A DNA stretch of 64,000 nucleotides. Origin: Euphorbia lathyris (Eukaryota; Streptophyta; Magnoliopsida; Malpighiales; Euphorbiaceae). The notes under the pieces were generated by a model, which worked only from the letters and a program-made list of their open reading frames with translations, was not told where the DNA came from and searched no databases. Location of the stretch: the NCBI RefSeq assembly GCF_963576675.1, contig NC_088919.1, positions 42,368,501-42,432,500 on the forward strand. The letters are read 5' to 3'. Position numbers and translations under genes: made by a program. This document shows, piece by piece, positions 1-64,000 of this stretch. Each line of letters opens with the position of its first letter. Position 1 is the first letter of the stretch.

Positions 1-330
1 CCCCCCAAACCTTTTAGGAGCATATAACCTATTCCATAATCTCCAACAGAGTCCCATTTGGTCCTGACTTTTGTGCCCAACCAGAACAAATTCATCATCT
101 CCAAACCAGAACACATCAACTGAGGTAAGAGAAAAAGACCCATTATATAAAGAAAAAGAGCCTGAAGGACATACTTGAGTAAAATCTCTTTCCTTGCTCG
201 AGAGAGGAAACCGACCTTCCAATTCTTAAGCCTTTTAGAAAAGACCTCTTGCTGATTATTAAAGATCCGAGTCTTATTTCTACCAATCAAATAAGGTAAA
301 CCAAGATATTTGTCAGGAATAGAAAATCAT
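1..330 (-). pseudogene. LINE (L1-type) reverse transcriptase fragment
   Basis: Reverse-complement translation gives the C-terminal part of a plant non-LTR retrotransposon reverse transcriptase. It includes the conserved KYLGLPYLIGRNK segment (about 288-250), then KRLKNWKVGFLSRARKEILL, then an LPQ...NLFWLG segment and, in another frame, a WRLWNRLYAPKRFGG block near the left edge. These match the usual order YLGLP, W..K.LS.AG.E.L, FWWG, W..LC.PK..GG of L1-like elements. The reading frame changes between the FW-LG and the W...PK..GG blocks, so it is broken. The polymerase active site would lie further upstream (to the right) and is not visible; the element continues beyond the left edge. The family assignment is clear, the exact boundaries are not. 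Confidence 0.85.
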
Positions 331-2462
331 GGAGATGCCAAGAATCGAACATAAAGAATGGCATCTATCAGCAGAGCAGTTTCTACTAAAAGAAATAGAG
401 GACTTTTCGATTTTCCCTCAATCCAAACGCCACCTTTTTTCAAATCTTAATCAAAAGAATGGCTTCACCTCCCCCCACACACAATTGAACACATCATTCA
501 CTTCAAACAAAAAATAAAATAGACTCATTAAAATTCTAATCAACGCTCTTCCTCTCTAAGCCCCATTATCTCTCTTGAATCCGCTTCTTCATCTCATCAT
601 ATTGTCTCCTTAACTCTTCTATACCGACTTTGTTCTTCACCATCATTAAGGAATCCATTCTTTTTATCTGCAGTAAGAGTCACTTTTTTTAATGAGAATT
701 TAGCACAATCATATTTCATTAGAAGAAAATCTCAGTAGCTTGCAATTGCTTGAATGGTGGGGGGGGGGGGGATTTCTTCTTGCTGTTACAAGATTGATTC
801 CTTTATCTTATTATGCAATTGGTGCTTAGTGCTATAGGCAGGTAATTAATCGCGTGGGTTGATAGAGGAGCAGTGAGAGCCTAGTCAAGAAATGAAATCG
901 AAGATTGTGTGCTACAGAAGAGCGAGCCAAGGCTATTTAGGTTTGAGCAAGAGTTAAGAAAAGAAACAAAATTGAAGATTGTGTAATAGTTCTTTTTTTG
1001 AATTTTCTTAATTTTTTATTTCATTGTTCGAGCTTGAGATCTTAAAGCTTCTTGTTTGATTATTGAAGCATTTATTTGGTCATGGTTTAATATATGTTTA
1101 ATGAGATTTAAATTGTTCTTTCTAGTTTAATTGCCATTTCAATTGTATAATCTATTCAATGATGAGAGTTTGTAGCTCTCAAATTGGATAAAAAAAAAGG
1201 GTGATAAAAGATGTTAGAGAGAAGGAGAGGGAGAGGAAGAGGATTAGGAGAAAGAGTGTGAGGTGTCAATTCAGAAAAGGTTAAAATGTAAGAGATGAAA
1301 TAAAAGTTAAATGATAAAAATAAAATATAAAGATAAGAATATCTCCATGACTAGTTGACCAAAATTGTCACATCATTATTTTTTTTAACGGTTTTAGTAT
1401 TTTTTACTATCTTTGCAAACAGTGTGAACCTCAATGTACTCATTTCTCAAGTTTTAAACAAGAGGGTTATGTTTGCAAATCGATCAAATCATAGAGTTTA
1501 TTTTTATCGTTTTCTCTTCGTTTTACTCTCTTTTCTTTTTGGGATAAAAGCCAAATTTGATCATAATATTTTTAAGAAAGTGTAGATTTGATCCTAACAT
1601 ACGAAATTGTACAAATTTACTCATAATATTTCCAACTTAGATCAATTTTACCCCTATGTTTAATTCAAAAAAATGGTTTGACTGTTATTTAACTATTACA
1701 TTACACCTTACAAACATCAATTATGTCTTAGTGTGTCATTAACAAAGTTATAAAAATCATGTTAAAATGTTAATAACTAAGTTTCCCACATATAATTAGT
1801 TAATCACATTTTTTTATGGTAAAAGTGTCTAAAATATTTACTGTATTGTTGATATAGTTACAAATAACCAACTAAAAATACATGAAACTGTTTCAATTTA
1901 TCGACAAACTTGTTTAGAATGTTCAATATGGCAGTCAAATAACTATCCAAGCAGTTCGTTCAAATTTTTGCCATATAAATCGGTTATCGATTTTGGCCGT
2001 TCGGACGGTCCTACGCAGCTCACAAGCGACCCAATTAAAAAAATTGGCCCTTGAATAAAAACTAAAAGACAATATCTAAAACTATTAAGGATGGTAATGT
2101 TATTTTGTTGACATATTTTTTTAAGGAAAATAATGTAATAAATATTAAAATACATAATTTTTTTTATTTTAAATATTTTATATTATTATTTTTACATAGA
2201 ATAATTCATATTTTAGTATTTATATAATAATTTATTTATTAAAGGTTAAAAATAAAATAAAATACAAATTTAATTAATCGTCGATTCACTTTGAGGGCCC
2301 TATCCGCCTGATTAGTACTTAAAGTTTTTTACAAGTGCAATAAAAGTTCTCCATTAGGTTGAGTATATATTTAAAAAAGCTTAGTACATGTACATATCGT
2401 TGCTACACTTACCTTAAAACTTCAACTGTCCTCCTAAATTTTTAAAAGTTTTAAATGAACCC
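331..2462. other. AT-rich non-coding DNA, no gene recognised
   Basis: Only short chance ORFs occur here. Visible features are a G homopolymer near 759-770, poly-A/T tracts, and a TIR-like segment starting GGGATAAAAGCC at 1541 of the general style of MULE-type termini, for which I could not find an inverted partner. No RNA gene or promoter can be supported. Confidence 0.6.
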
Positions 2463-2471
2463 TTATTGTTG

Positions 2472-2588
2472 GGGCTAATTATAAATCTAGTCCAACTAAA
2501 AGGATCTATTTGCATATCTAACTCACTTTGCTTTCATCTCACCAAATTAGACAATTTTATACACTTTGGACAAGAATACCCTTATTTC
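2472..2588 (+). repeat. Left terminal inverted repeat of the MULE-like element
   Basis: This segment matches the reverse complement of 46041-46158 at roughly 85% by eye. Long shared blocks include CATATCTAACTCACTTTGCT and TCTCACCAAATTAGAC. The differences are scattered substitutions, as expected for an old element. Confidence 0.8.
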
Positions 2589-2769
2589 AATTCACCTTCT
2601 TCCTCAGCCTGTCAACGTCTTCTTCACCATCCCAAACCGATGAAAAGATAGTGGTTTATAAAGAGAAGATATTATATTTCGTTCAACCTTTGAAGAATTA
2701 GTGTATGTGGAAGATGATTATGATGCAAAGCTCAAAAAATGAGAAAGAAAAAAAAATATAACAATTGAA

Positions 2770-2915
2770 CTGATGCGATGTCGCATTTGTGATGAATTTG
2801 CCACAAATACGACAAGAGTTGTCGCATCTACGATAAGAGTGTCGCATTTGCAACGAAATGTGACAATTGTTGTCGCATTTGTGACGACTGCGACAACTGT
2901 TGTTGCATTTGTGTA
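2770..2915. repeat. Degenerate TGTCGCATTTG repeat
   Basis: Several imperfect, partly inverted copies of TTGTCGCATTTGTGACGA occur in this stretch (for example near 2778, 2820, 2843 and 2871), and a further copy lies near 3150-3180. The pattern keeps a minus-strand ORF open (2718-3035), but the encoded peptide is a repeat artefact with no recognisable domain. Confidence 0.55.
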
Positions 2916-3395
2916 TGGAAAATAAAAAATTTGGCGATCAACTTCTCTAAATTCCGATAAAAACTTTTTATTTCCTTTTGATTTTGAAAGTTTCTTTATT
3001 ATTTCTTGGAAAGGCAGTGACGAAGGAAAAATCATTGAATGGAATGATTTACTTTTCCTAATGAGGCTTGCTGCTTTCCTTCCCTCTCTATCGGGACTGT
3101 TTTTTTTCCACTGTAATTTTTTAAATTAAGATTTAAATATCCTTCAAAATGCGATAAATTTCGTCATAAATGCGACAACAATGGAGGAAAATGAAGGAAA
3201 ATTGTGGAAAACAGAGAAAATTGAAACGATACCATTACAGATGAAGAAAGAGGCAAGACCAGTAAGAAAAGCAAGCGTATAAGCTAAAAACATACCATTT
3301 CTACGAGAAAATTGAACATAATACTTCAATAATCTCAAAAATCGCTAACGATTGGTATCAGAAATTGAAGAAGATGAACCGAAGAAGAATTGAAA

Positions 3396-3446
3396 CGAAG
3401 AAGAAGAAGAAGAAGAACCAGAAGAAGAAGAAGAAGAAGAAGAAGA
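3396..3446 (+). repeat. (GAA)n microsatellite, copia insertion site
   Basis: Nearly perfect GAA trinucleotides with one CCA interruption. The copia LTR starts immediately after it, and a GAAGA copy resumes at 45990 on the far side, so this tract was the integration target. Confidence 0.85.
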
Positions 3447-3605
3447 TGTTGAAACACCTTTCCACATAATTTTGATTTGACAAAATTGTTTAAGTAAAAT
3501 ATTCTAAACACACTAAGTTTAAATGCTTTGATTTATTCTACTAATGTGTTTGTTCAATGTTGAGTTAAAACTGTTTATAAGACACAAGAATTAAAAGGCC
3601 CAAGC

Positions 3606-3610
3606 CCAAT
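3606..3610 (+). repeat. Target-site duplication CCAAT, left copy, of gypsy element E2
   Basis: CCAAT directly precedes the LTR start TGTTAGACG and recurs directly after the last LTR base at 44817-44821. An exact 5-bp duplication is the usual Ty3/gypsy footprint. It shows that the outer LTR pair belongs to one insertion event. Confidence 0.93.
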
Positions 3611-4182
3611 TGTTAGACGAGGTGCCGCGGCCTAATCTCCCGGGCGGACCGGGGGGTGGACAACCTCATGGCGACGTAAGCGGTGATTGGCGCCGAAAGC
3701 AACCAATCGTGGAATCAAGCTGCTCGGCAGGACCGGAGCTCGGAGATATGGAAGAGTCGCCACCCACGAATGGGAAAATGAACACCGATCCCTTGCAGGA
3801 GACCGGTGTGGGTTCGGGAAACTTAGGTACGAGCCGAGAAGGCTAGCTCCTTTCCGGAGAAAGGCTACTAGGCACCCCGACATCGCCCGGTTATGAACCA
3901 CCAGCCTCCTACTCAGCATGTTAGGCGATAACGGACTAATCGTACACTTCTTTAAGTTTAAAATTCATTTGAAACCTTTTCTTTCTCATTTTGGAAACCG
4001 TTTTGAGCATATATTATTGAAAAGCCACATTAGTAAAGAATCACCCTTTTACATCAATTTAATATACATACAAAGAGAGGGGGAAGAAAGAAGTGATTTA
4101 GTTACAACGTGATTTACATGTCGTGTTGCGAGTTAATTCTACGCTAACTTATTTCCCCAAAACGAATTTATTTACATGGTTC

Positions 4183-4440
4183 GCACCTTAATCGCCATTG
4201 GAACGATTTAGGTGCGTTTTAAAACCCCGTTTGATGAAGTTCACCCGACTCGCCGTTGGAACGACTCGAGCGCTTGAAAACGTTGAGATAAAAACCTTTA
4301 ATAAGAAAACGTGGTTAAACATACAAGTCAATTTTATTTTTATACAAATCCTTTAAGAAAACGATTCAAAACTTCATTATTTACAATGAAAACGATTTTA
4401 ATTACAATGTTCGCTTAATCCGTCGTTGGAACGGACTAAG
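4183..4440. other. Three stem-loops sharing a CGTTGGAACG loop (LTR R/U5)
   Basis: At 4183-4215, 4241-4272 and 4414-4440 a core close to CGCCGTTGGAACGA sits between imperfect inverted arms. The clearest are GCACCTTAATCG with CGATTTAGGTGC and CTTAATCCG with CGGACTAAG. The same three blocks occur in LTRs B, C and D. They lie downstream of the predicted transcription start, so they would be in the retrotransposon RNA. Function unknown. Confidence 0.55.
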
Positions 4441-5252
4441 GTTTTAAAACGTGGCGTTTTGAGAAACGATTTGAAATATTAAGAAAACTCTACTCATCTA
4501 CATTAGAAACCTCTAAAAATTCATTAGTTTAAATAATCAAGTTGAAAACTCTTTTTTGTGATTTATTTTCCTCTTTTTCCTTAATGGATTCTCTACTTGT
4601 TATAATTACAATAATAAACACATTTGAACCAAAACTCACTCCCAAGTAAAGCCCATTTGAAACATGGACTCCTAAATGCCCAAATAATAAAGAAAATAAT
4701 GTAGATATACATATATACATTTTAACCAAAAACCATGAAATAAAAGTTAATGAAAAGAGACTATATAATACATATATGAAAATACTAAACATAATACATT
4801 TATACTTTAAACATTTGAAAATAGTAAATAAAACTCTTAAATAAGAAAATAACATTTATCCCCAAATTAGTTTTATTTAATAATAATTAATATAACCCAA
4901 ATATCCCAAAACTATATGTATACATACCTAATGTAATTTTAAATGTCAAAAGTAATACATATTAACCCACTAATATTTACTAATTATCTCCAAAATGCTC
5001 AAGTAAGTAACATTTAAAATAAAATCCAATATAACCCGAATGAACAAAAAAAGAAAATATATACATACATATACTTATATTTAAAAATAGAATAAAAAAA
5101 TGATATACAAACATCCTAAATAATTATATATACTAAATGTCTAAAATAATTTGAAAATATATATTACATAACTATACATATATATATAAAGGATTAAAAG
5201 CTTAAAAGTTGAGAAAGAGGGACCAAAACAACATTTTTTACATTCTGGCAGA

Positions 5253-5279
5253 TTTACCGACGGAAAATCCGTCGGTAAA
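5253..5279. repeat. Perfect 12-bp inverted repeat in LTR A
   Basis: Arms TTTACCGACGGA and TCCGTCGGTAAA are separated by AAA. The repeat is unchanged in all four LTRs (also 9851-9877, 27955-27981, 43404-43430) although neighbouring AT-rich sequence has diverged. The ACCGACGG motif resembles subterminal repeats of plant CACTA transposons; whether it derives from one is unknown. Confidence 0.85.
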
Positions 5280-5943
5280 CAGCAATTAGTGACAGAAATG
5301 GCAAATTACAGCAGCACTCCCTTTATTTCCAGATTCATTCAAATGCTTTAAATTAAATCTAATTCAATCGTTTTGGATTTCCGAACTACCAAATATGGAT
5401 CATAGTCAATAACGAAGTTCCTAAAACGACGTTTTTTATTTTAAAACGTTATTTGAAAATTCTTTAGATTAAAACTTATAATTACAACGTTTTCAATACC
5501 CGAACTACCTTTTTATTGGATCACGGTTCGTATTAGGATATTAAAACGAGGTTTTTTATTTTAAGACAAACCGAATTTTATTCAACACGAGACGAAAATT
5601 AAATAAATACGCAAAATTAAATAAAAATAAATGAATAACTAAATAAATAAGAACTATAACATAAAAATAAATAAAGGAAAGAAATAAACTAAATAAAATA
5701 AAGCGAGTCTAGTCCTCGGATAATACCTCAAGTTCGGTATCTGACAGTCGAAGGCGATTGATTCCACGAGTCGTGATTTTCCGGTTTTTTTTGTGTTTTT
5801 TAGTAAAAATTTAACTTTGGAAAATTTGGATTTTTTTGGGAAAAATAATATTTTCTCCAAAAAATTGACTTTCTCTCTCTAAAAATGTTTAGAGTGAGAA
5901 AGCTCCAAAAAATCCTCTCCCAAATGCAGGGGGATCCGTGCCC

Positions 5944-5950
5944 TTTTATA
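5944..5950 (-). promoter_or_regulatory. TATA box of LTR A
   Basis: Minus-strand CCCTATAAAAGGG, placed about 670 bp into the LTR and just downstream of the GC palindrome array. LTRs B, C and D have TATATAA or TATAAAA at the same place (10556-10562, 28664-28670, 44096-44102). Transcription would start near 5915 and run left. Confidence 0.7.
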
Positions 5951-5971
5951 GGGAAACGGATCCCCGGAGAA

Positions 5972-6165
5972 ATGGGCGACGCCCGAGTAAAATCGGGCGT
6001 CGCCCAAGGGGGTTGGGCAGCCGCCCAAGGCAGGTTGGGCGGCCGCCCAATAATAGTTGGGCGGCCGCCCAACAATTGTTGGGCGAGCGCCCAATGCGAG
6101 GTTGGGCGCGCGCGCCCAACTGCCGTTGGGCGTTCGCCCGACGCGGTTGGGCGCTTGCCCAACGG
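5972..6165. repeat. GC-rich palindrome array in U3 of LTR A
   Basis: A run of short palindromes of the form TTGGGCG-NN-CGCCCAA at about 20-27 bp spacing, with spacer variants such as GGGCGGCCGCCC, GGGCGAGCGCCC and GGGCGCGCGCGCCC. It lies immediately upstream of the TATA box in the direction of LTR transcription. Unit number and spacers differ between the four LTRs. It keeps several ORFs open on both strands, which are artefacts of base composition. Confidence 0.85.
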
Positions 6166-6621
6166 CCGCCGAGGTACGTCTCGCGCCGTCGGGCGTGCAC
6201 GCCCCGCGGCCGTCGAGCTCGCGTTCCGTGCCGTCGGGTGTCCACGCGTCGCGACCGTCGAACGTGTGTTTCGCACCGCCGGGCGCATACGCCCTGTGGC
6301 CGACGAGTGCACGCTTCGTGCTGCCAAGCTCGTGCATTGCTTGGACGTCGAGCGCGTGCTATTCGTGGTTGGATGCGTGCGTCCGACGGACGTCGAGCGC
6401 GCGCTTTGCGTCATCGAGTGGGCGTGCGACTGTCGTCGAACGCGCGCCGGCTGCCGCTAAGCACTCGCACCATGCCGCTAAGCATTCGCGAGCCATCCGA
6501 TCAACAACAGCGATCCACCGTAACTTATTTATTTTATTTTTTTTCGAAACTTCCGGAATCAATCGCTTCAACCGTCTTGTTTTCAGGTTTTCGTCACAGG
6601 TCTTCCGACTCGGTGTCTACA

Positions 6622-6643
6622 GTTGCCCCTACTTTTCTATTTT
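6622..6643 (-). promoter_or_regulatory. Probable polypurine tract of E2
   Basis: Read on the minus strand the bases directly before the 3' LTR are purine-rich (AAAATAGAAAAGTAGGGGC, then AAC). The same segment lies next to LTR B (11184-11205). This is where plus-strand DNA synthesis is normally primed; the assignment is by position and composition. Confidence 0.6.
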
Positions 6644-6863
6644 GACAGTGATGTGTGTGTTTTGAAAACGTTTTTTGCTAACATAACACATGTAATGTAA
6701 AATATATAAAAGTAAAAGACACGTAAAGAGTAGGAGGGAACATACCTGACCTTCGCGCTGCGCGTTCCGGTGTCGTTCTCCGATTCTTTCCATCCTCGCC
6801 CCTGAAGCGACCGTCGATGGACGTTCTTTTCTCGGAATCTGGCGTACGTTGACTATGGGTAAG

Positions 6864-7650
6864 AATGGCTCAAAAGCAATTTCGGTGCACGACCGTGAGT
6901 AAGAGGGCTCGAAGGCGATTTCGGCCTACGAATGCGGGTAAAATGGCTCAAAAGCAACTCCGGTCTGCGACCGGGAGTAAGATGGCTCAAAAGCGACCCT
7001 GGTCCACGACCGCGGGCAAGAAGGCTCAAAAGCAACTCAGGTCTGCGACCTTGAGTAAGATGGCTCAAAAGCAACTCTGGTCTACGACCGAGAGCAAGAT
7101 GGCTCAAAAGCGACCCTGGTCCACGACCGTGGGTAAAATGGCTCAAAAGCAACTCAGGTCTGCGACCTTGAGTCAGATGGCTCAAAAGCAACTCCGATCT
7201 GTGACCGTGAGTCAGATGGCTCAAAAGCAACTCCGGTCTGCGACCGTGAGTCAGATGGATCAAAAGTAACTCAGGTCTGCGACCTTGAGTCAGATGGCTC
7301 AAAAGCAACTCCGGTCTGCGACTGTAAGTAAGATGGCTCAAAAGCAACTCTGGTCTACGACCGAGAGCAAGATGGCTCAAAATCGACACTGATCCACGAC
7401 CGCGGGTAAAATGGCTCAAAAGCAACTCAGGTCTGCGACCTTGAGTCAGATGGCTCAAAAGCAACTCTGGTCTGCGACCGTGAGTCAGATGGCTCAAAAG
7501 CAACTCCGGTCTACGACCATGAGTCAGATGGCTCAAAAGCAACTCAGGTCTGCGACCTTGAGTCAGATGGCTCAAAAGCAACTCTGGTGTGCGACCGTGA
7601 GTCAGATGGCTCAAAAGCAACTCCGGTCTGCGACCGTGAGTCAGATGGCA
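6864..7650. repeat. 39-bp tandem repeats in the 3' region of E2 (about 20 copies)
   Basis: Units begin ATGGCTCAAAAGCAACTC and carry a CTGCGACC core, with period 39 (13 codons). They are open on both strands, giving a repeating 13-residue peptide of the MAQKQLRSATVSQ type on plus and SHLTHGRRPELLL on minus. Variants include a CGACCCTGG sub-type. The array lies between the polypurine tract and the promoter of the antisense gene. Tandem repeats in this region are known for Tat/Ogre-type elements, so I do not treat the ORFs as genes. Confidence 0.9.
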
Positions 7651-8003
7651 CAAAAGCGAGGATTGTCTTTGGATTCTCTTACCACACTGTTGTCTGTATT
7701 TTCCCCACTGGAGCTAGCGTCTCGGAGGTTTAATGGGAACGTGTTTTAGTCTGGAAAGATATAGACTAATGATAATTTTTCTGTTGACTGTTGTTTGTAC
7801 TTTGACTGGTGTCACTGTTCTATAAAAATTGGCTGTTGTCTGGAGTTCATATCTTGACAATATTGGTTGCTGTCTGTGAGAAATGCAGGCTGAAACAGAC
7901 TGCAAATCGGAGGTCTGTGCACCCGGTAATTAGTTATTTACTTTTTACCTTTATGTCAAATCGTACCTTTTTCACTATTTACGGGAATGTCATTCCCTCT
8001 TCC

Positions 8004-8010
8004 TATATAA
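8004..8010 (+). promoter_or_regulatory. TATA box of the antisense PMD gene (E2 copy)
   Basis: TATATAA follows CATTCCCTCTTCC and precedes a pyrimidine-rich leader (TTCTCTCTCTTCTTTCTCTC) and the ATG at 8090. The same arrangement is preserved in E1 at 13314-13320. Confidence 0.7.
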
Positions 8011-8089
8011 GGTGGTGGGGTTTCATTTCAACCCCACACCTTCTCTCTCTTCTTTCTCTCTCTAGACTTTGATTTGGATTATTCTCGGG

Positions 8090-8197
8090 ATGGATTTAGA
8101 TGAATGGGACGGCACGAGAGGCATGGACGAGGTTTACGTGAACCTAGATAGAGTGGACCTTTCCATGACCCTACGACGCATCTGAGCCGGACACGCT
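8090..8197 (+). pseudogene. First exon of the E2 PMD gene, cut by insertion of E1
   Basis: The start codon and the first 20-odd codons match exon 1 of the E1 copy (MDLDEWDGTRGMDEVYVNLD). A one-base deletion near 8158 then shifts the frame, so a TGA is reached at about 8183. The exon is interrupted at GGACACGCT (8189-8197), exactly where LTR B begins. The remaining exons of this gene are at 29774-31992, on the other side of E1. The last codons of exon 1 and its splice donor are missing from E2. Confidence 0.85.
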
Positions 8198-11183
8198 TGT
8201 TAGACGAGGTGCCGCGGCCTAATCTCCCGGGCAGACCGGGGGGTGGACAACCTCATGGCGACGTAAGCGGTGATTGGCGCCGAAAGCAACCAATCGTGGA
8301 ATCAAGCTGCTCGGCAGGACCGGAGCTCGGAGATATGGAAGAGTCGCCACCCACGAATGGGAAAATGAACACCGATCCCTTGCGGGAGACCGGTGTGGGT
8401 TCGGGAAACTTAGGTACGAGCCGAGAAGGCTAGCTCCTTTCCGGAGAAAGGCTACTAGGCACCCCGACATCGCCCGGTTATGAACCACCGGCCTCCTACT
8501 CAGCATGTTAGGCGATAACGGACTAATCGTATACTTCTTTAAGTTTAAAATTCATTTGAAACCCTTTTCTTTCTCTTTTTGGAAACCATTTTGAGCATAT
8601 GATATTGAAAAGCCACATCAGTAAAGAATCACCCATTTATGTTTATACATACACAGAGAGGGGGAAGAAAGAAGTGATTTATTTACAACCGTATTTAAAT
8701 GTTATGTTGTGTGTCTATTCTACATTAACTTATTTCCCCAAAACGATGTTTACATGGTTCGCACCTTAATCGCCGTTGGAACGATTTAGGTGCGTTTTAA
8801 AACCCCGTTTGATAAAGCTTACCCGAATCGCCGTTGGAACGACTCGAGTAATTGAAAACGTTAAAGTAAAAGCCTTTTAATAAGAAAACGTGGTTAAACA
8901 TACAAGTCAATTTTATTTTGTACAAATTCATTAAGAAAGCGATTCAAAATCTCCATTATTAAAAAAAACGATTTTGATCACAATGTTCGCTTAATCCGTC
9001 GTTGGAACGGACTAAGGTTTTAAAACGTGGTGTTTTGAAGACGATTTGAAATATCAACCAAAATGACTCTATTTATCTACATTAGAGATCTAAGAAAGCT
9101 CATTAGCTTAAATAATTTTAATTGAAAACTCTCTTTTTGTGACTTATTTTCTCCACTTATTTAATGGACTCTCTAACTATTATAATTACATCAATAAACA
9201 TATTTAGGCCCAAAAATTAATTTTTCCAAGTGAAGCCCATTTGAAACATGGACTCATAAATGGCCAAAAGAGATAAAGAAAATAATATAAATATATATCT
9301 ACACATTTTAACCCAAAAGACATAAAATAAGAGTAAAAGAAAGTATACTATCCAATACATATATAAGAAAGAGTAATGAAAATAATATATTTATACTTTA
9401 AATATATGAAAATAGTAGATGAAATTCATAAATAAGAGAATAGCATTTATCATTCAAGATAACTCTATTTGTCAATAATTAACATAACCCAAATATACTC
9501 CAAAACTATATATATATACAGAACTAATATAATCTTAATGTCAAAAAGACTATATGTTTATTCCCTAATATCTATTAATTGTCTCACAAAATACCCAAGT
9601 AAATAACATTTAAAATAGATTTTAATGTGACTTAAATAAATAATGATAAAAAAGAGAAAATAATACATACATTTATAAAAATAAAATGGAACACCACTCT
9701 TCTAAAATAATTATATATGTTAAAATTCTAAAACAATTTGAAAATCATATATTACATAATTATATATATATATATATATATATACTAAGGATTAAAAGTC
9801 TAAAAGTTAAGAAAAGGGGACCGAAATGGCATTGTTTACATTTTGGCAGATTTACCGACGGAAAATCCGTCGGTAAACAGCCTTTAGTGACAGAATTGGC
9901 AAATTACAGCAGCACTCCAACATTTTCCAGATTTGTTCAAAAGCATTAAATTAAATCTAATTCAATCGTTTTGGACTTCCGAACTACCAAAGATGGATCA
10001 TAGTCGAAAACGGAAGTTCCTAAAACGATGTTTTTATTTTAAAACGTTATTTGGAAACCTCTTTTAAATAAAAAACTTATAATTACAACATTTTCGATAC
10101 CCGAACTACCTTTTTATCGGATCATGGTTCGTATTGGGATATCCAAAACGAGGTTTTTATTTTAAAATAAAACCGAACTTTATTTAACACGAAACGAAAA
10201 TTAAATAAATACGCTAACTAAATAAAACGTGACAAAATAAATAAATGACTAAAGGAATAAAAACTATAAAATAAAAAAATAAATAGAAGGAGAGAAATAA
10301 ATTAAATAAAATAAAGAGTCTAGTCCTCGGATAATACCTTTGATTCGGTATCTCACAGTCGAAGCCGATTGATTCCACGAACCGCGAACTCCCGATTTTA
10401 ATAAAAATTTAGTAAAAATTGAACTTAGGAAATTTGGAATTTTTGAGAAAAAAATATTTTTCTCAAAAAAATCCACTCTCTCTCTAAAAATGTTTAGAGT
10501 GAGAAAGTTTTTCCCCCAAAAAAAAGGCCTCCACTTCACCTTGGGATCCGTGCCCTTATATAGGGAAACGGATCCCGGAACAATGGGCGACGCCCAAAAA
10601 AAATTGGGCGTCGCCCATTATGGTTGGGCGGCCGCCCAACAATGTTGGGCGATCGCCCAACTTTCGTTGGGCGATCGCCCAACGGCATTGGGCGAGCGCC
10701 CAACCCTCGTCGGGCGTCCGCCCGACGCATTGGGCGTTCACCCGACGTGGTTGGGTGCCCGCCCGACGACCCTCGGGGCGTGCCCCGAGCCGTCGGACGT
10801 GTGCACTCCGTGGCCGCCGAGCGCGCGTTCCGCGCAGCTAGACGCTCGCACGTCGCGGCCGCCGAACGCGCGCCTCGTGCTGCCAGGCACGTGTGCTCAA
10901 CGGCCCACGAGGGTGCGCACCGCCAGCGGTCCCAGGCATTGCTCGGGCGTCGAGAGCGTGCCACTCGCGGTGCGTCCGACGGACGCCGCGCGCACGTCTC
11001 GAGCCGTCAAGCGGGCGTTCGACCATCGTCGTCTACGTGCGGGATGCCGTTGCATGCCCGCGCCGTGCCATTAATTTTCCTCAGCTTATTATTCTTTATA
11101 TATTTTTCAAAACTTCCGGAATCAATCGCTTCGACCATCTTGTTTCAGGTTTTCGTCACAGGTCCTCCGACTCGGTGTCTACA
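8198..11183 (-). repeat. LTR B: 3' LTR of E1
   Basis: A complete 2986-bp LTR, TG at 8198 and CA at 11182-11183. TATA box at minus 10556-10562, GC palindrome array about 10582-10765, inverted repeat 9851-9877. It shares with LTR C the bases AGCCTTTAGTGACAGAATTG and TTTTCCAGATTTGTTC that separate the inner pair from A and D. LTRs B and C differ at only a few positions in their first 500 bp, apart from AT-repeat length changes. Confidence 0.93.
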
Positions 11184-11371
11184 GTTGCCCCTACTTTTCT
11201 ATTTTGACAGTGATGTGTGTGGTTCGAAAACGTTTTTGCTAACGTGACACATGCAATGTAAAACATATGAAAGTAAAAGACACGTAACGAGTAGGAGGAA
11301 TCATACCTGACCTTTGCGTTGCGTGCTCCGGCGTTGCTCTCTGACTGCATCAGACTCTACTTCGGGCTGCA

Positions 11372-12508
11372 CCCTAGTTCACGACCGCGGGGATAATGGC
11401 TAAATAGCTACCCTAGTTTATGATCGCGGGGATAATGGCTAAACAGCTACCCTATTTCAAGATTGCGGGGATGATGGCTAAACAGCTACCCTATTTCAAG
11501 ATTGCGGGGATAATGGCTAAACAGCTACCCTGATTTACGACTGTGGGGATAATGGCTAAACAGCTACCTTATTTCAAGATTGCGGGGATAATGGCTAAAC
11601 AGCTACCCTATTTCAAGATCACGGGGATAATGGCTAAACAGCTACCCTGATTTACGACTGTGGGGATAATGGCTAAACAGCTACCCCATTTCAAGATTGC
11701 GGGGATAATGGCTAAACAGCTACCCTATTTCAAGATTGCGGGGATAATGGCTAAACAACTACCCCGATTTACGACTGTGGGGATAATGGCTACACAGCTA
11801 TCCTATTTCAAGATTGCGGGGATAATGGCTAAACAGCTACCCTATTTCAAGATCACGGGGATAATGGCTAAACAGCTATCCTGATTTACGACTGTGGGGA
11901 TAATGGCTAAACAGCTACCCTATTTCAAGATTGCAGGGATAATGGCTAAATAGCTACCCTGGTTTACGACTGCAGGGATAATGGCTAAACAGCTACCCCA
12001 TTTCAAGATTGCGGGGATAATGGCTAAACAGCTACCCTATTTCAAGATTACGGGGATAATGGCTAAACAGCTACCCCATTTCAAGATTGCGGGGATAATG
12101 GCTAAACAGCTACCCTATTTCAAGATTGCGGGGATAATGGCTAAACAGCTACCCTGATTTACGACTGTGGGGATAATGGCTACACAGCTATCCTATTTCA
12201 AGATTGCGGGGATAATGGCTAAACAGCTACCCTATTTCAAGATCACGGGGATAATGGCTAAACAGCTACCCTGATTTACGACTGTGGGGATAATGGCTAA
12301 ACAGCTACCCTATTTCAAGATTGCAGGTATAATGGCTAAATAGCTACCCTGGTTTACGACTGCGGGGATAATGGCTAAACAGCTACCCCATTTCAAGATT
12401 GCGGGGATAATGGCTAAACAGCTACCCTATTTCAAGATTACGGGGATAATGGCTAAACAGCTACCCCATTTCAAGATTGCGGGGATAATGGCTAAACAGC
12501 TACCCTAG
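11372..12508. repeat. 39-bp tandem repeats, family a (about 29 copies), E1
   Basis: Units read GGGGATAATGGCTAAACAGC followed by TACCCTATTTCAAGATTGC, 39 bp, encoding a 13-residue peptide repeat of MAKQLPYFKIAGI type. Two sub-types alternate (TATTTCAAGATTGC and GATTTACGACTGT), producing a higher-order pattern. E2 has no copies of this family. Together with the neighbouring family b it forms the variable 3' region of the element. Confidence 0.92.
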
Positions 12509-12527
12509 TCTACGATCTTAGGTAAAT

Positions 12528-12975
12528 ATGGCTCAAAAGCAACTCCGGTCTGCGACCACGAGTCAGATGACTCAACAGCAACTCCGATCTGCGACCGTGA
12601 GTCAGATGGCTCAAAAGCAACTCCGGTCTGCGACCGTGAGTCAGATGGCTCAAAAGCAACTCCGGTCTGCGACCGTGAGTCAGATGGCTCAAAAGCAACT
12701 CCGGTCTGCGACCGAGAGTCAAATGGCTCAAAAGCAACTCCGGTCTGCGACCGTGAGTCAAATGGCTAAAAAGCAACTCCGGTCTGCGACCGTGAGTCAG
12801 ATGGCTCAAAAGCAACTCCGGTCTGCGACCGTGAGTCAAATGGCTAAAAAGCAACTCTGGTCTGCGACCGTGAGTCAAATGGCTAAAAAGCAACTTCGGT
12901 CTGCGACCGAGAGTCAAATGGCTCAAAAGCAACTCCGGTCTGCGACCATGAGTCAAATGGCTAAAAAGCAGGGGC
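12528..12975. repeat. 39-bp tandem repeats, family b (about 11 copies), E1
   Basis: Same family as the E2 array at 6864-7650 (ATGGCTCAAAAGCAACTC... CTGCGACCGTGAGTCAG). Some units read ATGGCTAAAAAGCAACTC, intermediate towards family a, and both families share period and the ATGGCT..AAA.CA.CT framework. This suggests family a arose from family b by divergence and amplification. Confidence 0.9.
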
Positions 12976-13313
12976 TGTTTCTGGATTTTCTTATCACACT
13001 GTTGTCTGTATTTTCTCACTGGAGCTATCATCTCGAAGATTCGATGAGCCCACGTCTTAGTCCTAAATGACATAGACACTGATTGTTTTTATGTTGACTG
13101 TCGTCTGTATTTTGACTGGTGTCACTGTTCTGTAAAAATTAGCTGTTGTCTGGAATTAATGTTTTGACAATGTTAGTCACTGTCTGGGAGAAATGCAGGC
13201 TGAAACGGACTGCAAATCGGAGGTCTGTGCACCTGGTAATTAATTATTTACTTTTTACCTTTATGTCAAATCGTACTTTTTTCACTATTTACGGGAATGC
13301 CATTCCCTTTTCC

Positions 13314-13320
13314 TATATAA
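13314..13320 (+). promoter_or_regulatory. TATA box of the antisense PMD gene (E1 copy)
   Basis: TATATAA, 80 bp before the ATG at 13400, followed by CCCCACACCTTCTCTCTCC, a pyrimidine patch typical of plant core promoters. It points rightward, against the direction of retrotransposon transcription, so the gene appears to have its own promoter. Confidence 0.72.
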
Positions 13321-13399
13321 GGTGGTGGGGTTTCATTTCAACCCCACACCTTCTCTCTCCTCTTTCTCTCACTAGACTTCAATTTGGATTATTCTCGGG

Positions 13400-16300
13400 A
13401 TGGATTTAGACGAATGGGATGGCACCAGAGGCATGGACGAGGTTTATGTGAACCTGGATAGAGTGGATACCTTCCACGACCCTACGACACACTTGAGCAG
13501 GACACGCTGCAACGAGGTAAGTGGTTTCTCACTTTTATTTGATTTGAACTCTAGGCTTTAACATTCCTATACGAACATGATTTGCATGCTAACTCTTAGG
13601 CTGCCTTAGAGGACTTTAGCTAGAAAACGTGAATTCCTTTATTTACACGTAACACATGTTTGTTTTTGTAAGAATGCGCGCTATATGCGTGTGGATAGTA
13701 CACTACGAATTTATGCATGTTAACAGTAAAAACGATGTGAATAGTAAAAACGTGAATAGTAAAAACTTAGCTAATGCACGTGAATAGTAAAAACGTGAAT
13801 AGTGCACGTGAATAGTGCACGTGAATAGTGACAACGTGAATAGTAAAAACTTAGCTAACGCACGTGAATAGTGACAACGTGTATAGTAAAAACTTAGCTA
13901 ATGCACGTGAATAGTAAAAACTTAGCTAATGCACGTGAATAGTAAAAACGTGAATAGTGCACGTGAATAGTAAAAACGTGAATAGTAAAAACTTAGCTAA
14001 TGCACGTGAATAGTAGAACCTAATCTATGCTCCTCGTCACCGCAGACGAGGGTGGATTAAAGAATTGACTAAACCTTACGTGAATGACCCTACAGGAGAG
14101 ATTTTTACAGAAAATTGGTCCTAACTGACCGGATGTCTCTAGGTTAGATAATGAAAGAATACCCGTTCTTGGCGCGTTCTTATCAAATGCATGCTTTAGG
14201 AGCCGTATTTAAATTTTCTTGTCTTGTTCTTTTTAGTTCATTGAGATTTCGGGGACCACCGCCGAGATTCACTCATGGTACGATAGGCTAGGCGCCGCGG
14301 CGAGAGCCCGCGTGCACGAGTTGGGCTTCGAGCCCTTTATTGCAGCGCTGCCCCGCACCAACGGGGTATGCGATCCTTTTGGCCTACGGGCCTTATGCGA
14401 GCGGTGGGTTGACTCGACCCACACCTTCCACCTTTCCTTTGGGGAGATGACCATCTCGCCTCGAGATTTTTCGCTGTTGACAGGATTGCGAGGGAGCAAC
14501 ACTCTCGTCCCTTTCCACTTTGGTATGATGCGACCACGGGTCGACCTTGCTAGGCTTGCTACCTTGATTGGACCGGGAGTTCGTCTATGCGCCAAGTCTA
14601 CTCCGGCGAAGTTTGTCTCTACCGCGAGCCTCTTGAGTAGACGTGATTTCTGCGAGACTGACGCTACCGACCTGGCGGTTCGTAGTTTTTTAGTATATGC
14701 GCTGAGTGAGACGATCTTCCGCACGAAGGGCGGGAAGGTACACGCAGGTCTCATTCAGGCACTTAGCGATCTGGATGCAGCGGCTTCTTATGATTGGGCA
14801 GGGGCAGGCTTAGCCTTTCTTTACAAGTTCTTGGATCTGACTTGCCGGAAGCGCAAGGACTTCGGCGGTTATACCTTTGCCCTGCTGGTACGTGACGCCT
14901 TCTTGACTTATCCGTCTTGTCTTTTTCGCATTTTTCACGCTCCTAGTCCTCATTTTTACCGCAGGTGTGGGCGTACGAGAGACACATCCTTCCCAGCCGG
15001 TCTCGATCTCGACCGAGAGTACCGAGGCCGCCCTTCATGACCCGATGGAGGGATTTTGACTTGAGCGCCGAGAGGAGTCGGACAGTGTCGCGGCTTCTGG
15101 ATTGGATCGACTCGCTGACCCTAGGACAGGTAGATTTTGCCTAATCATGCTAGATTTTTGTTTGAGTCCCTCTGACTTTCTCTTTGTGCATTTTTCTTTA
15201 GATTAAGTTCAGGTGGGATGATCTTGACTTCGGCCCTGATTATGCATACGCATCGATGATCCAGGAGCAGCAGTGCGTGCTCACCGGCCCTTGTGTGCGG
15301 GCGTGGTATTTGGGAGATCGAGGCATCACCGGAATGAGTGATGTTCACTGGACGCCGGGGGAGATTCCCGTTTCCATGTTTGCTGTGCGGACTCTGCCCT
15401 TATCGACCATTCGTCGAGATCTGACCCGTCGTTTTGTCGGTAGAGTAGTCTGGGTTCACGCCGGGGGCCGCGAGCCTTATTTGTCTACTTTACTGAGCGC
15501 GAGGGATGCCCCGGCGGCAGCGATGGAGGTAGATCCGGTAGCGGACGTGTTTTCAAGAGAGGCGGTCGAGGCCGTCTTTGGTCAGGCGGAGGTTCCGGTA
15601 AGTGATTCCGCCCTCTTTTCATTTTATTCATGATATACTCGGAGGTTTTATTGTGTGTGTTTTTTTTTTTTTTTTTTTTTTGCCTTTTTTGCAGGAGGGA
15701 TGCTGGCGGAGTGCCCACCTATCAGATTTTTTCGATGGCACTCGGGCTCAAACACCGGTGTGCGAGCAGCCCTATTTTATCGGCGAGTCATCTAGTGCAG
15801 CTCGACCGGAGGGGTCGTCCATAGGCGTGCCTATACCAGACTATGGGAGAGATTATGCTACGATCTGCTATGACGAGTCTGGGGCACCTTACGCGGGATT
15901 TGAGGCGGCCCCTCCTATCTTCTTCTCGAGGGTCCCGTTTGATCCCTCGGACGCTTCTCTAACCACGAGAGAGACTTGTACTGATTACGTAGGGCTGTCT
16001 GGTTATCTCCGAGACCGCCTCAGCTTGCGCTGCACCGATCACCTAGTATGTATCATCATTGTACTTTAGTGTAGTGAAATGTATGCATGTATGTATGATT
16101 TATGTTTTTGCCTATCCTACCTTTTATCTGTGTTTTTTTCTTTTTCCATAGAGTGATCTGCATGCCCATGAGCGGAGACAGAGCGAGCTAGTGCGGGAGG
16201 CTGATGCCCGAGTTGGTCACGTGTATCAAGAGAGGAACGACCACTGGTCGAGGATGATGCGACGGGAGACTGAGGGTCGCCTTGCCGTCGAGGAGAGGGC

Positions 16301-16490
16301 GCGTGATGAGTCGATCAGCCGCCTTGCTGCAGAGGAGAGAGCATGAGCTGCTGATGGCAGAGCACGGGTTTCTGATGAGAGAGCGCGAGTTTCTGATGAG
16401 AGAGCGCGTGCTGCCGAGGAGGCACTATCTGCGGAGCGGGCATCTCACCTGAGAGATTTTGAGAACTATTGGGACTTCCCTCCGTATTAG
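13400..16490 (+). CDS. Spliced antisense gene with a plant mobile domain (PMD), E1 copy
   Basis: Six exons, all introns phase 0 and GT-AG: 13400-13516, 14237-14887, 14965-15129, 15202-15597, 15695-16045, 16152-16490. The full frame is about 672 codons. Exon 2 matches the plant mobile domain (PF10536 type): TFHLSFGEMTISPRDFSLLTGL, then LSETIFRTKGGKVH and YDWAGAGLAFLYKFLD. The exon 2-3 junction joins FGGYTFALL to VWAYERHILP, rebuilding the family's GG...LL.WAWER block, good evidence that splicing is real. Exon 6 is arginine/glutamate-rich, probably coiled coil. PMD proteins are known in plants (MAIL1/MAIN) and in transposons; the role here is unknown. A TGA at 16344-16346 (E2 has CGA, a CpG-type change) removes the last 48 codons. 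It converges on pol, which ends at 16974. Confidence 0.82.
13735..14015. repeat. GAATAGT / CACGTG repeat array in intron 1 of the PMD gene
   Basis: Irregular units GTGAATAGTAAAAACGTG, TTAGCTAATGCACGTGAATA and GTGCACGTGAATAGT. CACGTG, the plant G-box core, occurs eight times in about 230 bp (first at 13777-13782, last near 14003). A related array with five CACGTG cores lies in the same intron of E2 at 29270-29610. Whether factors bind here is not shown. Confidence 0.85.
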
Positions 16491-16973
16491 GCTCGTTATG
16501 TATTGCTTTGTAGCTTTCATTGTTGCTTTGTAGCTTTTATTAGAGTTTCCCCGATGTATAGCTGATGTATAGGGAATGGGGTGGATAGTGGGTAGGCTTT
16601 TTTTTTGTGAAAAGTAGGATAGGAAATGTATAACTCGTGATTCATATTACCATGCATTCAGTAGATTATGATGATTCCAATCATTCTCGTCAAATATATT
16701 CATGCCTTTATTTATTTACAAACAACAGAAATACTTAGTCTCTTATACATTGTTTTTGTAATTGCTCAAGTTATAACTATTGTTACCAGGATCCGCCTTT
16801 CGGTTTTCGGATCCCGGCGATTTTTCTCCTCTCCTTTTACTATCCCGGAATTTTTAAATGAGTGCCCTTTCGGGTTTTCACCCATTGGGATTTCCCTTAT
16901 TGTTGCATAGGTCGCCCTTTGCGGGTTTTCAACCTATCGGGAATTTTTCTTTTTTTTTCCTTTTTTTTTTTTT
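16491..16973. other. Convergent 3' ends of the PMD gene and pol, with three stem-loops
   Basis: Between the PMD stop (16490) and the pol stop (16974) lie three stem-loops with a shared core close to CCCTTTCGGGTTTTC: 16789-16814 (arms GGATCCG/CGGATCC), 16857-16886 (AATGAGTG/CACCCATT) and 16907-16938 (ATAGGT/ACCTAT). E2 has the same three at 32271-32420. They would be in the 3' parts of both transcripts. A role in RNA 3' ends is only a guess from position. Confidence 0.6.
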
Positions 16974-19919
16974 TTACGAAAAGTATTTCTTAAGCCTATC
17001 CAGATTGGTAGGTTCGGAGAATTTCATGCCGTCTATTGTGGTTAACTTCACCGCTCCTTTGCTTAGTATCTTCTTTACGACGAATGGTCCTTCCCAGTTA
17101 GGCCTGAACTTCCCCCTCGGGTCGGTGTGCGTCACACGGATCTGTTTCAGCACCAAATCTCCTTCTTTGATAGGGCTGGTCTTGACTTTTTTATTGAAAT
17201 CCCGAGCCATCCTTCTTTGATATAACTGTACATGGTAAAGGGCTTCCATCCTTTTCTCATCAACTAAAGCCAACTGCTCACATCGCCTCTTCACCCATTC
17301 CGTTTCGAGAATTTCTGCTTCTACTGCGATTCTCAACGATCGCTTTTCGATCTCAATCGGCAGGATTGCTTCTGTTCCGTATACCAAGGAGAATGGCGTT
17401 GCCCCAGTCGAGGTTCTGACTGTCGTGCGATAAGCCCACAATGCGAGTGGGAGGTGCTCATGCCAGTTCCGATGTGATTCCACCGTCTTTACGAGGATCC
17501 TTTTAAGGTTCTTATTAGCTGCTTCTACTGCCCCATTAGCCTGTGGACGGTACGGAGAAGACCTGTGATGTTCAATGCCATATTCTCGGAAAAGATTCCT
17601 TACTTCCCCCTGAAACTGGACCCCGTTATCCGTGATCATGTGATGAGGCACTCCGAACCTGGTGATCAAGTGTTTTTCAATGAACTTTCTCATCTGCTTG
17701 GATCCCAGTTTGCTAAACGACTCTGCTTCTACCCACTTGGTGAAATAATCGATGGCGACCGCAATAAACTTATGTCCATTTGAAGCATTAGGCCTTACTT
17801 CACCAATGATGTCAATGCCCCAGGCAGCGAATGGCCAAATAGGTGCTAGCACATGTAGTTCCGTGGCCGAAAGATGACTGCAGTCGCCGTGGATTTGACA
17901 ATCGTGACATTTCTTCGCATACTCGTTACAATCTCTTTCCATGGTGAGCCAATAGAAGCCTTGCCTAATAATTTTCTTAGCTAGTACTGCTCCTCCTATA
18001 TGGGCTCCACAAATTCCCGAATGTACTGATTCCATCGCCTCGCGGGCTTCCCCCGCATCCAAGCATCTTAGTTGTAATCCGTCAATGTGCCTTTTGTAAA
18101 GTAAGTCGTTATGGATGACGAACTGACGAGCTAGCCTTCTAATCACAGCTTGATCCCTAGGTTCTGACTCTGCCGGATATGTTCCATCTTTCATGAAGTT
18201 CACGATATCGAAATACCACAGTTTTTCATCTGCCCCTAACAACATTACGTCTTCGTGGCACGGTTTGTGAGATCTTCTCAATACCAATGGTTTCGAAGCA
18301 AGGTTCCGGGGGTTGTCCCAAACTGACACCAAAGTGGCCAAGGCATCTGCGGCCTGATTCTGAGCTCGAGGAATGTGATAGAAGCGACATTCTTGGAATC
18401 TCAATGCCAACCCTTCTAGCTGATCTAGATACGGAAGTAGCCTTTCTTCTCTCACTTCCCAGTTTCCTTGTGCCTGTTCGATGATCAACTTGGAGTCACC
18501 CCAAATTTCGACATATGACGCTCCCAGTGCTGCTAATGACTCCAAACCATAAATGCATGCTTCGTATTCGGCCATATTGTTGGTAAGGGGGAAGGATAAC
18601 TTCTTCGCCATCGGGATTCTTTCTCCTTTCGGGGAGATAAGTAGTACTCCTACTCCGGCTCCATTCGAATTAACTACTCCGTCGAAGAACATTTTCCACG
18701 GTATAACTTCGATTGCATTCAAATGTTCATCGGGGAAATCATAGCTTATCTCTTCTTCTTCTGTATTCAGGGGTTGATTAGCCAAAAATTCTGCCACGGC
18801 TCTTCCTTTGATAACCTTCTTTGTCACATATTCAATGTCAAACTCGGACAAAAGCAACAACCATCTGGCTAACTTCCCCGTCAAGGATGGAGTTCGGTAT
18901 AGATACTTTACGGGGTCCATCCGAGAAATAATGATCACTTTATACGATTGGAAATAGTGCCGCAGTTTCTTCGTCAACCACACCACTGCCACACATGTCT
19001 TTTCGATCATGTTGTATTTGAGCTCATACTCTAGGAACTTCTTACTCAAATGATACACCGCGTGTTCCACACCGGTGTCTCCCTCTTGAGCTAACATTGC
19101 TCCGATAGATCGCTCCTCAATTGCTACATAGAGGAGAAGTGGCTTTCCCAGTTTAGGCGGTCTCAACACTGGCGGATTAGAAAAGTAACTTCGGACACTC
19201 TCCAACGCCTGTTGACACTTATCATTCCAAACGACGGGTTGGTCTTTCCTTAACAACTTAAAGATTGGCTCGCAGATTGTGGTGAGTCTTGCTATGAACC
19301 GACTGATATACTGAACTTGCCCCAGAAACCCCCTCACTTCCTTCTCATTTCTCGGCGCTGGCATTTCCTTTATAGCCTTCACTTTATCGGGATCCACCTC
19401 AATTCCCTTATTTCCGATTACATAGCCTAAGATTTTCCCCGACGAAACGCCGAAAAAGCACTTCTTCGGGTTTAACCTTAGCTTGAATTCTGCAATTCGG
19501 GCCAAAAACTTCTCGAGGGCGGCAAAATGCCCTTCTCTTGTCTCTGATTTGACCATCATATCATCCACGTAGACTTCTACCTCCTTGTGTATCATGTCAT
19601 GGAACAGGGCAGTGGCCATTCGCTGGTAGGTTGCCCCGGCATTTTTCAAACCAAACGGCATCACTCTGTAACAGTATGTTCCCCACTCAGTTGTGAACGA
19701 GGTTTTCGCTTTGTGCTTTTCGGCCATCTGAACTTGCATGTAGCCCATGAAACCATCCACATTTGTGTGCAAGACGCTTGATGCTTCACTGTCGATCAAT
19801 ACATCGATATGAGGCAAGGCGAACTCATCCTTGGGGCATGCCTTGTTAAGATCTCTGTAATCCACGCACATCTCACTTTGCCATCCTTTTTCGCAATGGG
19901 CACTACATTTGCGACCCAA
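16974..19919 (-). CDS. Gypsy pol of E1: RT, RNase H, second RNase H, integrase
   Basis: The frame resumes at about residue 17 (MCVDYRDLNKACPK); the first codons are off-frame because of the deletion near 19870. Reverse transcriptase shows VDGF (54-57) and the catalytic YVDD (117-120). The connected RNase H is degenerate: the first catalytic Asp is Ala (LLLYVAIEERSIG, about 266). A second, complete RNase H follows at 405-530, with D413, E451, D475 and D525 (FFDG, EYEA, GDSK, QAADAL). Integrase has the HHCC finger (H633, H640, C671, C674) and DDE residues D703, D764 and E799; no chromodomain follows. A second RNase H marks the Tat group. With the 19796-20758 frame this would give one pol product. 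The stop TAA is at 16974-16976. Confidence 0.93.
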   Translation of the reverse strand: MGRKCSAHCEKGWQSEMCVDYRDLNKACPKDEFALPHIDVLIDSEASSVLHTNVDGFMGYMQVQMAEKHKAKTSFTTEWGTYCYRVMPFGLKNAGATYQRMATALFHDMIHKEVEVYVDDMMVKSETREGHFAALEKFLARIAEFKLRLNPKKCFFGVSSGKILGYVIGNKGIEVDPDKVKAIKEMPAPRNEKEVRGFLGQVQYISRFIARLTTICEPIFKLLRKDQPVVWNDKCQQALESVRSYFSNPPVLRPPKLGKPLLLYVAIEERSIGAMLAQEGDTGVEHAVYHLSKKFLEYELKYNMIEKTCVAVVWLTKKLRHYFQSYKVIIISRMDPVKYLYRTPSLTGKLARWLLLLSEFDIEYVTKKVIKGRAVAEFLANQPLNTEEEEISYDFPDEHLNAIEVIPWKMFFDGVVNSNGAGVGVLLISPKGERIPMAKKLSFPLTNNMAEYEACIYGLESLAALGASYVEIWGDSKLIIEQAQGNWEVREERLLPYLDQLEGLALRFQECRFYHIPRAQNQAADALATLVSVWDNPRNLASKPLVLRRSHKPCHEDVMLLGADEKLWYFDIVNFMKDGTYPAESEPRDQAVIRRLARQFVIHNDLLYKRHIDGLQLRCLDAGEAREAMESVHSGICGAHIGGAVLAKKIIRQGFYWLTMERDCNEYAKKCHDCQIHGDCSHLSATELHVLAPIWPFAAWGIDIIGEVRPNASNGHKFIAVAIDYFTKWVEAESFSKLGSKQMRKFIEKHLITRFGVPHHMITDNGVQFQGEVRNLFREYGIEHHRSSPYRPQANGAVEAANKNLKRILVKTVESHRNWHEHLPLALWAYRTTVRTSTGATPFSLVYGTEAILPIEIEKRSLRIAVEAEILETEWVKRRCEQLALVDEKRMEALYHVQLYQRRMARDFNKKVKTSPIKEGDLVLKQIRVTHTDPRGKFRPNWEGPFVVKKILSKGAVKLTTIDGMKFSEPTNLDRLKKYFS

Positions 19920-20758
19920 GGGGGATAGTCGATCACTTCGATGAATCCTGCTTCTAACTGCTTCTTCACCTCCTCTCTGATCTTATCTGCCCATTCGGGT
20001 CTCATACGTCGGAGCTTCTGCTTTACAGGCCTCGCCTCGGGATATGTTGGAATACGGTGAGTTACGATTGATTGATCGATTCCAGGCATGTCTTCGTATG
20101 TCCACGCGAATACAATTTCGTATTTTTTAATTATTCTCTCAAATTCTTTTCTCTCTTCAATAGTTAATTCTTGAGCAATTTGTATAAGTTTAGGATTTTC
20201 ATCCGTACCAAGATTGAAAGTTGACATTTCTATTGTATTGATTTCAAATGTAGGCATGTTATATGAATGAGAATGCATGGAATGATCATGATCAACATCA
20301 AGCAAGTAAGCAAAACCAGAATTCATTTCATTGATAGCGTGGGTGATTACATCATCGGACTCAAACAAAGCAGTAATACAATTTTCATCCTCAATATCTT
20401 CGGACTTCTCATATACTCTCGAGGTACTAGGCTCAATTTCAGCTCCTGTAGCCGCTTTAATGGTAATGACCTGCTCCTCGGCATTTGAATCCAGCATCAT
20501 GATCTCCTCGACAAAGCAGCTTGCCTTTCCTTTGCCCCAGTCGGCGACATCATTGAAGATTTCAAACCCTGGCAGAATCTTTCCTTCCGTGCTAGTCCAC
20601 GACTCGGACGTTCCCGAATATGGCCTTCCATGTCCCTCGCTTACAAAATGCTTCCTCAAGCCTATTTTTCCTTCTGCACTCATGTTGGATGGACTCCCCT
20701 GCTCATATCCCAAACCCCTCCGGGTTTTCTGACTCTTAAAATCCGGAAACTCCGACAA
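19796..20758 (-). CDS. Protease-RT linker and RT N-terminus of E1 (between stop and frameshift)
   Basis: This piece is in frame with gag-protease upstream but separated by the TAA at 20762-20764. It carries the tail of a glycine-rich G-patch-like segment (RRGLGYEQG), a variable acidic linker (100-230), then the RT entry region: EFERIIKKYEIVFAWTYEDM, HRIPTYPEARPVKQKLRRM and QLEAGFIEVI. One T is missing near 19870 (GCACATCTCAC here, GCACATTCTCAC in E2). The last 25 residues are therefore off-frame and RT continues in the 16974-19919 frame. No intron sites are needed to connect protease and RT, unlike Ogre elements, in which an intron is reported there. Confidence 0.85.
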   Translation of the reverse strand: MSEFPDFKSQKTRRGLGYEQGSPSNMSAEGKIGLRKHFVSEGHGRPYSGTSESWTSTEGKILPGFEIFNDVADWGKGKASCFVEEIMMLDSNAEEQVITIKAATGAEIEPSTSRVYEKSEDIEDENCITALFESDDVITHAINEMNSGFAYLLDVDHDHSMHSHSYNMPTFEINTIEMSTFNLGTDENPKLIQIAQELTIEERKEFERIIKKYEIVFAWTYEDMPGIDQSIVTHRIPTYPEARPVKQKLRRMRPEWADKIREEVKKQLEAGFIEVIDYPPWVANVVPIAKKDGKVRCAWITEILTRHAPRMSSPCLISMY

Positions 20759-20761
20759 CCC

Positions 20762-23700
20762 TTAATGGTGTGCTCCTAAGCCCATTCCGGGGATGAAACC
20801 TCCTTTCATCATCTTCACCACATCGGTGGTCATGCTCGACTCGTAAATCCCAGAGACTTGGAATCCGGAGAAAAGTTGAGGCTCAATTCCCAATGCTGCC
20901 ACCGAGCTCAGTTTTTCAGCTCTAATTGTAACTATCTCCTCCCCGAAGGGGAACTTAATCATTTGGTGGAGCGTGGAGGGCACACCTCCCAGCTTGTGGA
21001 ACCAAGGGCGTCCCAACAACACAGCAAAAGTTACTGGGATATCCAACACTGTGAACTCAGTTTCTTCCTCGTGCGGCCCCACTTTCAACTTGGCCTTGAA
21101 AACTCCTTCAATATGCCTACGGCTGTCATCGTATGCTCTGATCACTGTTTCAGAAGCTGTCAAATCTCCTCTCTCCACTCCTAACTTGGACAAGAGCTTC
21201 AAAGGACAAACATTAATGGCCGATCCATCATCGACCATAACACAGCTAGTCTTCTTCCCGTTAATTTCTGCTCGGATATACAATGGCTTGTTGTGAGCCT
21301 TCCCCTCTTCTGGGAGATCCTCGTTGGTAAACGTAATCTCAGTCTTCTTTCGGGCCATTATTGCCCCTACTAGCGCTGCCGGCTCAGTGTCGGTGGAGAT
21401 CACCAAATTCTGCAACTCCTTCATCAGGTTCTCACGATGGTACTTAGAATGGCATAAAACTTCCCAGACCGTAGACTTAGCTTGCGTCTTCTTCAACTGT
21501 TCAAGAACTTGGTCGTCGGGCTTAGGAGCCGAACCTTCTCCAATCTCAGTCTCTACCATTGGTGCCTTTCCCTCGGCCACACGACCTGATCTCGTCATCA
21601 CCGCAACTTTCGGCTCGTCATCCGACTCGTCCCAAATGTTGATAGGGATCTTCCGATTGGCATCCTCCTCGTCCGAGGAACTCGCCCAGATGTCTACGAC
21701 CATTAAATCCATGAGGTGAGGAACACTCGGATTCAGGAAAAAGGGATCCGCTGATCCATACAAGGCCCAACCTATCAACTCATCATAGTCACGGAGGGAC
21801 ACTCTACTCATCCTTCTCGCGGCCAATGGAATAGCGCCTCGTTGTATGCACATAAGTTGCACCTTATCGCTCATTGCCTCATTACACTGCTCATAACGGT
21901 GCCTCCACCTTCTAGCATAATCTACAAAATGTTCCTCGGGGAATTGCCTAATCCTGTCCAGATCATCTAGGGATCCCGTCCATGGAATGTACATTTCATA
22001 TCTCGTCACAAAGGCATTTCGGAGCGGTATCCAATGACACATCTCTTCCTCTGACAGACCCTGATGCCACAATAAGGCTTCACCCATCAAGGTTTCCGGA
22101 AAATGTTCATGCAACTCACACTGTGGGAATCTAGCGTTATACATATGATCGCGGAATATCCTCGCATGCTCTACAGGATCCCGATATCCACCATACCTAG
22201 GCATTGCTAACACCGCATCAGGTGTTTGGTAAGACGGGGAATCAGGAGTTTGCTCTGCTAGCATCCATACCGTATATTCCTTGATAAATCTCTTCGTCAT
22301 AGCTGCCCAATCGGTCTTAACATACATCGGCAGCGACATGTACCACATCAGCGGTTCACCCATCAATGAATTACAAAACAAGCTAGTGATCTCTTCCTCT
22401 TTGAAACTCAAGGCTGTCATAGCTGACAAATAGAAGTGAAGGTGCTCCATAGGGTCCTTATTGCCGTTATTCTTGCTGACCCTTGGCAATGGACGCTTGA
22501 TGGGTCCAATCTGCATTGCAAAGTGCTCTGCGGTTCTATCCTCAGCTCTCTGATACTTTTCAAGAAACAAATCCGACAACCGATCCCAATCGTGCTTGCA
22601 AGAGTCGGGCAATGAATGGAACCATTGCAAAGGCTCACCTACCCGTGAATGGTGGAACCACTGAGCAATTTCCTCTACCCCGAAGGATTCAATAAACATG
22701 TCGTGCATATACTCACGCAAGTGCACTTCGGGATCCATTCCTCCACTGAACAAACCTAAATTAGGCACGATAGTCCGAGACGACCCTTCTCCGGTCTCTT
22801 CGGCACTATCCTCGTCATATGGTGCTCCACCATCTGATCCTTCCTCCATTAGTTCGTCCTCTTGTTCCTCACCCAAGAAGGACACATACAAACCATTTCC
22901 CACATTGCTTCTTTCGACGGAGTCCAACAACTCCTCTACATCTTCCTCAAAAGATTCCATCACTACAGTTTCCGTCAAACCAACTCCGATCACGCTCACC
23001 CTATGATTAGGCAATGGATTGCGCCTAACGGAAGGGTTTGCTGACGAAGGATCAGCTATCTTCTTCTCCTCAATCAAATCTTGGATTTCGTATTTCAGCC
23101 TCTCGCAATTCTCAATCGTATGTCCATAACTGTTGTGGAATTCACAATACCCTCTAGCCTGAATCTGCGGAGTAGGTTGAGCTTTGTTATACGGGGTAAG
23201 GGCTTTCAACAACCCCTTCTTCTGCAGACGTTCAAAAACCTTTGCGTAAGTCTGATCGAATTTGGCGAACCGCCTCTTTTCGATAGCATTAAGATCAACC
23301 ACTTTCACTGTCGCAGATTCCGCATTCGCGCTAGGCCCTCCGGCACTATATCCAGACTTCGTCCACTTGGTATAAGCTTTCTTCGGCTCCCCATCGCCTT
23401 CGACAGTCAAGGCACAACTATACATCTGATTGAAATCTGTGAACGGCATATATCTCAACTCATTCTTAATGTACGGCAACGTATTGCCAATCACCATTCG
23501 GATCTGATCTTGCTCAAGCGGCTTCTGTTTCATGACCGCGGCCTTAGCCCTCCATCTCTTCACAAAGTCTGAAAGGGATTCCCCAGTCTGCTGCTTAGTG
23601 CTCTCTAACTCTTTCAAAGTGACTTCCAACATGGTGTTAAAACTATACTGAGCGATGAATGACTTCGCTAACTCCTTCCAATCCTTCTTTGTCACCATTG

Positions 23701-24367
23701 GCAGCGCATGGAACCATGTGAGGGAAGCCCCCTCCAGGTAAGTGTTAAACAGCCCCAAGACTTGATCCTCGGTCAGGATCGTGTGCTTCATTACCGCAAC
23801 GTACTGATTCATGTGAGCGGTGGGATCTCCAGTTCCATCGAACTTTTTCATGTCAGGGAGCCGGAATTTCAGAGGCAAAGCTGTTGCTGTCAAGCAATTC
23901 TTCAAGTTATAGAAATCCTGACTTCCGGAGCTTCCTCCGCGCAAGTCCTGCACTTCCTGTGTGATGTGTTGCCTCCACTCCTCTTCCTTAGCTTTCTCCT
24001 TCTCTAACTGTTTTCGGATATAATCCTGATAATCCTCCTCATTCCCAAAGCGAGGGCCATCGTTCACCTCATTCTCAGCACGCTTACTACCACTCTTGTT
24101 GTCCTTCAGTGCTAACTCAGCTAGCTGGGCCAAGATTGCGGCCAGCTGGTCGTTGATATTGTTCACAGAATTCTCCAATTCAGCCACTTTCTCGTCGGTC
24201 GCAGACATACTGATGGAAGATTGAGTATACCCAGATGAAGATGATTCAGAAGCCACAACTGCTGATTCTGAACTGTCTACTCGTAGCTGATCAAACTGTC
24301 TGACAAGCCGATCACTCTCGCGAAACCACAACCGCTTAATGATGACGTCTGCGCGAACGGTATCCAT
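20762..24367 (-). CDS. Gag with four tandem gag-like units plus aspartic protease, E1
   Basis: 1201 codons from ATG at 24367. A coiled-coil stretch (55-90) and basic/acidic linker come first. Four gag-like units follow, each with DP..H and L.GE.L.W (variants) then W and F...Y: residues 178-245, 541-608, 633-700 and 725-792. Units 1 and 4 also have the second half (FVKRWRAK at 268, FVDYARRWRHRY at 814). A zinc-knuckle variant C408-x2-H411-x4-H416-x4-C421 lies between units 1 and 2, with His where the second Cys is usual. The protease has VDDGSAIN (1045-1052) and LLGRPW (1117-1122). At the end is a G-patch-like GGFIPGMGLGAHH. A TAA replaces Gln (CAG in E2) after residue 1201; the frame otherwise continues. 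Single-gag Tat proteins are much shorter. Confidence 0.92.
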   Translation of the reverse strand: MDTVRADVIIKRLWFRESDRLVRQFDQLRVDSSESAVVASESSSSGYTQSSISMSATDEKVAELENSVNNINDQLAAILAQLAELALKDNKSGSKRAENEVNDGPRFGNEEDYQDYIRKQLEKEKAKEEEWRQHITQEVQDLRGGSSGSQDFYNLKNCLTATALPLKFRLPDMKKFDGTGDPTAHMNQYVAVMKHTILTEDQVLGLFNTYLEGASLTWFHALPMVTKKDWKELAKSFIAQYSFNTMLEVTLKELESTKQQTGESLSDFVKRWRAKAAVMKQKPLEQDQIRMVIGNTLPYIKNELRYMPFTDFNQMYSCALTVEGDGEPKKAYTKWTKSGYSAGGPSANAESATVKVVDLNAIEKRRFAKFDQTYAKVFERLQKKGLLKALTPYNKAQPTPQIQARGYCEFHNSYGHTIENCERLKYEIQDLIEEKKIADPSSANPSVRRNPLPNHRVSVIGVGLTETVVMESFEEDVEELLDSVERSNVGNGLYVSFLGEEQEDELMEEGSDGGAPYDEDSAEETGEGSSRTIVPNLGLFSGGMDPEVHLREYMHDMFIESFGVEEIAQWFHHSRVGEPLQWFHSLPDSCKHDWDRLSDLFLEKYQRAEDRTAEHFAMQIGPIKRPLPRVSKNNGNKDPMEHLHFYLSAMTALSFKEEEITSLFCNSLMGEPLMWYMSLPMYVKTDWAAMTKRFIKEYTVWMLAEQTPDSPSYQTPDAVLAMPRYGGYRDPVEHARIFRDHMYNARFPQCELHEHFPETLMGEALLWHQGLSEEEMCHWIPLRNAFVTRYEMYIPWTGSLDDLDRIRQFPEEHFVDYARRWRHRYEQCNEAMSDKVQLMCIQRGAIPLAARRMSRVSLRDYDELIGWALYGSADPFFLNPSVPHLMDLMVVDIWASSSDEEDANRKIPINIWDESDDEPKVAVMTRSGRVAEGKAPMVETEIGEGSAPKPDDQVLEQLKKTQAKSTVWEVLCHSKYHRENLMKELQNLVISTDTEPAALVGAIMARKKTEITFTNEDLPEEGKAHNKPLYIRAEINGKKTSCVMVDDGSAINVCPLKLLSKLGVERGDLTASETVIRAYDDSRRHIEGVFKAKLKVGPHEEETEFTVLDIPVTFAVLLGRPWFHKLGGVPSTLHQMIKFPFGEEIVTIRAEKLSSVAALGIEPQLFSGFQVSGIYESSMTTDVVKMMKGGFIPGMGLGAHH

Positions 24368-26281
24368 TAGTATGTATGCATGATTTTATATGCATGATTC
24401 GTGGTGTGTGCGTTTATTTATTTACGATTATAAGATAAGAAGAACAAACGTTAGTTCTATTTACATGTATCACAACATCTCTCTTCCACCCTTATTCCTC
24501 CACACACTCGTTGGTCCAGGTCTCTTTCCTAGGATTTTGGTTTTTTTGGCTCACATTGCGGTCCAGGGGACGCGTGATGCCGTCGATTATTGCGGGAAAG
24601 TAAATCATTCATCAGACAATACAGTTCGTTTTGACGTATCAACGTTTAGTGACTAAAAAAAATCGACCAAGTCGGATTGTCCTTTCGGAATAACTCGTCT
24701 TTCATCCTTTCGTGAGACGCATTAATTCGGGTTTTGACTCCCTTTGAGCGCATCTCAGTTTTTAGACGTGGTTCGAGTTATTCTTCTAGTCAAATCGTTC
24801 TTTATTGTCAATGACTCGTTCCCTTTTGTTCGCGTGGGTTCGTGTCTCGATTTTTGGATTACAACGGGATCTTTTGGATCTATCGAGAGACGTAACCACG
24901 TGTTTATTTAGTGATGGAATCACTTTTGGATTTTATTTTAGGGAACGGACTCATCGCGTAACGCGTTTGTTTTTAGCGTCGAGGATCCGTTTGCTCATTT
25001 TGCTACGTGAAAAGACGGCGAGTCTTATTTTGAGCGCATGATAATCTTTCGGCTAATTACAACTCTTTGTTCCTCCCAATCCACGGGATATATCATCTCA
25101 GTGTGGTTATAGAAAATCAACGTTTCGTTGAATCGCGTGTTTATTTGAAGCGAGGGTATCACCGTTTTCCTTCCTTTAGGCGCGAATTAAGCAAACACGT
25201 ACATCGGGCCATATTTCTTGCAGTTTTGGTAACGGTCGAAATGATCGAGTCGTTAGTCAAAACTCGCAGTCTCGTCCATCTGGCGCAATTATATGGCCTG
25301 GCTTAATTCGGCTTTCGAGATTTTAAACGGGGTATACACTCGTTCGAGGCACGTATTCAACGGTATTGGCTTATTTTCTTTAACTACTCGCGGGATTAAC
25401 ATATATCGTAGATTCAGAATGATTTTGGTCGATTAGTTCATTTTTCTTTTCTTAGTCACCTTTTGCGGACACGTCCATTTCTCTTAAGAATGACACCAGG
25501 CATAACGTAAAAGCTCGTCTTTTATTCGGAAGGGACGGGCTACTTGTGCGAAACTTTTCACGTTACAACAAGGTTGTTCGAAACAGAAATGTTCTTCGTT
25601 TTCGTTTCGTCGTGATCTCGTTTTATCCCAATTTATTTAAAGAATGTGAATAACGGCTACCGTTAATATAGTCTTTTGTATCGAAATGTAACTATCCTTA
25701 ACACCGAACCGATTAATACTAATACGTGCTTACGTCATAACGTATTTCCTGAACACGTGCCTTCATCGGGACACCGAAAGGGACAAGGCGGGTCGCACAT
25801 GTTCATTCATATGAGATGACTAAGTCGTCTTTAGTTCAAATCGTTTCGATGTTTTAGGGTAATTAGTATGTCGATTCAAGAGTATATATTAACGCATCGT
25901 CTCATTTTCTTTACATAATTTAGGATTAGACACGTATCATGGTGGTTTGAAAACACGAACTGATTCATTTATCACATCAAAAATAGTAACGGGTAATCCT
26001 ATGGAAACTTCTAAGGCTACTATATGCTGACACGGCTGACCGCGGGACCTCACAGGACCGCACAAATTCGCCCCTAACGAATGGATGGGGACCCTCTGGC
26101 GCCTTACTGTAAGGGGGAACTTACGCTAGCCTCTTTCGAGCGACGAATGGACTCTCACTAGAGGTTTCGCGGAAATTACCCAAAGGGTTTGCAATAATGC
26201 TCGTGAATGCATACGAAAAGAAGTAACACGATCCGTCCCCGTTAAGGGCTTAGTGCATGCCTTCTGGAATCAAATTTCTCG
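24368..26281 (-). other. Untranslated leader of E1 between PBS and gag
   Basis: About 1.9 kb with no ORF of useful length on the minus strand. Ogre-type relatives carry an extra ORF1 here; I see none. The segment is well conserved with the E2 leader (39825-41726), including blocks such as TTACGTCATAACGTATTTCC. Short plus-strand ORFs here look like chance. Confidence 0.75.
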
Positions 26282-26301
26282 CTTCCCCAGCAGAGTCGCC
26301 A
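26282..26301 (-). promoter_or_regulatory. Primer-binding site of E1
   Basis: On the minus strand TGGCGACTCTGCTGGGGAAG starts two bases inside the 5' LTR. The leading TGG pairs with the CCA of a tRNA 3' end. The matching tRNA would end CAGCAGAGTCGCCA; I do not assign the amino acid with certainty (Arg has been described for Ogre-type elements). E2 has the same 20 bases. Confidence 0.8.
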
Positions 26302-26303
26302 CT

Positions 26304-29269
26304 TGTTAGACGAGGTGCCGTGGCTTAATCTCCCGGGCGGACCGGGGGGTGGACAACCTCATGGCGACGTAAGCGGTGATTGGCGCCGAAAGCAACCAAT
26401 CGTGGAATCAAGCTGCTCGGTAGGACCGGAGCTCGGAGATATGGAAGAGTCGCCACCCACGAATGGGAAAATGAACACCGATCCCTTGCGGGAGACCGGT
26501 GTGGGTTCGGGAAACTTAGGTACGAGCCGAGAAGGCTAGCTCCTTTCCGGAGAAAGGCTACTAGGCACCCCGACATCGCCCGGTTATGAACCACCGGCCT
26601 CCTACTCAGCATGTTAGGCGATAACGGACTAATCGTATACTTCTTTAAGTTTAAAATTCATTTGAAACCCTTTTCTTTCTCTTTTTGGAAACCATTTTGA
26701 GCATATGATATTGAAAAGCCACATCAGTAAAGAATCACCCATTTATGTTTATACATACACAGAGAGGGGGAAGAAAGAAGTGATTTATTTACAACCGTAT
26801 TTAAATGTTATGTTGTGTGTCTATTCTACATTAACTTATTTCCCCAAAACGATGTTTACATGGTTCGCACCTTAATCGCCGTTGGAATGATTTAGGTGCG
26901 TTTTAAAACCCCGTTTGATAAAGCTTACCCGAATCGCCGTTGGAACGACTCGAGTAATTGAAAACGTTAAAGTAAAAGCCTTTTAATAAGAAAACATGGT
27001 TAAACATACAAGTCAATTTTATTTTGTACAAATTCATTAAGAAAGCGATTCAAAATCTCCATTATTAAAAAAAACGATTTTGATCACAATGTTCGCTTAA
27101 TCCGTCGTTGGAACGGACTAAGGTTTTAAAACGTGGTGTTTTGAAGACGATTTGAAATATCAACCAAAATGACTCTATTTATCTACATTAGAGATCTAAG
27201 AAAGCTCATTAGCTTAAATAATTTTAATTGAAAACTCTCTTTTTGTGACTTATTTTCCCCACTTATTTAATGGACTCTCTAACTATTATAATTACATCAA
27301 TAAACATATTTAGGCCCAAAAATTAATTTTTCCAAGTGAAGCCCATTTGAAACATGGACTCATAAATGGCCAAAAGAGATAAAGAAAATAATATAAATTT
27401 ATATCTACACATTTTAACCCAAAAGACATAAAATAAGAGTAAAAGAAAGTATACTATCCAATACATATATAAGAAAGAGTAATGAAAATAATATATTTAT
27501 ACTTTAAATATATGAAAATAGTAGATGAAATTCATAAATAAGAGAATAGCATTTATCATTCAAAATAACTCTATTTGTCAATAATTAACATAACCCAAAT
27601 ATACTCCAAAACTATATATATATACAGAACTAATATAATCTTAATGTCAAAAAGACTATATGTTTATTCCCTAATATCTATTAATTGTCTCACAAAATAC
27701 CCAAGTAAATAACATTTAAAATAGATTTTAATGTGACTTAAATAAATAATGACAAAAAAAGAAGAAAATAATACATACATTTATAAAAATAAAATGGAAC
27801 ACCACTCTTCTAAAATAATTATATATGTTAAAATTCTAAAACAATTTGAAAATCATATATTACATAATTATATATATATATATATATACTAAGGATTAAA
27901 AGTCTAAAAGTTAAGAAAAAGGGACCGAAATGGCATTTTTTACATTTTGGCAGATTTACCGACGGAAAATCCGTCGGTAAACAGCCTTTAGTGACAGAAT
28001 TGGCAAATTACAGCAGCACTCCAACATTTTCCAGATTTGTTCAAAAGCATTAAATTAAATCTAATTCAATCGTTTTGGACTTCCGAACTACCAAAGATGG
28101 ATCATAGTCGAAAACGGAAGTTCCTAAAACGATGTTTTTATTTTAAAACGTTATTTGGAAACCTCTTTTAAATAAAAAACTTATAATTACAACATTTTCG
28201 ATACCCGAACTACCTTTTTATCGGATCATGGTTCGTATTGGGATATCCAAAACGAGGTTTTTATTTTAAAATAAAACCGAACTTTATTTAACACGAAACG
28301 AAAATTAAATAAATACGCTAACTAAATAAAACGTGACAAAATAAATAAATGACTAAAGGAATAAAAACTATAAAATAAAAAAATAAATAGAAGGAGAGAA
28401 ATAAATTAAATAAAATAAAGAGTCTAGTCCTCGGATAATACCTTTGATTCGGTATCTCACAGTCGAAGCCGATTGATTCCACGAACCGCGAACTCCCGAT
28501 TTTAATAAAAATTTAGTAAAAATTGAACTTAGGAAATTTGGAATTTTTGAGAAAAAAATATTTTTCTCAAAAAAATCCACTCTCTCTCTCTCTAAAAATG
28601 TTTAGAGTGAGAAAGTTTTTCCCCCAAAAAAAAGGCCTCCACTTCACCTTGAGATCCGTGCCCTTATATAGGGAAACGGATCCCGGAACAATGGGCGACG
28701 CCCAAAAAAAATTGGGCGTCGCCCATTATGGTTGGGCGGCCGCCCAACCTAGTGTTGGGCGGCCGCCCAACGCGAGGTTGGGCGCCCGCGCCCAACCCTC
28801 GTCGGGCGTCCGCCCGACGCGTTGGGCGTTCGCCCGACGCGTTGGGCGTTCGCCCGACGTGGTTGAGTGCCCGCCCGGCGACCTGCGGGGCGTGCCTCGC
28901 GCCGTCGGACGCGTGCACTCCGTGGCCGCCGAGCGCGCGTTCCGCGCAGCTAGACGCTCACACGTCGCGGCTGCCGAACGCGCGCCTCACGCTGCCAGGC
29001 ACGTGTGCTCAACGGCCCACGAGGGATGCGCACCGCCAGCGGTCCCAGGCATTGCTCGGGCGTCGAGAGCGTGCCACTCGCGGTGCGTCCGACGGACGCC
29101 GCGCGCACGTCTCGAGTCGTCAAGCGGGCGTTCGACCATCGTCGTCTACGTGCGGGATGCCGTTGCATGCCCGCGCCGTGCCGTTAATTTTCCTCAGCTT
29201 ATTATTCTTTATATATTTTTCAAAACTTCCGGAATCAATCGCTTCGACCGTCTTGTTTCAGGTTTTCGT
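26304..29269 (-). repeat. LTR C: 5' LTR of E1, outer end truncated
   Basis: It matches LTR B closely from TG at 26304 to GGTTTTCGT at 29269 and then switches to the intron-1 repeat of the E2 PMD gene. The last 27 bases of the LTR (including TGTCTACA) are missing. The palindrome array (about 28691-28880) has a different unit composition from LTR B. TATA box at minus 28664-28670, about 20 bp left of the array. CGT is shared by both sides of the junction, so microhomology repair is possible. Confidence 0.92.
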
Positions 29270-29610
29270 GAATAGTGAAAACGTGAATAGTGAAAACTTA
29301 ATTAATGAAAACTTAACTAATGCATGCGAATAGTATAACTTAACTAATGCGCGTGAATAATGAAAACTTAACTAGTGCACGTGAATAGTAAAACGTGAAT
29401 AGTGAAAACTTAACTAATGCACGTGAATAGTAAAACGTGAATAGTGCACGCGAAAAGTAAAAAAGTGAATAGTGAAAACTTAACTAATGCACGTGAATAG
29501 TGAAAACTTAACTAATGCACGTGAATAGTAAAACGTGAATAGTGCATGTGAATAGCAAAAACGTGGATAGTGAAAACTTAACTAATGCACGTGAATAGTA
29601 TAACTTAACC
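29270..29610. repeat. GAATAGTGAAAAC / CACGTG repeat in intron 1 of the E2 PMD gene
   Basis: Same type as 13735-14015 of E1, with AACTTAACTAATGCACGTGA units. CACGTG occurs five times (29378, 29420, 29490, about 29518 and 29588). It begins directly at the truncated end of LTR C, so E2 lacks the first part of this intron and the end of exon 1. Confidence 0.82.
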
Positions 29611-29773
29611 TATGCTCCTTGTTAATGCGGACGAGAGTGGATTAAAGAATTAACTAAACCTTACATGAACGACCCTAAAGGAGGGATTTTTACAAGAAGT
29701 TGGTCCTAACTGACCAGATGTCTCTGTATGCTTTAGGAATCGCATTTAAATTTTCCTGTCTTGTTCTTTCTAG

Positions 29774-31992
29774 TTCATTGAGATCTCCAGGACTACGGCC
29801 GAGATTCATTCGTGGTACGCTAGGCTAGGCGCCGCGGCGAGAGCCCGCGTGCGTGAGCTGGGCTTTGAGCCCTTTATTTCAGCGCTGCCCCGCACCAACG
29901 GGGTGTGCGATCATTTTGGCCTGCTTGCCTTATGCGAGCGGTGGGTTGACTCGACCCACACCTTCCACCTTTCTTTTGGGGAGATGACCATCTCGCCCAG
30001 AGATTTTTCTTTGCTGACAGGGCTGCGGGGGAGTAGCACTCCAGTTCCCTTTTGTTTTGATATGATGCGACCGCGGGTCGACCGCGCTAGGCTAGCTGCT
30101 TTGATTGGGCCGGGAGTTTACCCAAGCGTCAGATCTTCTCCAGCGAAGTTCGTTTCTACTGCGAGTCTTTTGAGTCGCCGGGATTTTTGCGAGACGGATG
30201 ATGCTGACTTGGCAGTTCGTAGCTTCCTAGTGTACACCCTGAGTGAGACGATTTTCCGCACCAAGAGCGGAAAGGTACACGCTGGTCTTATTCAGGCTCT
30301 CAGTGATTTGGATGCGGCAGCGTCTTATGATTGGGCGGGAGCGGGCCTAGCCTTCTTATATAAGTTTTTGGATTTGGCTTGCCGGAAGCGCAAGGACTTC
30401 GGTGGTTACACCTTTGCCCTACTGGTACGTGACGCATCCTTGACTCGCCCATTTTATCTTCTCCGCGCTTTTCACACTTATAATCCTTGTTTTTACCGCA
30501 GGTTTGGGCGTATGAGAGGCGGATTCTTCCCAGCCAGTCTCGACCTCGGCCACGAGTACCGAGGCTCCCTCTCATGACCCGATGGAGAGATTTCGACCTA
30601 GGCACCGAGAGGAGACAGACGGTGGCGCGACTCCTAGATTGGATTGACTCGCGGACCCTGGGACAGGTAGATATCTTCTAGTCATGCTAGATTCTTGTTT
30701 GAACCGTTCTGACTTTCTCTTTGTGTGTTTTTTTTTTTTTAGATTAAGTTCAGGTGGGACGACCTCGACTTCGGTCCCGATTACATATATGTATCTGTGA
30801 TCCAGGAGCAGCAGTGCGTGCTCACCGGCCCCTGCGTGCGGGCATGGTATTTGGGGGACCGAGGCATCACCGGGGTTAGTGACGCACACTAGACATCGGG
30901 TGAGATTCCCGTTTCCATGTTCGCGGTGCGGACCATGCCCCTATCGGTCATCCGTCGGGACTTGACCCGTCGGTTCATTGGTAGAGAGGTGTGGGTTCAC
31001 GCCGGGGGCCGTGATCCTTACTTATCTACTCTGCTGAGCGTGAGGGATGCCCCAGCGGCAGCGATGGAGGTGGATCCGGTAGCAGACGTATTTTCGAGAG
31101 AGGCTGTCGCGGCAGTCTTTGGTCAGGAGGAGGTCCCGGTAAGTGGTTCCGCCTTCTTACCTTTTATTCATGAGATGGTTAGCGGTACTTATTGTGTTTT
31201 TATTTGCAGGAAGGGTCCTGGAGGAGTGCCCATCTATCCGATTTCTTTGACGGCACTCGAGCTCAGACACCCGTGTGCGAGCCACCCTACTACGTCGGCG
31301 AGTCCTCCAGCGCCGCCCGACCGGAGGGGTCTTCCCTAGGTGTGCCTGTACCGGACTACGGGAGGGATTTTGCCACGGTTTGTTACGATGAGTCCGGGGC
31401 AGCTTATGCGGGATTCGAGACGGCTCCTTCTATCTTTACCTCGAGGGTCCCATTTGATCCTTCAGATGCTTCTCTGACTACGAGGGAGACCTGTTCGGAT
31501 TATGTGGGACTGTCTGGTTATCTCCGAGACCGCCTCAGCTTGCGCTGCGCCGATCACCTGGTATGTATCATTACTTTACTTTAGTGTAGTGGAATGTATG
31601 CATGTATGTATGATTTATGTTCTTGCCTATGCCGTTTCTTATTTTTATCTGTTTTTCCTTTCTTTTTCTTTAGAGCGATCTGCATGCCCATGAGCAGAGA
31701 CAGAGCGAGTTGGTGCGGGAGGCCGATGCCCGGATTGGTCAGGTGTACCAAGAGCGGAATGACCACTGGTCGGGGGTGATACGGTGGGAGACTGAGGGTT
31801 GCCTTGCTGCCGTGGAGAGAGCGCGTGATGAGTCGACTGGACACCTCGCCTGCCGAGGAGAGAGCACGAGTCGCCGATGAGAGAGCACGAGTTGCCGATG
31901 AGAGAGCGCGAGCTGCCGAGGAGACATTATCTGTGGAGCGGGCATCGCATTTGAGGGAGTTTGAGGCCTATTGGGACTTCCCTCCGTATTAG
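29774..31992 (+). pseudogene. Antisense PMD gene of E2, exons 2-6, broken
   Basis: Exons correspond one to one with E1: 29774-30424, 30502-30666, 30743-31138, 31210-31560, 31674-31992, with GT-AG borders and phase-0 introns of 77, 76, 71 and 113 bp. Exons 2 to 5 have exactly the same lengths as in E1 (651, 165, 396, 351). The PMD signatures are kept (TFHLSFGEMTISPRDFSLLTGL; YDWAGAGLAFLYKFLD). Breaks: TAG at 30890-30892 in exon 4 (Trp codon in E1), a one-base insertion in exon 6 near 31840, and separation from exon 1 by E1. The end of exon 6 (EERARVADERARVADERARA) shows the uninterrupted coiled-coil repeat. Confidence 0.85.
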
Positions 31993-32270
31993 GCTTATTA
32001 TGTATTGCTTTGTAGTTTTTTTATTGGAGTTACCCCGATGTATAGCTGATGTATAGGGAGTGGGGGTGGATAGCAGGTAGGCTTTTTTGTGAAAAGTAAG
32101 ATATGAAATGTATAACTCATGATTCATATTACCATGCATTCAGTAGATTATGATGATTCCAATCATTCTCGTCAAATATATTCATGCCCTTTATTTATTT
32201 ACAAACAACAGAAATACTTAGTCGCTTATACATTGTTTTTGTAATTGCTCAAGTTATAACTATTGTTACC

Positions 32271-32420
32271 AGGACCCGCCTTTCGGTTTTCGGATCCTGG
32301 CGATTTTTCTCCTCTCCTTTTTCTATCCCGAAATTTTCAAATGAGTGCCCTTTCGGGTTTTCACCCATTGGGATGTCCCTGACTGTTGCATAGGTCGCCC
32401 TTTGCGGGTTTTCAACCTAT
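32271..32420. other. Three stem-loops between the PMD gene and pol, E2 copy
   Basis: Counterparts of the E1 stem-loops at 16789-16938. The second and third keep their arms (AATGAGTG/CACCCATT and ATAGGT/ACCTAT). The first has GGACCCG where E1 has GGATCCG and compensates only in part (CGGATCC). Confidence 0.55.
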
Positions 32421-32446
32421 CGGGAATTTTTCTTTCTTTTTTTTTT

Positions 32447-35400
32447 CTACGAAAAGTATTTCTTAAGCCTATCCAGGTTGGTAGGTTCGGAGAATTCCAT
32501 GCCATCCATAGTAGTTAACTTCACCGCTCCTTTGCTTAGTATCTTCTTCACGATGAATGGCCTTTCGCAGTTAGGCTTGAACTTGCCCCTAGGGTCGGTA
32601 TGCGTCACGCGGATCTGTTTTAGCACCATATCCCCTTCTTTGATAGGGCTGGCCTTGACCTTTTTGTTGAAGGCTCGGGCCATCCTCCTTTGATATAGCT
32701 GCACATGGTAAAGGGCTTCCATCCTTTTCTCGTCTACTAGTGCCAACTGTTCATATTGCTTCTTTACCCATTCCGTCTCGGGAATCTCTGCTTCCACTGC
32801 GATTCTCAACGATCGCTTTTCAATCTCAATCGGGAGAACGGCTTCTGCACCGTATACTAAGGAGAACGGCGTTGCCCCAGTCGTGCGATAAGCCCATAAT
32901 GCGAGTGGGAGTTGCTCGTGCCAATTTCGATGTGATTCCACCGTTTTTACGAGAATTCTCTTAAGGTTCTTATTAGCTGCTTCTACTGTCCCATTAGCTT
33001 GTGGACGGTACGAAGAAGACCTGTGATTTTCAATGCCATATTCTCGGAAGAGATTTCTTACTTCCCCCTGAAACTGGACCCCATTATATGTAATCATGTG
33101 ATGAGGCACTCCGAACCTGGTGATCAAGTGTTTCTCGATGAACTTTCTCATCTGTTTGGACCCCAATTTGCTAAACGACTCTGCCTCTACCCATTTGGTG
33201 AAGTAATCGATGGCGACTGTAATAAACTTGTGCCCATTCGAAGCATTAGGCCTTACCTCACCAATGATGTCAATGCCCCAAGCAGCGAATGGCCAAATAG
33301 GTGCTAACACATGTAATTCCATGGTCGGCAGATGACTACAATCGCCGTGGATTTGACAATCGTGACATTTCTTCGCATACTCGTTACAATCTCTTTCCAT
33401 AGTGAGCCAATAGAAGCCTTGTCTGATGATTTTCTTAGCTAACACTGCTCCTTCCATATGGGCCCCACAAATTCCCGAGTGTACGGATTCCATCGCTTCG
33501 CGGGCTTCTCCCGCATCCAAACACCTTAGTTGTAACCCATCAATGTGCCTTTTGTAAAGCAAATCGTTGTGGATGACGAACTGCTGAGCCAATCTTCTAA
33601 TCACAGCTTGATCCCTAGGTTCTGATTCTGCAGGATATGTTCCACTCTTCATAAAGTTCACGATGTCGAAATACCATGGCTTTTCATCTGCCCCTAACAG
33701 CATTACGTCTTCGTAGCATGGTTTGTGAGATCTCCTCAATACCAATGGTTTCGAGGCGAGGTTCCGGGGATTGTCCCAAACTGACACCAAAGTGGCCAAA
33801 GCATCCGCTGCCTGGTTCTGTGCTCGAGGGATATGATGGAAACGACATTCCTTGAATCTTTGTGCCAACCCATCTAGTTGGTCTAGGTATGGACGTAGCC
33901 TTTCTTCCCTTACTTCCCAGTTTCCTTGTGCCTGTTCGATGATCAGCTTTGAATCACCCCAAATTTCGACATACGATGCTCCCAGTGCTGCTAATGACTC
34001 TAAACCATAAATGCACGCTTCATATTCGGCCATATTATTGGTGAGAGGGAAGGATAACTTTTTGGCCATCGGGATCCTTTCTCCTTCCGGTGAAATAAGT
34101 AGTACTCCAACTCCGGCTCCATTCAAATTAACTGCTCCGTCGAAGAACATTTTCCAGGGTATGACTTCTATTGCGTTTAAGTGTTCGTCGGGGAAATCAT
34201 AGCTTATCTCTTCCTCTTCTACATTCAGGGGTTGGTTGGCCAGAAACTCTGCCACGGCCCTCCCTTTGACAACCTTCTTCGTTACATATTCAATGTCAAA
34301 CTCAGATAAAAGTAGTAACCATCGGGCTAACTTCCCTGTCAAAGACAGAGTTCGGTACAGATACTTCACGGGGTCCATCCGAGAAATAATGATTACTTTA
34401 TATGATTGAAAATAATGCCGTAGTTTCTTCGTTAGCCATACTACCGCCACACACGTCTTTTCGATCATGTTGTACTTGAGCTCGTACTCCAGGAACTTCT
34501 TACTCAGATAGTATACCGTGTGCTCCAGACCGGTGTCTCCCTCTTGGGCCAGCATTGCCCCAATAGATCGCTCTTCAATCGCTACGTAGAGGAGAAGCGG
34601 TTTTCCTAGTTTAGGCGGTCTCAGCACTGGCGGATTAGACAAATAGTTCCGGACGCTCTCCAAAGCTTGCTGACACTTATCATTCCAAATTGTGGGTTGG
34701 TCTTTCCTTAACAACTTAAAGATTGGCTCACAGATTGTGGTGAGTCTTGCTATGAACCGACTGATATATTGAACCTGCCCCAGAAACCCTCTCACTTCTT
34801 TCTCATTCTTTGGTGCCGGCATTTCCTGTATAGCCTTCACTTTATCGGGATCTACTTCGATTCCTTTATTTTTGATTACGTAGCCTAAGATTTTCCCTGC
34901 TGAAACGCCGAAAAAGCACTTCTTCGGGTTTAACCTTAGCTTGAATTCTGCAATTCGGGCCAAAAACTTCTCGAGTGCGACAAAATACCCCTTTCTTGTC
35001 TCCGACTTGACCATCATGTCATCCACATACACTTCTACCTCCTTGTGTATCATATCATGGAACAGTGCTGTAGCCATTCGCTGGTAAGTTGCCCCGACAT
35101 TTTTCAAACCAAACGGCATCACTCTGTAACAGTATGTCCCCCACTCAGTTGTGAACGAGGTTTTTGCTTTGTGTTTTTCGGCCATCTGAACCTGCATGTA
35201 GCCTATGAAACCGTCCACATTCGTGTGTAAGACGCTTGAAGCTGCACTGTCGATCAATACGTCAATATGAGGCAATGCGAACTTATCTTTCGGGCACGCT
35301 TTGTTAAGATCTCTATAATCAATGCACATTCTCACTTTGTCGTCTTTCTTTGCGATGGGCACCACATTTGCGACCCAAGGGGGATAGTCGATTACTTCGA

Positions 35401-35464
35401 TGAACCCTGCTTCTAACTGCTTCTTCACTTCCTCTCTGATCTTATCTGCCCATTCTGGTCTCAT
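32447..35464 (-). pseudogene. Gypsy pol of E2: RT to integrase, open frame but catalytically altered
   Basis: 1005 codons in one frame, starting inside the RT entry region (the upstream part is cut off by TAA at 35531). RT keeps YVDDMMVKS. The first RNase H again has Ala at the first Asp (LLLYVAIEERS). The second RNase H keeps FFDG, EYEA, GDSK and QAADAL. In integrase the second catalytic Asp is Tyr: the codon at 33086-33088 reads TAT, giving ITYNG where E1 has ITDNG. Five residues (15 bp, near 32882) present in E1 after WAYRTT are missing. Integrase should be inactive. No chromodomain. The stop is at 32447-32449. Confidence 0.9.
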
Positions 35465-35530
35465 GCGTCGGAGCTTCTGTTTTACGGGCTTTGCCTCGGG
35501 ATATGTTGGAATGCGGTGAGTTACAATTGA

Positions 35531-37438
35531 TTAATCAATTCCTGGCATGTCTTCGTATGTCCAAGCGAACACTATTTCGTATTTTTTAATTATTCTCTCG
35601 AATTCTTTCCTCTCTTCAATAGTTAAATCTTGAGCAATTTGTATAAGTTTAGGATTTTCATCCGTACCAAGATTGAAAGTTGACATTTCTATTGTATTGA
35701 TTTCAAATGTAGGCATGTTATATGAATGAGAATGCATGGTATGATCACGATCAACATCAAGCAAGTAAGCAAAATCAGAATTCATTTCATTGATAGTATT
35801 GGCGATTACATCATCTGATTCAAACAAAGCAGTAATACAATTTTCATCATCAAGGTTCTCGGGTTTCTCATATGCTTTGGAGGTACTGGGTTCATTCGCC
35901 GCTCCTGCAGTTGCTTCAATGGTGATGACTTGCTCCTCGGAATTCAAGTCTAACATCATAATCTCCTCGACAACGCAACTCGCCTTTCCTTTGTCCCAAT
36001 CGGTCACGTCATTGAAGATTTCAAAACCTGGCAGAATCTTCCCTTCGGTGCTAGTCCACGACTCGGGGGTTCCTGAATACACCTTTCCATGCCCCTCCTT
36101 CACGAAGTATTTTCTTAGGCCCACTTTTCCTTCACTACTTGCATTGGACGGACCTCCTTGCTCATATCCCAAACCCCTCCGGGTTTTCTGACTCTTAAAG
36201 TCCGGAAATTCTGGCAACCCCTGATGGTGTGCTCCTAAGCCCATTCCTGGGATGAAACCTCCCTTCATCATTCTCACCACATCGGTGGTCATGCTAGACT
36301 CGTAGATCCCAGAAACTTGGAATCCGGAGAAAAGTTGAGGCTCGATCCCCAATGCCGCCACTGAGCTCAATTTTTCTGCTCTGATTGTCACTATCTCTTC
36401 CTTGAAGGGAAACTTGATCATTTGATGGAGTGTGGAGGGCACACCTCCCAACTTGTGGAACCATGGGCGTCCCAACAATACAGCAAAGGTTACCGGGATG
36501 TCCAGCACTGTGAACTCAGTTTCTTCTTCATGCGGCCCCACTTTCAACTTGGCCTTAAAGACTCCTTCAATATGCCTACGACTATCATCATAGGCCCTAA
36601 TCACAGTTTCCGAGGCCGTCAAGTCTCCTCTTTCCACTCCTAGTTTAGACAAGAGTTTCAACGGGCAAACATTAATAGTCGATCCATCATCGACCATCAC
36701 ACAACTAGTCTTCTTCCCGTTAATCTCAGCTCGGATGTACAAAGGCTTGTTGTGAGCTTTTCCCTCCTCTGGGAGATCCTCGTCAGTAAACGTGATCTCG
36801 GTTTTCTTTCGAGCCATAATTGCCCCTACTAGCGCTGCCGGCTCAGTATCGGTAGAAATGACCAAACTCTGCAACTCTTTCATCAGGTTCTCACGATGAT
36901 ACTTAGAATGGCATAAAACTTCCCACACCGTGGATTTAGCTTGTGTCTTCTTCAACTGCTCGAGGACTTGGTCGTCGGGCTTAGGAGCCGACCCTTCCCC
37001 TATCTCAGTCTCTACCATAGGTACCTTTCCTTCGGCCACTCGACCTGATCTTGTCATGACGGCAATTTCCGGCTCATCATCCGATTCGTCCCAAATGTTA
37101 ATAGGAATCCTCCGATTAGGATCTTCCTCGTCCGAAGAGCTCTCCCAAATGTCTACAATCATTAAATCCATAACATGAGGAACGTTCGGATTCAAATAAA
37201 AAGGATCTGTTGATCCATACAATGCCCAGCCTATCAGATCATCATAATCCCGAAGGGACACTCTACTCATCCTTCTAGCTACTAATGGAATAGCTCCTCT
37301 CTGTATGCACATAAGCTGCACCTTATCGCTCATTGTTTCGTGACACTGCTCATAACGGTGCCTCCACCTTCTAGCATAATCTACAAATGGTTCCTCGGGG
37401 AATTGTCTGATCCTATCCAGATCCTCCAGGGATCCCGT
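35531..37438 (-). pseudogene. E2 gag tail, protease and RT linker, closed by an internal stop
   Basis: This stretch continues the gag unit 4 frame after the TAG at 37439. It contains RRWRHRYEQC, the linker with MTRSGRVAEGK, the protease VDDGSTIN and LLGRPW, the G-patch-like GGFIPGMGLGAHHQG (intact Gln here, stop in E1), and the acidic linker. It ends at TAA 35531-35533, where E1 has a Gln codon after MPGID. Beyond the stop the same frame runs into the 32447-35464 ORF. Confidence 0.88.
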
Positions 37439-37881
37439 CTATGGAACATACATCTCATATCTTGCAACAAAGGCTCTCCTAAGCGGTACCCAATGACCCA
37501 TTTCCTCCTCTGATAGGCCCTGGTGCCACAACAAGGCCTCTCCCATTAAAGTTTCCGAGAAATGTTCATGTAATTCACATTGCGGAAATCCGGCATCATA
37601 CATATGATTGCGGAATAACCTCGCATGCTCAACAGGATCCTGGTATCCACCATACCTAGGCATCGCTAACACCGCATCAGGTGTTTGGTAAGACGGGGAA
37701 TCCGGGGTTTGGTCTGCCAGCATCCATACTGTATACTCCTTGATAAATCTTTTCGTCATTGCCGCCGAATCGATCTTAACATACATCGGCAACGACATGT
37801 ACCACATTAACGGTTCACCCATCAACGAATTACAAAACAAGCTAGTGATCTCTTCTTCTTTAAAACCCAAGGGCGCCAGGC
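37439..37881 (-). pseudogene. E2 gag units 3 (end) and 4
   Basis: Frame 37439-37870 carries SLMGEPLMWYMSLPMYVK (unit 3) and DPVEHARLFRNHMY to RYEMYVP (unit 4). It stops at TAG 37439-37441, a Trp codon in E1. It is joined to the upstream frame by a one-base deletion near 37880 relative to E1. Confidence 0.85.
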
Positions 37882-38670
37882 CGATAAGTAGAAGTGAAGG
37901 TGCTCCATAGGGTCCTTGTTGCCATTATATTTGCTAACCCTCGGCAACGGACACTTGATAGGTCCAATCTGCATTGCGAAGCGCTCCGCAGTCCTGTCCT
38001 CGGCTCTTTGGTACTTTTCTAAGAATAAATCTGATAATTGATCCCAATCGTGTTTGCAAGAGTTGGGTAACGAGTGGAACCACCCCAAAGGCTCGCCTAC
38101 CAGCGAATGGTGAAACCACTGAGCAATCTCGTCCACCCCGAAGGATTCAACAAACATGTCGCGCATATATTCACGCAAGTGCACCTCGGGATTACCTCCA
38201 CCACTAAACAGACCCAATTCTGGCACAATAGTCCGAGACGACCCTTCTCCGGTCTCTTCAGCACTATCTTCATCATACGGTGCTCCACTGTCCAACCCTT
38301 CATCCATCAGTTCGCCCTCCTGTTCCTCACCAAGGAAGGACACATATATACCATTTTCTACATTGCTCTTTTCGTCGGAGTCCAACAACTCCTCTACATT
38401 CTCCTCGAAGGATTCCATCACGACACCTTCTGCCAGACCAACTCCGATCATGCTCACCCTAAGATTAGGCAATGGATTACGCCTAACGGAAGGGTTTGCT
38501 GACGAAGGATCAGCTATCTTCTTCTCCTTGATTAAATCTTGGATTTCGTGTTTCAGCCTCTCGCAATTCTCAATTGTATGCCCATAACTGCTATAGAATT
38601 CACAATACCCTCTAGCCTGTATCTGCGGAGTAGGTGGAGCTTTGTTATATGGGGTAAGGGCTTTCAACAA
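37882..38670 (-). pseudogene. E2 gag zinc-knuckle region, unit 2 and start of unit 3
   Basis: The segment contains the knuckle RGYCEFYSSYGHTIENC, in which the first His of E1 (H411) is Tyr, an acidic linker, unit 2 (NPEVHLREYMRDMF to FLEKYQRA), and the start of unit 3 (DPMEHLHFYLSA). The frame then breaks at the deletion near 37880. It is not linked in frame with the N-terminal piece because of another one-base deletion near 38683. Confidence 0.85.
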
Positions 38671-39824
38671 TCCCTTTTTCTGAAACGTTCGAAAACTTTT
38701 GCGTAGGTTTGATCAAACTTGGCGAACCGCCTCTTTTCAATAGCATTTAGATCAAGCACTTTCACTGCTGCGGATTCCGTACTCGCACTTGGCCCTCCGG
38801 CACTATATCCAGACTTTGTCCATTTGGTATAAGCTTTCTTTGGTTTTCCATCTCCCTCAACTGTCAAGGCACAACTGTACATCTGGTTAAAATCGGTAAA
38901 AGGCATATACCGCAGCTCATTCTTGATATACGGCAACGTGTTGCCGACTACCATTCGGATCTGATCCTGCTCAAGCGACTTCTGCTTCATAACCGCGGCC
39001 TTGGCCCTCCATCTTTTCACAAAATCGGAAAAAGATTCCCCAGCCTGTTGCTTAGTGCTCTCTAACTCCTTCAAAGTGACCTCAAGCATGGTGTTAAAGC
39101 TATACTGAGCGATGAATGACTTCGCTAACTCCTTCCAATCCCTCTTCGTCACCATAGGCAATGCATGAAACCATGTGAGGGCAGCCCCCTCTAGATAAGT
39201 GTTAAACAACGCCAAGACTTGATCCTCAGTCAGGATCGTGTGCTTCATCACAGCAACATACTGATTCATGTGGGCAGTGGGATCCCCAGTCCCATCGAAC
39301 TTTTTCATGTCAGGGAGGTGGAATTTCAAAGGCAGAGCAGTTGCCGACAAACAATTCTTCAAGTTATAAAAGTCCTGACTCTCGGAACTTCCCCCACGTA
39401 AGTCCTGCACCTCCTGCGTGATGTGCTGTTTCCACTCCTCTTCCTTAGCTTTCTCTTTCTCAAGCTGTTTTCGGATGTAATCCTGATAATCATCCTCTTT
39501 CCCAAAGCGAGGGCCATCGTTCACCTCATTCTCAGCGTGCTTGCTGCCACTCTTGTCCTCCTTCATGACCAACTTAGCTATCTGGGCCACTATCGCAGCC
39601 AACTGCTCATTAATGTTGTTCACAGAGTTTTCCAATCTGGCCACTTTTTCGTCGGTTGCAGACATACTGACGGAAGAATGAGAATACTCGGACGAAGATG
39701 AATTAGAAGCCACAATTGCTGATTCGGGACTGTCAATCTGTAGCTGATCAAACTGCCTAACTAGCCGACTGCTCTCTCGGTACCACAACCGCTTAATGAT
39801 GACGTCTGCGCGAACGATATCCAT
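38664..39824 (-). pseudogene. E2 gag N-terminus and unit 1
   Basis: 386 codons from ATG at 39824, colinear with residues 1-380 of the E1 gag: coiled-coil stretch, acidic linker, unit 1 (GTGDPTAHMNQYVAVM to FIAQYSFN) and FVKRWRAKAAVMKQ. The last residues (FRKRDC) are off-frame after a one-base deletion near 38683. The N-terminus MDIVRADVIIKRLW is shared with E1, which supports the chosen start. Confidence 0.87.
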
Positions 39825-41726
39825 TAGTATGTATGCATGATTTGTGGTGTGTGCGTTTATTATTTACGGATATATAAGATAAGAAGAGCAAATGTTAGTC
39901 TAATTACACGTATCACAACATCTCTCTTCCACCCTTATTCCTCCACACACTCGTTGGCCCAGGTCTCTTTCCTAGGATTTTGGTTTTGGGCTCACATTGC
40001 GGTCCAGGGGACGCGTGATGCCGTCGATTATTGCGGAAAAGGTAAATCATCCATCAGACAACACAGTTCGTTTTGACGTATCAACGTTCAGTGACTAAGA
40101 AATTGACCAAGTTGGATTGTCCTTTCGGAATAACTCGTCTTTTGTCCTTTCGCGAGACGCATTAATTCGGGTTTTGACTCCCTTTGAGCGCATCTCAGTT
40201 TTTAGACGTAGTACAAGTTATTCTTTTAGTCCAATCACTCGTCATCGTCCATGACTCGTTCCCTTTTATTCACGTGGGTTCATGTCTCAATTTTTGGATT
40301 ACAACGGGATCTTTTGGATCTATCGAGAGACGTAACCACGTGTTTATTTAGTGATGGGATCACTTTTGAATTTAGGGAACGGACTCATCGCGTAACGCGT
40401 TTGTTTTTAGCGTTAAGACCCCGTTTGCTCGTTTTGGCTACGTGAAAAGACGGCGAGTCTTATTTGAGCGTACGGTAATCTTTCGGCTAATTACAACTAT
40501 TTATTCCTTCCAATCTACGGGATATATCATCCTAGCGTGGTTATAGAAAATCAACGTTTCGTTGAATCGCATGTTTATTCGAAGCAAGGATTTTTACCGT
40601 TCTTTTTCATTTAGGCACGATTTAAGCAAACACGTACATCGGGCCATATTTCTTGCAGTTTTGATAACGGTCGAAATGATCGAGTCGTTAGTCAAAACCC
40701 GCAGCCTCGTCCATATGGCGCAATTATGCGGTTTGGTTTGATTCGGCTTTGTGATTTTAAACAGCGCATATACTTGTTCGAGACACGTATCCAACAACAT
40801 TGGTTTATTTTCTTTAACTACTCTCGAGATTGACATATATCGTAGATAAAGAATGATTTTGGTCGTTTGTTTCATTTTTGCTTTTTCTTTTATTTTCTTA
40901 GTCACCTTTGCGGACACGTCCATTTCTCTTAAGAACGACACACAGCATAACGTAAGAGCTCGTCTTTTATTCGGAAGGGACGGGTCATGTTTGCGAAACT
41001 CTTTACGTTACAACAAGGTCATTCGAAACAGAAATGTTCTTCGTTTTTGTTTCGTCATAATTTCGTTTTATCCCAACCTATTTAAAGAATGTGAATAACG
41101 GCTATAGTTAATATAGTCTTTTGAATCGAGATACAACTATCCTTAATATCAAACCGATCCGCACTAATACGTGCTTACGTCATAACGTATTTCCTGAACA
41201 TGTGCCTTCTTCGGGACACGGAAAGGGACCAGGCGGGTCGCATAAGTTCATTCATACGAGATGACTAAGTCGTCTTTAGTTCGAATCGTTTCAATATTTT
41301 GGGGTAGTTCATATATCGGTTTAAACGTATATATTAACGTATCGTTTCATTTTCTTTACATATGTTAGGATTGGACACGTATCATGGCGATTTGAAAACA
41401 CGAATTGATTCATTTATCACATCAAAAATAGTAACGGGTAATCCTATGGAAACTTCTAAGGCTACTATATGCTGACACGGCTGAGCGCGGGACCTCACAG
41501 GACCGCACAAATTTGCCCCTAACGAATGGATGGGGACCCTTTGGCGACTTACTGTAAGGGGGAACTTACACTAGCCTCTTTCGAGCGACGAATGGACTCT
41601 CGCTAGAGGTTTCGCGGAAATTATCCAAAAGGTTTGCAATAATTCTTATGAATGCATACGAAAAGAAATAATACGATCCGTCCCCGTTAAGGGCTTAATA
41701 CACGCCTTCCGGAATCAAATTTCTCG
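39825..41726 (-). other. Untranslated leader of E2
   Basis: 1.9 kb homologous to the E1 leader and likewise without a convincing ORF. A 115-codon minus ORF at 40594-40941 is not conserved in E1 and has no recognisable domain. Confidence 0.72.
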
Positions 41727-41746
41727 CTTCCCCAGCAGAGTCGCCA
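41727..41746 (-). promoter_or_regulatory. Primer-binding site of E2
   Basis: Minus-strand TGGCGACTCTGCTGGGGAAG, two bases from the LTR edge at 41749, identical to that of E1. Confidence 0.8.
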
Positions 41747-41748
41747 CT

Positions 41749-44700
41749 TGTTAGATGAGGTGCCGCGGTCTAATCTCCCGGGCGGACCGGGGGGTGGACA
41801 ACCTCATGGCGACGTAAGCGGTGATTGGCGCCGAAAGCAACCAATCGTGGAATCAAGTTGCTCGGCAGGACCGGAGCTCGGAGATATGGAAGAGTCGCCA
41901 CCCACGAATGGGAAAATGAACACCGATCCCTTGCGGGAGACCGGTGTGGGTTCGGAAAACTTGGGTACGAGCCGAGAAGGCTAGCTCCTTTCCGGAGAAA
42001 GGCTACTAGGCACCCCGACATCGCCCGGTTATGAACCACCGGCCTCCTACTCAGCATGTTAGGCGATAACGGACTAATCGCATATTTTTTTAAGTTTAAA
42101 ATTCATTTGAAACCTTTTCTTTCTCATTTCGGAAACCGTTTTGAGCATATATTATTGAAAAGCCACGTTAGTAAAGAATCACCCATTTACATCAGTTCAA
42201 TATAAAAGAGAGGGGAGGAAGGAAGAAGTGGTTTATTTACAATGTGATTTACATGTCGTGTTGCGAGTTAATTCTACACTAACTTATTTCCCCAAAACGA
42301 ATTTATTTACATGGTTCGCACCTTAATCGCCGTTGGAATGATTTAGGTGCGTTTTAAAACCCCATTTGATGAAGTTCACCCGAATCGCCGTTGGAACGAC
42401 TCGAGTGCTTGAAAACGTTGAGATAAAAACCTTTAATAAGAAAACGTGGTTAAACATACAAGTCAATTTTATTTTTATACAAATCCTTTAAGAAAACGAT
42501 TCAAAACTTCATTATTTACAATGAAAACGATTTTTAATTACAAGGTTCGGTTAATCCGTCGTTGGAACGGACTAAGGTTTTAAAACGCGGTGTTTTGAGA
42601 AACGATTTGAAATGTCAAGAAAACACTATTTATTTACATTAGGAACCTCTAAAAAACCTTTAGTTTAAATAATTAAATTGAAAACTCTTTTTGTGATTTA
42701 TTTTCCATTTTTTACTCAATAGACTCATTACTTGTCATAATTACAACAATGAACATATTAAATCAAAATCCACTCCAAATAAAACTCATTTAAAATATGG
42801 ACCCATAAATGTCCAAAGAATAAAGAAAATAATATAGGCATATATATATACATTCATTTAAAAATAATGATATACATATAACTTTAGAAAACTAAGTAAA
42901 GGATGCTACTCAATAGCTAAATATATCAATAATAATGAAAATGAAAGATACTAAATATACTTTTACCTTACTAAAAAAAACATGTAAAATAATAAACAAA
43001 ATTCATTGTTAATAAGAAAATAAACGCTATATTCCAAAATGACTATTGTAATATATAGAAAATAACTTTCCCAAATATACATTAAACATTAAAATGACTC
43101 CTAATTATCTTCTAAATATCTACTAATTAATTACCTCAAAATACCCAAGTAAATAACATTTTAAAATAAAACCCAATATAACTTAAATGAAATGAGAAGA
43201 AAAATCTATATATATATGTATATACTTTATTAAGTCTAATTAATTGAAAATAATATATAAACACATTAAATAAATATATGTACAAAGTATCTAAAAATAA
43301 CTTAAAAGCATATATTACATAATAATACATATATGTACCAAGGATTAAAAGCTTAAAAGTTGAGAAAGAGGGACCAAAACAACATTTTTTACATTCTGGC
43401 AGATTTACCGACGGAAAATCCGTCGGTAAACAGCAATTAGTGACAGAAATGGCAAATTACAGCAGCACTCCCTTTATTTCCAGATTCATTCAAACGCTTT
43501 AAATTAAATCTAATTCAATCGTTTTGGATTTCCGAACTACCAAATATGGATCATAGTCAATAACGGAAGTTCCTAAAACGACGTTTTTTATTTTAAAACG
43601 TTATTTGGAAATTCTTTAGATTAAAACTTATAATTACAACGTTTTCAATACCCGAACTACCTTTTTATCGGATCACGGTTCGTATTAGGATATTAAAACG
43701 AGGTTTTTTATTTTAAGACAAACCGAATTTTATTCAACACGAGACGAAAATTAAATAAATACGCAAAATTAAATAAAAATAAATGAATAACTAAATAAAT
43801 AAGAACTATAACATAAAAATAAATAAAGGAAAGAAATAAACTAAATAAAATAAAGCGAGTCTAGTCCTCGGATAATACCTCAAGTTCGGTATCTGACAGT
43901 CGAATCCGATTGATTCCACGAGTCGTGATTTTCCGGTTTTTTTGTGTTTTTTAGTAAAAATTTAACTTTGGAAATTTTGGATTTTTTTGGAAAAAAAAAA
44001 TATTTTCTCCAAAAAATTGACTTTCTCTCTCTAAAAATGTTTAGAGTGAGAAAGCTCCAAAAAATCCTCTTCCAAATGCATGGGGATCCGTGCCCTTTTA
44101 TAGGGAAACGGATCCCCGGAGAAATAGGCGACGCCCGAGTAAAATCGGGTGTCGCCCAAGCGGGTTGGGCGGCCGCCCAAGGCAGGTTGGGCGGCCGCCC
44201 AACCTTGCGTTGGGCTACCGCCCAACATTGTTGGGCGGCCGCCCAACAATTGTTGGGCGGTCGCCCAACTGCGTTGGGCGAGCGCCCGACGCGAGGTTAG
44301 GCGCGCGCGCCCAACTGCCGTTGGGCGTCCGCCCGACGCGGTTGGGCGCTTGCCCAACGGCCGCCGAGGTACGTCTCGCGCCGTCGGGCGTGCACGCCCC
44401 GCGGTTGTCGAGCTCGCGTTCCGTGCCATCGGGTGTCCACGCGTCGTGACCGTCGAATGTGTGTTCCGCGCCGCCGGGCGCATACGCCCTGCGACCGACG
44501 AGTGCGCGCTTCGCGCTGCCAAGCTCGTGCATTGCTCGAACGTCGAGCGCGTGCTATTCGTGGTTGGATGCGTGCGTCCGACGGACGTCGAGCGCGCGCT
44601 TTGCATCGTCGAGCGGGCGTCCGACTGTCGTCGAACGCGCACCGGCTGCCGCTAAGCACTCGCACCATGCCGCTAAGCATTCGCGAGCCATCCGATCAAC

Positions 44701-44816
44701 AACAGCGACCCACCGTAACTTATTTATTTTATTTTTTTTCGAAACTTCCGGAATCAATCGCTTCAACCGTCTTGTTTTCAGGTTTTCGTCACAGGTCCTC
44801 CGACTCGGTGTCTACA
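41749..44816 (-). repeat. LTR D: 5' LTR of E2
   Basis: 3068 bp, from TG at 41749 to TCTACA at 44816, followed by the CCAAT duplication (44817-44821). TATA box at minus 44096-44102. Palindrome array about 44125-44360, with more units than LTR A. Inverted repeat at 43404-43430. The AT-rich part (about 42700-43370) has diverged strongly from LTR A, while the palindrome, TATA and inverted-repeat regions remain close. Confidence 0.93.
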
Positions 44817-44821
44817 CCAAT

Positions 44822-45989
44822 ACAAGTGTTAAAGCCCAAGTCAAACAACTCAGTACAACTCGGCCCGCGTTTGTCAAAACGCTGTCGCTTTGGACAAAAC
44901 GCAACTCAGCAAGAGAAGGATCTAGAAGACCTTCGGGAACAACTTCAAGATGAAGCTGCTGAGTAGACTCGACAAACGTACAAGACAGCAGCTGGCTAAG
45001 GAAAACTTCCAGACAAAGTATTTCCTCTTTGGGTAAAGATCAGACGACACAGTATGCTGTCCAGTTGACTTTACCATAAAAGGAGAGACAGTCTGCTGAG
45101 CTGACCGAGGACAGAAGATACACAAATCTGATTGGCCGAGAGCTCTGAGCAAGTCAGGATGACAACGACAGGAAGCCGTTTCCCTCCAACGGTTATTTCG
45201 AAATTCGAAATGACCGATGCCCAAACGTCTCTATAAATAGTGCCATCAGAAGCTTCACTCTACACAGAACTTGATCAAGCCATTACGCTGACCAAATTTC
45301 TACACAAGTTCTGCAAGCAAGAAGCAAAGCAAATCTTACACTACAATTCATACATTTGTGTAAAAGTCTAGAGTGATTATTTCAATCGTCTAAAGTGTCT
45401 TAGCAAATCATTGTATAGGACAAAACACTTATCATTTCTAGAGATAGAAAGGAGAGGCTGAGTACTCGGTTATAGTACTCAGCAAGAGATTAGGATTGAG
45501 TAGAGGTATAGAGGAAGGTACTCTTGTTATACTCAGTTGCTAAGATTGTAAAAGGTTTGAGGCTCTACCTTTAAAGAGCTCAGTAGAGGATTCGAAATCT
45601 CGGAACGTGTTCCGGGGACAGGACGTAGGCTTAGAAGAAGCCGAACCTGGATAAATCTGCTGAGTGAAGTATTTCTTACCTTTAACTCCTTATATATATT
45701 GCTTGCTTAAAATAACTAAAAACTGACCTAGTAAAGAGGTCAAGTAGAGTTGTGCACGTTGAACATCTGAGCTCAGGAATAGACTCTAAGTGCTATCTCC
45801 TGACTCAAGCTAAGAAACTGACCAAGTCACCAGTTGACTAAGCCAGTATCTTGCTGTTTACTCAGCGCCGCTGTCAAAACTTTTTTCCTTAGAAAAAGAA
45901 GTCTGCCCTAATTGCAAAAAAGTTTGAATAGTTCCTAACCCCCCCCCCCCCCCTTGGAACTATACTTGCAACCTTACAAGGGACCAACA
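44822..45989 (+). repeat. Right part of the copia-type solo LTR
   Basis: It continues the LTR that starts at 3447. It contains a TATA box (TATAAATAG, 45232-45240), a GGACGTAGGC block (45622-45631), a C homopolymer before the end (about 45939-45954) and the terminal GGGACCAACA. The short ORFs here are not coding. Confidence 0.72.
45232..45240 (+). promoter_or_regulatory. TATA box of the copia-type LTR
   Basis: CTCTATAAATAGTGCC, about 570 bp into the reconstructed LTR order, reading rightward. Typical plant TATA context. Confidence 0.55.
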
Positions 45990-46040
45990 GAAGAAGCGGA
46001 TGAAGCGGAAGAAGAAGAAGCAGGAGCAGATCGATCGAAC

Positions 46041-46158
46041 AGAATTAAGGGTAATTTTGTCTAAAGTGGATGAAAGTGTCTAATTTGGTGAGATTGAAGC
46101 AAAGTGAGTTAGATATGTAAATGAATCTTTTTAGTTGGGCTAGATTTGTAATTAACCC
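46041..46158 (-). repeat. Right terminal inverted repeat of the MULE-like element
   Basis: Inverted partner of 2472-2588, ending TAATTAACCC, followed by the TSD copy TTATTATTG (46159-46167). Confidence 0.8.
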
Positions 46159-46167
46159 TTATTATTG

Positions 46168-47430
46168 TCCAATTGAACTCAATAACCTTAATTTTTTATC
46201 TAATTGTATTTAATAACCTCATATTCTTAACGAATTGCATTCAGTAATCTTTTATTCTTGCCCAGTTTGTCACAGACTAAATATATTCTAACCCGTAAAA
46301 AATTGCATTTAATAATCCAAAACTTCAATTGTTTCCGAACTTTAAAAAATTTCTAATTATTTCTATATTTGTTATTTTCTTTTGACACGTGATAAGCATT
46401 TTAACGAGAGTGTCTTTTTTTTTTTATCTAACAAATACTATTGAGAAATTGAAAAATATTGAACGCATTTGGGAAAAAAATAAAAGTGATTTAAAACTTT
46501 AAAAGTGGACTTTAACACTTTTAGGCAAAGTAGAGGCAACATATGTATTATTCCTTAAAAACGTTATAATCCATGGGTAGTTTTAAAATTTGAAAATATT
46601 GGAATCTGATTCAAACAAATGAGGCATACTTCTTTATGCATCTTGTTGTTAAAAGCGAAAACCAAAAACAAAATAAATTTGTATGTAAAATTATTTAAAT
46701 TTGTATGTATTATTGAAAATTTCCCTATTTAGTATTTTTTTCTTGTATTCAGAACTGATTTTATTCCAAATGGTTGATAATATATAGATTGTTTATAAAA
46801 AAAAAAAAATTATAACCATATATTTTGTTTCATTTAGCCGTTATTCATCAAATTAAGGTGCCTTCTATGGTTCCTTTGTTTTTGACAAAGTACCATTACT
46901 TGATGTGTTTTCACCATTGGATGATGGAACATAAGATTAATCCAAGAGTGAAAACATACAAAGTAAGCATAGCCTTTACCTCAAATTAATTAGTTGTTAA
47001 CATCTAATTCAGTTAAAATTATATTACTTATTTCATTTTTGTTTGAAATTATATTTTATACAATTTGAGTTAAGATTTTTACTGTTTCACTATATCTACA
47101 CTATATATTTCAAAAATTGCTTTTAAACTGTTAAAAATATAAATTTAATGATAAAATAAATAACACTTTGTTAATCAAATTTTATATCAATATATCAAAT
47201 AAAAGATGAAGTGATTGAGTGATTAAGGACTTTAAGTCGCTTAATCTAAGTAATCTCAGGTTCAGTTCTAATGTATGCAGAAAACTTTAATTGAGATATG
47301 ATCCACCTAAATGATGCTTCACGAACCTTGAACCGAGTAATCGAAAAATTAAAAAAAATGAAGTGATTTAATAAGAAGTTGATAACGTTTGAAGTGATTT
47401 AATAAGAAGTTGATAACGTTTTTTGCCTAA
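46168..47430. other. AT-rich non-coding DNA with a MITE and a short tandem duplication
   Basis: No gene is recognised. It contains the MITE at 46858-46975 and a perfect 31-bp tandem duplication at 47360-47390 / 47391-47421 (GAAGTGATTTAATAAGAAGT...). Confidence 0.6.
46858..46975 (+). mobile_element. Small hairpin MITE, copy 1
   Basis: It starts GGTGCCTTCTATGGTTCC and ends with an inverted AAAGTAAGCATAG, with an internal TTTTCACCATTGGAT and inverted repeat partner. A second copy in the opposite orientation lies at 59762-59904. Copy 1 has internal deletions, so its hairpin is poorer. Confidence 0.65.
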
Positions 47431-47752
47431 TTTATACTATATATAATAGCGGAAGCAGAAAGAAATAAGGAGAAGTATTTTAGAGGCATTTTTTTATGAG
47501 TTGTCAATGTAGTAAAAAATCAAGATTAAAAAAATTTAATTAATAAAAAATAACAGATTTATATTTATAATAAATTAAACAATTATTAGCCCATTAATTA
47601 AAATAATAAAAGAAAGTAAGAGTTACGGGAAGATGAAAAAACACAAAGCAAATGAAATCCAAAAGTGTCAAATAAACTTTTATATAAAGCATGATAGATA
47701 GTATTTCGTCATTATATTCATTGGTCATGATAGATAATATTATATTTCTGAA

Positions 47753-48235
47753 GGTAATTATTCGATTTTTTTCATATGTTGTAGTTATTTTGTTCTCAAT
47801 TGTGTGTTGTTGTTTTATTTTTGTTAAACAATAGTTGTTATAGTTTTATCTTTCAAATCCATTTCTACCGATACTCATGTTCTATACCTCTCCATATCTT
47901 ATCCATGTTTTTCTTTTTTATTTATCTTTTTTTTCAAACTGATATCTTCAAACTGATATCTTCAATTGAAGAAAGTCGATAGAAATAGAAGATGTATGGA
48001 CAACTAAAATCAGGAAACACAAAAGTGTCAAAAATTACAAGAAATTCTTACGTTTCTCAAGGTAAATATTTGAATTTTTTCATATGTTGATTGTTTTATT
48101 TTTATTAAACAATAGTTGTTATAGTTTGACTTTCAGAGATGGAATTCCATTTTTGTCGTTACTCAGGTTCCATACCTCTCGCTACCTTATCCATGTTTTC
48201 TTTTTTATTTGTTTTTTTTTTCAAAATGACTAAAA
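47753..48235 (+). repeat. Direct duplication inside the Helitron
   Basis: The segment 47753-47945 (TTTTTTCATATGTTG, AAACAATAGTTGTTATAGTT, CATACCTCTC, TTATCCATGTTTT) recurs at 48060-48232 in the same order with about 85% identity by eye, offset by about 300 bp. Confidence 0.75.
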
Positions 48236-49652
48236 TAAAGATTTTGTATATTTGCATTCTTTTTTAGTATATATTGCCATGTGTTATCGTGTCGATTGTT
48301 AACTCTAACTAAATTTAGATTTTCGGCTGTATATGAACTTAATTTTTAGCTTTAATTGAAGTTAGATTAATTTTTGTAATTCAAAACCTGTTGAAATCCA
48401 CTTATTTTTTTAGTTTGAGTTTATCTAACTGATATGGATCGTATTTTTTTTTATTATTTTTATGTATTTTGGTACAAATAAATATAAAGTTTCACAGAAT
48501 AGTTGAAGTTTGAGACATATTGAATAAAATATTAAAAAGGTATTGAAATATTATACTTACAATGAAATTTATTTCAATTATCATTATTATTATTATTATT
48601 ATTATTATCAAGAAGTTATTTTTTTCCAGTTCTCTAGACAAAGAGATTGCAAGCGTCTAATGCACTTGATAAGATGTTTATTCTTGAAAAAAATTATGCT
48701 AGATACGAATTAAAAATGAAGGTAAATAAAAATAAATTTTGATGCTCAAAATCCTAAAAATGTATATTAATTATGGGATATTGAGATAATTGATTTTGCA
48801 ATATTAGCTTATGTAGTTTCTAACTATTATATTATGGTTTGTACAAAATTGTTAGTGTTTCAAGAGTTTTTAACATATGAAAATGAAACATGGTCATAGG
48901 ACAAGCTGTTGGAAAATATTAATTAAAAAAATATTATTATTTGAATCTCTTCAAATTCTCAAATATTGAGCATAATGATTCTAATTAATAGAATTAATTT
49001 CACATATTAATTATAAAACGATTTTTTTTGTACTGAGTAGACTTAATACTTCATTAAGAAAAAAAATAAAATTTTTAATTAATGGGCAAAAAGTATTTCT
49101 ACTCTCCTCTTTATATGCTTATATCTTGACATTCTCTCTTATTTTCGAAAAAAAAAACGAGAGGAAGATAGTTCTCTCATAATTATCTTTTTTGTCCATT
49201 CATTTTTTTATTCTATTCTTTTATTTGTTTTTCTTGCCTACAAAATTCAAGAATATATAATTATTAGAAAATATTAGTGAAATCAAATAAGTGATATCTG
49301 CGAGCGTGACTGATATTCTATATAGTGAAAAAATGAAGAACAAATTGATTGAATGTCTTAATAAGATATTATGAGATGAAAATATGAGAAATCATCACCT
49401 TAAGTTGATTCAATTGGATATATTGGGTTATTGTAGCAGAATGAATAATTGAATTCGAATACTTGGTGATAATGAAATTCCATCAAACAAGATGATTATC
49501 ATCAAGATAAATTTGTGACTAATTCTTATGAATTTTATTTTTTATAGGTAACATATTGAATTGATAATATTTCCTCATATGCAACACTAGAAAAGTATTG
49601 ATTGTAATAGTTTATAGCATAATATATTGATGTTGCTTCAACTTTAACGTAG

Positions 49653-49795
49653 ATTGTAATCCTTTTGTATCGTAAATATAATATTTAATTTTAATTATAG
49701 TTTAATTTAATTTTTGTTTAACTTATATTGTAATTTTTTTGTATCATAAATATAATATTTAATTTTAATTGTAGTTTAATTCAATTTTTTGGTTT
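49653..49795 (+). repeat. 74-bp tandem duplication
   Basis: ATTGTAATCCTTTTGTATCG and following bases to TAGTTTAATTTAATTTTTG recur from 49727 with a few substitutions. Confidence 0.7.
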
Positions 49796-50267
49796 TTCAT
49801 TATTCTAATATATTTCTTCATTAATCCCCTATTTTATTATTATTGTTTCAGAAAATTCCAAAATATGAAAATGTATTAAAATTACTAAAAAGTACAAATC
49901 AATGAATTTTATAAAAATAAATAAATCATTTACCTTTAATTAAAATTCTATAAAAAATTAATCAATTATTTTCAAAATTAATTTAATTTGAATTATCAAT
50001 AAAAAATATATATTAATTTCAAATATACATAATATAAAAAAATTCATAGCATGATATAAAATTACTTAAAAGTAAATATATCAATTTATTTGTTTATCTA
50101 AATTATCTAAAAGTTTTGTATCCCATGCATCGCACGGGTTTTCGACTAGTTATTATTAGAATGGATGTTTCGATTTGATCCTATAATACCAATTTGAAGA
50201 GATAATTTGATTTTTTTTTTTTGAACTGATAATTTGATATTTAATTTATTGTTAATCTAAACCAGAC

Positions 50268-50822
50268 TAGGGATGGCAACGGGTAGGGTACCCACGGATA
50301 GTGTCAATCCCAAACCCTTACCCGTTTATTTTTTAATTACCCGTACCCGTCCCATTACCCTAACGGGTATATTTTTGCATCCCATACCCTTCTCATTTAA
50401 TTCGCGGGTACCCACGGGTACCCTTACCCGTTAAGAATCAATAAATAAAATAAAAAATATTACAAATTTAACAAAGTATCAATTTAATAAATCGTTTGTC
50501 TAAAAATTGAACAAATTGAACCTTAATCAATAAGAATAAGTATCTGAATAGTATCACTCAATGGTTGAAAAACAAAAGGTTGGGGTTTAAAAACTCAAAT
50601 ATTACATCTAAAAAACAATAATTTTTTTAATATATAAAAGAATTATGACGGGTAACGGGTACCGGGTACCCTGGAGGTATTCCCATACCCGTCCCATTAC
50701 CCTAACGAGTAATTATTTTGATCCCAAACCCTTCCCATACCTTTTTATACAGGGTACGGGTAGTCTCATTAGGGTCGGATAGTGCCGGGTACCCGCGGTT
50801 ACACTACCCGTTGCCATCCCTA
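50268..50822. mobile_element. Non-autonomous hAT-type element
   Basis: The termini are inverted TAGGGATGGCAACGGGTAG at both ends, flanked by an exact 8-bp duplication AACCAGAC (50260-50267 and 50823-50830). An 8-bp TSD and this TIR fit the hAT superfamily. Inside are many copies of GGGTACCC and TACCCGT in both orientations. No transposase ORF. Confidence 0.88.
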
Positions 50823-50830
50823 AACCAGAC

Positions 50831-51470
50831 GGTTGTTTAAAAAAAAAAAAAAAAAAACCAGACAAGTTCTTTCCTTTTTCACCGTCTTCTTCACTACTAC
50901 TCTGTCTTTTTCTGGTATATTTGGCAATATATAATTATTTTATTTAAGTAATTATTGTTATTTTCTTTTGCGAGTGATTACAATGCTTAATAATGACTAA
51001 TTATTTTCATAAAAAATATAATTACTACTTATTAGTTTGACCTTACCAGTATTTGATAAATTTTGGACTTTTTTTGGGGTCTACTTAAGTTAATTTTTCT
51101 TCATTAGAATGATACAATTTCTATAAATCAGAGTAGGTTTATTTGAACTTTGATAGAATGAGTATAAAAGAGTCTATATGTGTTGAGGATGAACTTCAGT
51201 GGAAACTCCGATATTAAATTCGATAAAGAGAATACAAAGATAAAATAAAGAATTGTGAATTTCCACCTTGTGAGGAAATTACGCTTTTTATATGCCTTCT
51301 CAAGTCCGATTGTAACACGCTCGTAAAAATAAGAAATAAAAGGTTTTTGATTGGGGCAGGTTACAAGGGAAAGAGTTAATAGGGCATATACTTCTCAAAA
51401 GTAGGATTATCCTTTACATTTACATTCTTTACATTATGTTTAGTAAAATGTATAGTAAGTAGGTTCTTAT
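50831..51470. other. AT-rich non-coding DNA
   Basis: A poly-A run follows the hAT element. Nothing further is recognised. Confidence 0.5.
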
Positions 51471-51473
51471 AAG

Positions 51474-51550
51474 GGGAGCATAGCTCAATTGGTACATCTC
51501 TAGTTTCAGAGGTGAAAGATTGTGAATTCGAATTCATTCTACTCCAAAAT
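51474..51550 (+). mobile_element. tRNA-like SINE head or tRNA pseudogene
   Basis: GGGGAGCATAGCTCAATTGG has a good A box and GTGAATTCGAATTCATT a B box, at tRNA spacing. The acceptor and anticodon stems do not pair properly (GGAGCAT against CTACTCC), so it is not a functional tRNA gene. The sequence after it (GGGAGACGGTTTGAGTGGC) could be a SINE body. I found no flanking duplication. Confidence 0.45.
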
Positions 51551-51619
51551 ATATATATAAAAACCTTGTGGGAGACGGTTTGAGTGGCAACATGGACTAC
51601 ACATGTAAAAATAGCCTTT

Positions 51620-52310
51620 TAAATAACTCATTATATATCAAAAGTTCCTTCCCGAGACCATATTGATAATCATTTTTGTGAAGCAACATGCCTTTAATGG
51701 TAACGACCATTGATGAAACAATCCGTTTTTGGAAAAGTCCTTTTGCATTTTGTTGAATTTGAATTTTGACAACGCTTCACATTTCCCTTTTTTTTCTTAT
51801 AAAAAGAGGTTTCTTACTTGTTCGTCATTTTTCACTTCCTTTGCTTCTGCTAAATTTTTTTCTTTCTCATGTAAACTTTATCCTTTACTTGGAGAGCATT
51901 AACAATGAAAATTTTCTTTCACTTTGGCGAGGTCAGTTCTTCTTTGCTTGGGTTTCATTTTATTTTGTTCTATCATATTTTCTTTTGCTTTTCTTGTGAG
52001 TTTTTTTTACGTCATGTCTGTAAAACCCCTAGAAATGAGGGAGAATGACTACTCTAGTACTCGTAAATGTCACCATAAAAAATATGTATGTTGAGGCCAA
52101 TAATTTTTCTGTATTCCAGGACGTTGTGTGGAATACGGATGCTGAAGGCACTGGTGATGAAAATGTTGATGTTGAGGAGAGTATTGATATTGGTGGGATG
52201 ACGACGAAGGCTTGTCCATGGAGAATCATATGATACGCCCTGGAGTAGTAGGTCATCGGAAATCATATCCATATACCCTATAAGAAAATGGGTTATAGTG
52301 AAACGAAGCC
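51620..52310. other. Non-coding DNA, no gene supported
   Basis: A leucine/phenylalanine-rich ORF at 51766-51999 and a short ORF at 52045-52233 have no recognisable domain. The latter is rich in Asp/Glu and lies just before the copia fragment, but nothing links them. Confidence 0.45.
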
Positions 52311-52317
52311 ACATATT

Positions 52318-52560
52318 TCTAGCTAATATAGCTAGAGCTTTACTTTTTCAAGCACATTTCACTAATGATTTTGTGGGGGAAGCAATATTATATGCAACAC
52401 ATTTGATCAACCTTCCTACAAAAAATTTGCTATGGAAGAGTCCACAAACACATTTTTTTTTTTGAAGAATTGAAACTATAGTAAGCTAAAAAATTTTGGG
52501 TGTTTATGTTATGCAACAAATCTCATCTCACACAAGAATAATAAAAGAATAAGTTTATTG
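52318..52560 (+). pseudogene. Ty1/copia integrase C-terminal fragment
   Basis: Plus-strand translation gives ANIARALLFQAHFTNDF, VGEAILYATHLINLPTKNLL, then (after a T-tract frameshift) FEELNYSKLKNFGCLCYATN. This matches the copia integrase block VARALLFQ.....FWGE...TA.YLIN..P and L.VFGC.CYA. Only this piece is present. Confidence 0.8.
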
Positions 52561-52739
52561 ATAGAGCATCCAAGCAGGGCCGACTCTGAGCATAGGCTAG
52601 AAGTGCATTATCACACCTCAAGAACTTAACATTCTTATTGAAGTGATTTTGAGCATAATTCTAATGAACGTATGTATGGTAGAGAATGCATCAGATTTAG
52701 ATGGAAGAAAATAGACCAAGTGAACCTTGTGCATTCATC

Positions 52740-53130
52740 AACTATGAAATGGTTCTGTAGCATGTGATTCACTTAATGAAAATGGGAATTTGATGAATTT
52801 CGACATAGGGTAGGTAAGACAAATATTGTTGTGATACTTGACATAGAGTTTGACACAAGAGATATGTTGCAATTCTATGATAGTGGCATAACCCAATCTA
52901 TGATGCCATAAGGTCAATGTGTCTAATGCATTAGAAGAAATTCCAGTTTATGGAGACAAAAGACAGGTTTATCAGCAGATAGCCATTCTGCATGAACCTA
53001 TTCTATCAGATGATCGATGAGATAACAGAGACCATTTATGTATCTGCCTAAGCCAATGATACTTTTTTATTTTCTATCAATGATGCAACAGTGATAAGGA
53101 AGAAAGGATATCTGAAAATCAAGGTCAGAA
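52740..53130 (-). pseudogene. Ty1/copia GAG-pre-integrase fragment
   Basis: The minus-strand translation has LWHHRLGYATIIELQHI, the copia pre-integrase motif LWH.RLGH, followed by KLYVKYHNN.CLTYPMSKF. KSIIGLGRYINGLCYLI lies upstream. Stops and frame changes interrupt it. It lies in the opposite orientation to the fragment at 52318-52560, so the two come from different insertions or from a rearrangement. Confidence 0.75.
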
Positions 53131-53187
53131 ATGAGTTTTTGAACAGACAATAAACTGTGAGTAAAATGAGGGGCACACAGAACATTT

Positions 53188-53770
53188 TTACCCGTCACAT
53201 GTCCTTACACTCAGTTGAGATTCAGCTTTCAAAGCAAGGTTTCTAGTGTCTTGGACCCGAATTACCATTTGTGTTCCGATTCTATCTTGTATGTTGTATC
53301 TTAGCCCTCCAAGATATATTGAAGTCTTTTGGTTTTCGATTTCCGACAAATTAGCCATTGCCGAAAGCCGCAAGAACTCCGAAGTATATTCATGTATGTT
53401 CCTTGCACCTTGTGAGCAATTCATGTATGAAGTATATTCATGTATTGCTCATAATCGAGTGGCAAGAACTGTTCCCTCAACATCGACTTCATCCACAAAC
53501 AAGGCCTTATCGGTTCCCTTCATCCTCTTATTCTCCCTTCCTTCATATGATCCCACCAAACTGGGGCTCTACCCTTTAACCGATATACCAACAACCAAAC
53601 CTTCCTATCCTATGGTATTCCCGCATAATCAATGAACATCTCTACTTCCAATAGCCAATCAAGGAACCCATATATGTCAAGCTCACCCCCAAATGAAGGT
53701 AAGTCAATTTTCAGTTTGAAGCATCATCTCTAAAATTCCCCCCCATATCCACCTCTAGCATACTGATGCG
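53188..53770 (-). pseudogene. Ty3/gypsy gag fragment
   Basis: The minus strand gives ELDIYGFLDWLLEVEMFIDY, KVWLLVYRLKGRAPVWWDHM, and then, in the open frame 53188-53424, CSQGARNIHEYTSEFLRLSA, NQKTSIYLGGLRYNIQDRIG and LALKAESQL. This is the standard gypsy gag order (FLDW..EVE, A..L.G.A..WW, EY...F..L, RY..GLR..I). Stop codons occur in the first half. It is a family different from E1/E2. Confidence 0.82.
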
Positions 53771-53801
53771 CCTCTAGTAGAAGGCTCACTAAAGAATAAG
53801 T

Positions 53802-55790
53802 TGTCACACCCGATCCAAAACGGTATCGGGCATGAAAGGAAAATAGGATAACGAACTTCGGACAGTCTGAAAGCCGAACCGATTTTCTATTTGTTAAAAA
53901 TTTATTTGGACTACCTAAAATTTTATTAATTATTTGGCTTGAACTTGATAATTCTATCAAGCTTCCTACGTATCCCGAATGTCTTTTGATCTTTAAATCG
54001 GGAATCAAAACCACGTAGTTCTACTTATTTTAGGTAGTTCTCTTTAACTCGTTTTAACTTATTCACACGTTGAATGACACACTAATACTTTAATTGTATA
54101 TTTCACGTTGTTATAATCTTTATATATGTAAATCATTTTATTCAAACTAGCTCATGAACAAATAACCGGTTTATCAAATCAACTCGTAATTAAATAAAGC
54201 AGTTTTACAAATCATCTCGTAATCAAATAAACGTTTTATCAAACCAAATCGTAATCAAATAAACGTTACCAAATCGTAATCAAATAAACATTTTTTATCA
54301 AAACAACTCATAGTCAAATAAATTGCTCTAACAAACCAATTTGTAAACCAACTCGTAATCAAACAAACGCTAAACATTATATTTATAATCACCAAGCATT
54401 GAAAACGTAATACAAAATTTACGTGTCCATCCTCAAATTCCACCTGTGTAGCTTATCGTAACATCAATCATATCAATAATCGAGATATCTCATTCATATC
54501 TCGCCTTGCCTAACGTTAGGACTACCAGCCGTGCACTCTGGCCATACCGCCCTTAGGTATGGTCTTACAACTTACAAATCCTACCCCGGGCAATCCTAGA
54601 TGGACAAAACCATTTGATCTTTCTTTCAAAATATCATAACATAAAAATCATATTTGGACTTTAATCCAAATCACACAAATAATAACAATAATCGCAACAG
54701 ATTTCTCAATCCAAAAATAATTCGCATCAAACCATCAAAATTCATCAAAATTCATTTCCTCGGCCAAATTTCCAAAATACCACGATAATAAATAATTATT
54801 CTTCAAATAATCAAAATCAAAAGTATATAAATATTTTAAAACAATATATCTTAAACAATTTACTAAAACGTATTCAAAGTCACTTAAATAATTTAAAACT
54901 ACTTAAATAATTTAAAACTGAAATTTATTTTTATCTGTCACCGTATTTTAGACCGAATATATCGTTAGACTCATTATATTATCATAAGTATATTTGTACT
55001 AATTTTATATTCAAATTTTTGTACCAATTTTATATTCGACTTTATACCGACTCTACTTGGTAAATATCAATACCGACTCTAATTGACAAATATCGGTATT
55101 AATCCTTCTATTTATGGCTTATTTTAATTCGACAAACTAAAGTCACGTAATTATAATTAACTTAAAACTAAATTTTAAATCAAAAACTTTATCAACTATT
55201 ATTGTTTGTTATCGAAATTGTAACGTATAACACTAAACCGATATAATCAATTCCCACCGAAGGTTCAGTTAGACTCGTGACACTGTTAAGAGTTTGTTAA
55301 TACCGAATTTCACATCTAAAGGACAACAAGTATAAAATTTATATTAATAATTGATAGACGCTAAATCATTAATCGAAAATCTATAAATTTGACGAAACTA
55401 TCAAAACTAGACTTAATCAAAATCATGCTTATAATATTTTAAAAATAATTTAGATATAAAATATAATTACCGGAATATCATCATCGGTCACCGAAAATCA
55501 ATCGATATGAACCGTTGATAGGAGATCCGAAGTATCGTCGTCGTCGGAAATTAATCATGTGATTAACAACTGATTCAAAACGTAGATCATCGTCGGTCAC
55601 CGAAAGTTAATCGGTGTGACCCAAACGTCTTTCCATCTTTATATATATTCTATCCCCTTCTTCTTCTTTTTTTTTTTTTTAAATTGTATCTATACCATTG
55701 TATATGGAACTCAAATGAGTGACATATATTGCCATGTGTAGTTTAGATAATTAAGATCTTGACATGTAGTATTTACGTGTCATACTAACA
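53802..55790 (-). repeat. Probable LTR of the gypsy fragment
   Basis: The plus-strand left end TGTCACACCCGATCC gives an LTR ending ...GGTGTGACA on the minus strand, next to the gag fragment. A TATATATAAAG box is present on the minus strand near 55636-55650. The right boundary (CTAACA at about 55790, reading TGTTAG on minus) is a guess. No clear primer-binding site is seen between this LTR and gag, and no TSD can be tested. Confidence 0.45.
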
Positions 55791-55998
55791 TGTTTTTTTT
55801 TATTATTAATTATTATTTATTTATTTATATATTGACAACATTTATTTATTTATTTTTAAATAATTCTTATCATCATAAAATAATCAACACTATCAATCTA
55901 TCAATTTAATCATAATTTGAGAGTAACAATGGGATATAAGTCATATATATTATTATATATCTATTTTATATAAACAAGTAAATATTTAGTAATAATTT

Positions 55999-56134
55999 TT
56001 TTTTTTTAAATTTGTGTAATGCGCTTACATTAAAAGAAGAAAGAAAAATTTCCACCAGATCCGGATGTGATTCGAACCCATGACCTTCCAAGGCATAGGT
56101 AAACTCTCAATCACTAGGCTAAGAGTTTCACCAC
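55999..56134 (-). mobile_element. tRNA-derived SINE with 19-bp target-site duplication
   Basis: On the minus strand: GTGAAACTCTTAGCCTAGTG with an A box (TTAGCCTAGTGATTGAG), then a B box (GGGTTCGAATC), and a short body ending in poly-A (plus-strand T run after 55998). The 19-bp direct repeats AAATATTTAGTAATAATTT at 55980-55998 and 56135-56153 match exactly. Length about 136 bp. Confidence 0.88.
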
Positions 56135-56389
56135 AAATATTTAGTAATAATTTAATCATACTATAATAGGAAATTTTAAATATACTTTTATCATAGATAA
56201 ACCGTATATAAACCTTTAACAAAATCGAAAACAATATCAATTAAAGTCCTTTTTATTTATAAAATCTTTTAAACTAATCCAAAACTTTTAATTTATTTCT
56301 AAAAATATTAAATTAAATCCAATAATGTATTTAAAACTGTAATTAATTCATACTCCAAAATCTATATCGAAAACTTTTAGACACGGACC

Positions 56390-57907
56390 TGACATAAGTG
56401 TACCCCGTCGTGATCAAGTAATAATATGGACAAGTCTAGGTATCGAATCCACAGGATTTACTGCTGCAAGTACCGATCTACTCGGTCGGGTGATGTTATC
56501 TAGGCTTTGGGGGGTTTTGATTTGTTTTGTTTAAATTAATCTACTCCTAGTTGAATTACTCTACTCCTAGCTAAGTTATTCTAATTCTAACTAAGTTATT
56601 CTACTCCTAATTAAGTTATTCTACTCATAAGTGATCTTTCACTAGTGCAATTACCCGAAGAAACATGGTGTGAAACGATAATAATGAGAATAGATTGTTA
56701 CATCAATTGATTAAAAACCTAATCTAAGTCACCTGTATTCGAGGCGATTAACCCTACTTATCCTTCTAAAGTCCATAGTGCGTGATTCCCTTATAAGGCC
56801 GAAACTAGGTCTAAGGCTCAGCAATTTGGGCTTAATCAACTAAGAGGTCGTCAATCTCCTAGGCTCTGACTAGGTCAGATTCAGCTCATAATATGTGCCA
56901 ACTAAATTTTTGGACTTTTGAATGAGTTAAACCAATCGAATAAAGTGTAAGATAAAGATTAAACAAATAAATCATTGAATAGAACAAGAGCTAAAATATT
57001 ATTAAAGATGAAGAACATTGTTACGGGGATACAATTAGCTTAGGATTCATAGACTGCATCAGGGGATAAAAACAAAGTATATGAAAGAGATGAGAAAATC
57101 TCTTTCAGGGAACATGTCTACCCTGCAGCCGGCTTCCTAAGACTTAAGGACGGACCTTGAACAATCCTCGGTGGGCGGAGCTTCGAAAGTTCTTCAATGG
57201 AGGTTGAAGGAGATGGAGGAGGTGGAGAGGATTCTTTAAGGGTGAAGGCTAAGGTAAATTACAATAAATGAAAGATATCTACAAATTGAAGCTAATGGCT
57301 CTATTTATAGTCGCAGTTTGGGCCCTCGTTCTGACCTAATTCGTTTACTTTTGCAGGTGGGAAGACGTGGGGTCGATCGTGGCTTTGTGGGGCCGGGAAT
57401 CAGTCAAAAGACCGATTCCCGCAGGTCAGCTCGCTGAGCTGGACGAGCCAACTCGCCGTGAGCTGGCAATGTCAACTCACCGATCTGGCCCAAAAAGGCC
57501 AGTTTCGACGAGCGGGACTGCCCAGAACGCCTTGTGCGACTACCGGATGTCCTGAACTGCAACTGTTGCCCGAACTTGTTCCTGTTTTAACTTGCACACG
57601 ACATTAGTTCTGAGGCTAAATTGACCCGCCAATCGTTTATTCTGAGTAAATACTCTGTTTGGTGCGACTTTTGGCGGATCAATTAGCCATAAAAGATAAT
57701 CGAAACTTAACGTGCATGCTAATTTGGTCGTATTTGCCTAAAATGATCGGAAAACGAGCCTAAACCACAAAAGTAAATAGAACATATACAAATTCTAACT
57801 AACTCACACAAAAGCATATAAATACGAGAATTGCTCGCTTATTAGTAAAACTAAACTAAAAACCGTCTAAAACCGTACCCAAAGATAGGAGTTTTTGACC
57901 CCTATCA
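56390..57907 (-). repeat. LTR-like remnant, TGACATAAGTG...CCCCTATCA
   Basis: Read on the minus strand this 1.5-kb segment starts TGATAGGGGTCAAAAACTCC and ends ACACTTATGTCA, LTR-like termini. The interior resembles Athila-type LTRs in style. A short ORF at 57367-57555 is over the CTCGCTGAGCTGG repeat-like part and is not a gene. Flanking bases (GGACC and CATGC) do not form a TSD, so the ends or an associated deletion remain uncertain. Confidence 0.45.
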
Positions 57908-58500
57908 CATGCGCATTCTCCACATATGGGTCTTCCCTAATATAATTTCTCATTTCATGACCACCTACATCAACATCATTCACAGTATCCCTTTTTCTAG
58001 CATTCATATGCCCATGGCCAACAACTCCAACATCATTATGGATACCTATATTCCTAGCAACCATATTAAGCTCAAAATCATCAAACATATCTCCATCACT
58101 AGCTATCACTATCGACATTTTGGATAATAATGAGATTAGGACGACTTACCTTATGAACCCGAGGGCCCACTTATTGTTGCATAAGATTTCTTCTAGGAGG
58201 TGGTGAGTGTGGTGGTGTCGGGTGTCGTTGGGTTTGAGGCCAAATAGCCTTTTCTTGCCTCCGGAGAGGACCTCTAGCGAGTTGTGGGTGGGTATTTCGG
58301 ACCTCAAGCTTGAGTTCCTCAATAGAGAGAGCCAACTCTCTCATACTTGCTTGATGCCTTTCATTTTACTCTTGAAGAATGTCACTCAATCTCTTCATGA
58401 AGGACTCCATCTCTTCAAACCTCTTATCATTAGATTTTGTAGCTTCTTGTTGGGGACGTTGTTAAAGCATAACCACGAAGAAGTCTCCGGAAATAAAAAC
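57908..58500 (-). pseudogene. Gypsy gag N-terminal fragment
   Basis: The minus strand, directly after a primer-binding site, gives DKRFEEMESFMKRLSDILQE, a stop, ASMRELALSIEELKLEV, PHSPPPRRN and, at the left end, GGHEMRNYIREDPYVENAH. This composition (coiled coil followed by Pro/Arg-rich linker) is typical of a plant gypsy gag start. It is cut off by the LTR-like segment to its left. Confidence 0.55.
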
Positions 58501-58518
58501 GATTCAGCTCTGATACCA
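58501..58518 (-). promoter_or_regulatory. Primer-binding site, initiator-Met tRNA type
   Basis: Minus-strand TGGTATCAGAGCTGAATC, the standard plant PBS complementary to initiator tRNA-Met, lies two bases from the LTR end TATCA at 58521. Confidence 0.85.
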
Positions 58519-58520
58519 AT

Positions 58521-59277
58521 TGATACAGATCGATCGCCAAGTGAGGATTTTAATCTTAAATCCATAAAGAATGCTTCTTCTCAAGCCTAGCTTGAAGGAG
58601 TGAATCCCAAGTCTTGAAGACAAGCTCTTAACAATGGAGACTAAATTTGATTAATTCATAAAAAGTTGTATTTTATTACAAATAAAGAGGCTTATATACC
58701 TCCCCTTAGGTTAAGTAAAGATACTAAAATGCTCCGACTAGGGTTACAAACCACATAAGATAGAATAAGGGTAGAATGGAGTAAGCAGTAAAAGTGGTAA
58801 TAAGGAAAATAAGCCTAATGGCAAAACAGTAAATATTTAATGGCAGAACAGTAATTCAGGAGATGCCAGCTCTTGTCCCCTTTAATCCAGCTTGTTGAAG
58901 AAGGCAACCCAAACATCCTACACGCCGAGTCACATATCCCACACGGCGTGTGGTGCAGTTCTGTTTCTCTGCGGCCATTTAGTCCCCTCCTCGCACGAGT
59001 TCCGCACGTCGAGCGGAATGGCATGCCAAGTGACACGTCGAGTGGAATGTGACACGACGTGTCACTTCAGTTCTGCCCTTTTTATCGCTTCGGCTGCTCC
59101 CATTGGGTCCGTGTTGGAGATGTCCGCATCATTAAAAGGAGGAGAGTTGGCAGTGGCTTCACATGCCGCTGCCAACGATTGCAAAAATCCCTTAAAAGGG
59201 ATTCCTACTTTTGCCTCATTACGGTGCTTATAGTGTCGAAATGAGGACAAAAGATTATTTCTCCATTACGGTGGACA
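58521..59277 (-). repeat. 5' LTR of a truncated gypsy element
   Basis: The LTR lies next to the Met PBS. The left edge TGATACAGATCG (minus ...CTGTATCA) is clear. The right edge is tentative (GTGGACA at 59277, minus TGTCCACCG). It holds a GC-rich CACGCCGAGTCAC / CACACGGCGTG segment. Short ORFs here are artefacts. Confidence 0.55.
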
Positions 59278-59620
59278 AAGTACTATAATAGGATTATTTT
59301 TAACTAAGATTAAAAACAGTCAATTTCAAATAAAATATTTTTAACTATTTTTAAATTGGGAATTATTTTTCAAATTAACACCATTGTGGTGTTTAACCCC
59401 CCAAAAATCCATAAATATTGTTACTAATGTGAATGCTCTAATACATTGTTTACCTTTATTATTATTGTTAGTATTATTATTTTCCTGTATCCTCTTACAC
59501 ATTTATTTAATTGGTTTTTCTTTTCTTTCAAATTTCTCACTTGTTCTAAAATAACGTTATCTAGTGAGAAATCAAATACTAATCAATCTTAGATTCTGAC
59601 GAAAAAGAAATATAGGCTGC

Positions 59621-59716
59621 TTATTCAACTTCCTCAACATCCTCACTATCAGCGCCTAAAAGCATTGTTTATTCAACTTCCTCAACATCCTCACTATCAG
59701 CGCCTAAAAGCATTGT
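59621..59716 (+). repeat. 48-bp tandem duplication
   Basis: Two perfect copies of TTATTCAACTTCCTCAACAT...AAAAGCATTGT. Confidence 0.9.
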
Positions 59717-59761
59717 AGAAGAGAGAAGGTCGGGGTTGTCCCAACAAATTGAACGGGAAAA

Positions 59762-59904
59762 GACTATGTTTACTTTATTTTTAACAAAGTAAGTATTACT
59801 TTGTGTGTTTTCACCATTGGATTAATTTTCTAATCCATCATCCAATGGTGAAAACTCACCAAGTAATGATACTTTGTCAAAAACAAAGTAACCATAGAAG
59901 GCAC
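59762..59904 (-). mobile_element. Small hairpin MITE, copy 2
   Basis: This copy runs from GACTATGTTTACTTT to AGTAACCATAGAAGGCACC. Its two halves are nearly complementary (TTTTCACCATTGGATTAATT against AATCCATCATCCAATGGTGAAAA), so it can fold into a long hairpin. It is in the opposite orientation to copy 1 at 46858-46975. Confidence 0.75.
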
Positions 59905-59970
59905 CCTAATCGACATGGAACATGGACTTTGTTCAGGATACAAATTTGTAATTTTCATATTATGTGATGT

Positions 59971-60076
59971 GGTAAATAATATCAGATGGGTTTCGAAAGG
60001 TTTAACTAAAGCCCCATAAATATGGTAAATAATATCAGATGAGCTTCGAAAGGTTTAACTAAAGCCCATAACTTAT
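59971..60076 (+). repeat. 53-bp tandem duplication
   Basis: GGTAAATAATATCAGATGGG...CCATAAATAT recurs from 60024 with two or three differences. Confidence 0.85.
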
Positions 60077-60230
60077 CTTTTGGGCTGGCCCATCCTGGGT
60101 CTTCAAAAGGGTCTATTTGAGAAATGAAGTTTCGGACTTTAGAAACACGCTAAGCTCATTTGAAAAAGGAATTTAGGTTTCGGACCAATATGATGCTAAC
60201 ACGTGTGCATGAGTTGAAACTCAAATTACT

Positions 60231-60244
60231 ATAAATAGGAGCTT
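60231..60244 (+). promoter_or_regulatory. TATA-like sequence, no gene attached
   Basis: CTATAAATAGGAGC is a good plant TATA context, followed by about 110 bp resembling a retroelement leader, but no ORF follows. It may belong to an LTR remnant. Confidence 0.3.
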
Positions 60245-60466
60245 AGTCCATTCCTTAAGTCTCATATTCACATATTGACTTAAGCTTTGGAGAGGGTTCG
60301 CCGGTCATCGGCTCCCTATCTGACGGTGTTCTGTTTTATAGGTATCAAGACATGGTAATTCGACGTTACGACATCATTATGATTTTTTTTCGTTTTGTTT
60401 CTACATAACAATAAAAACAGTCTTCAAATTATATTCGTATAATCTTCTACTCCATAAATTTTTTTA

Positions 60467-61034
60467 GGGATAAGGTGCAAAAATTCTCCTAGTATTTATA
60501 GTCAGAAACAATTTTACTCATAACATCTAAAATAGTGCAATTCTAACCATAACTTTGGCATCTAAGAGCAATTTTACCCATAACATTGGCAAGTTGGATC
60601 AATTTTAGACATTCTTATAAAACACATATATTTTGTTCATTCGTTTTAAAAAAAGATTTCATATTTTCTGTGATTTAATAATAGAATTGAAGATCAATAT
60701 TTATAAATTCGGTGAACTTTTTTAATTTTTTTTTCTCCAACTCGTACAATAGACAATATATTTTTTTATTTAAATTTTTTTCACATCTAATCATAAGTTT
60801 ATGATTTGTTACTAATAAATGATGAAACTAATTCACATATGAAGTGCAAATGACAAGATTCATGACTGAGAAGACAGTTTGATAAATTATTTCTTAAATT
60901 AACCCAACTTGACAGTGTTAGAAGCAAAATTGCTCTTGGATGCCAATGTTAGAGATAAAATTGCACAATTTTAAATGTTAATGGTAAAATCGCTCATGAT
61001 TGTATACGTTAGGAGTATTTTTTGCACTTATTCC
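60467..61034. mobile_element. MULE-type MITE
   Basis: Inverted ends GGGATAAGGTGCAAAAA and GGAATAAGTGCAAAAAAT, TIR similarity of about 75-80% over some 140 bp by eye. They are flanked by an exact 9-bp duplication ATTTTTTTA (60458-60466 and 61035-61043). No coding sequence. Confidence 0.82.
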
Positions 61035-64000
61035 ATTTTTTTATATATATATTTTTATGTTATTTTAAAAATATATAGGAAATTGTCAAGTGAACTTTAA
61101 TTGACTTTAAAAAATTAGACATTAGATTATGAAGGTTAGGCTATACTTGCATTAAATCATCTTGAGGCTTTTAGAATTTCATTTTTATACATTAATCATT
61201 TATTCTTAGGAGTTTTCAGTTAAAAAATATGATATCCATTTCATTTGTAGTTAGGAGTTTACAATTTAAAATGGCTTTTCCTATATCAAAACTATTTTTT
61301 TTTTCTCTAATAATTATCTAAACCTTTGTTTGAACAGTCAGTTTTATCCAAATCTGCGTATATTATATTTGTTTTAATATATACTAAAAACTAACGTGCA
61401 ATACAATATTACAAATAATTCATAATTTATTAAAACAAATACTTATTCCATGTCCATCAAAAATTAATGTTTGCCACTCATATTTTTATAATCATTAATT
61501 TACAAAAAAAATGTTGCAATATGATTAGTCTAAATTTGACTTATGCATAAATATAAGTATTTAGTGGGCTGTCCGGTTAAATATGTATTTTTGTGTTTCC
61601 ATGGTTGACTCTAGTGAACCAATATCTCACATAATTAACTAAATAAGCAATCCAATAATAATAATAATAATAATAAACATGTGAATAAATATTTTTCATT
61701 TTGTTTTTGGTTTATACGGCTTGCAGTTTTTCATCTCTGTTTCCTGCATTTGAACTATTATTGTCTCTACCCATTTTTTCAATAACTTTTTAATAAAAAA
61801 TTAATGCACATAATAAATTATAATCAAAATAAAATTCACACCTAATGCCCTTACTAGAAATTAAACTGACCCAAAACTATTTCTATTTAGTTTAGGCTAT
61901 TACCCAGCCCCCTAAACTTGTAAGTTTTTTCACCTGGCCCCCTCAACTTACAACCTCTCAACCCCTTCAACTCTCCAAAGCATCACATACAGTCTCTTAC
62001 CCCCTATGTTCGGTCAAAATAATGATCCGTGTACAAAATGCGCTTGACTGTTGACCACATCAATGTCACTTGTAATCTCGTAACACTCCAATTCGATCAG
62101 AAGACCCAATCTGACTATGAGGGGACATTGAGCACTATAAATAGGAGCTAAAACTATATTGAAAGATAATTTTTAGACAAGTGTTGTTTTGAATATACAA
62201 GTTATGTATCCAAGTGATTTTGTAACAATCACTTGAATACATTTCACCTCGAACTTGGAGATTCTACTATTTTAATTATTATGTGGACTCACAATACACG
62301 TGTCCAAATGTGAGAATGACATAGAAAACCGGGTACTTATATTAGGAACTTGGTTATATTCCCCTCAACGTTGTTATTGTATTTTTACTGTTTCATCCAT
62401 CTAATCAAATGATATATAACATTTTCTATATATAAAAAAGAAAATTTACTCCCTTTTTTCTTTCTTTCTAGATTATAATTTTCATATCAACTGTTGTTTG
62501 GCCTGCAATGAAGGTGCATGCACGTACATACACAGTCTTGCTGTTTTTTTGATAATTTAAAAGTTGATTTCTTTTCCAAAAATAATTGGAACCATCTTAT
62601 TTATCATTTATAAATATTTTCTGATGTACATATCACCATCATATAGTATATACTATTTTACAATCCAACACTGAAACAGTCATTTTTCTTGAAATTTCTC
62701 GATCATAAAATTAGATAATAATAATATTTAGGACCGGTCCTAACAATTTATGAACCACCAGGCAATATAAAAAATAAGAACCCTTTAACAAAAACAATTT
62801 TATGTAAAATTTTAAAATATATTCAAATAAATAATAAACAAAAAATGTATTTCATTAACGATTGTAGGGTACATATTATTATGTCACCAAATACCTTTCT
62901 TTACGCAAAATAAAAAAAAATGTTTCACAATTTCTTTAGATTAACCCTCAAATTATATTAAAAAAAGTTAATTGGATATGGGTTAAATGCACATAGTGAG
63001 GGTTAGTCCGAATGTTAAAGAGTTGAATCTTTGCTTAGGGTCAATTCTTCACTCCGTTAAAATTTAGCTATTATTAATATATAATTTGTAAATTCCATTT
63101 TAAATCTTCAACCAAAAAAAATCTGTAGTTTACCTCTGTCTATTTCTTTATATCATTCATATCTAAATAGCCATTTCAAAATTTCAAAATTTGTTAATCT
63201 AATTCTAAAATTTTGATTTGTCCTCGAATTGGTTCTTCTAGATATCCTAGTCAAAATTTCACATTGAAAAAGTATCATAAATTTCACCTATTTTATTTAA
63301 TTGGAATAAAAAATAAAACTTAATTTATTTTATGACTACAAATATAAGATTTGTAGGCATGATGAAGCATTATTACCAAGTCACTGTTAGACAAACGATT
63401 ACGTTTGTCTTAAGAATGTCAAATGTGATTAACCAAAAAACAAAACGAACACAGAAAATATACTAATAGTAAAACTGAAAATTAAAAGAGAAGAGTTAGA
63501 CAAATCTGAGGCCTGTATTAGCAGTTTCCTTAAGACAAATGACGTCGCTATTGACGATCGTCTCCCAGGATACAACACATTACGCAAGCGAACTCAAACC
63601 GTATGTAGCCTATTTATCACCGGAGTAGGAAAACAAGAACAATATGAAAAGACAAAGAGTAGGAAAAATTCCAAAGAATAATTTTTCTAACCGTATATGA
63701 ATTTGACAATCCATTCTATATAAATAGAACTCGAAAGGATAAGTCTTTTCACGAACGAACACGACTGTACAGGACAAACACGACTATTCACGTACGAACA
63801 TGACTGTTCACGACGGACACGACTGTTCATGAAAGGGGGTGTTTGTTGGTATTTAAATTAATAAATAATTTTATTCAAAATTTTCCAACAGTGACTGCAC
63901 TATAGAAAATCTAAAACCTAGCTTAATTATATATGTATATATCCAAAGAAAGAAAACCTAATATATTCTTGGATTTTAATTAAATATGAATATGTTTTGT
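61035..64000. other. AT-rich non-coding DNA
   Basis: No gene is recognised. Noted: an (AAT)n run near 61653-61675, a TIR-like ATTACCCAGCCCCCTAAAC near 61900 with no partner found, a second CTATAAATAGGAGCT at about 62135, and repeats of CACGACTGTTCACG at 63757-63830. Confidence 0.55.
63757..63830 (+). repeat. Degenerate ACACGACTGTTCACG repeat
   Basis: Four to five imperfect units: AACACGACTGTACAGG, AACACGACTATTCACG, AACATGACTGTTCACG and GACACGACTGTTCATG. Confidence 0.7.

Follow-up and report, generated by a model that had tools for sequence, protein, structure and literature searches.

A six-exon gene encoding a plant mobile domain (PMD) lies antisense to gag-pol in two nested retrotransposons of Euphorbia lathyris. 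We consider it reasonably likely that this is a selected accessory gene of a Tat/Ogre-type Ty3/gypsy element, with a TATA promoter of its own and an ancestor in common with the MAIN/MAIL genes of the host. The window analysed comprises 64,000 nucleotides (NC_088919.1, positions 42368501-42432500), and copies were searched for in the 1.02-Gb genome. The features are listed in Table 1.

Table 1. Features of the outer element (A) and the inner element (B), in window coordinates
Feature	Position	Strand	Remark
Outer element A	3611-44816		CCAAT on either side
Left LTR of A	3611-6621	-	CCAAT at 3606-3610 just before
Right LTR of A	41749-44816	-	CCAAT at 44817-44821 just after
Exon 1 of A's PMD gene	8090-8197	+	interrupted by B; 1-nt gap relative to the B copy
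Inner element B	8198 to about 29268		inserted within exon 1 of A's PMD gene
Left (3') LTR of B	8198-11183	-	
39-bp tandem repeats	11371-13061		between 3' LTR and PMD gene
TATA box	13314-13321	+	TATATAAG in the window; TATATAAGG in 29 of 30 copies
Exon 1	13400-13516	+	ATG to donor of intron 1; ATG in 30 of 30 copies
Exon 2	14237-14887	+	first part of PMD; PF10536 E=9.6e-21 alone
Exon 3	14965-15129	+	PMD
Exon 4	15202-15597	+	end of PMD
Exon 5	15695-16045	+	
Exon 6	16152-16490	+	coiled-coil-like C-terminus; in-frame TGA at 16344-16346 in the B copy
Pol ORF of B	16974-19982	-	RT, RNase H, additional RNase H, integrase
Gag-domain ORF of B	20762-24385	-	
Right (5') LTR of B	26304-29268	-	end missing at junction with A
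Exons 2-6 of A's PMD gene	29774-31991	+	29774-30424, 30502-30666, 30743-31138, 31210-31560, 31674-31991

The two elements are related, one is nested in the other, and gag-pol of both is on the minus strand. The divergence between the LTRs of each element amounts to K = 0.087 (0.0869) for A and 0.021 (0.0213) for B, which at a substitution rate of 1.3e-8 per site per year corresponds to rough ages of about 3.3 and 0.8 million years, respectively. At the right junction of B the end of its LTR was lost together with a piece of exon 1 and intron 1 of A, and a flanking duplication looked for at the B/A junctions was not found. The domain order in pol (RT, RNase H, additional RNase H, integrase) is the same in both elements, the match to the integrase core of A falling under the Pfam cut-off. 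RVT_3 thus sits between RT_RNaseH and Integrase_H2C2 in both, the arrangement that marks the Ogre clade of the Tat lineage, and the assignment to gypsy made in the earlier note was borne out by this Tat-type order. A primer binding site starting with TGG adjoins the 5' LTR and may be complementary to tRNA-Arg, the match expected in the Ogre clade. Gag and RT are encoded by separate ORFs in both copies, as either an intron between gag-pro and RT, the Ogre arrangement, or decay could have brought about. According to the available text of PMC6317226, the RVT_3-type order is also found in Retand elements.

The PMD gene of B occupies plus-strand positions 13400-16490. The array of 39-bp repeats lies on one side of it and pol, oriented tail-to-tail with it, on the other. 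Its exons measure 117, 651, 165, 396, 351 and 339 nt, all multiples of three, and all five introns are GT-AG introns in phase 0, as previously described from the sequence; the TATA box, the pyrimidine patch, the ATG at 13400 and every junction quoted in the earlier note were likewise present. The profile search that the note had proposed returned a match of the joined frame to the Pfam PMD family PF10536 with E=4.2e-27 (95.7 bits, against a curated cut-off of 34.9). The block that the junction of exons 2 and 3 was said to rebuild exists, and reads GGYTFALL|VWAYER rather than ending in WAWER. The exon borders described as identical in the two elements are so for exons 2 to 5, in length and position, and for the splice site that starts exon 6; exon 6 itself differs by an indel, and exon 1 of A is truncated with a 1-nt gap. 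What the earlier note had missed is that neither frame is intact. Because of the TGA at 16344 in exon 6, the frame of the B copy is not open to 16490, and A's copy is broken by an in-frame stop in exon 4 and a 20-nt gap in exon 6. The promoter is putative, on the evidence of the conserved TATA box; the B copy is presumably transcribed and spliced.

The gene recurs throughout the family. With exon 2 as query, 3438 candidates were obtained and the 150 best-scoring ones were examined, a list biased to good matches; 147 of these 150 had no internal stop in exon 2. In a set of 30 copies chosen as the best exon 2 matches, including that of B, the splice sites were kept in 292 of 300 cases (donor GT 147/150, acceptor AG 145/150), the ATG in all 30 and the TATA box in 29. 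None of the 20 intron-end bases checked showed a variant common to at least two of the 30 copies. The survey of other family members suggested in the earlier note found the gene present, and its exon borders, start codon and TATA box are conserved across this set of 30. Exons 1 to 5 were open in only 9 of 31 rows (the 30 copies plus A). The junction between gene tail and pol tail was spanned by all 40 scored DNA matches to 16300-17100 (the best 40 of 2167 candidates, B included), and pol was detected downstream of the PMD gene in one other copy (L044). The stretch from gene end to pol end (16491-16974 versus 31992-32446) is 94.9% identical between A and B, though dS of the neighbouring genes is 0.59-0.78; this may reflect termination signals in common or a patch of gene conversion.

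Among the NCBI proteins of Euphorbia lathyris, P0001 covers each of the five junctions; it differs in its N-terminus and by two 4-residue gaps at other places. When the element's gene served as query in two protein searches, the candidates scored yielded 10 and 12 proteins, all from Euphorbia lathyris. An AlphaFold2 model of P0001 built from 37 sequences had a mean pLDDT of 42.6 and predicts a long helix for the exon 6 region, with moderate confidence there only; a sequence search of solved structures gave nothing usable (best E=0.16). Three further NCBI models (P0003, P0008 and P0010) fuse a gag-like domain to PMD exons, some isoforms lacking exon 2: P0008 joins exon 1 straight to exon 3, and P0010 joins the gag-like part to exon 3. 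These models may represent chimeric transcripts or annotation errors.

The relation to host genes emerged from the intron positions. The host gene model at locus L006 matches a part of the NCBI MAIN-LIKE 2 sequence of E. lathyris exactly (100% identity over 560 residues; 95% to the E. peplus protein). It resembles the element's gene in its PMD and in the exon borders around it, and differs in lying outside any element. Its intron after GCLTLLQ occupies exactly the alignment column of intron 2 of the element, and those before the PMD and after DSLQPSD lie three columns off introns 1 and 3, so that the latter two coincide only within alignment uncertainty; all are in phase 0, and the alignment stops after exon 4. 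A second host-like locus (L007) has the same three introns. Elsewhere in the genome the pattern varies: L008, L041 and L042 have the third intron and one other, not the second; L039 and L040 have the third only; and L043, L001, L002, L004 and L005 have none in the aligned part. The coinciding introns make it probable that the PMD genes of gypsy and host go back to one intron-bearing ancestor.

In a tree of the element genes, MAIN-LIKE 2 and the other PMD loci, the element genes are united by a branch of length 3.26 and set off from MAIN-LIKE 2 (97/98) and the other loci, in a topology with several weak deep forks and a long-branch warning. From this very long branch, distant from those of the host, we conclude that the relation goes back far, and on this tree a recent capture was rejected. 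MAIN-LIKE 2 proteins are 21-25% identical to P0001, and the element's gene, placed inside an element and apart from MAIN-LIKE 2 in the tree, does not count among the MAIN/MAIL host genes.

Nor was a capture peculiar to this family supported. Besides the long branch, the accessible parts of two papers speak against it, in which a PMD is reported for 57% of Ogre elements (PMC6317226) and gypsy-encoded PMDs form clades of their own, PMD-A1/A2 (PMC5418596). The elements resemble the Ogre clade of Tat Ty3/gypsy as described in the former in the additional RNase H between RNase H and integrase, the long LTRs, the tandem repeats and the PMD extra gene; that survey, however, was based on predicted single ORFs with a minimum length of 250 codons, whereas the gene here has six exons, the largest of 217 codons. 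By description rather than by sequence, it also resembles PMD-A1/A2, carried by gypsy elements and apart from MAIN/MAIL in the tree (PMC5418596). Antisense genes of Tat elements, with their own promoter and with functions given as unknown, have been described as well (PMC7264820, as far as available). Grande gene23 and the Retand antisense genes are likewise antisense and between pol and 3' LTR, with an own promoter reported for that of Grande (PMC7264820, PMC11963269); unlike the gene studied here, they have another or no known domain, and introns go unmentioned in the accessible part of PMC11963269. Element and gene are therefore of a kind already described. New here are the six-exon build, the intron coincidence with a host gene and the signs of upkeep by selection. 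The main text of PMC5418596, in its available part, contains no mention of introns, exons or splicing, nor of intron sharing with MAIN/MAIL; in the literature searched, beyond whose reach most subscription papers lay, no report was found of introns common to gypsy PMD genes and MAIN/MAIL genes.

The direction of the exchange can be read in two ways. Cellular genes are as a rule rich in introns, which is not expected of genes in retroelements; this argues against a domestication of the host MAIN/MAIL genes from a retrotransposon gene, introns included. Domestication is favoured by the authors of PMC5418596 and presumed in PMC8616336, as far as their available text goes, and we regard it as a serious possibility, at somewhat less than even chances. 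With similar reserve, we tentatively propose that an ancestor of the retrotransposons took up a cellular, intron-bearing gene of the MAIN/MAIL kind as antisense genomic DNA and that the orientation of this gene has shielded its introns since; the element would then carry a still-selected, host-structured relative of retroelement-silencing genes. The accessible text of PMC5418596 describes it as 'fully open' whether MAIN/MAIL derive from gypsy or gypsy PMDs from MAIN/MAIL, and the introns that coincide between the gypsy PMD gene and MAIN-LIKE 2 offer a direct test of MAIN/MAIL ancestry.

Independent parallel gain of the coinciding introns, or an accident of alignment, would be compatible with an exact match for intron 2 only, introns 1 and 3 being three columns off, and with the other intron patterns in other PMD repeats of the genome. 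Under uniform placement, however, one exact hit among three has a chance of about 0.009, and three phase-matched hits within three codons one near 2e-6 by a rough formula; we consider this explanation unlikely and retain the common intron-bearing ancestor.

The earlier proposal that the gene is kept as a passenger found support in the substitution pattern. Between A and B, exons 2 to 5 gave dS 0.777, dN 0.062 and omega 0.080, equal to that of pol (dS 0.594, dN 0.050, omega 0.085), and changes at codon positions 1, 2 and 3 numbered 51, 33 and 176. Variants were further divided into shared (in at least two copies) and private ones (in a single copy), in N/S counts that ignore the tree. For the exons not used as query, N/S in the 30 loci was 0.187 for shared and 0.798 for private variants; when the nine frameshifted loci were left out, the remaining 21 gave 0.149 and 0.684 (Fisher p=6.1e-10). 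Read in the two wrong frames, the same 21 loci gave shared-variant values of 1.44 and 1.81 and private-variant values of 0.83 and 0.82. In exon 2, the search query, the values were 0.131 and 0.211. Selection acting as long as copies transpose, followed by decay and with some broken copies spreading too, would explain this most simply. Six stop variants were shared in the 30 copies and five in the 21-locus set; being common to at least two copies, they suggest that copies with a broken gene may go on spreading, possibly with help in trans.

The shared stop variants, the stops or indels in both window copies and the 22 of 31 rows not open in exons 1 to 5 would also suit a relic, an old PMD gene fragment passively carried with no present role. 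Against this stand the shared-variant N/S of 0.15-0.19 and the omega of 0.080, equal to pol, and the nearly neutral private variants place the decay after insertion rather than before it, which makes a relic quite improbable. Least probable of all is that the antisense transcript itself regulates the element by pairing with genomic RNA, the protein having little weight: such a role has been put forward for antisense RNAs of LTR elements (PMC7264820, in its accessible part) and A and B are 94.9% identical in the 3' flank of the gene and 91.6% in the promoter, but the constraint is codon-specific, third positions varying most and shared-variant N/S exceeding 1 in the wrong frames.

We therefore return to a selected accessory gene, between pol and the 3' LTR and on the strand opposite gag-pol. 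In genomic RNA its splice signals would be reversed, and reverse transcription would copy the introns unspliced; as the packaged RNA is the other strand, judging from the way LTR elements are copied, an antisense gene can keep its introns. The PMD gene illustrates a simple route by which a retroelement may retain introns. Selection would favour the protein in copies that later transpose, and the contrast between shared and private variants indicates that the gene matters for the spreading of the element. The protein may act in the nucleus as a mimic or competitor of the host's MAIN-MAIL1-PP7L silencing module, a role suggested by the distant homology (21-25% identity) and by published proposals. 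MAIN, MAIL1 and PP7L take part in silencing (PMC7156037), and counter-silencing by an element-encoded PMD has already been proposed (PMC8616336, PMC5418596), all as far as the available text of these papers goes. The element would thus carry a relative of plant genes that help to silence such elements.

Some minor observations concern the window and the genome at large. Neither a tRNA scan nor an Rfam scan of the 64-kb window gave a match. Five intron-poor PMD genes were found (L001-L005), four of them within about 0.2 Mb on one contig (C2). A match to a G-patch domain (E=5.4e-6) was seen in the protease-region ORF of A (35531-37438). Over their first 400 bases the LTRs (8198-8597 and the other LTR copies) are 97-98% identical between A and B, most of the remainder being 70-88% identical, and short palindromic GC-rich repeats (GTTGGGCG..CGCCCAAC) occur within the LTRs at 5800-6400, 10602-10747 and 44209-44358.
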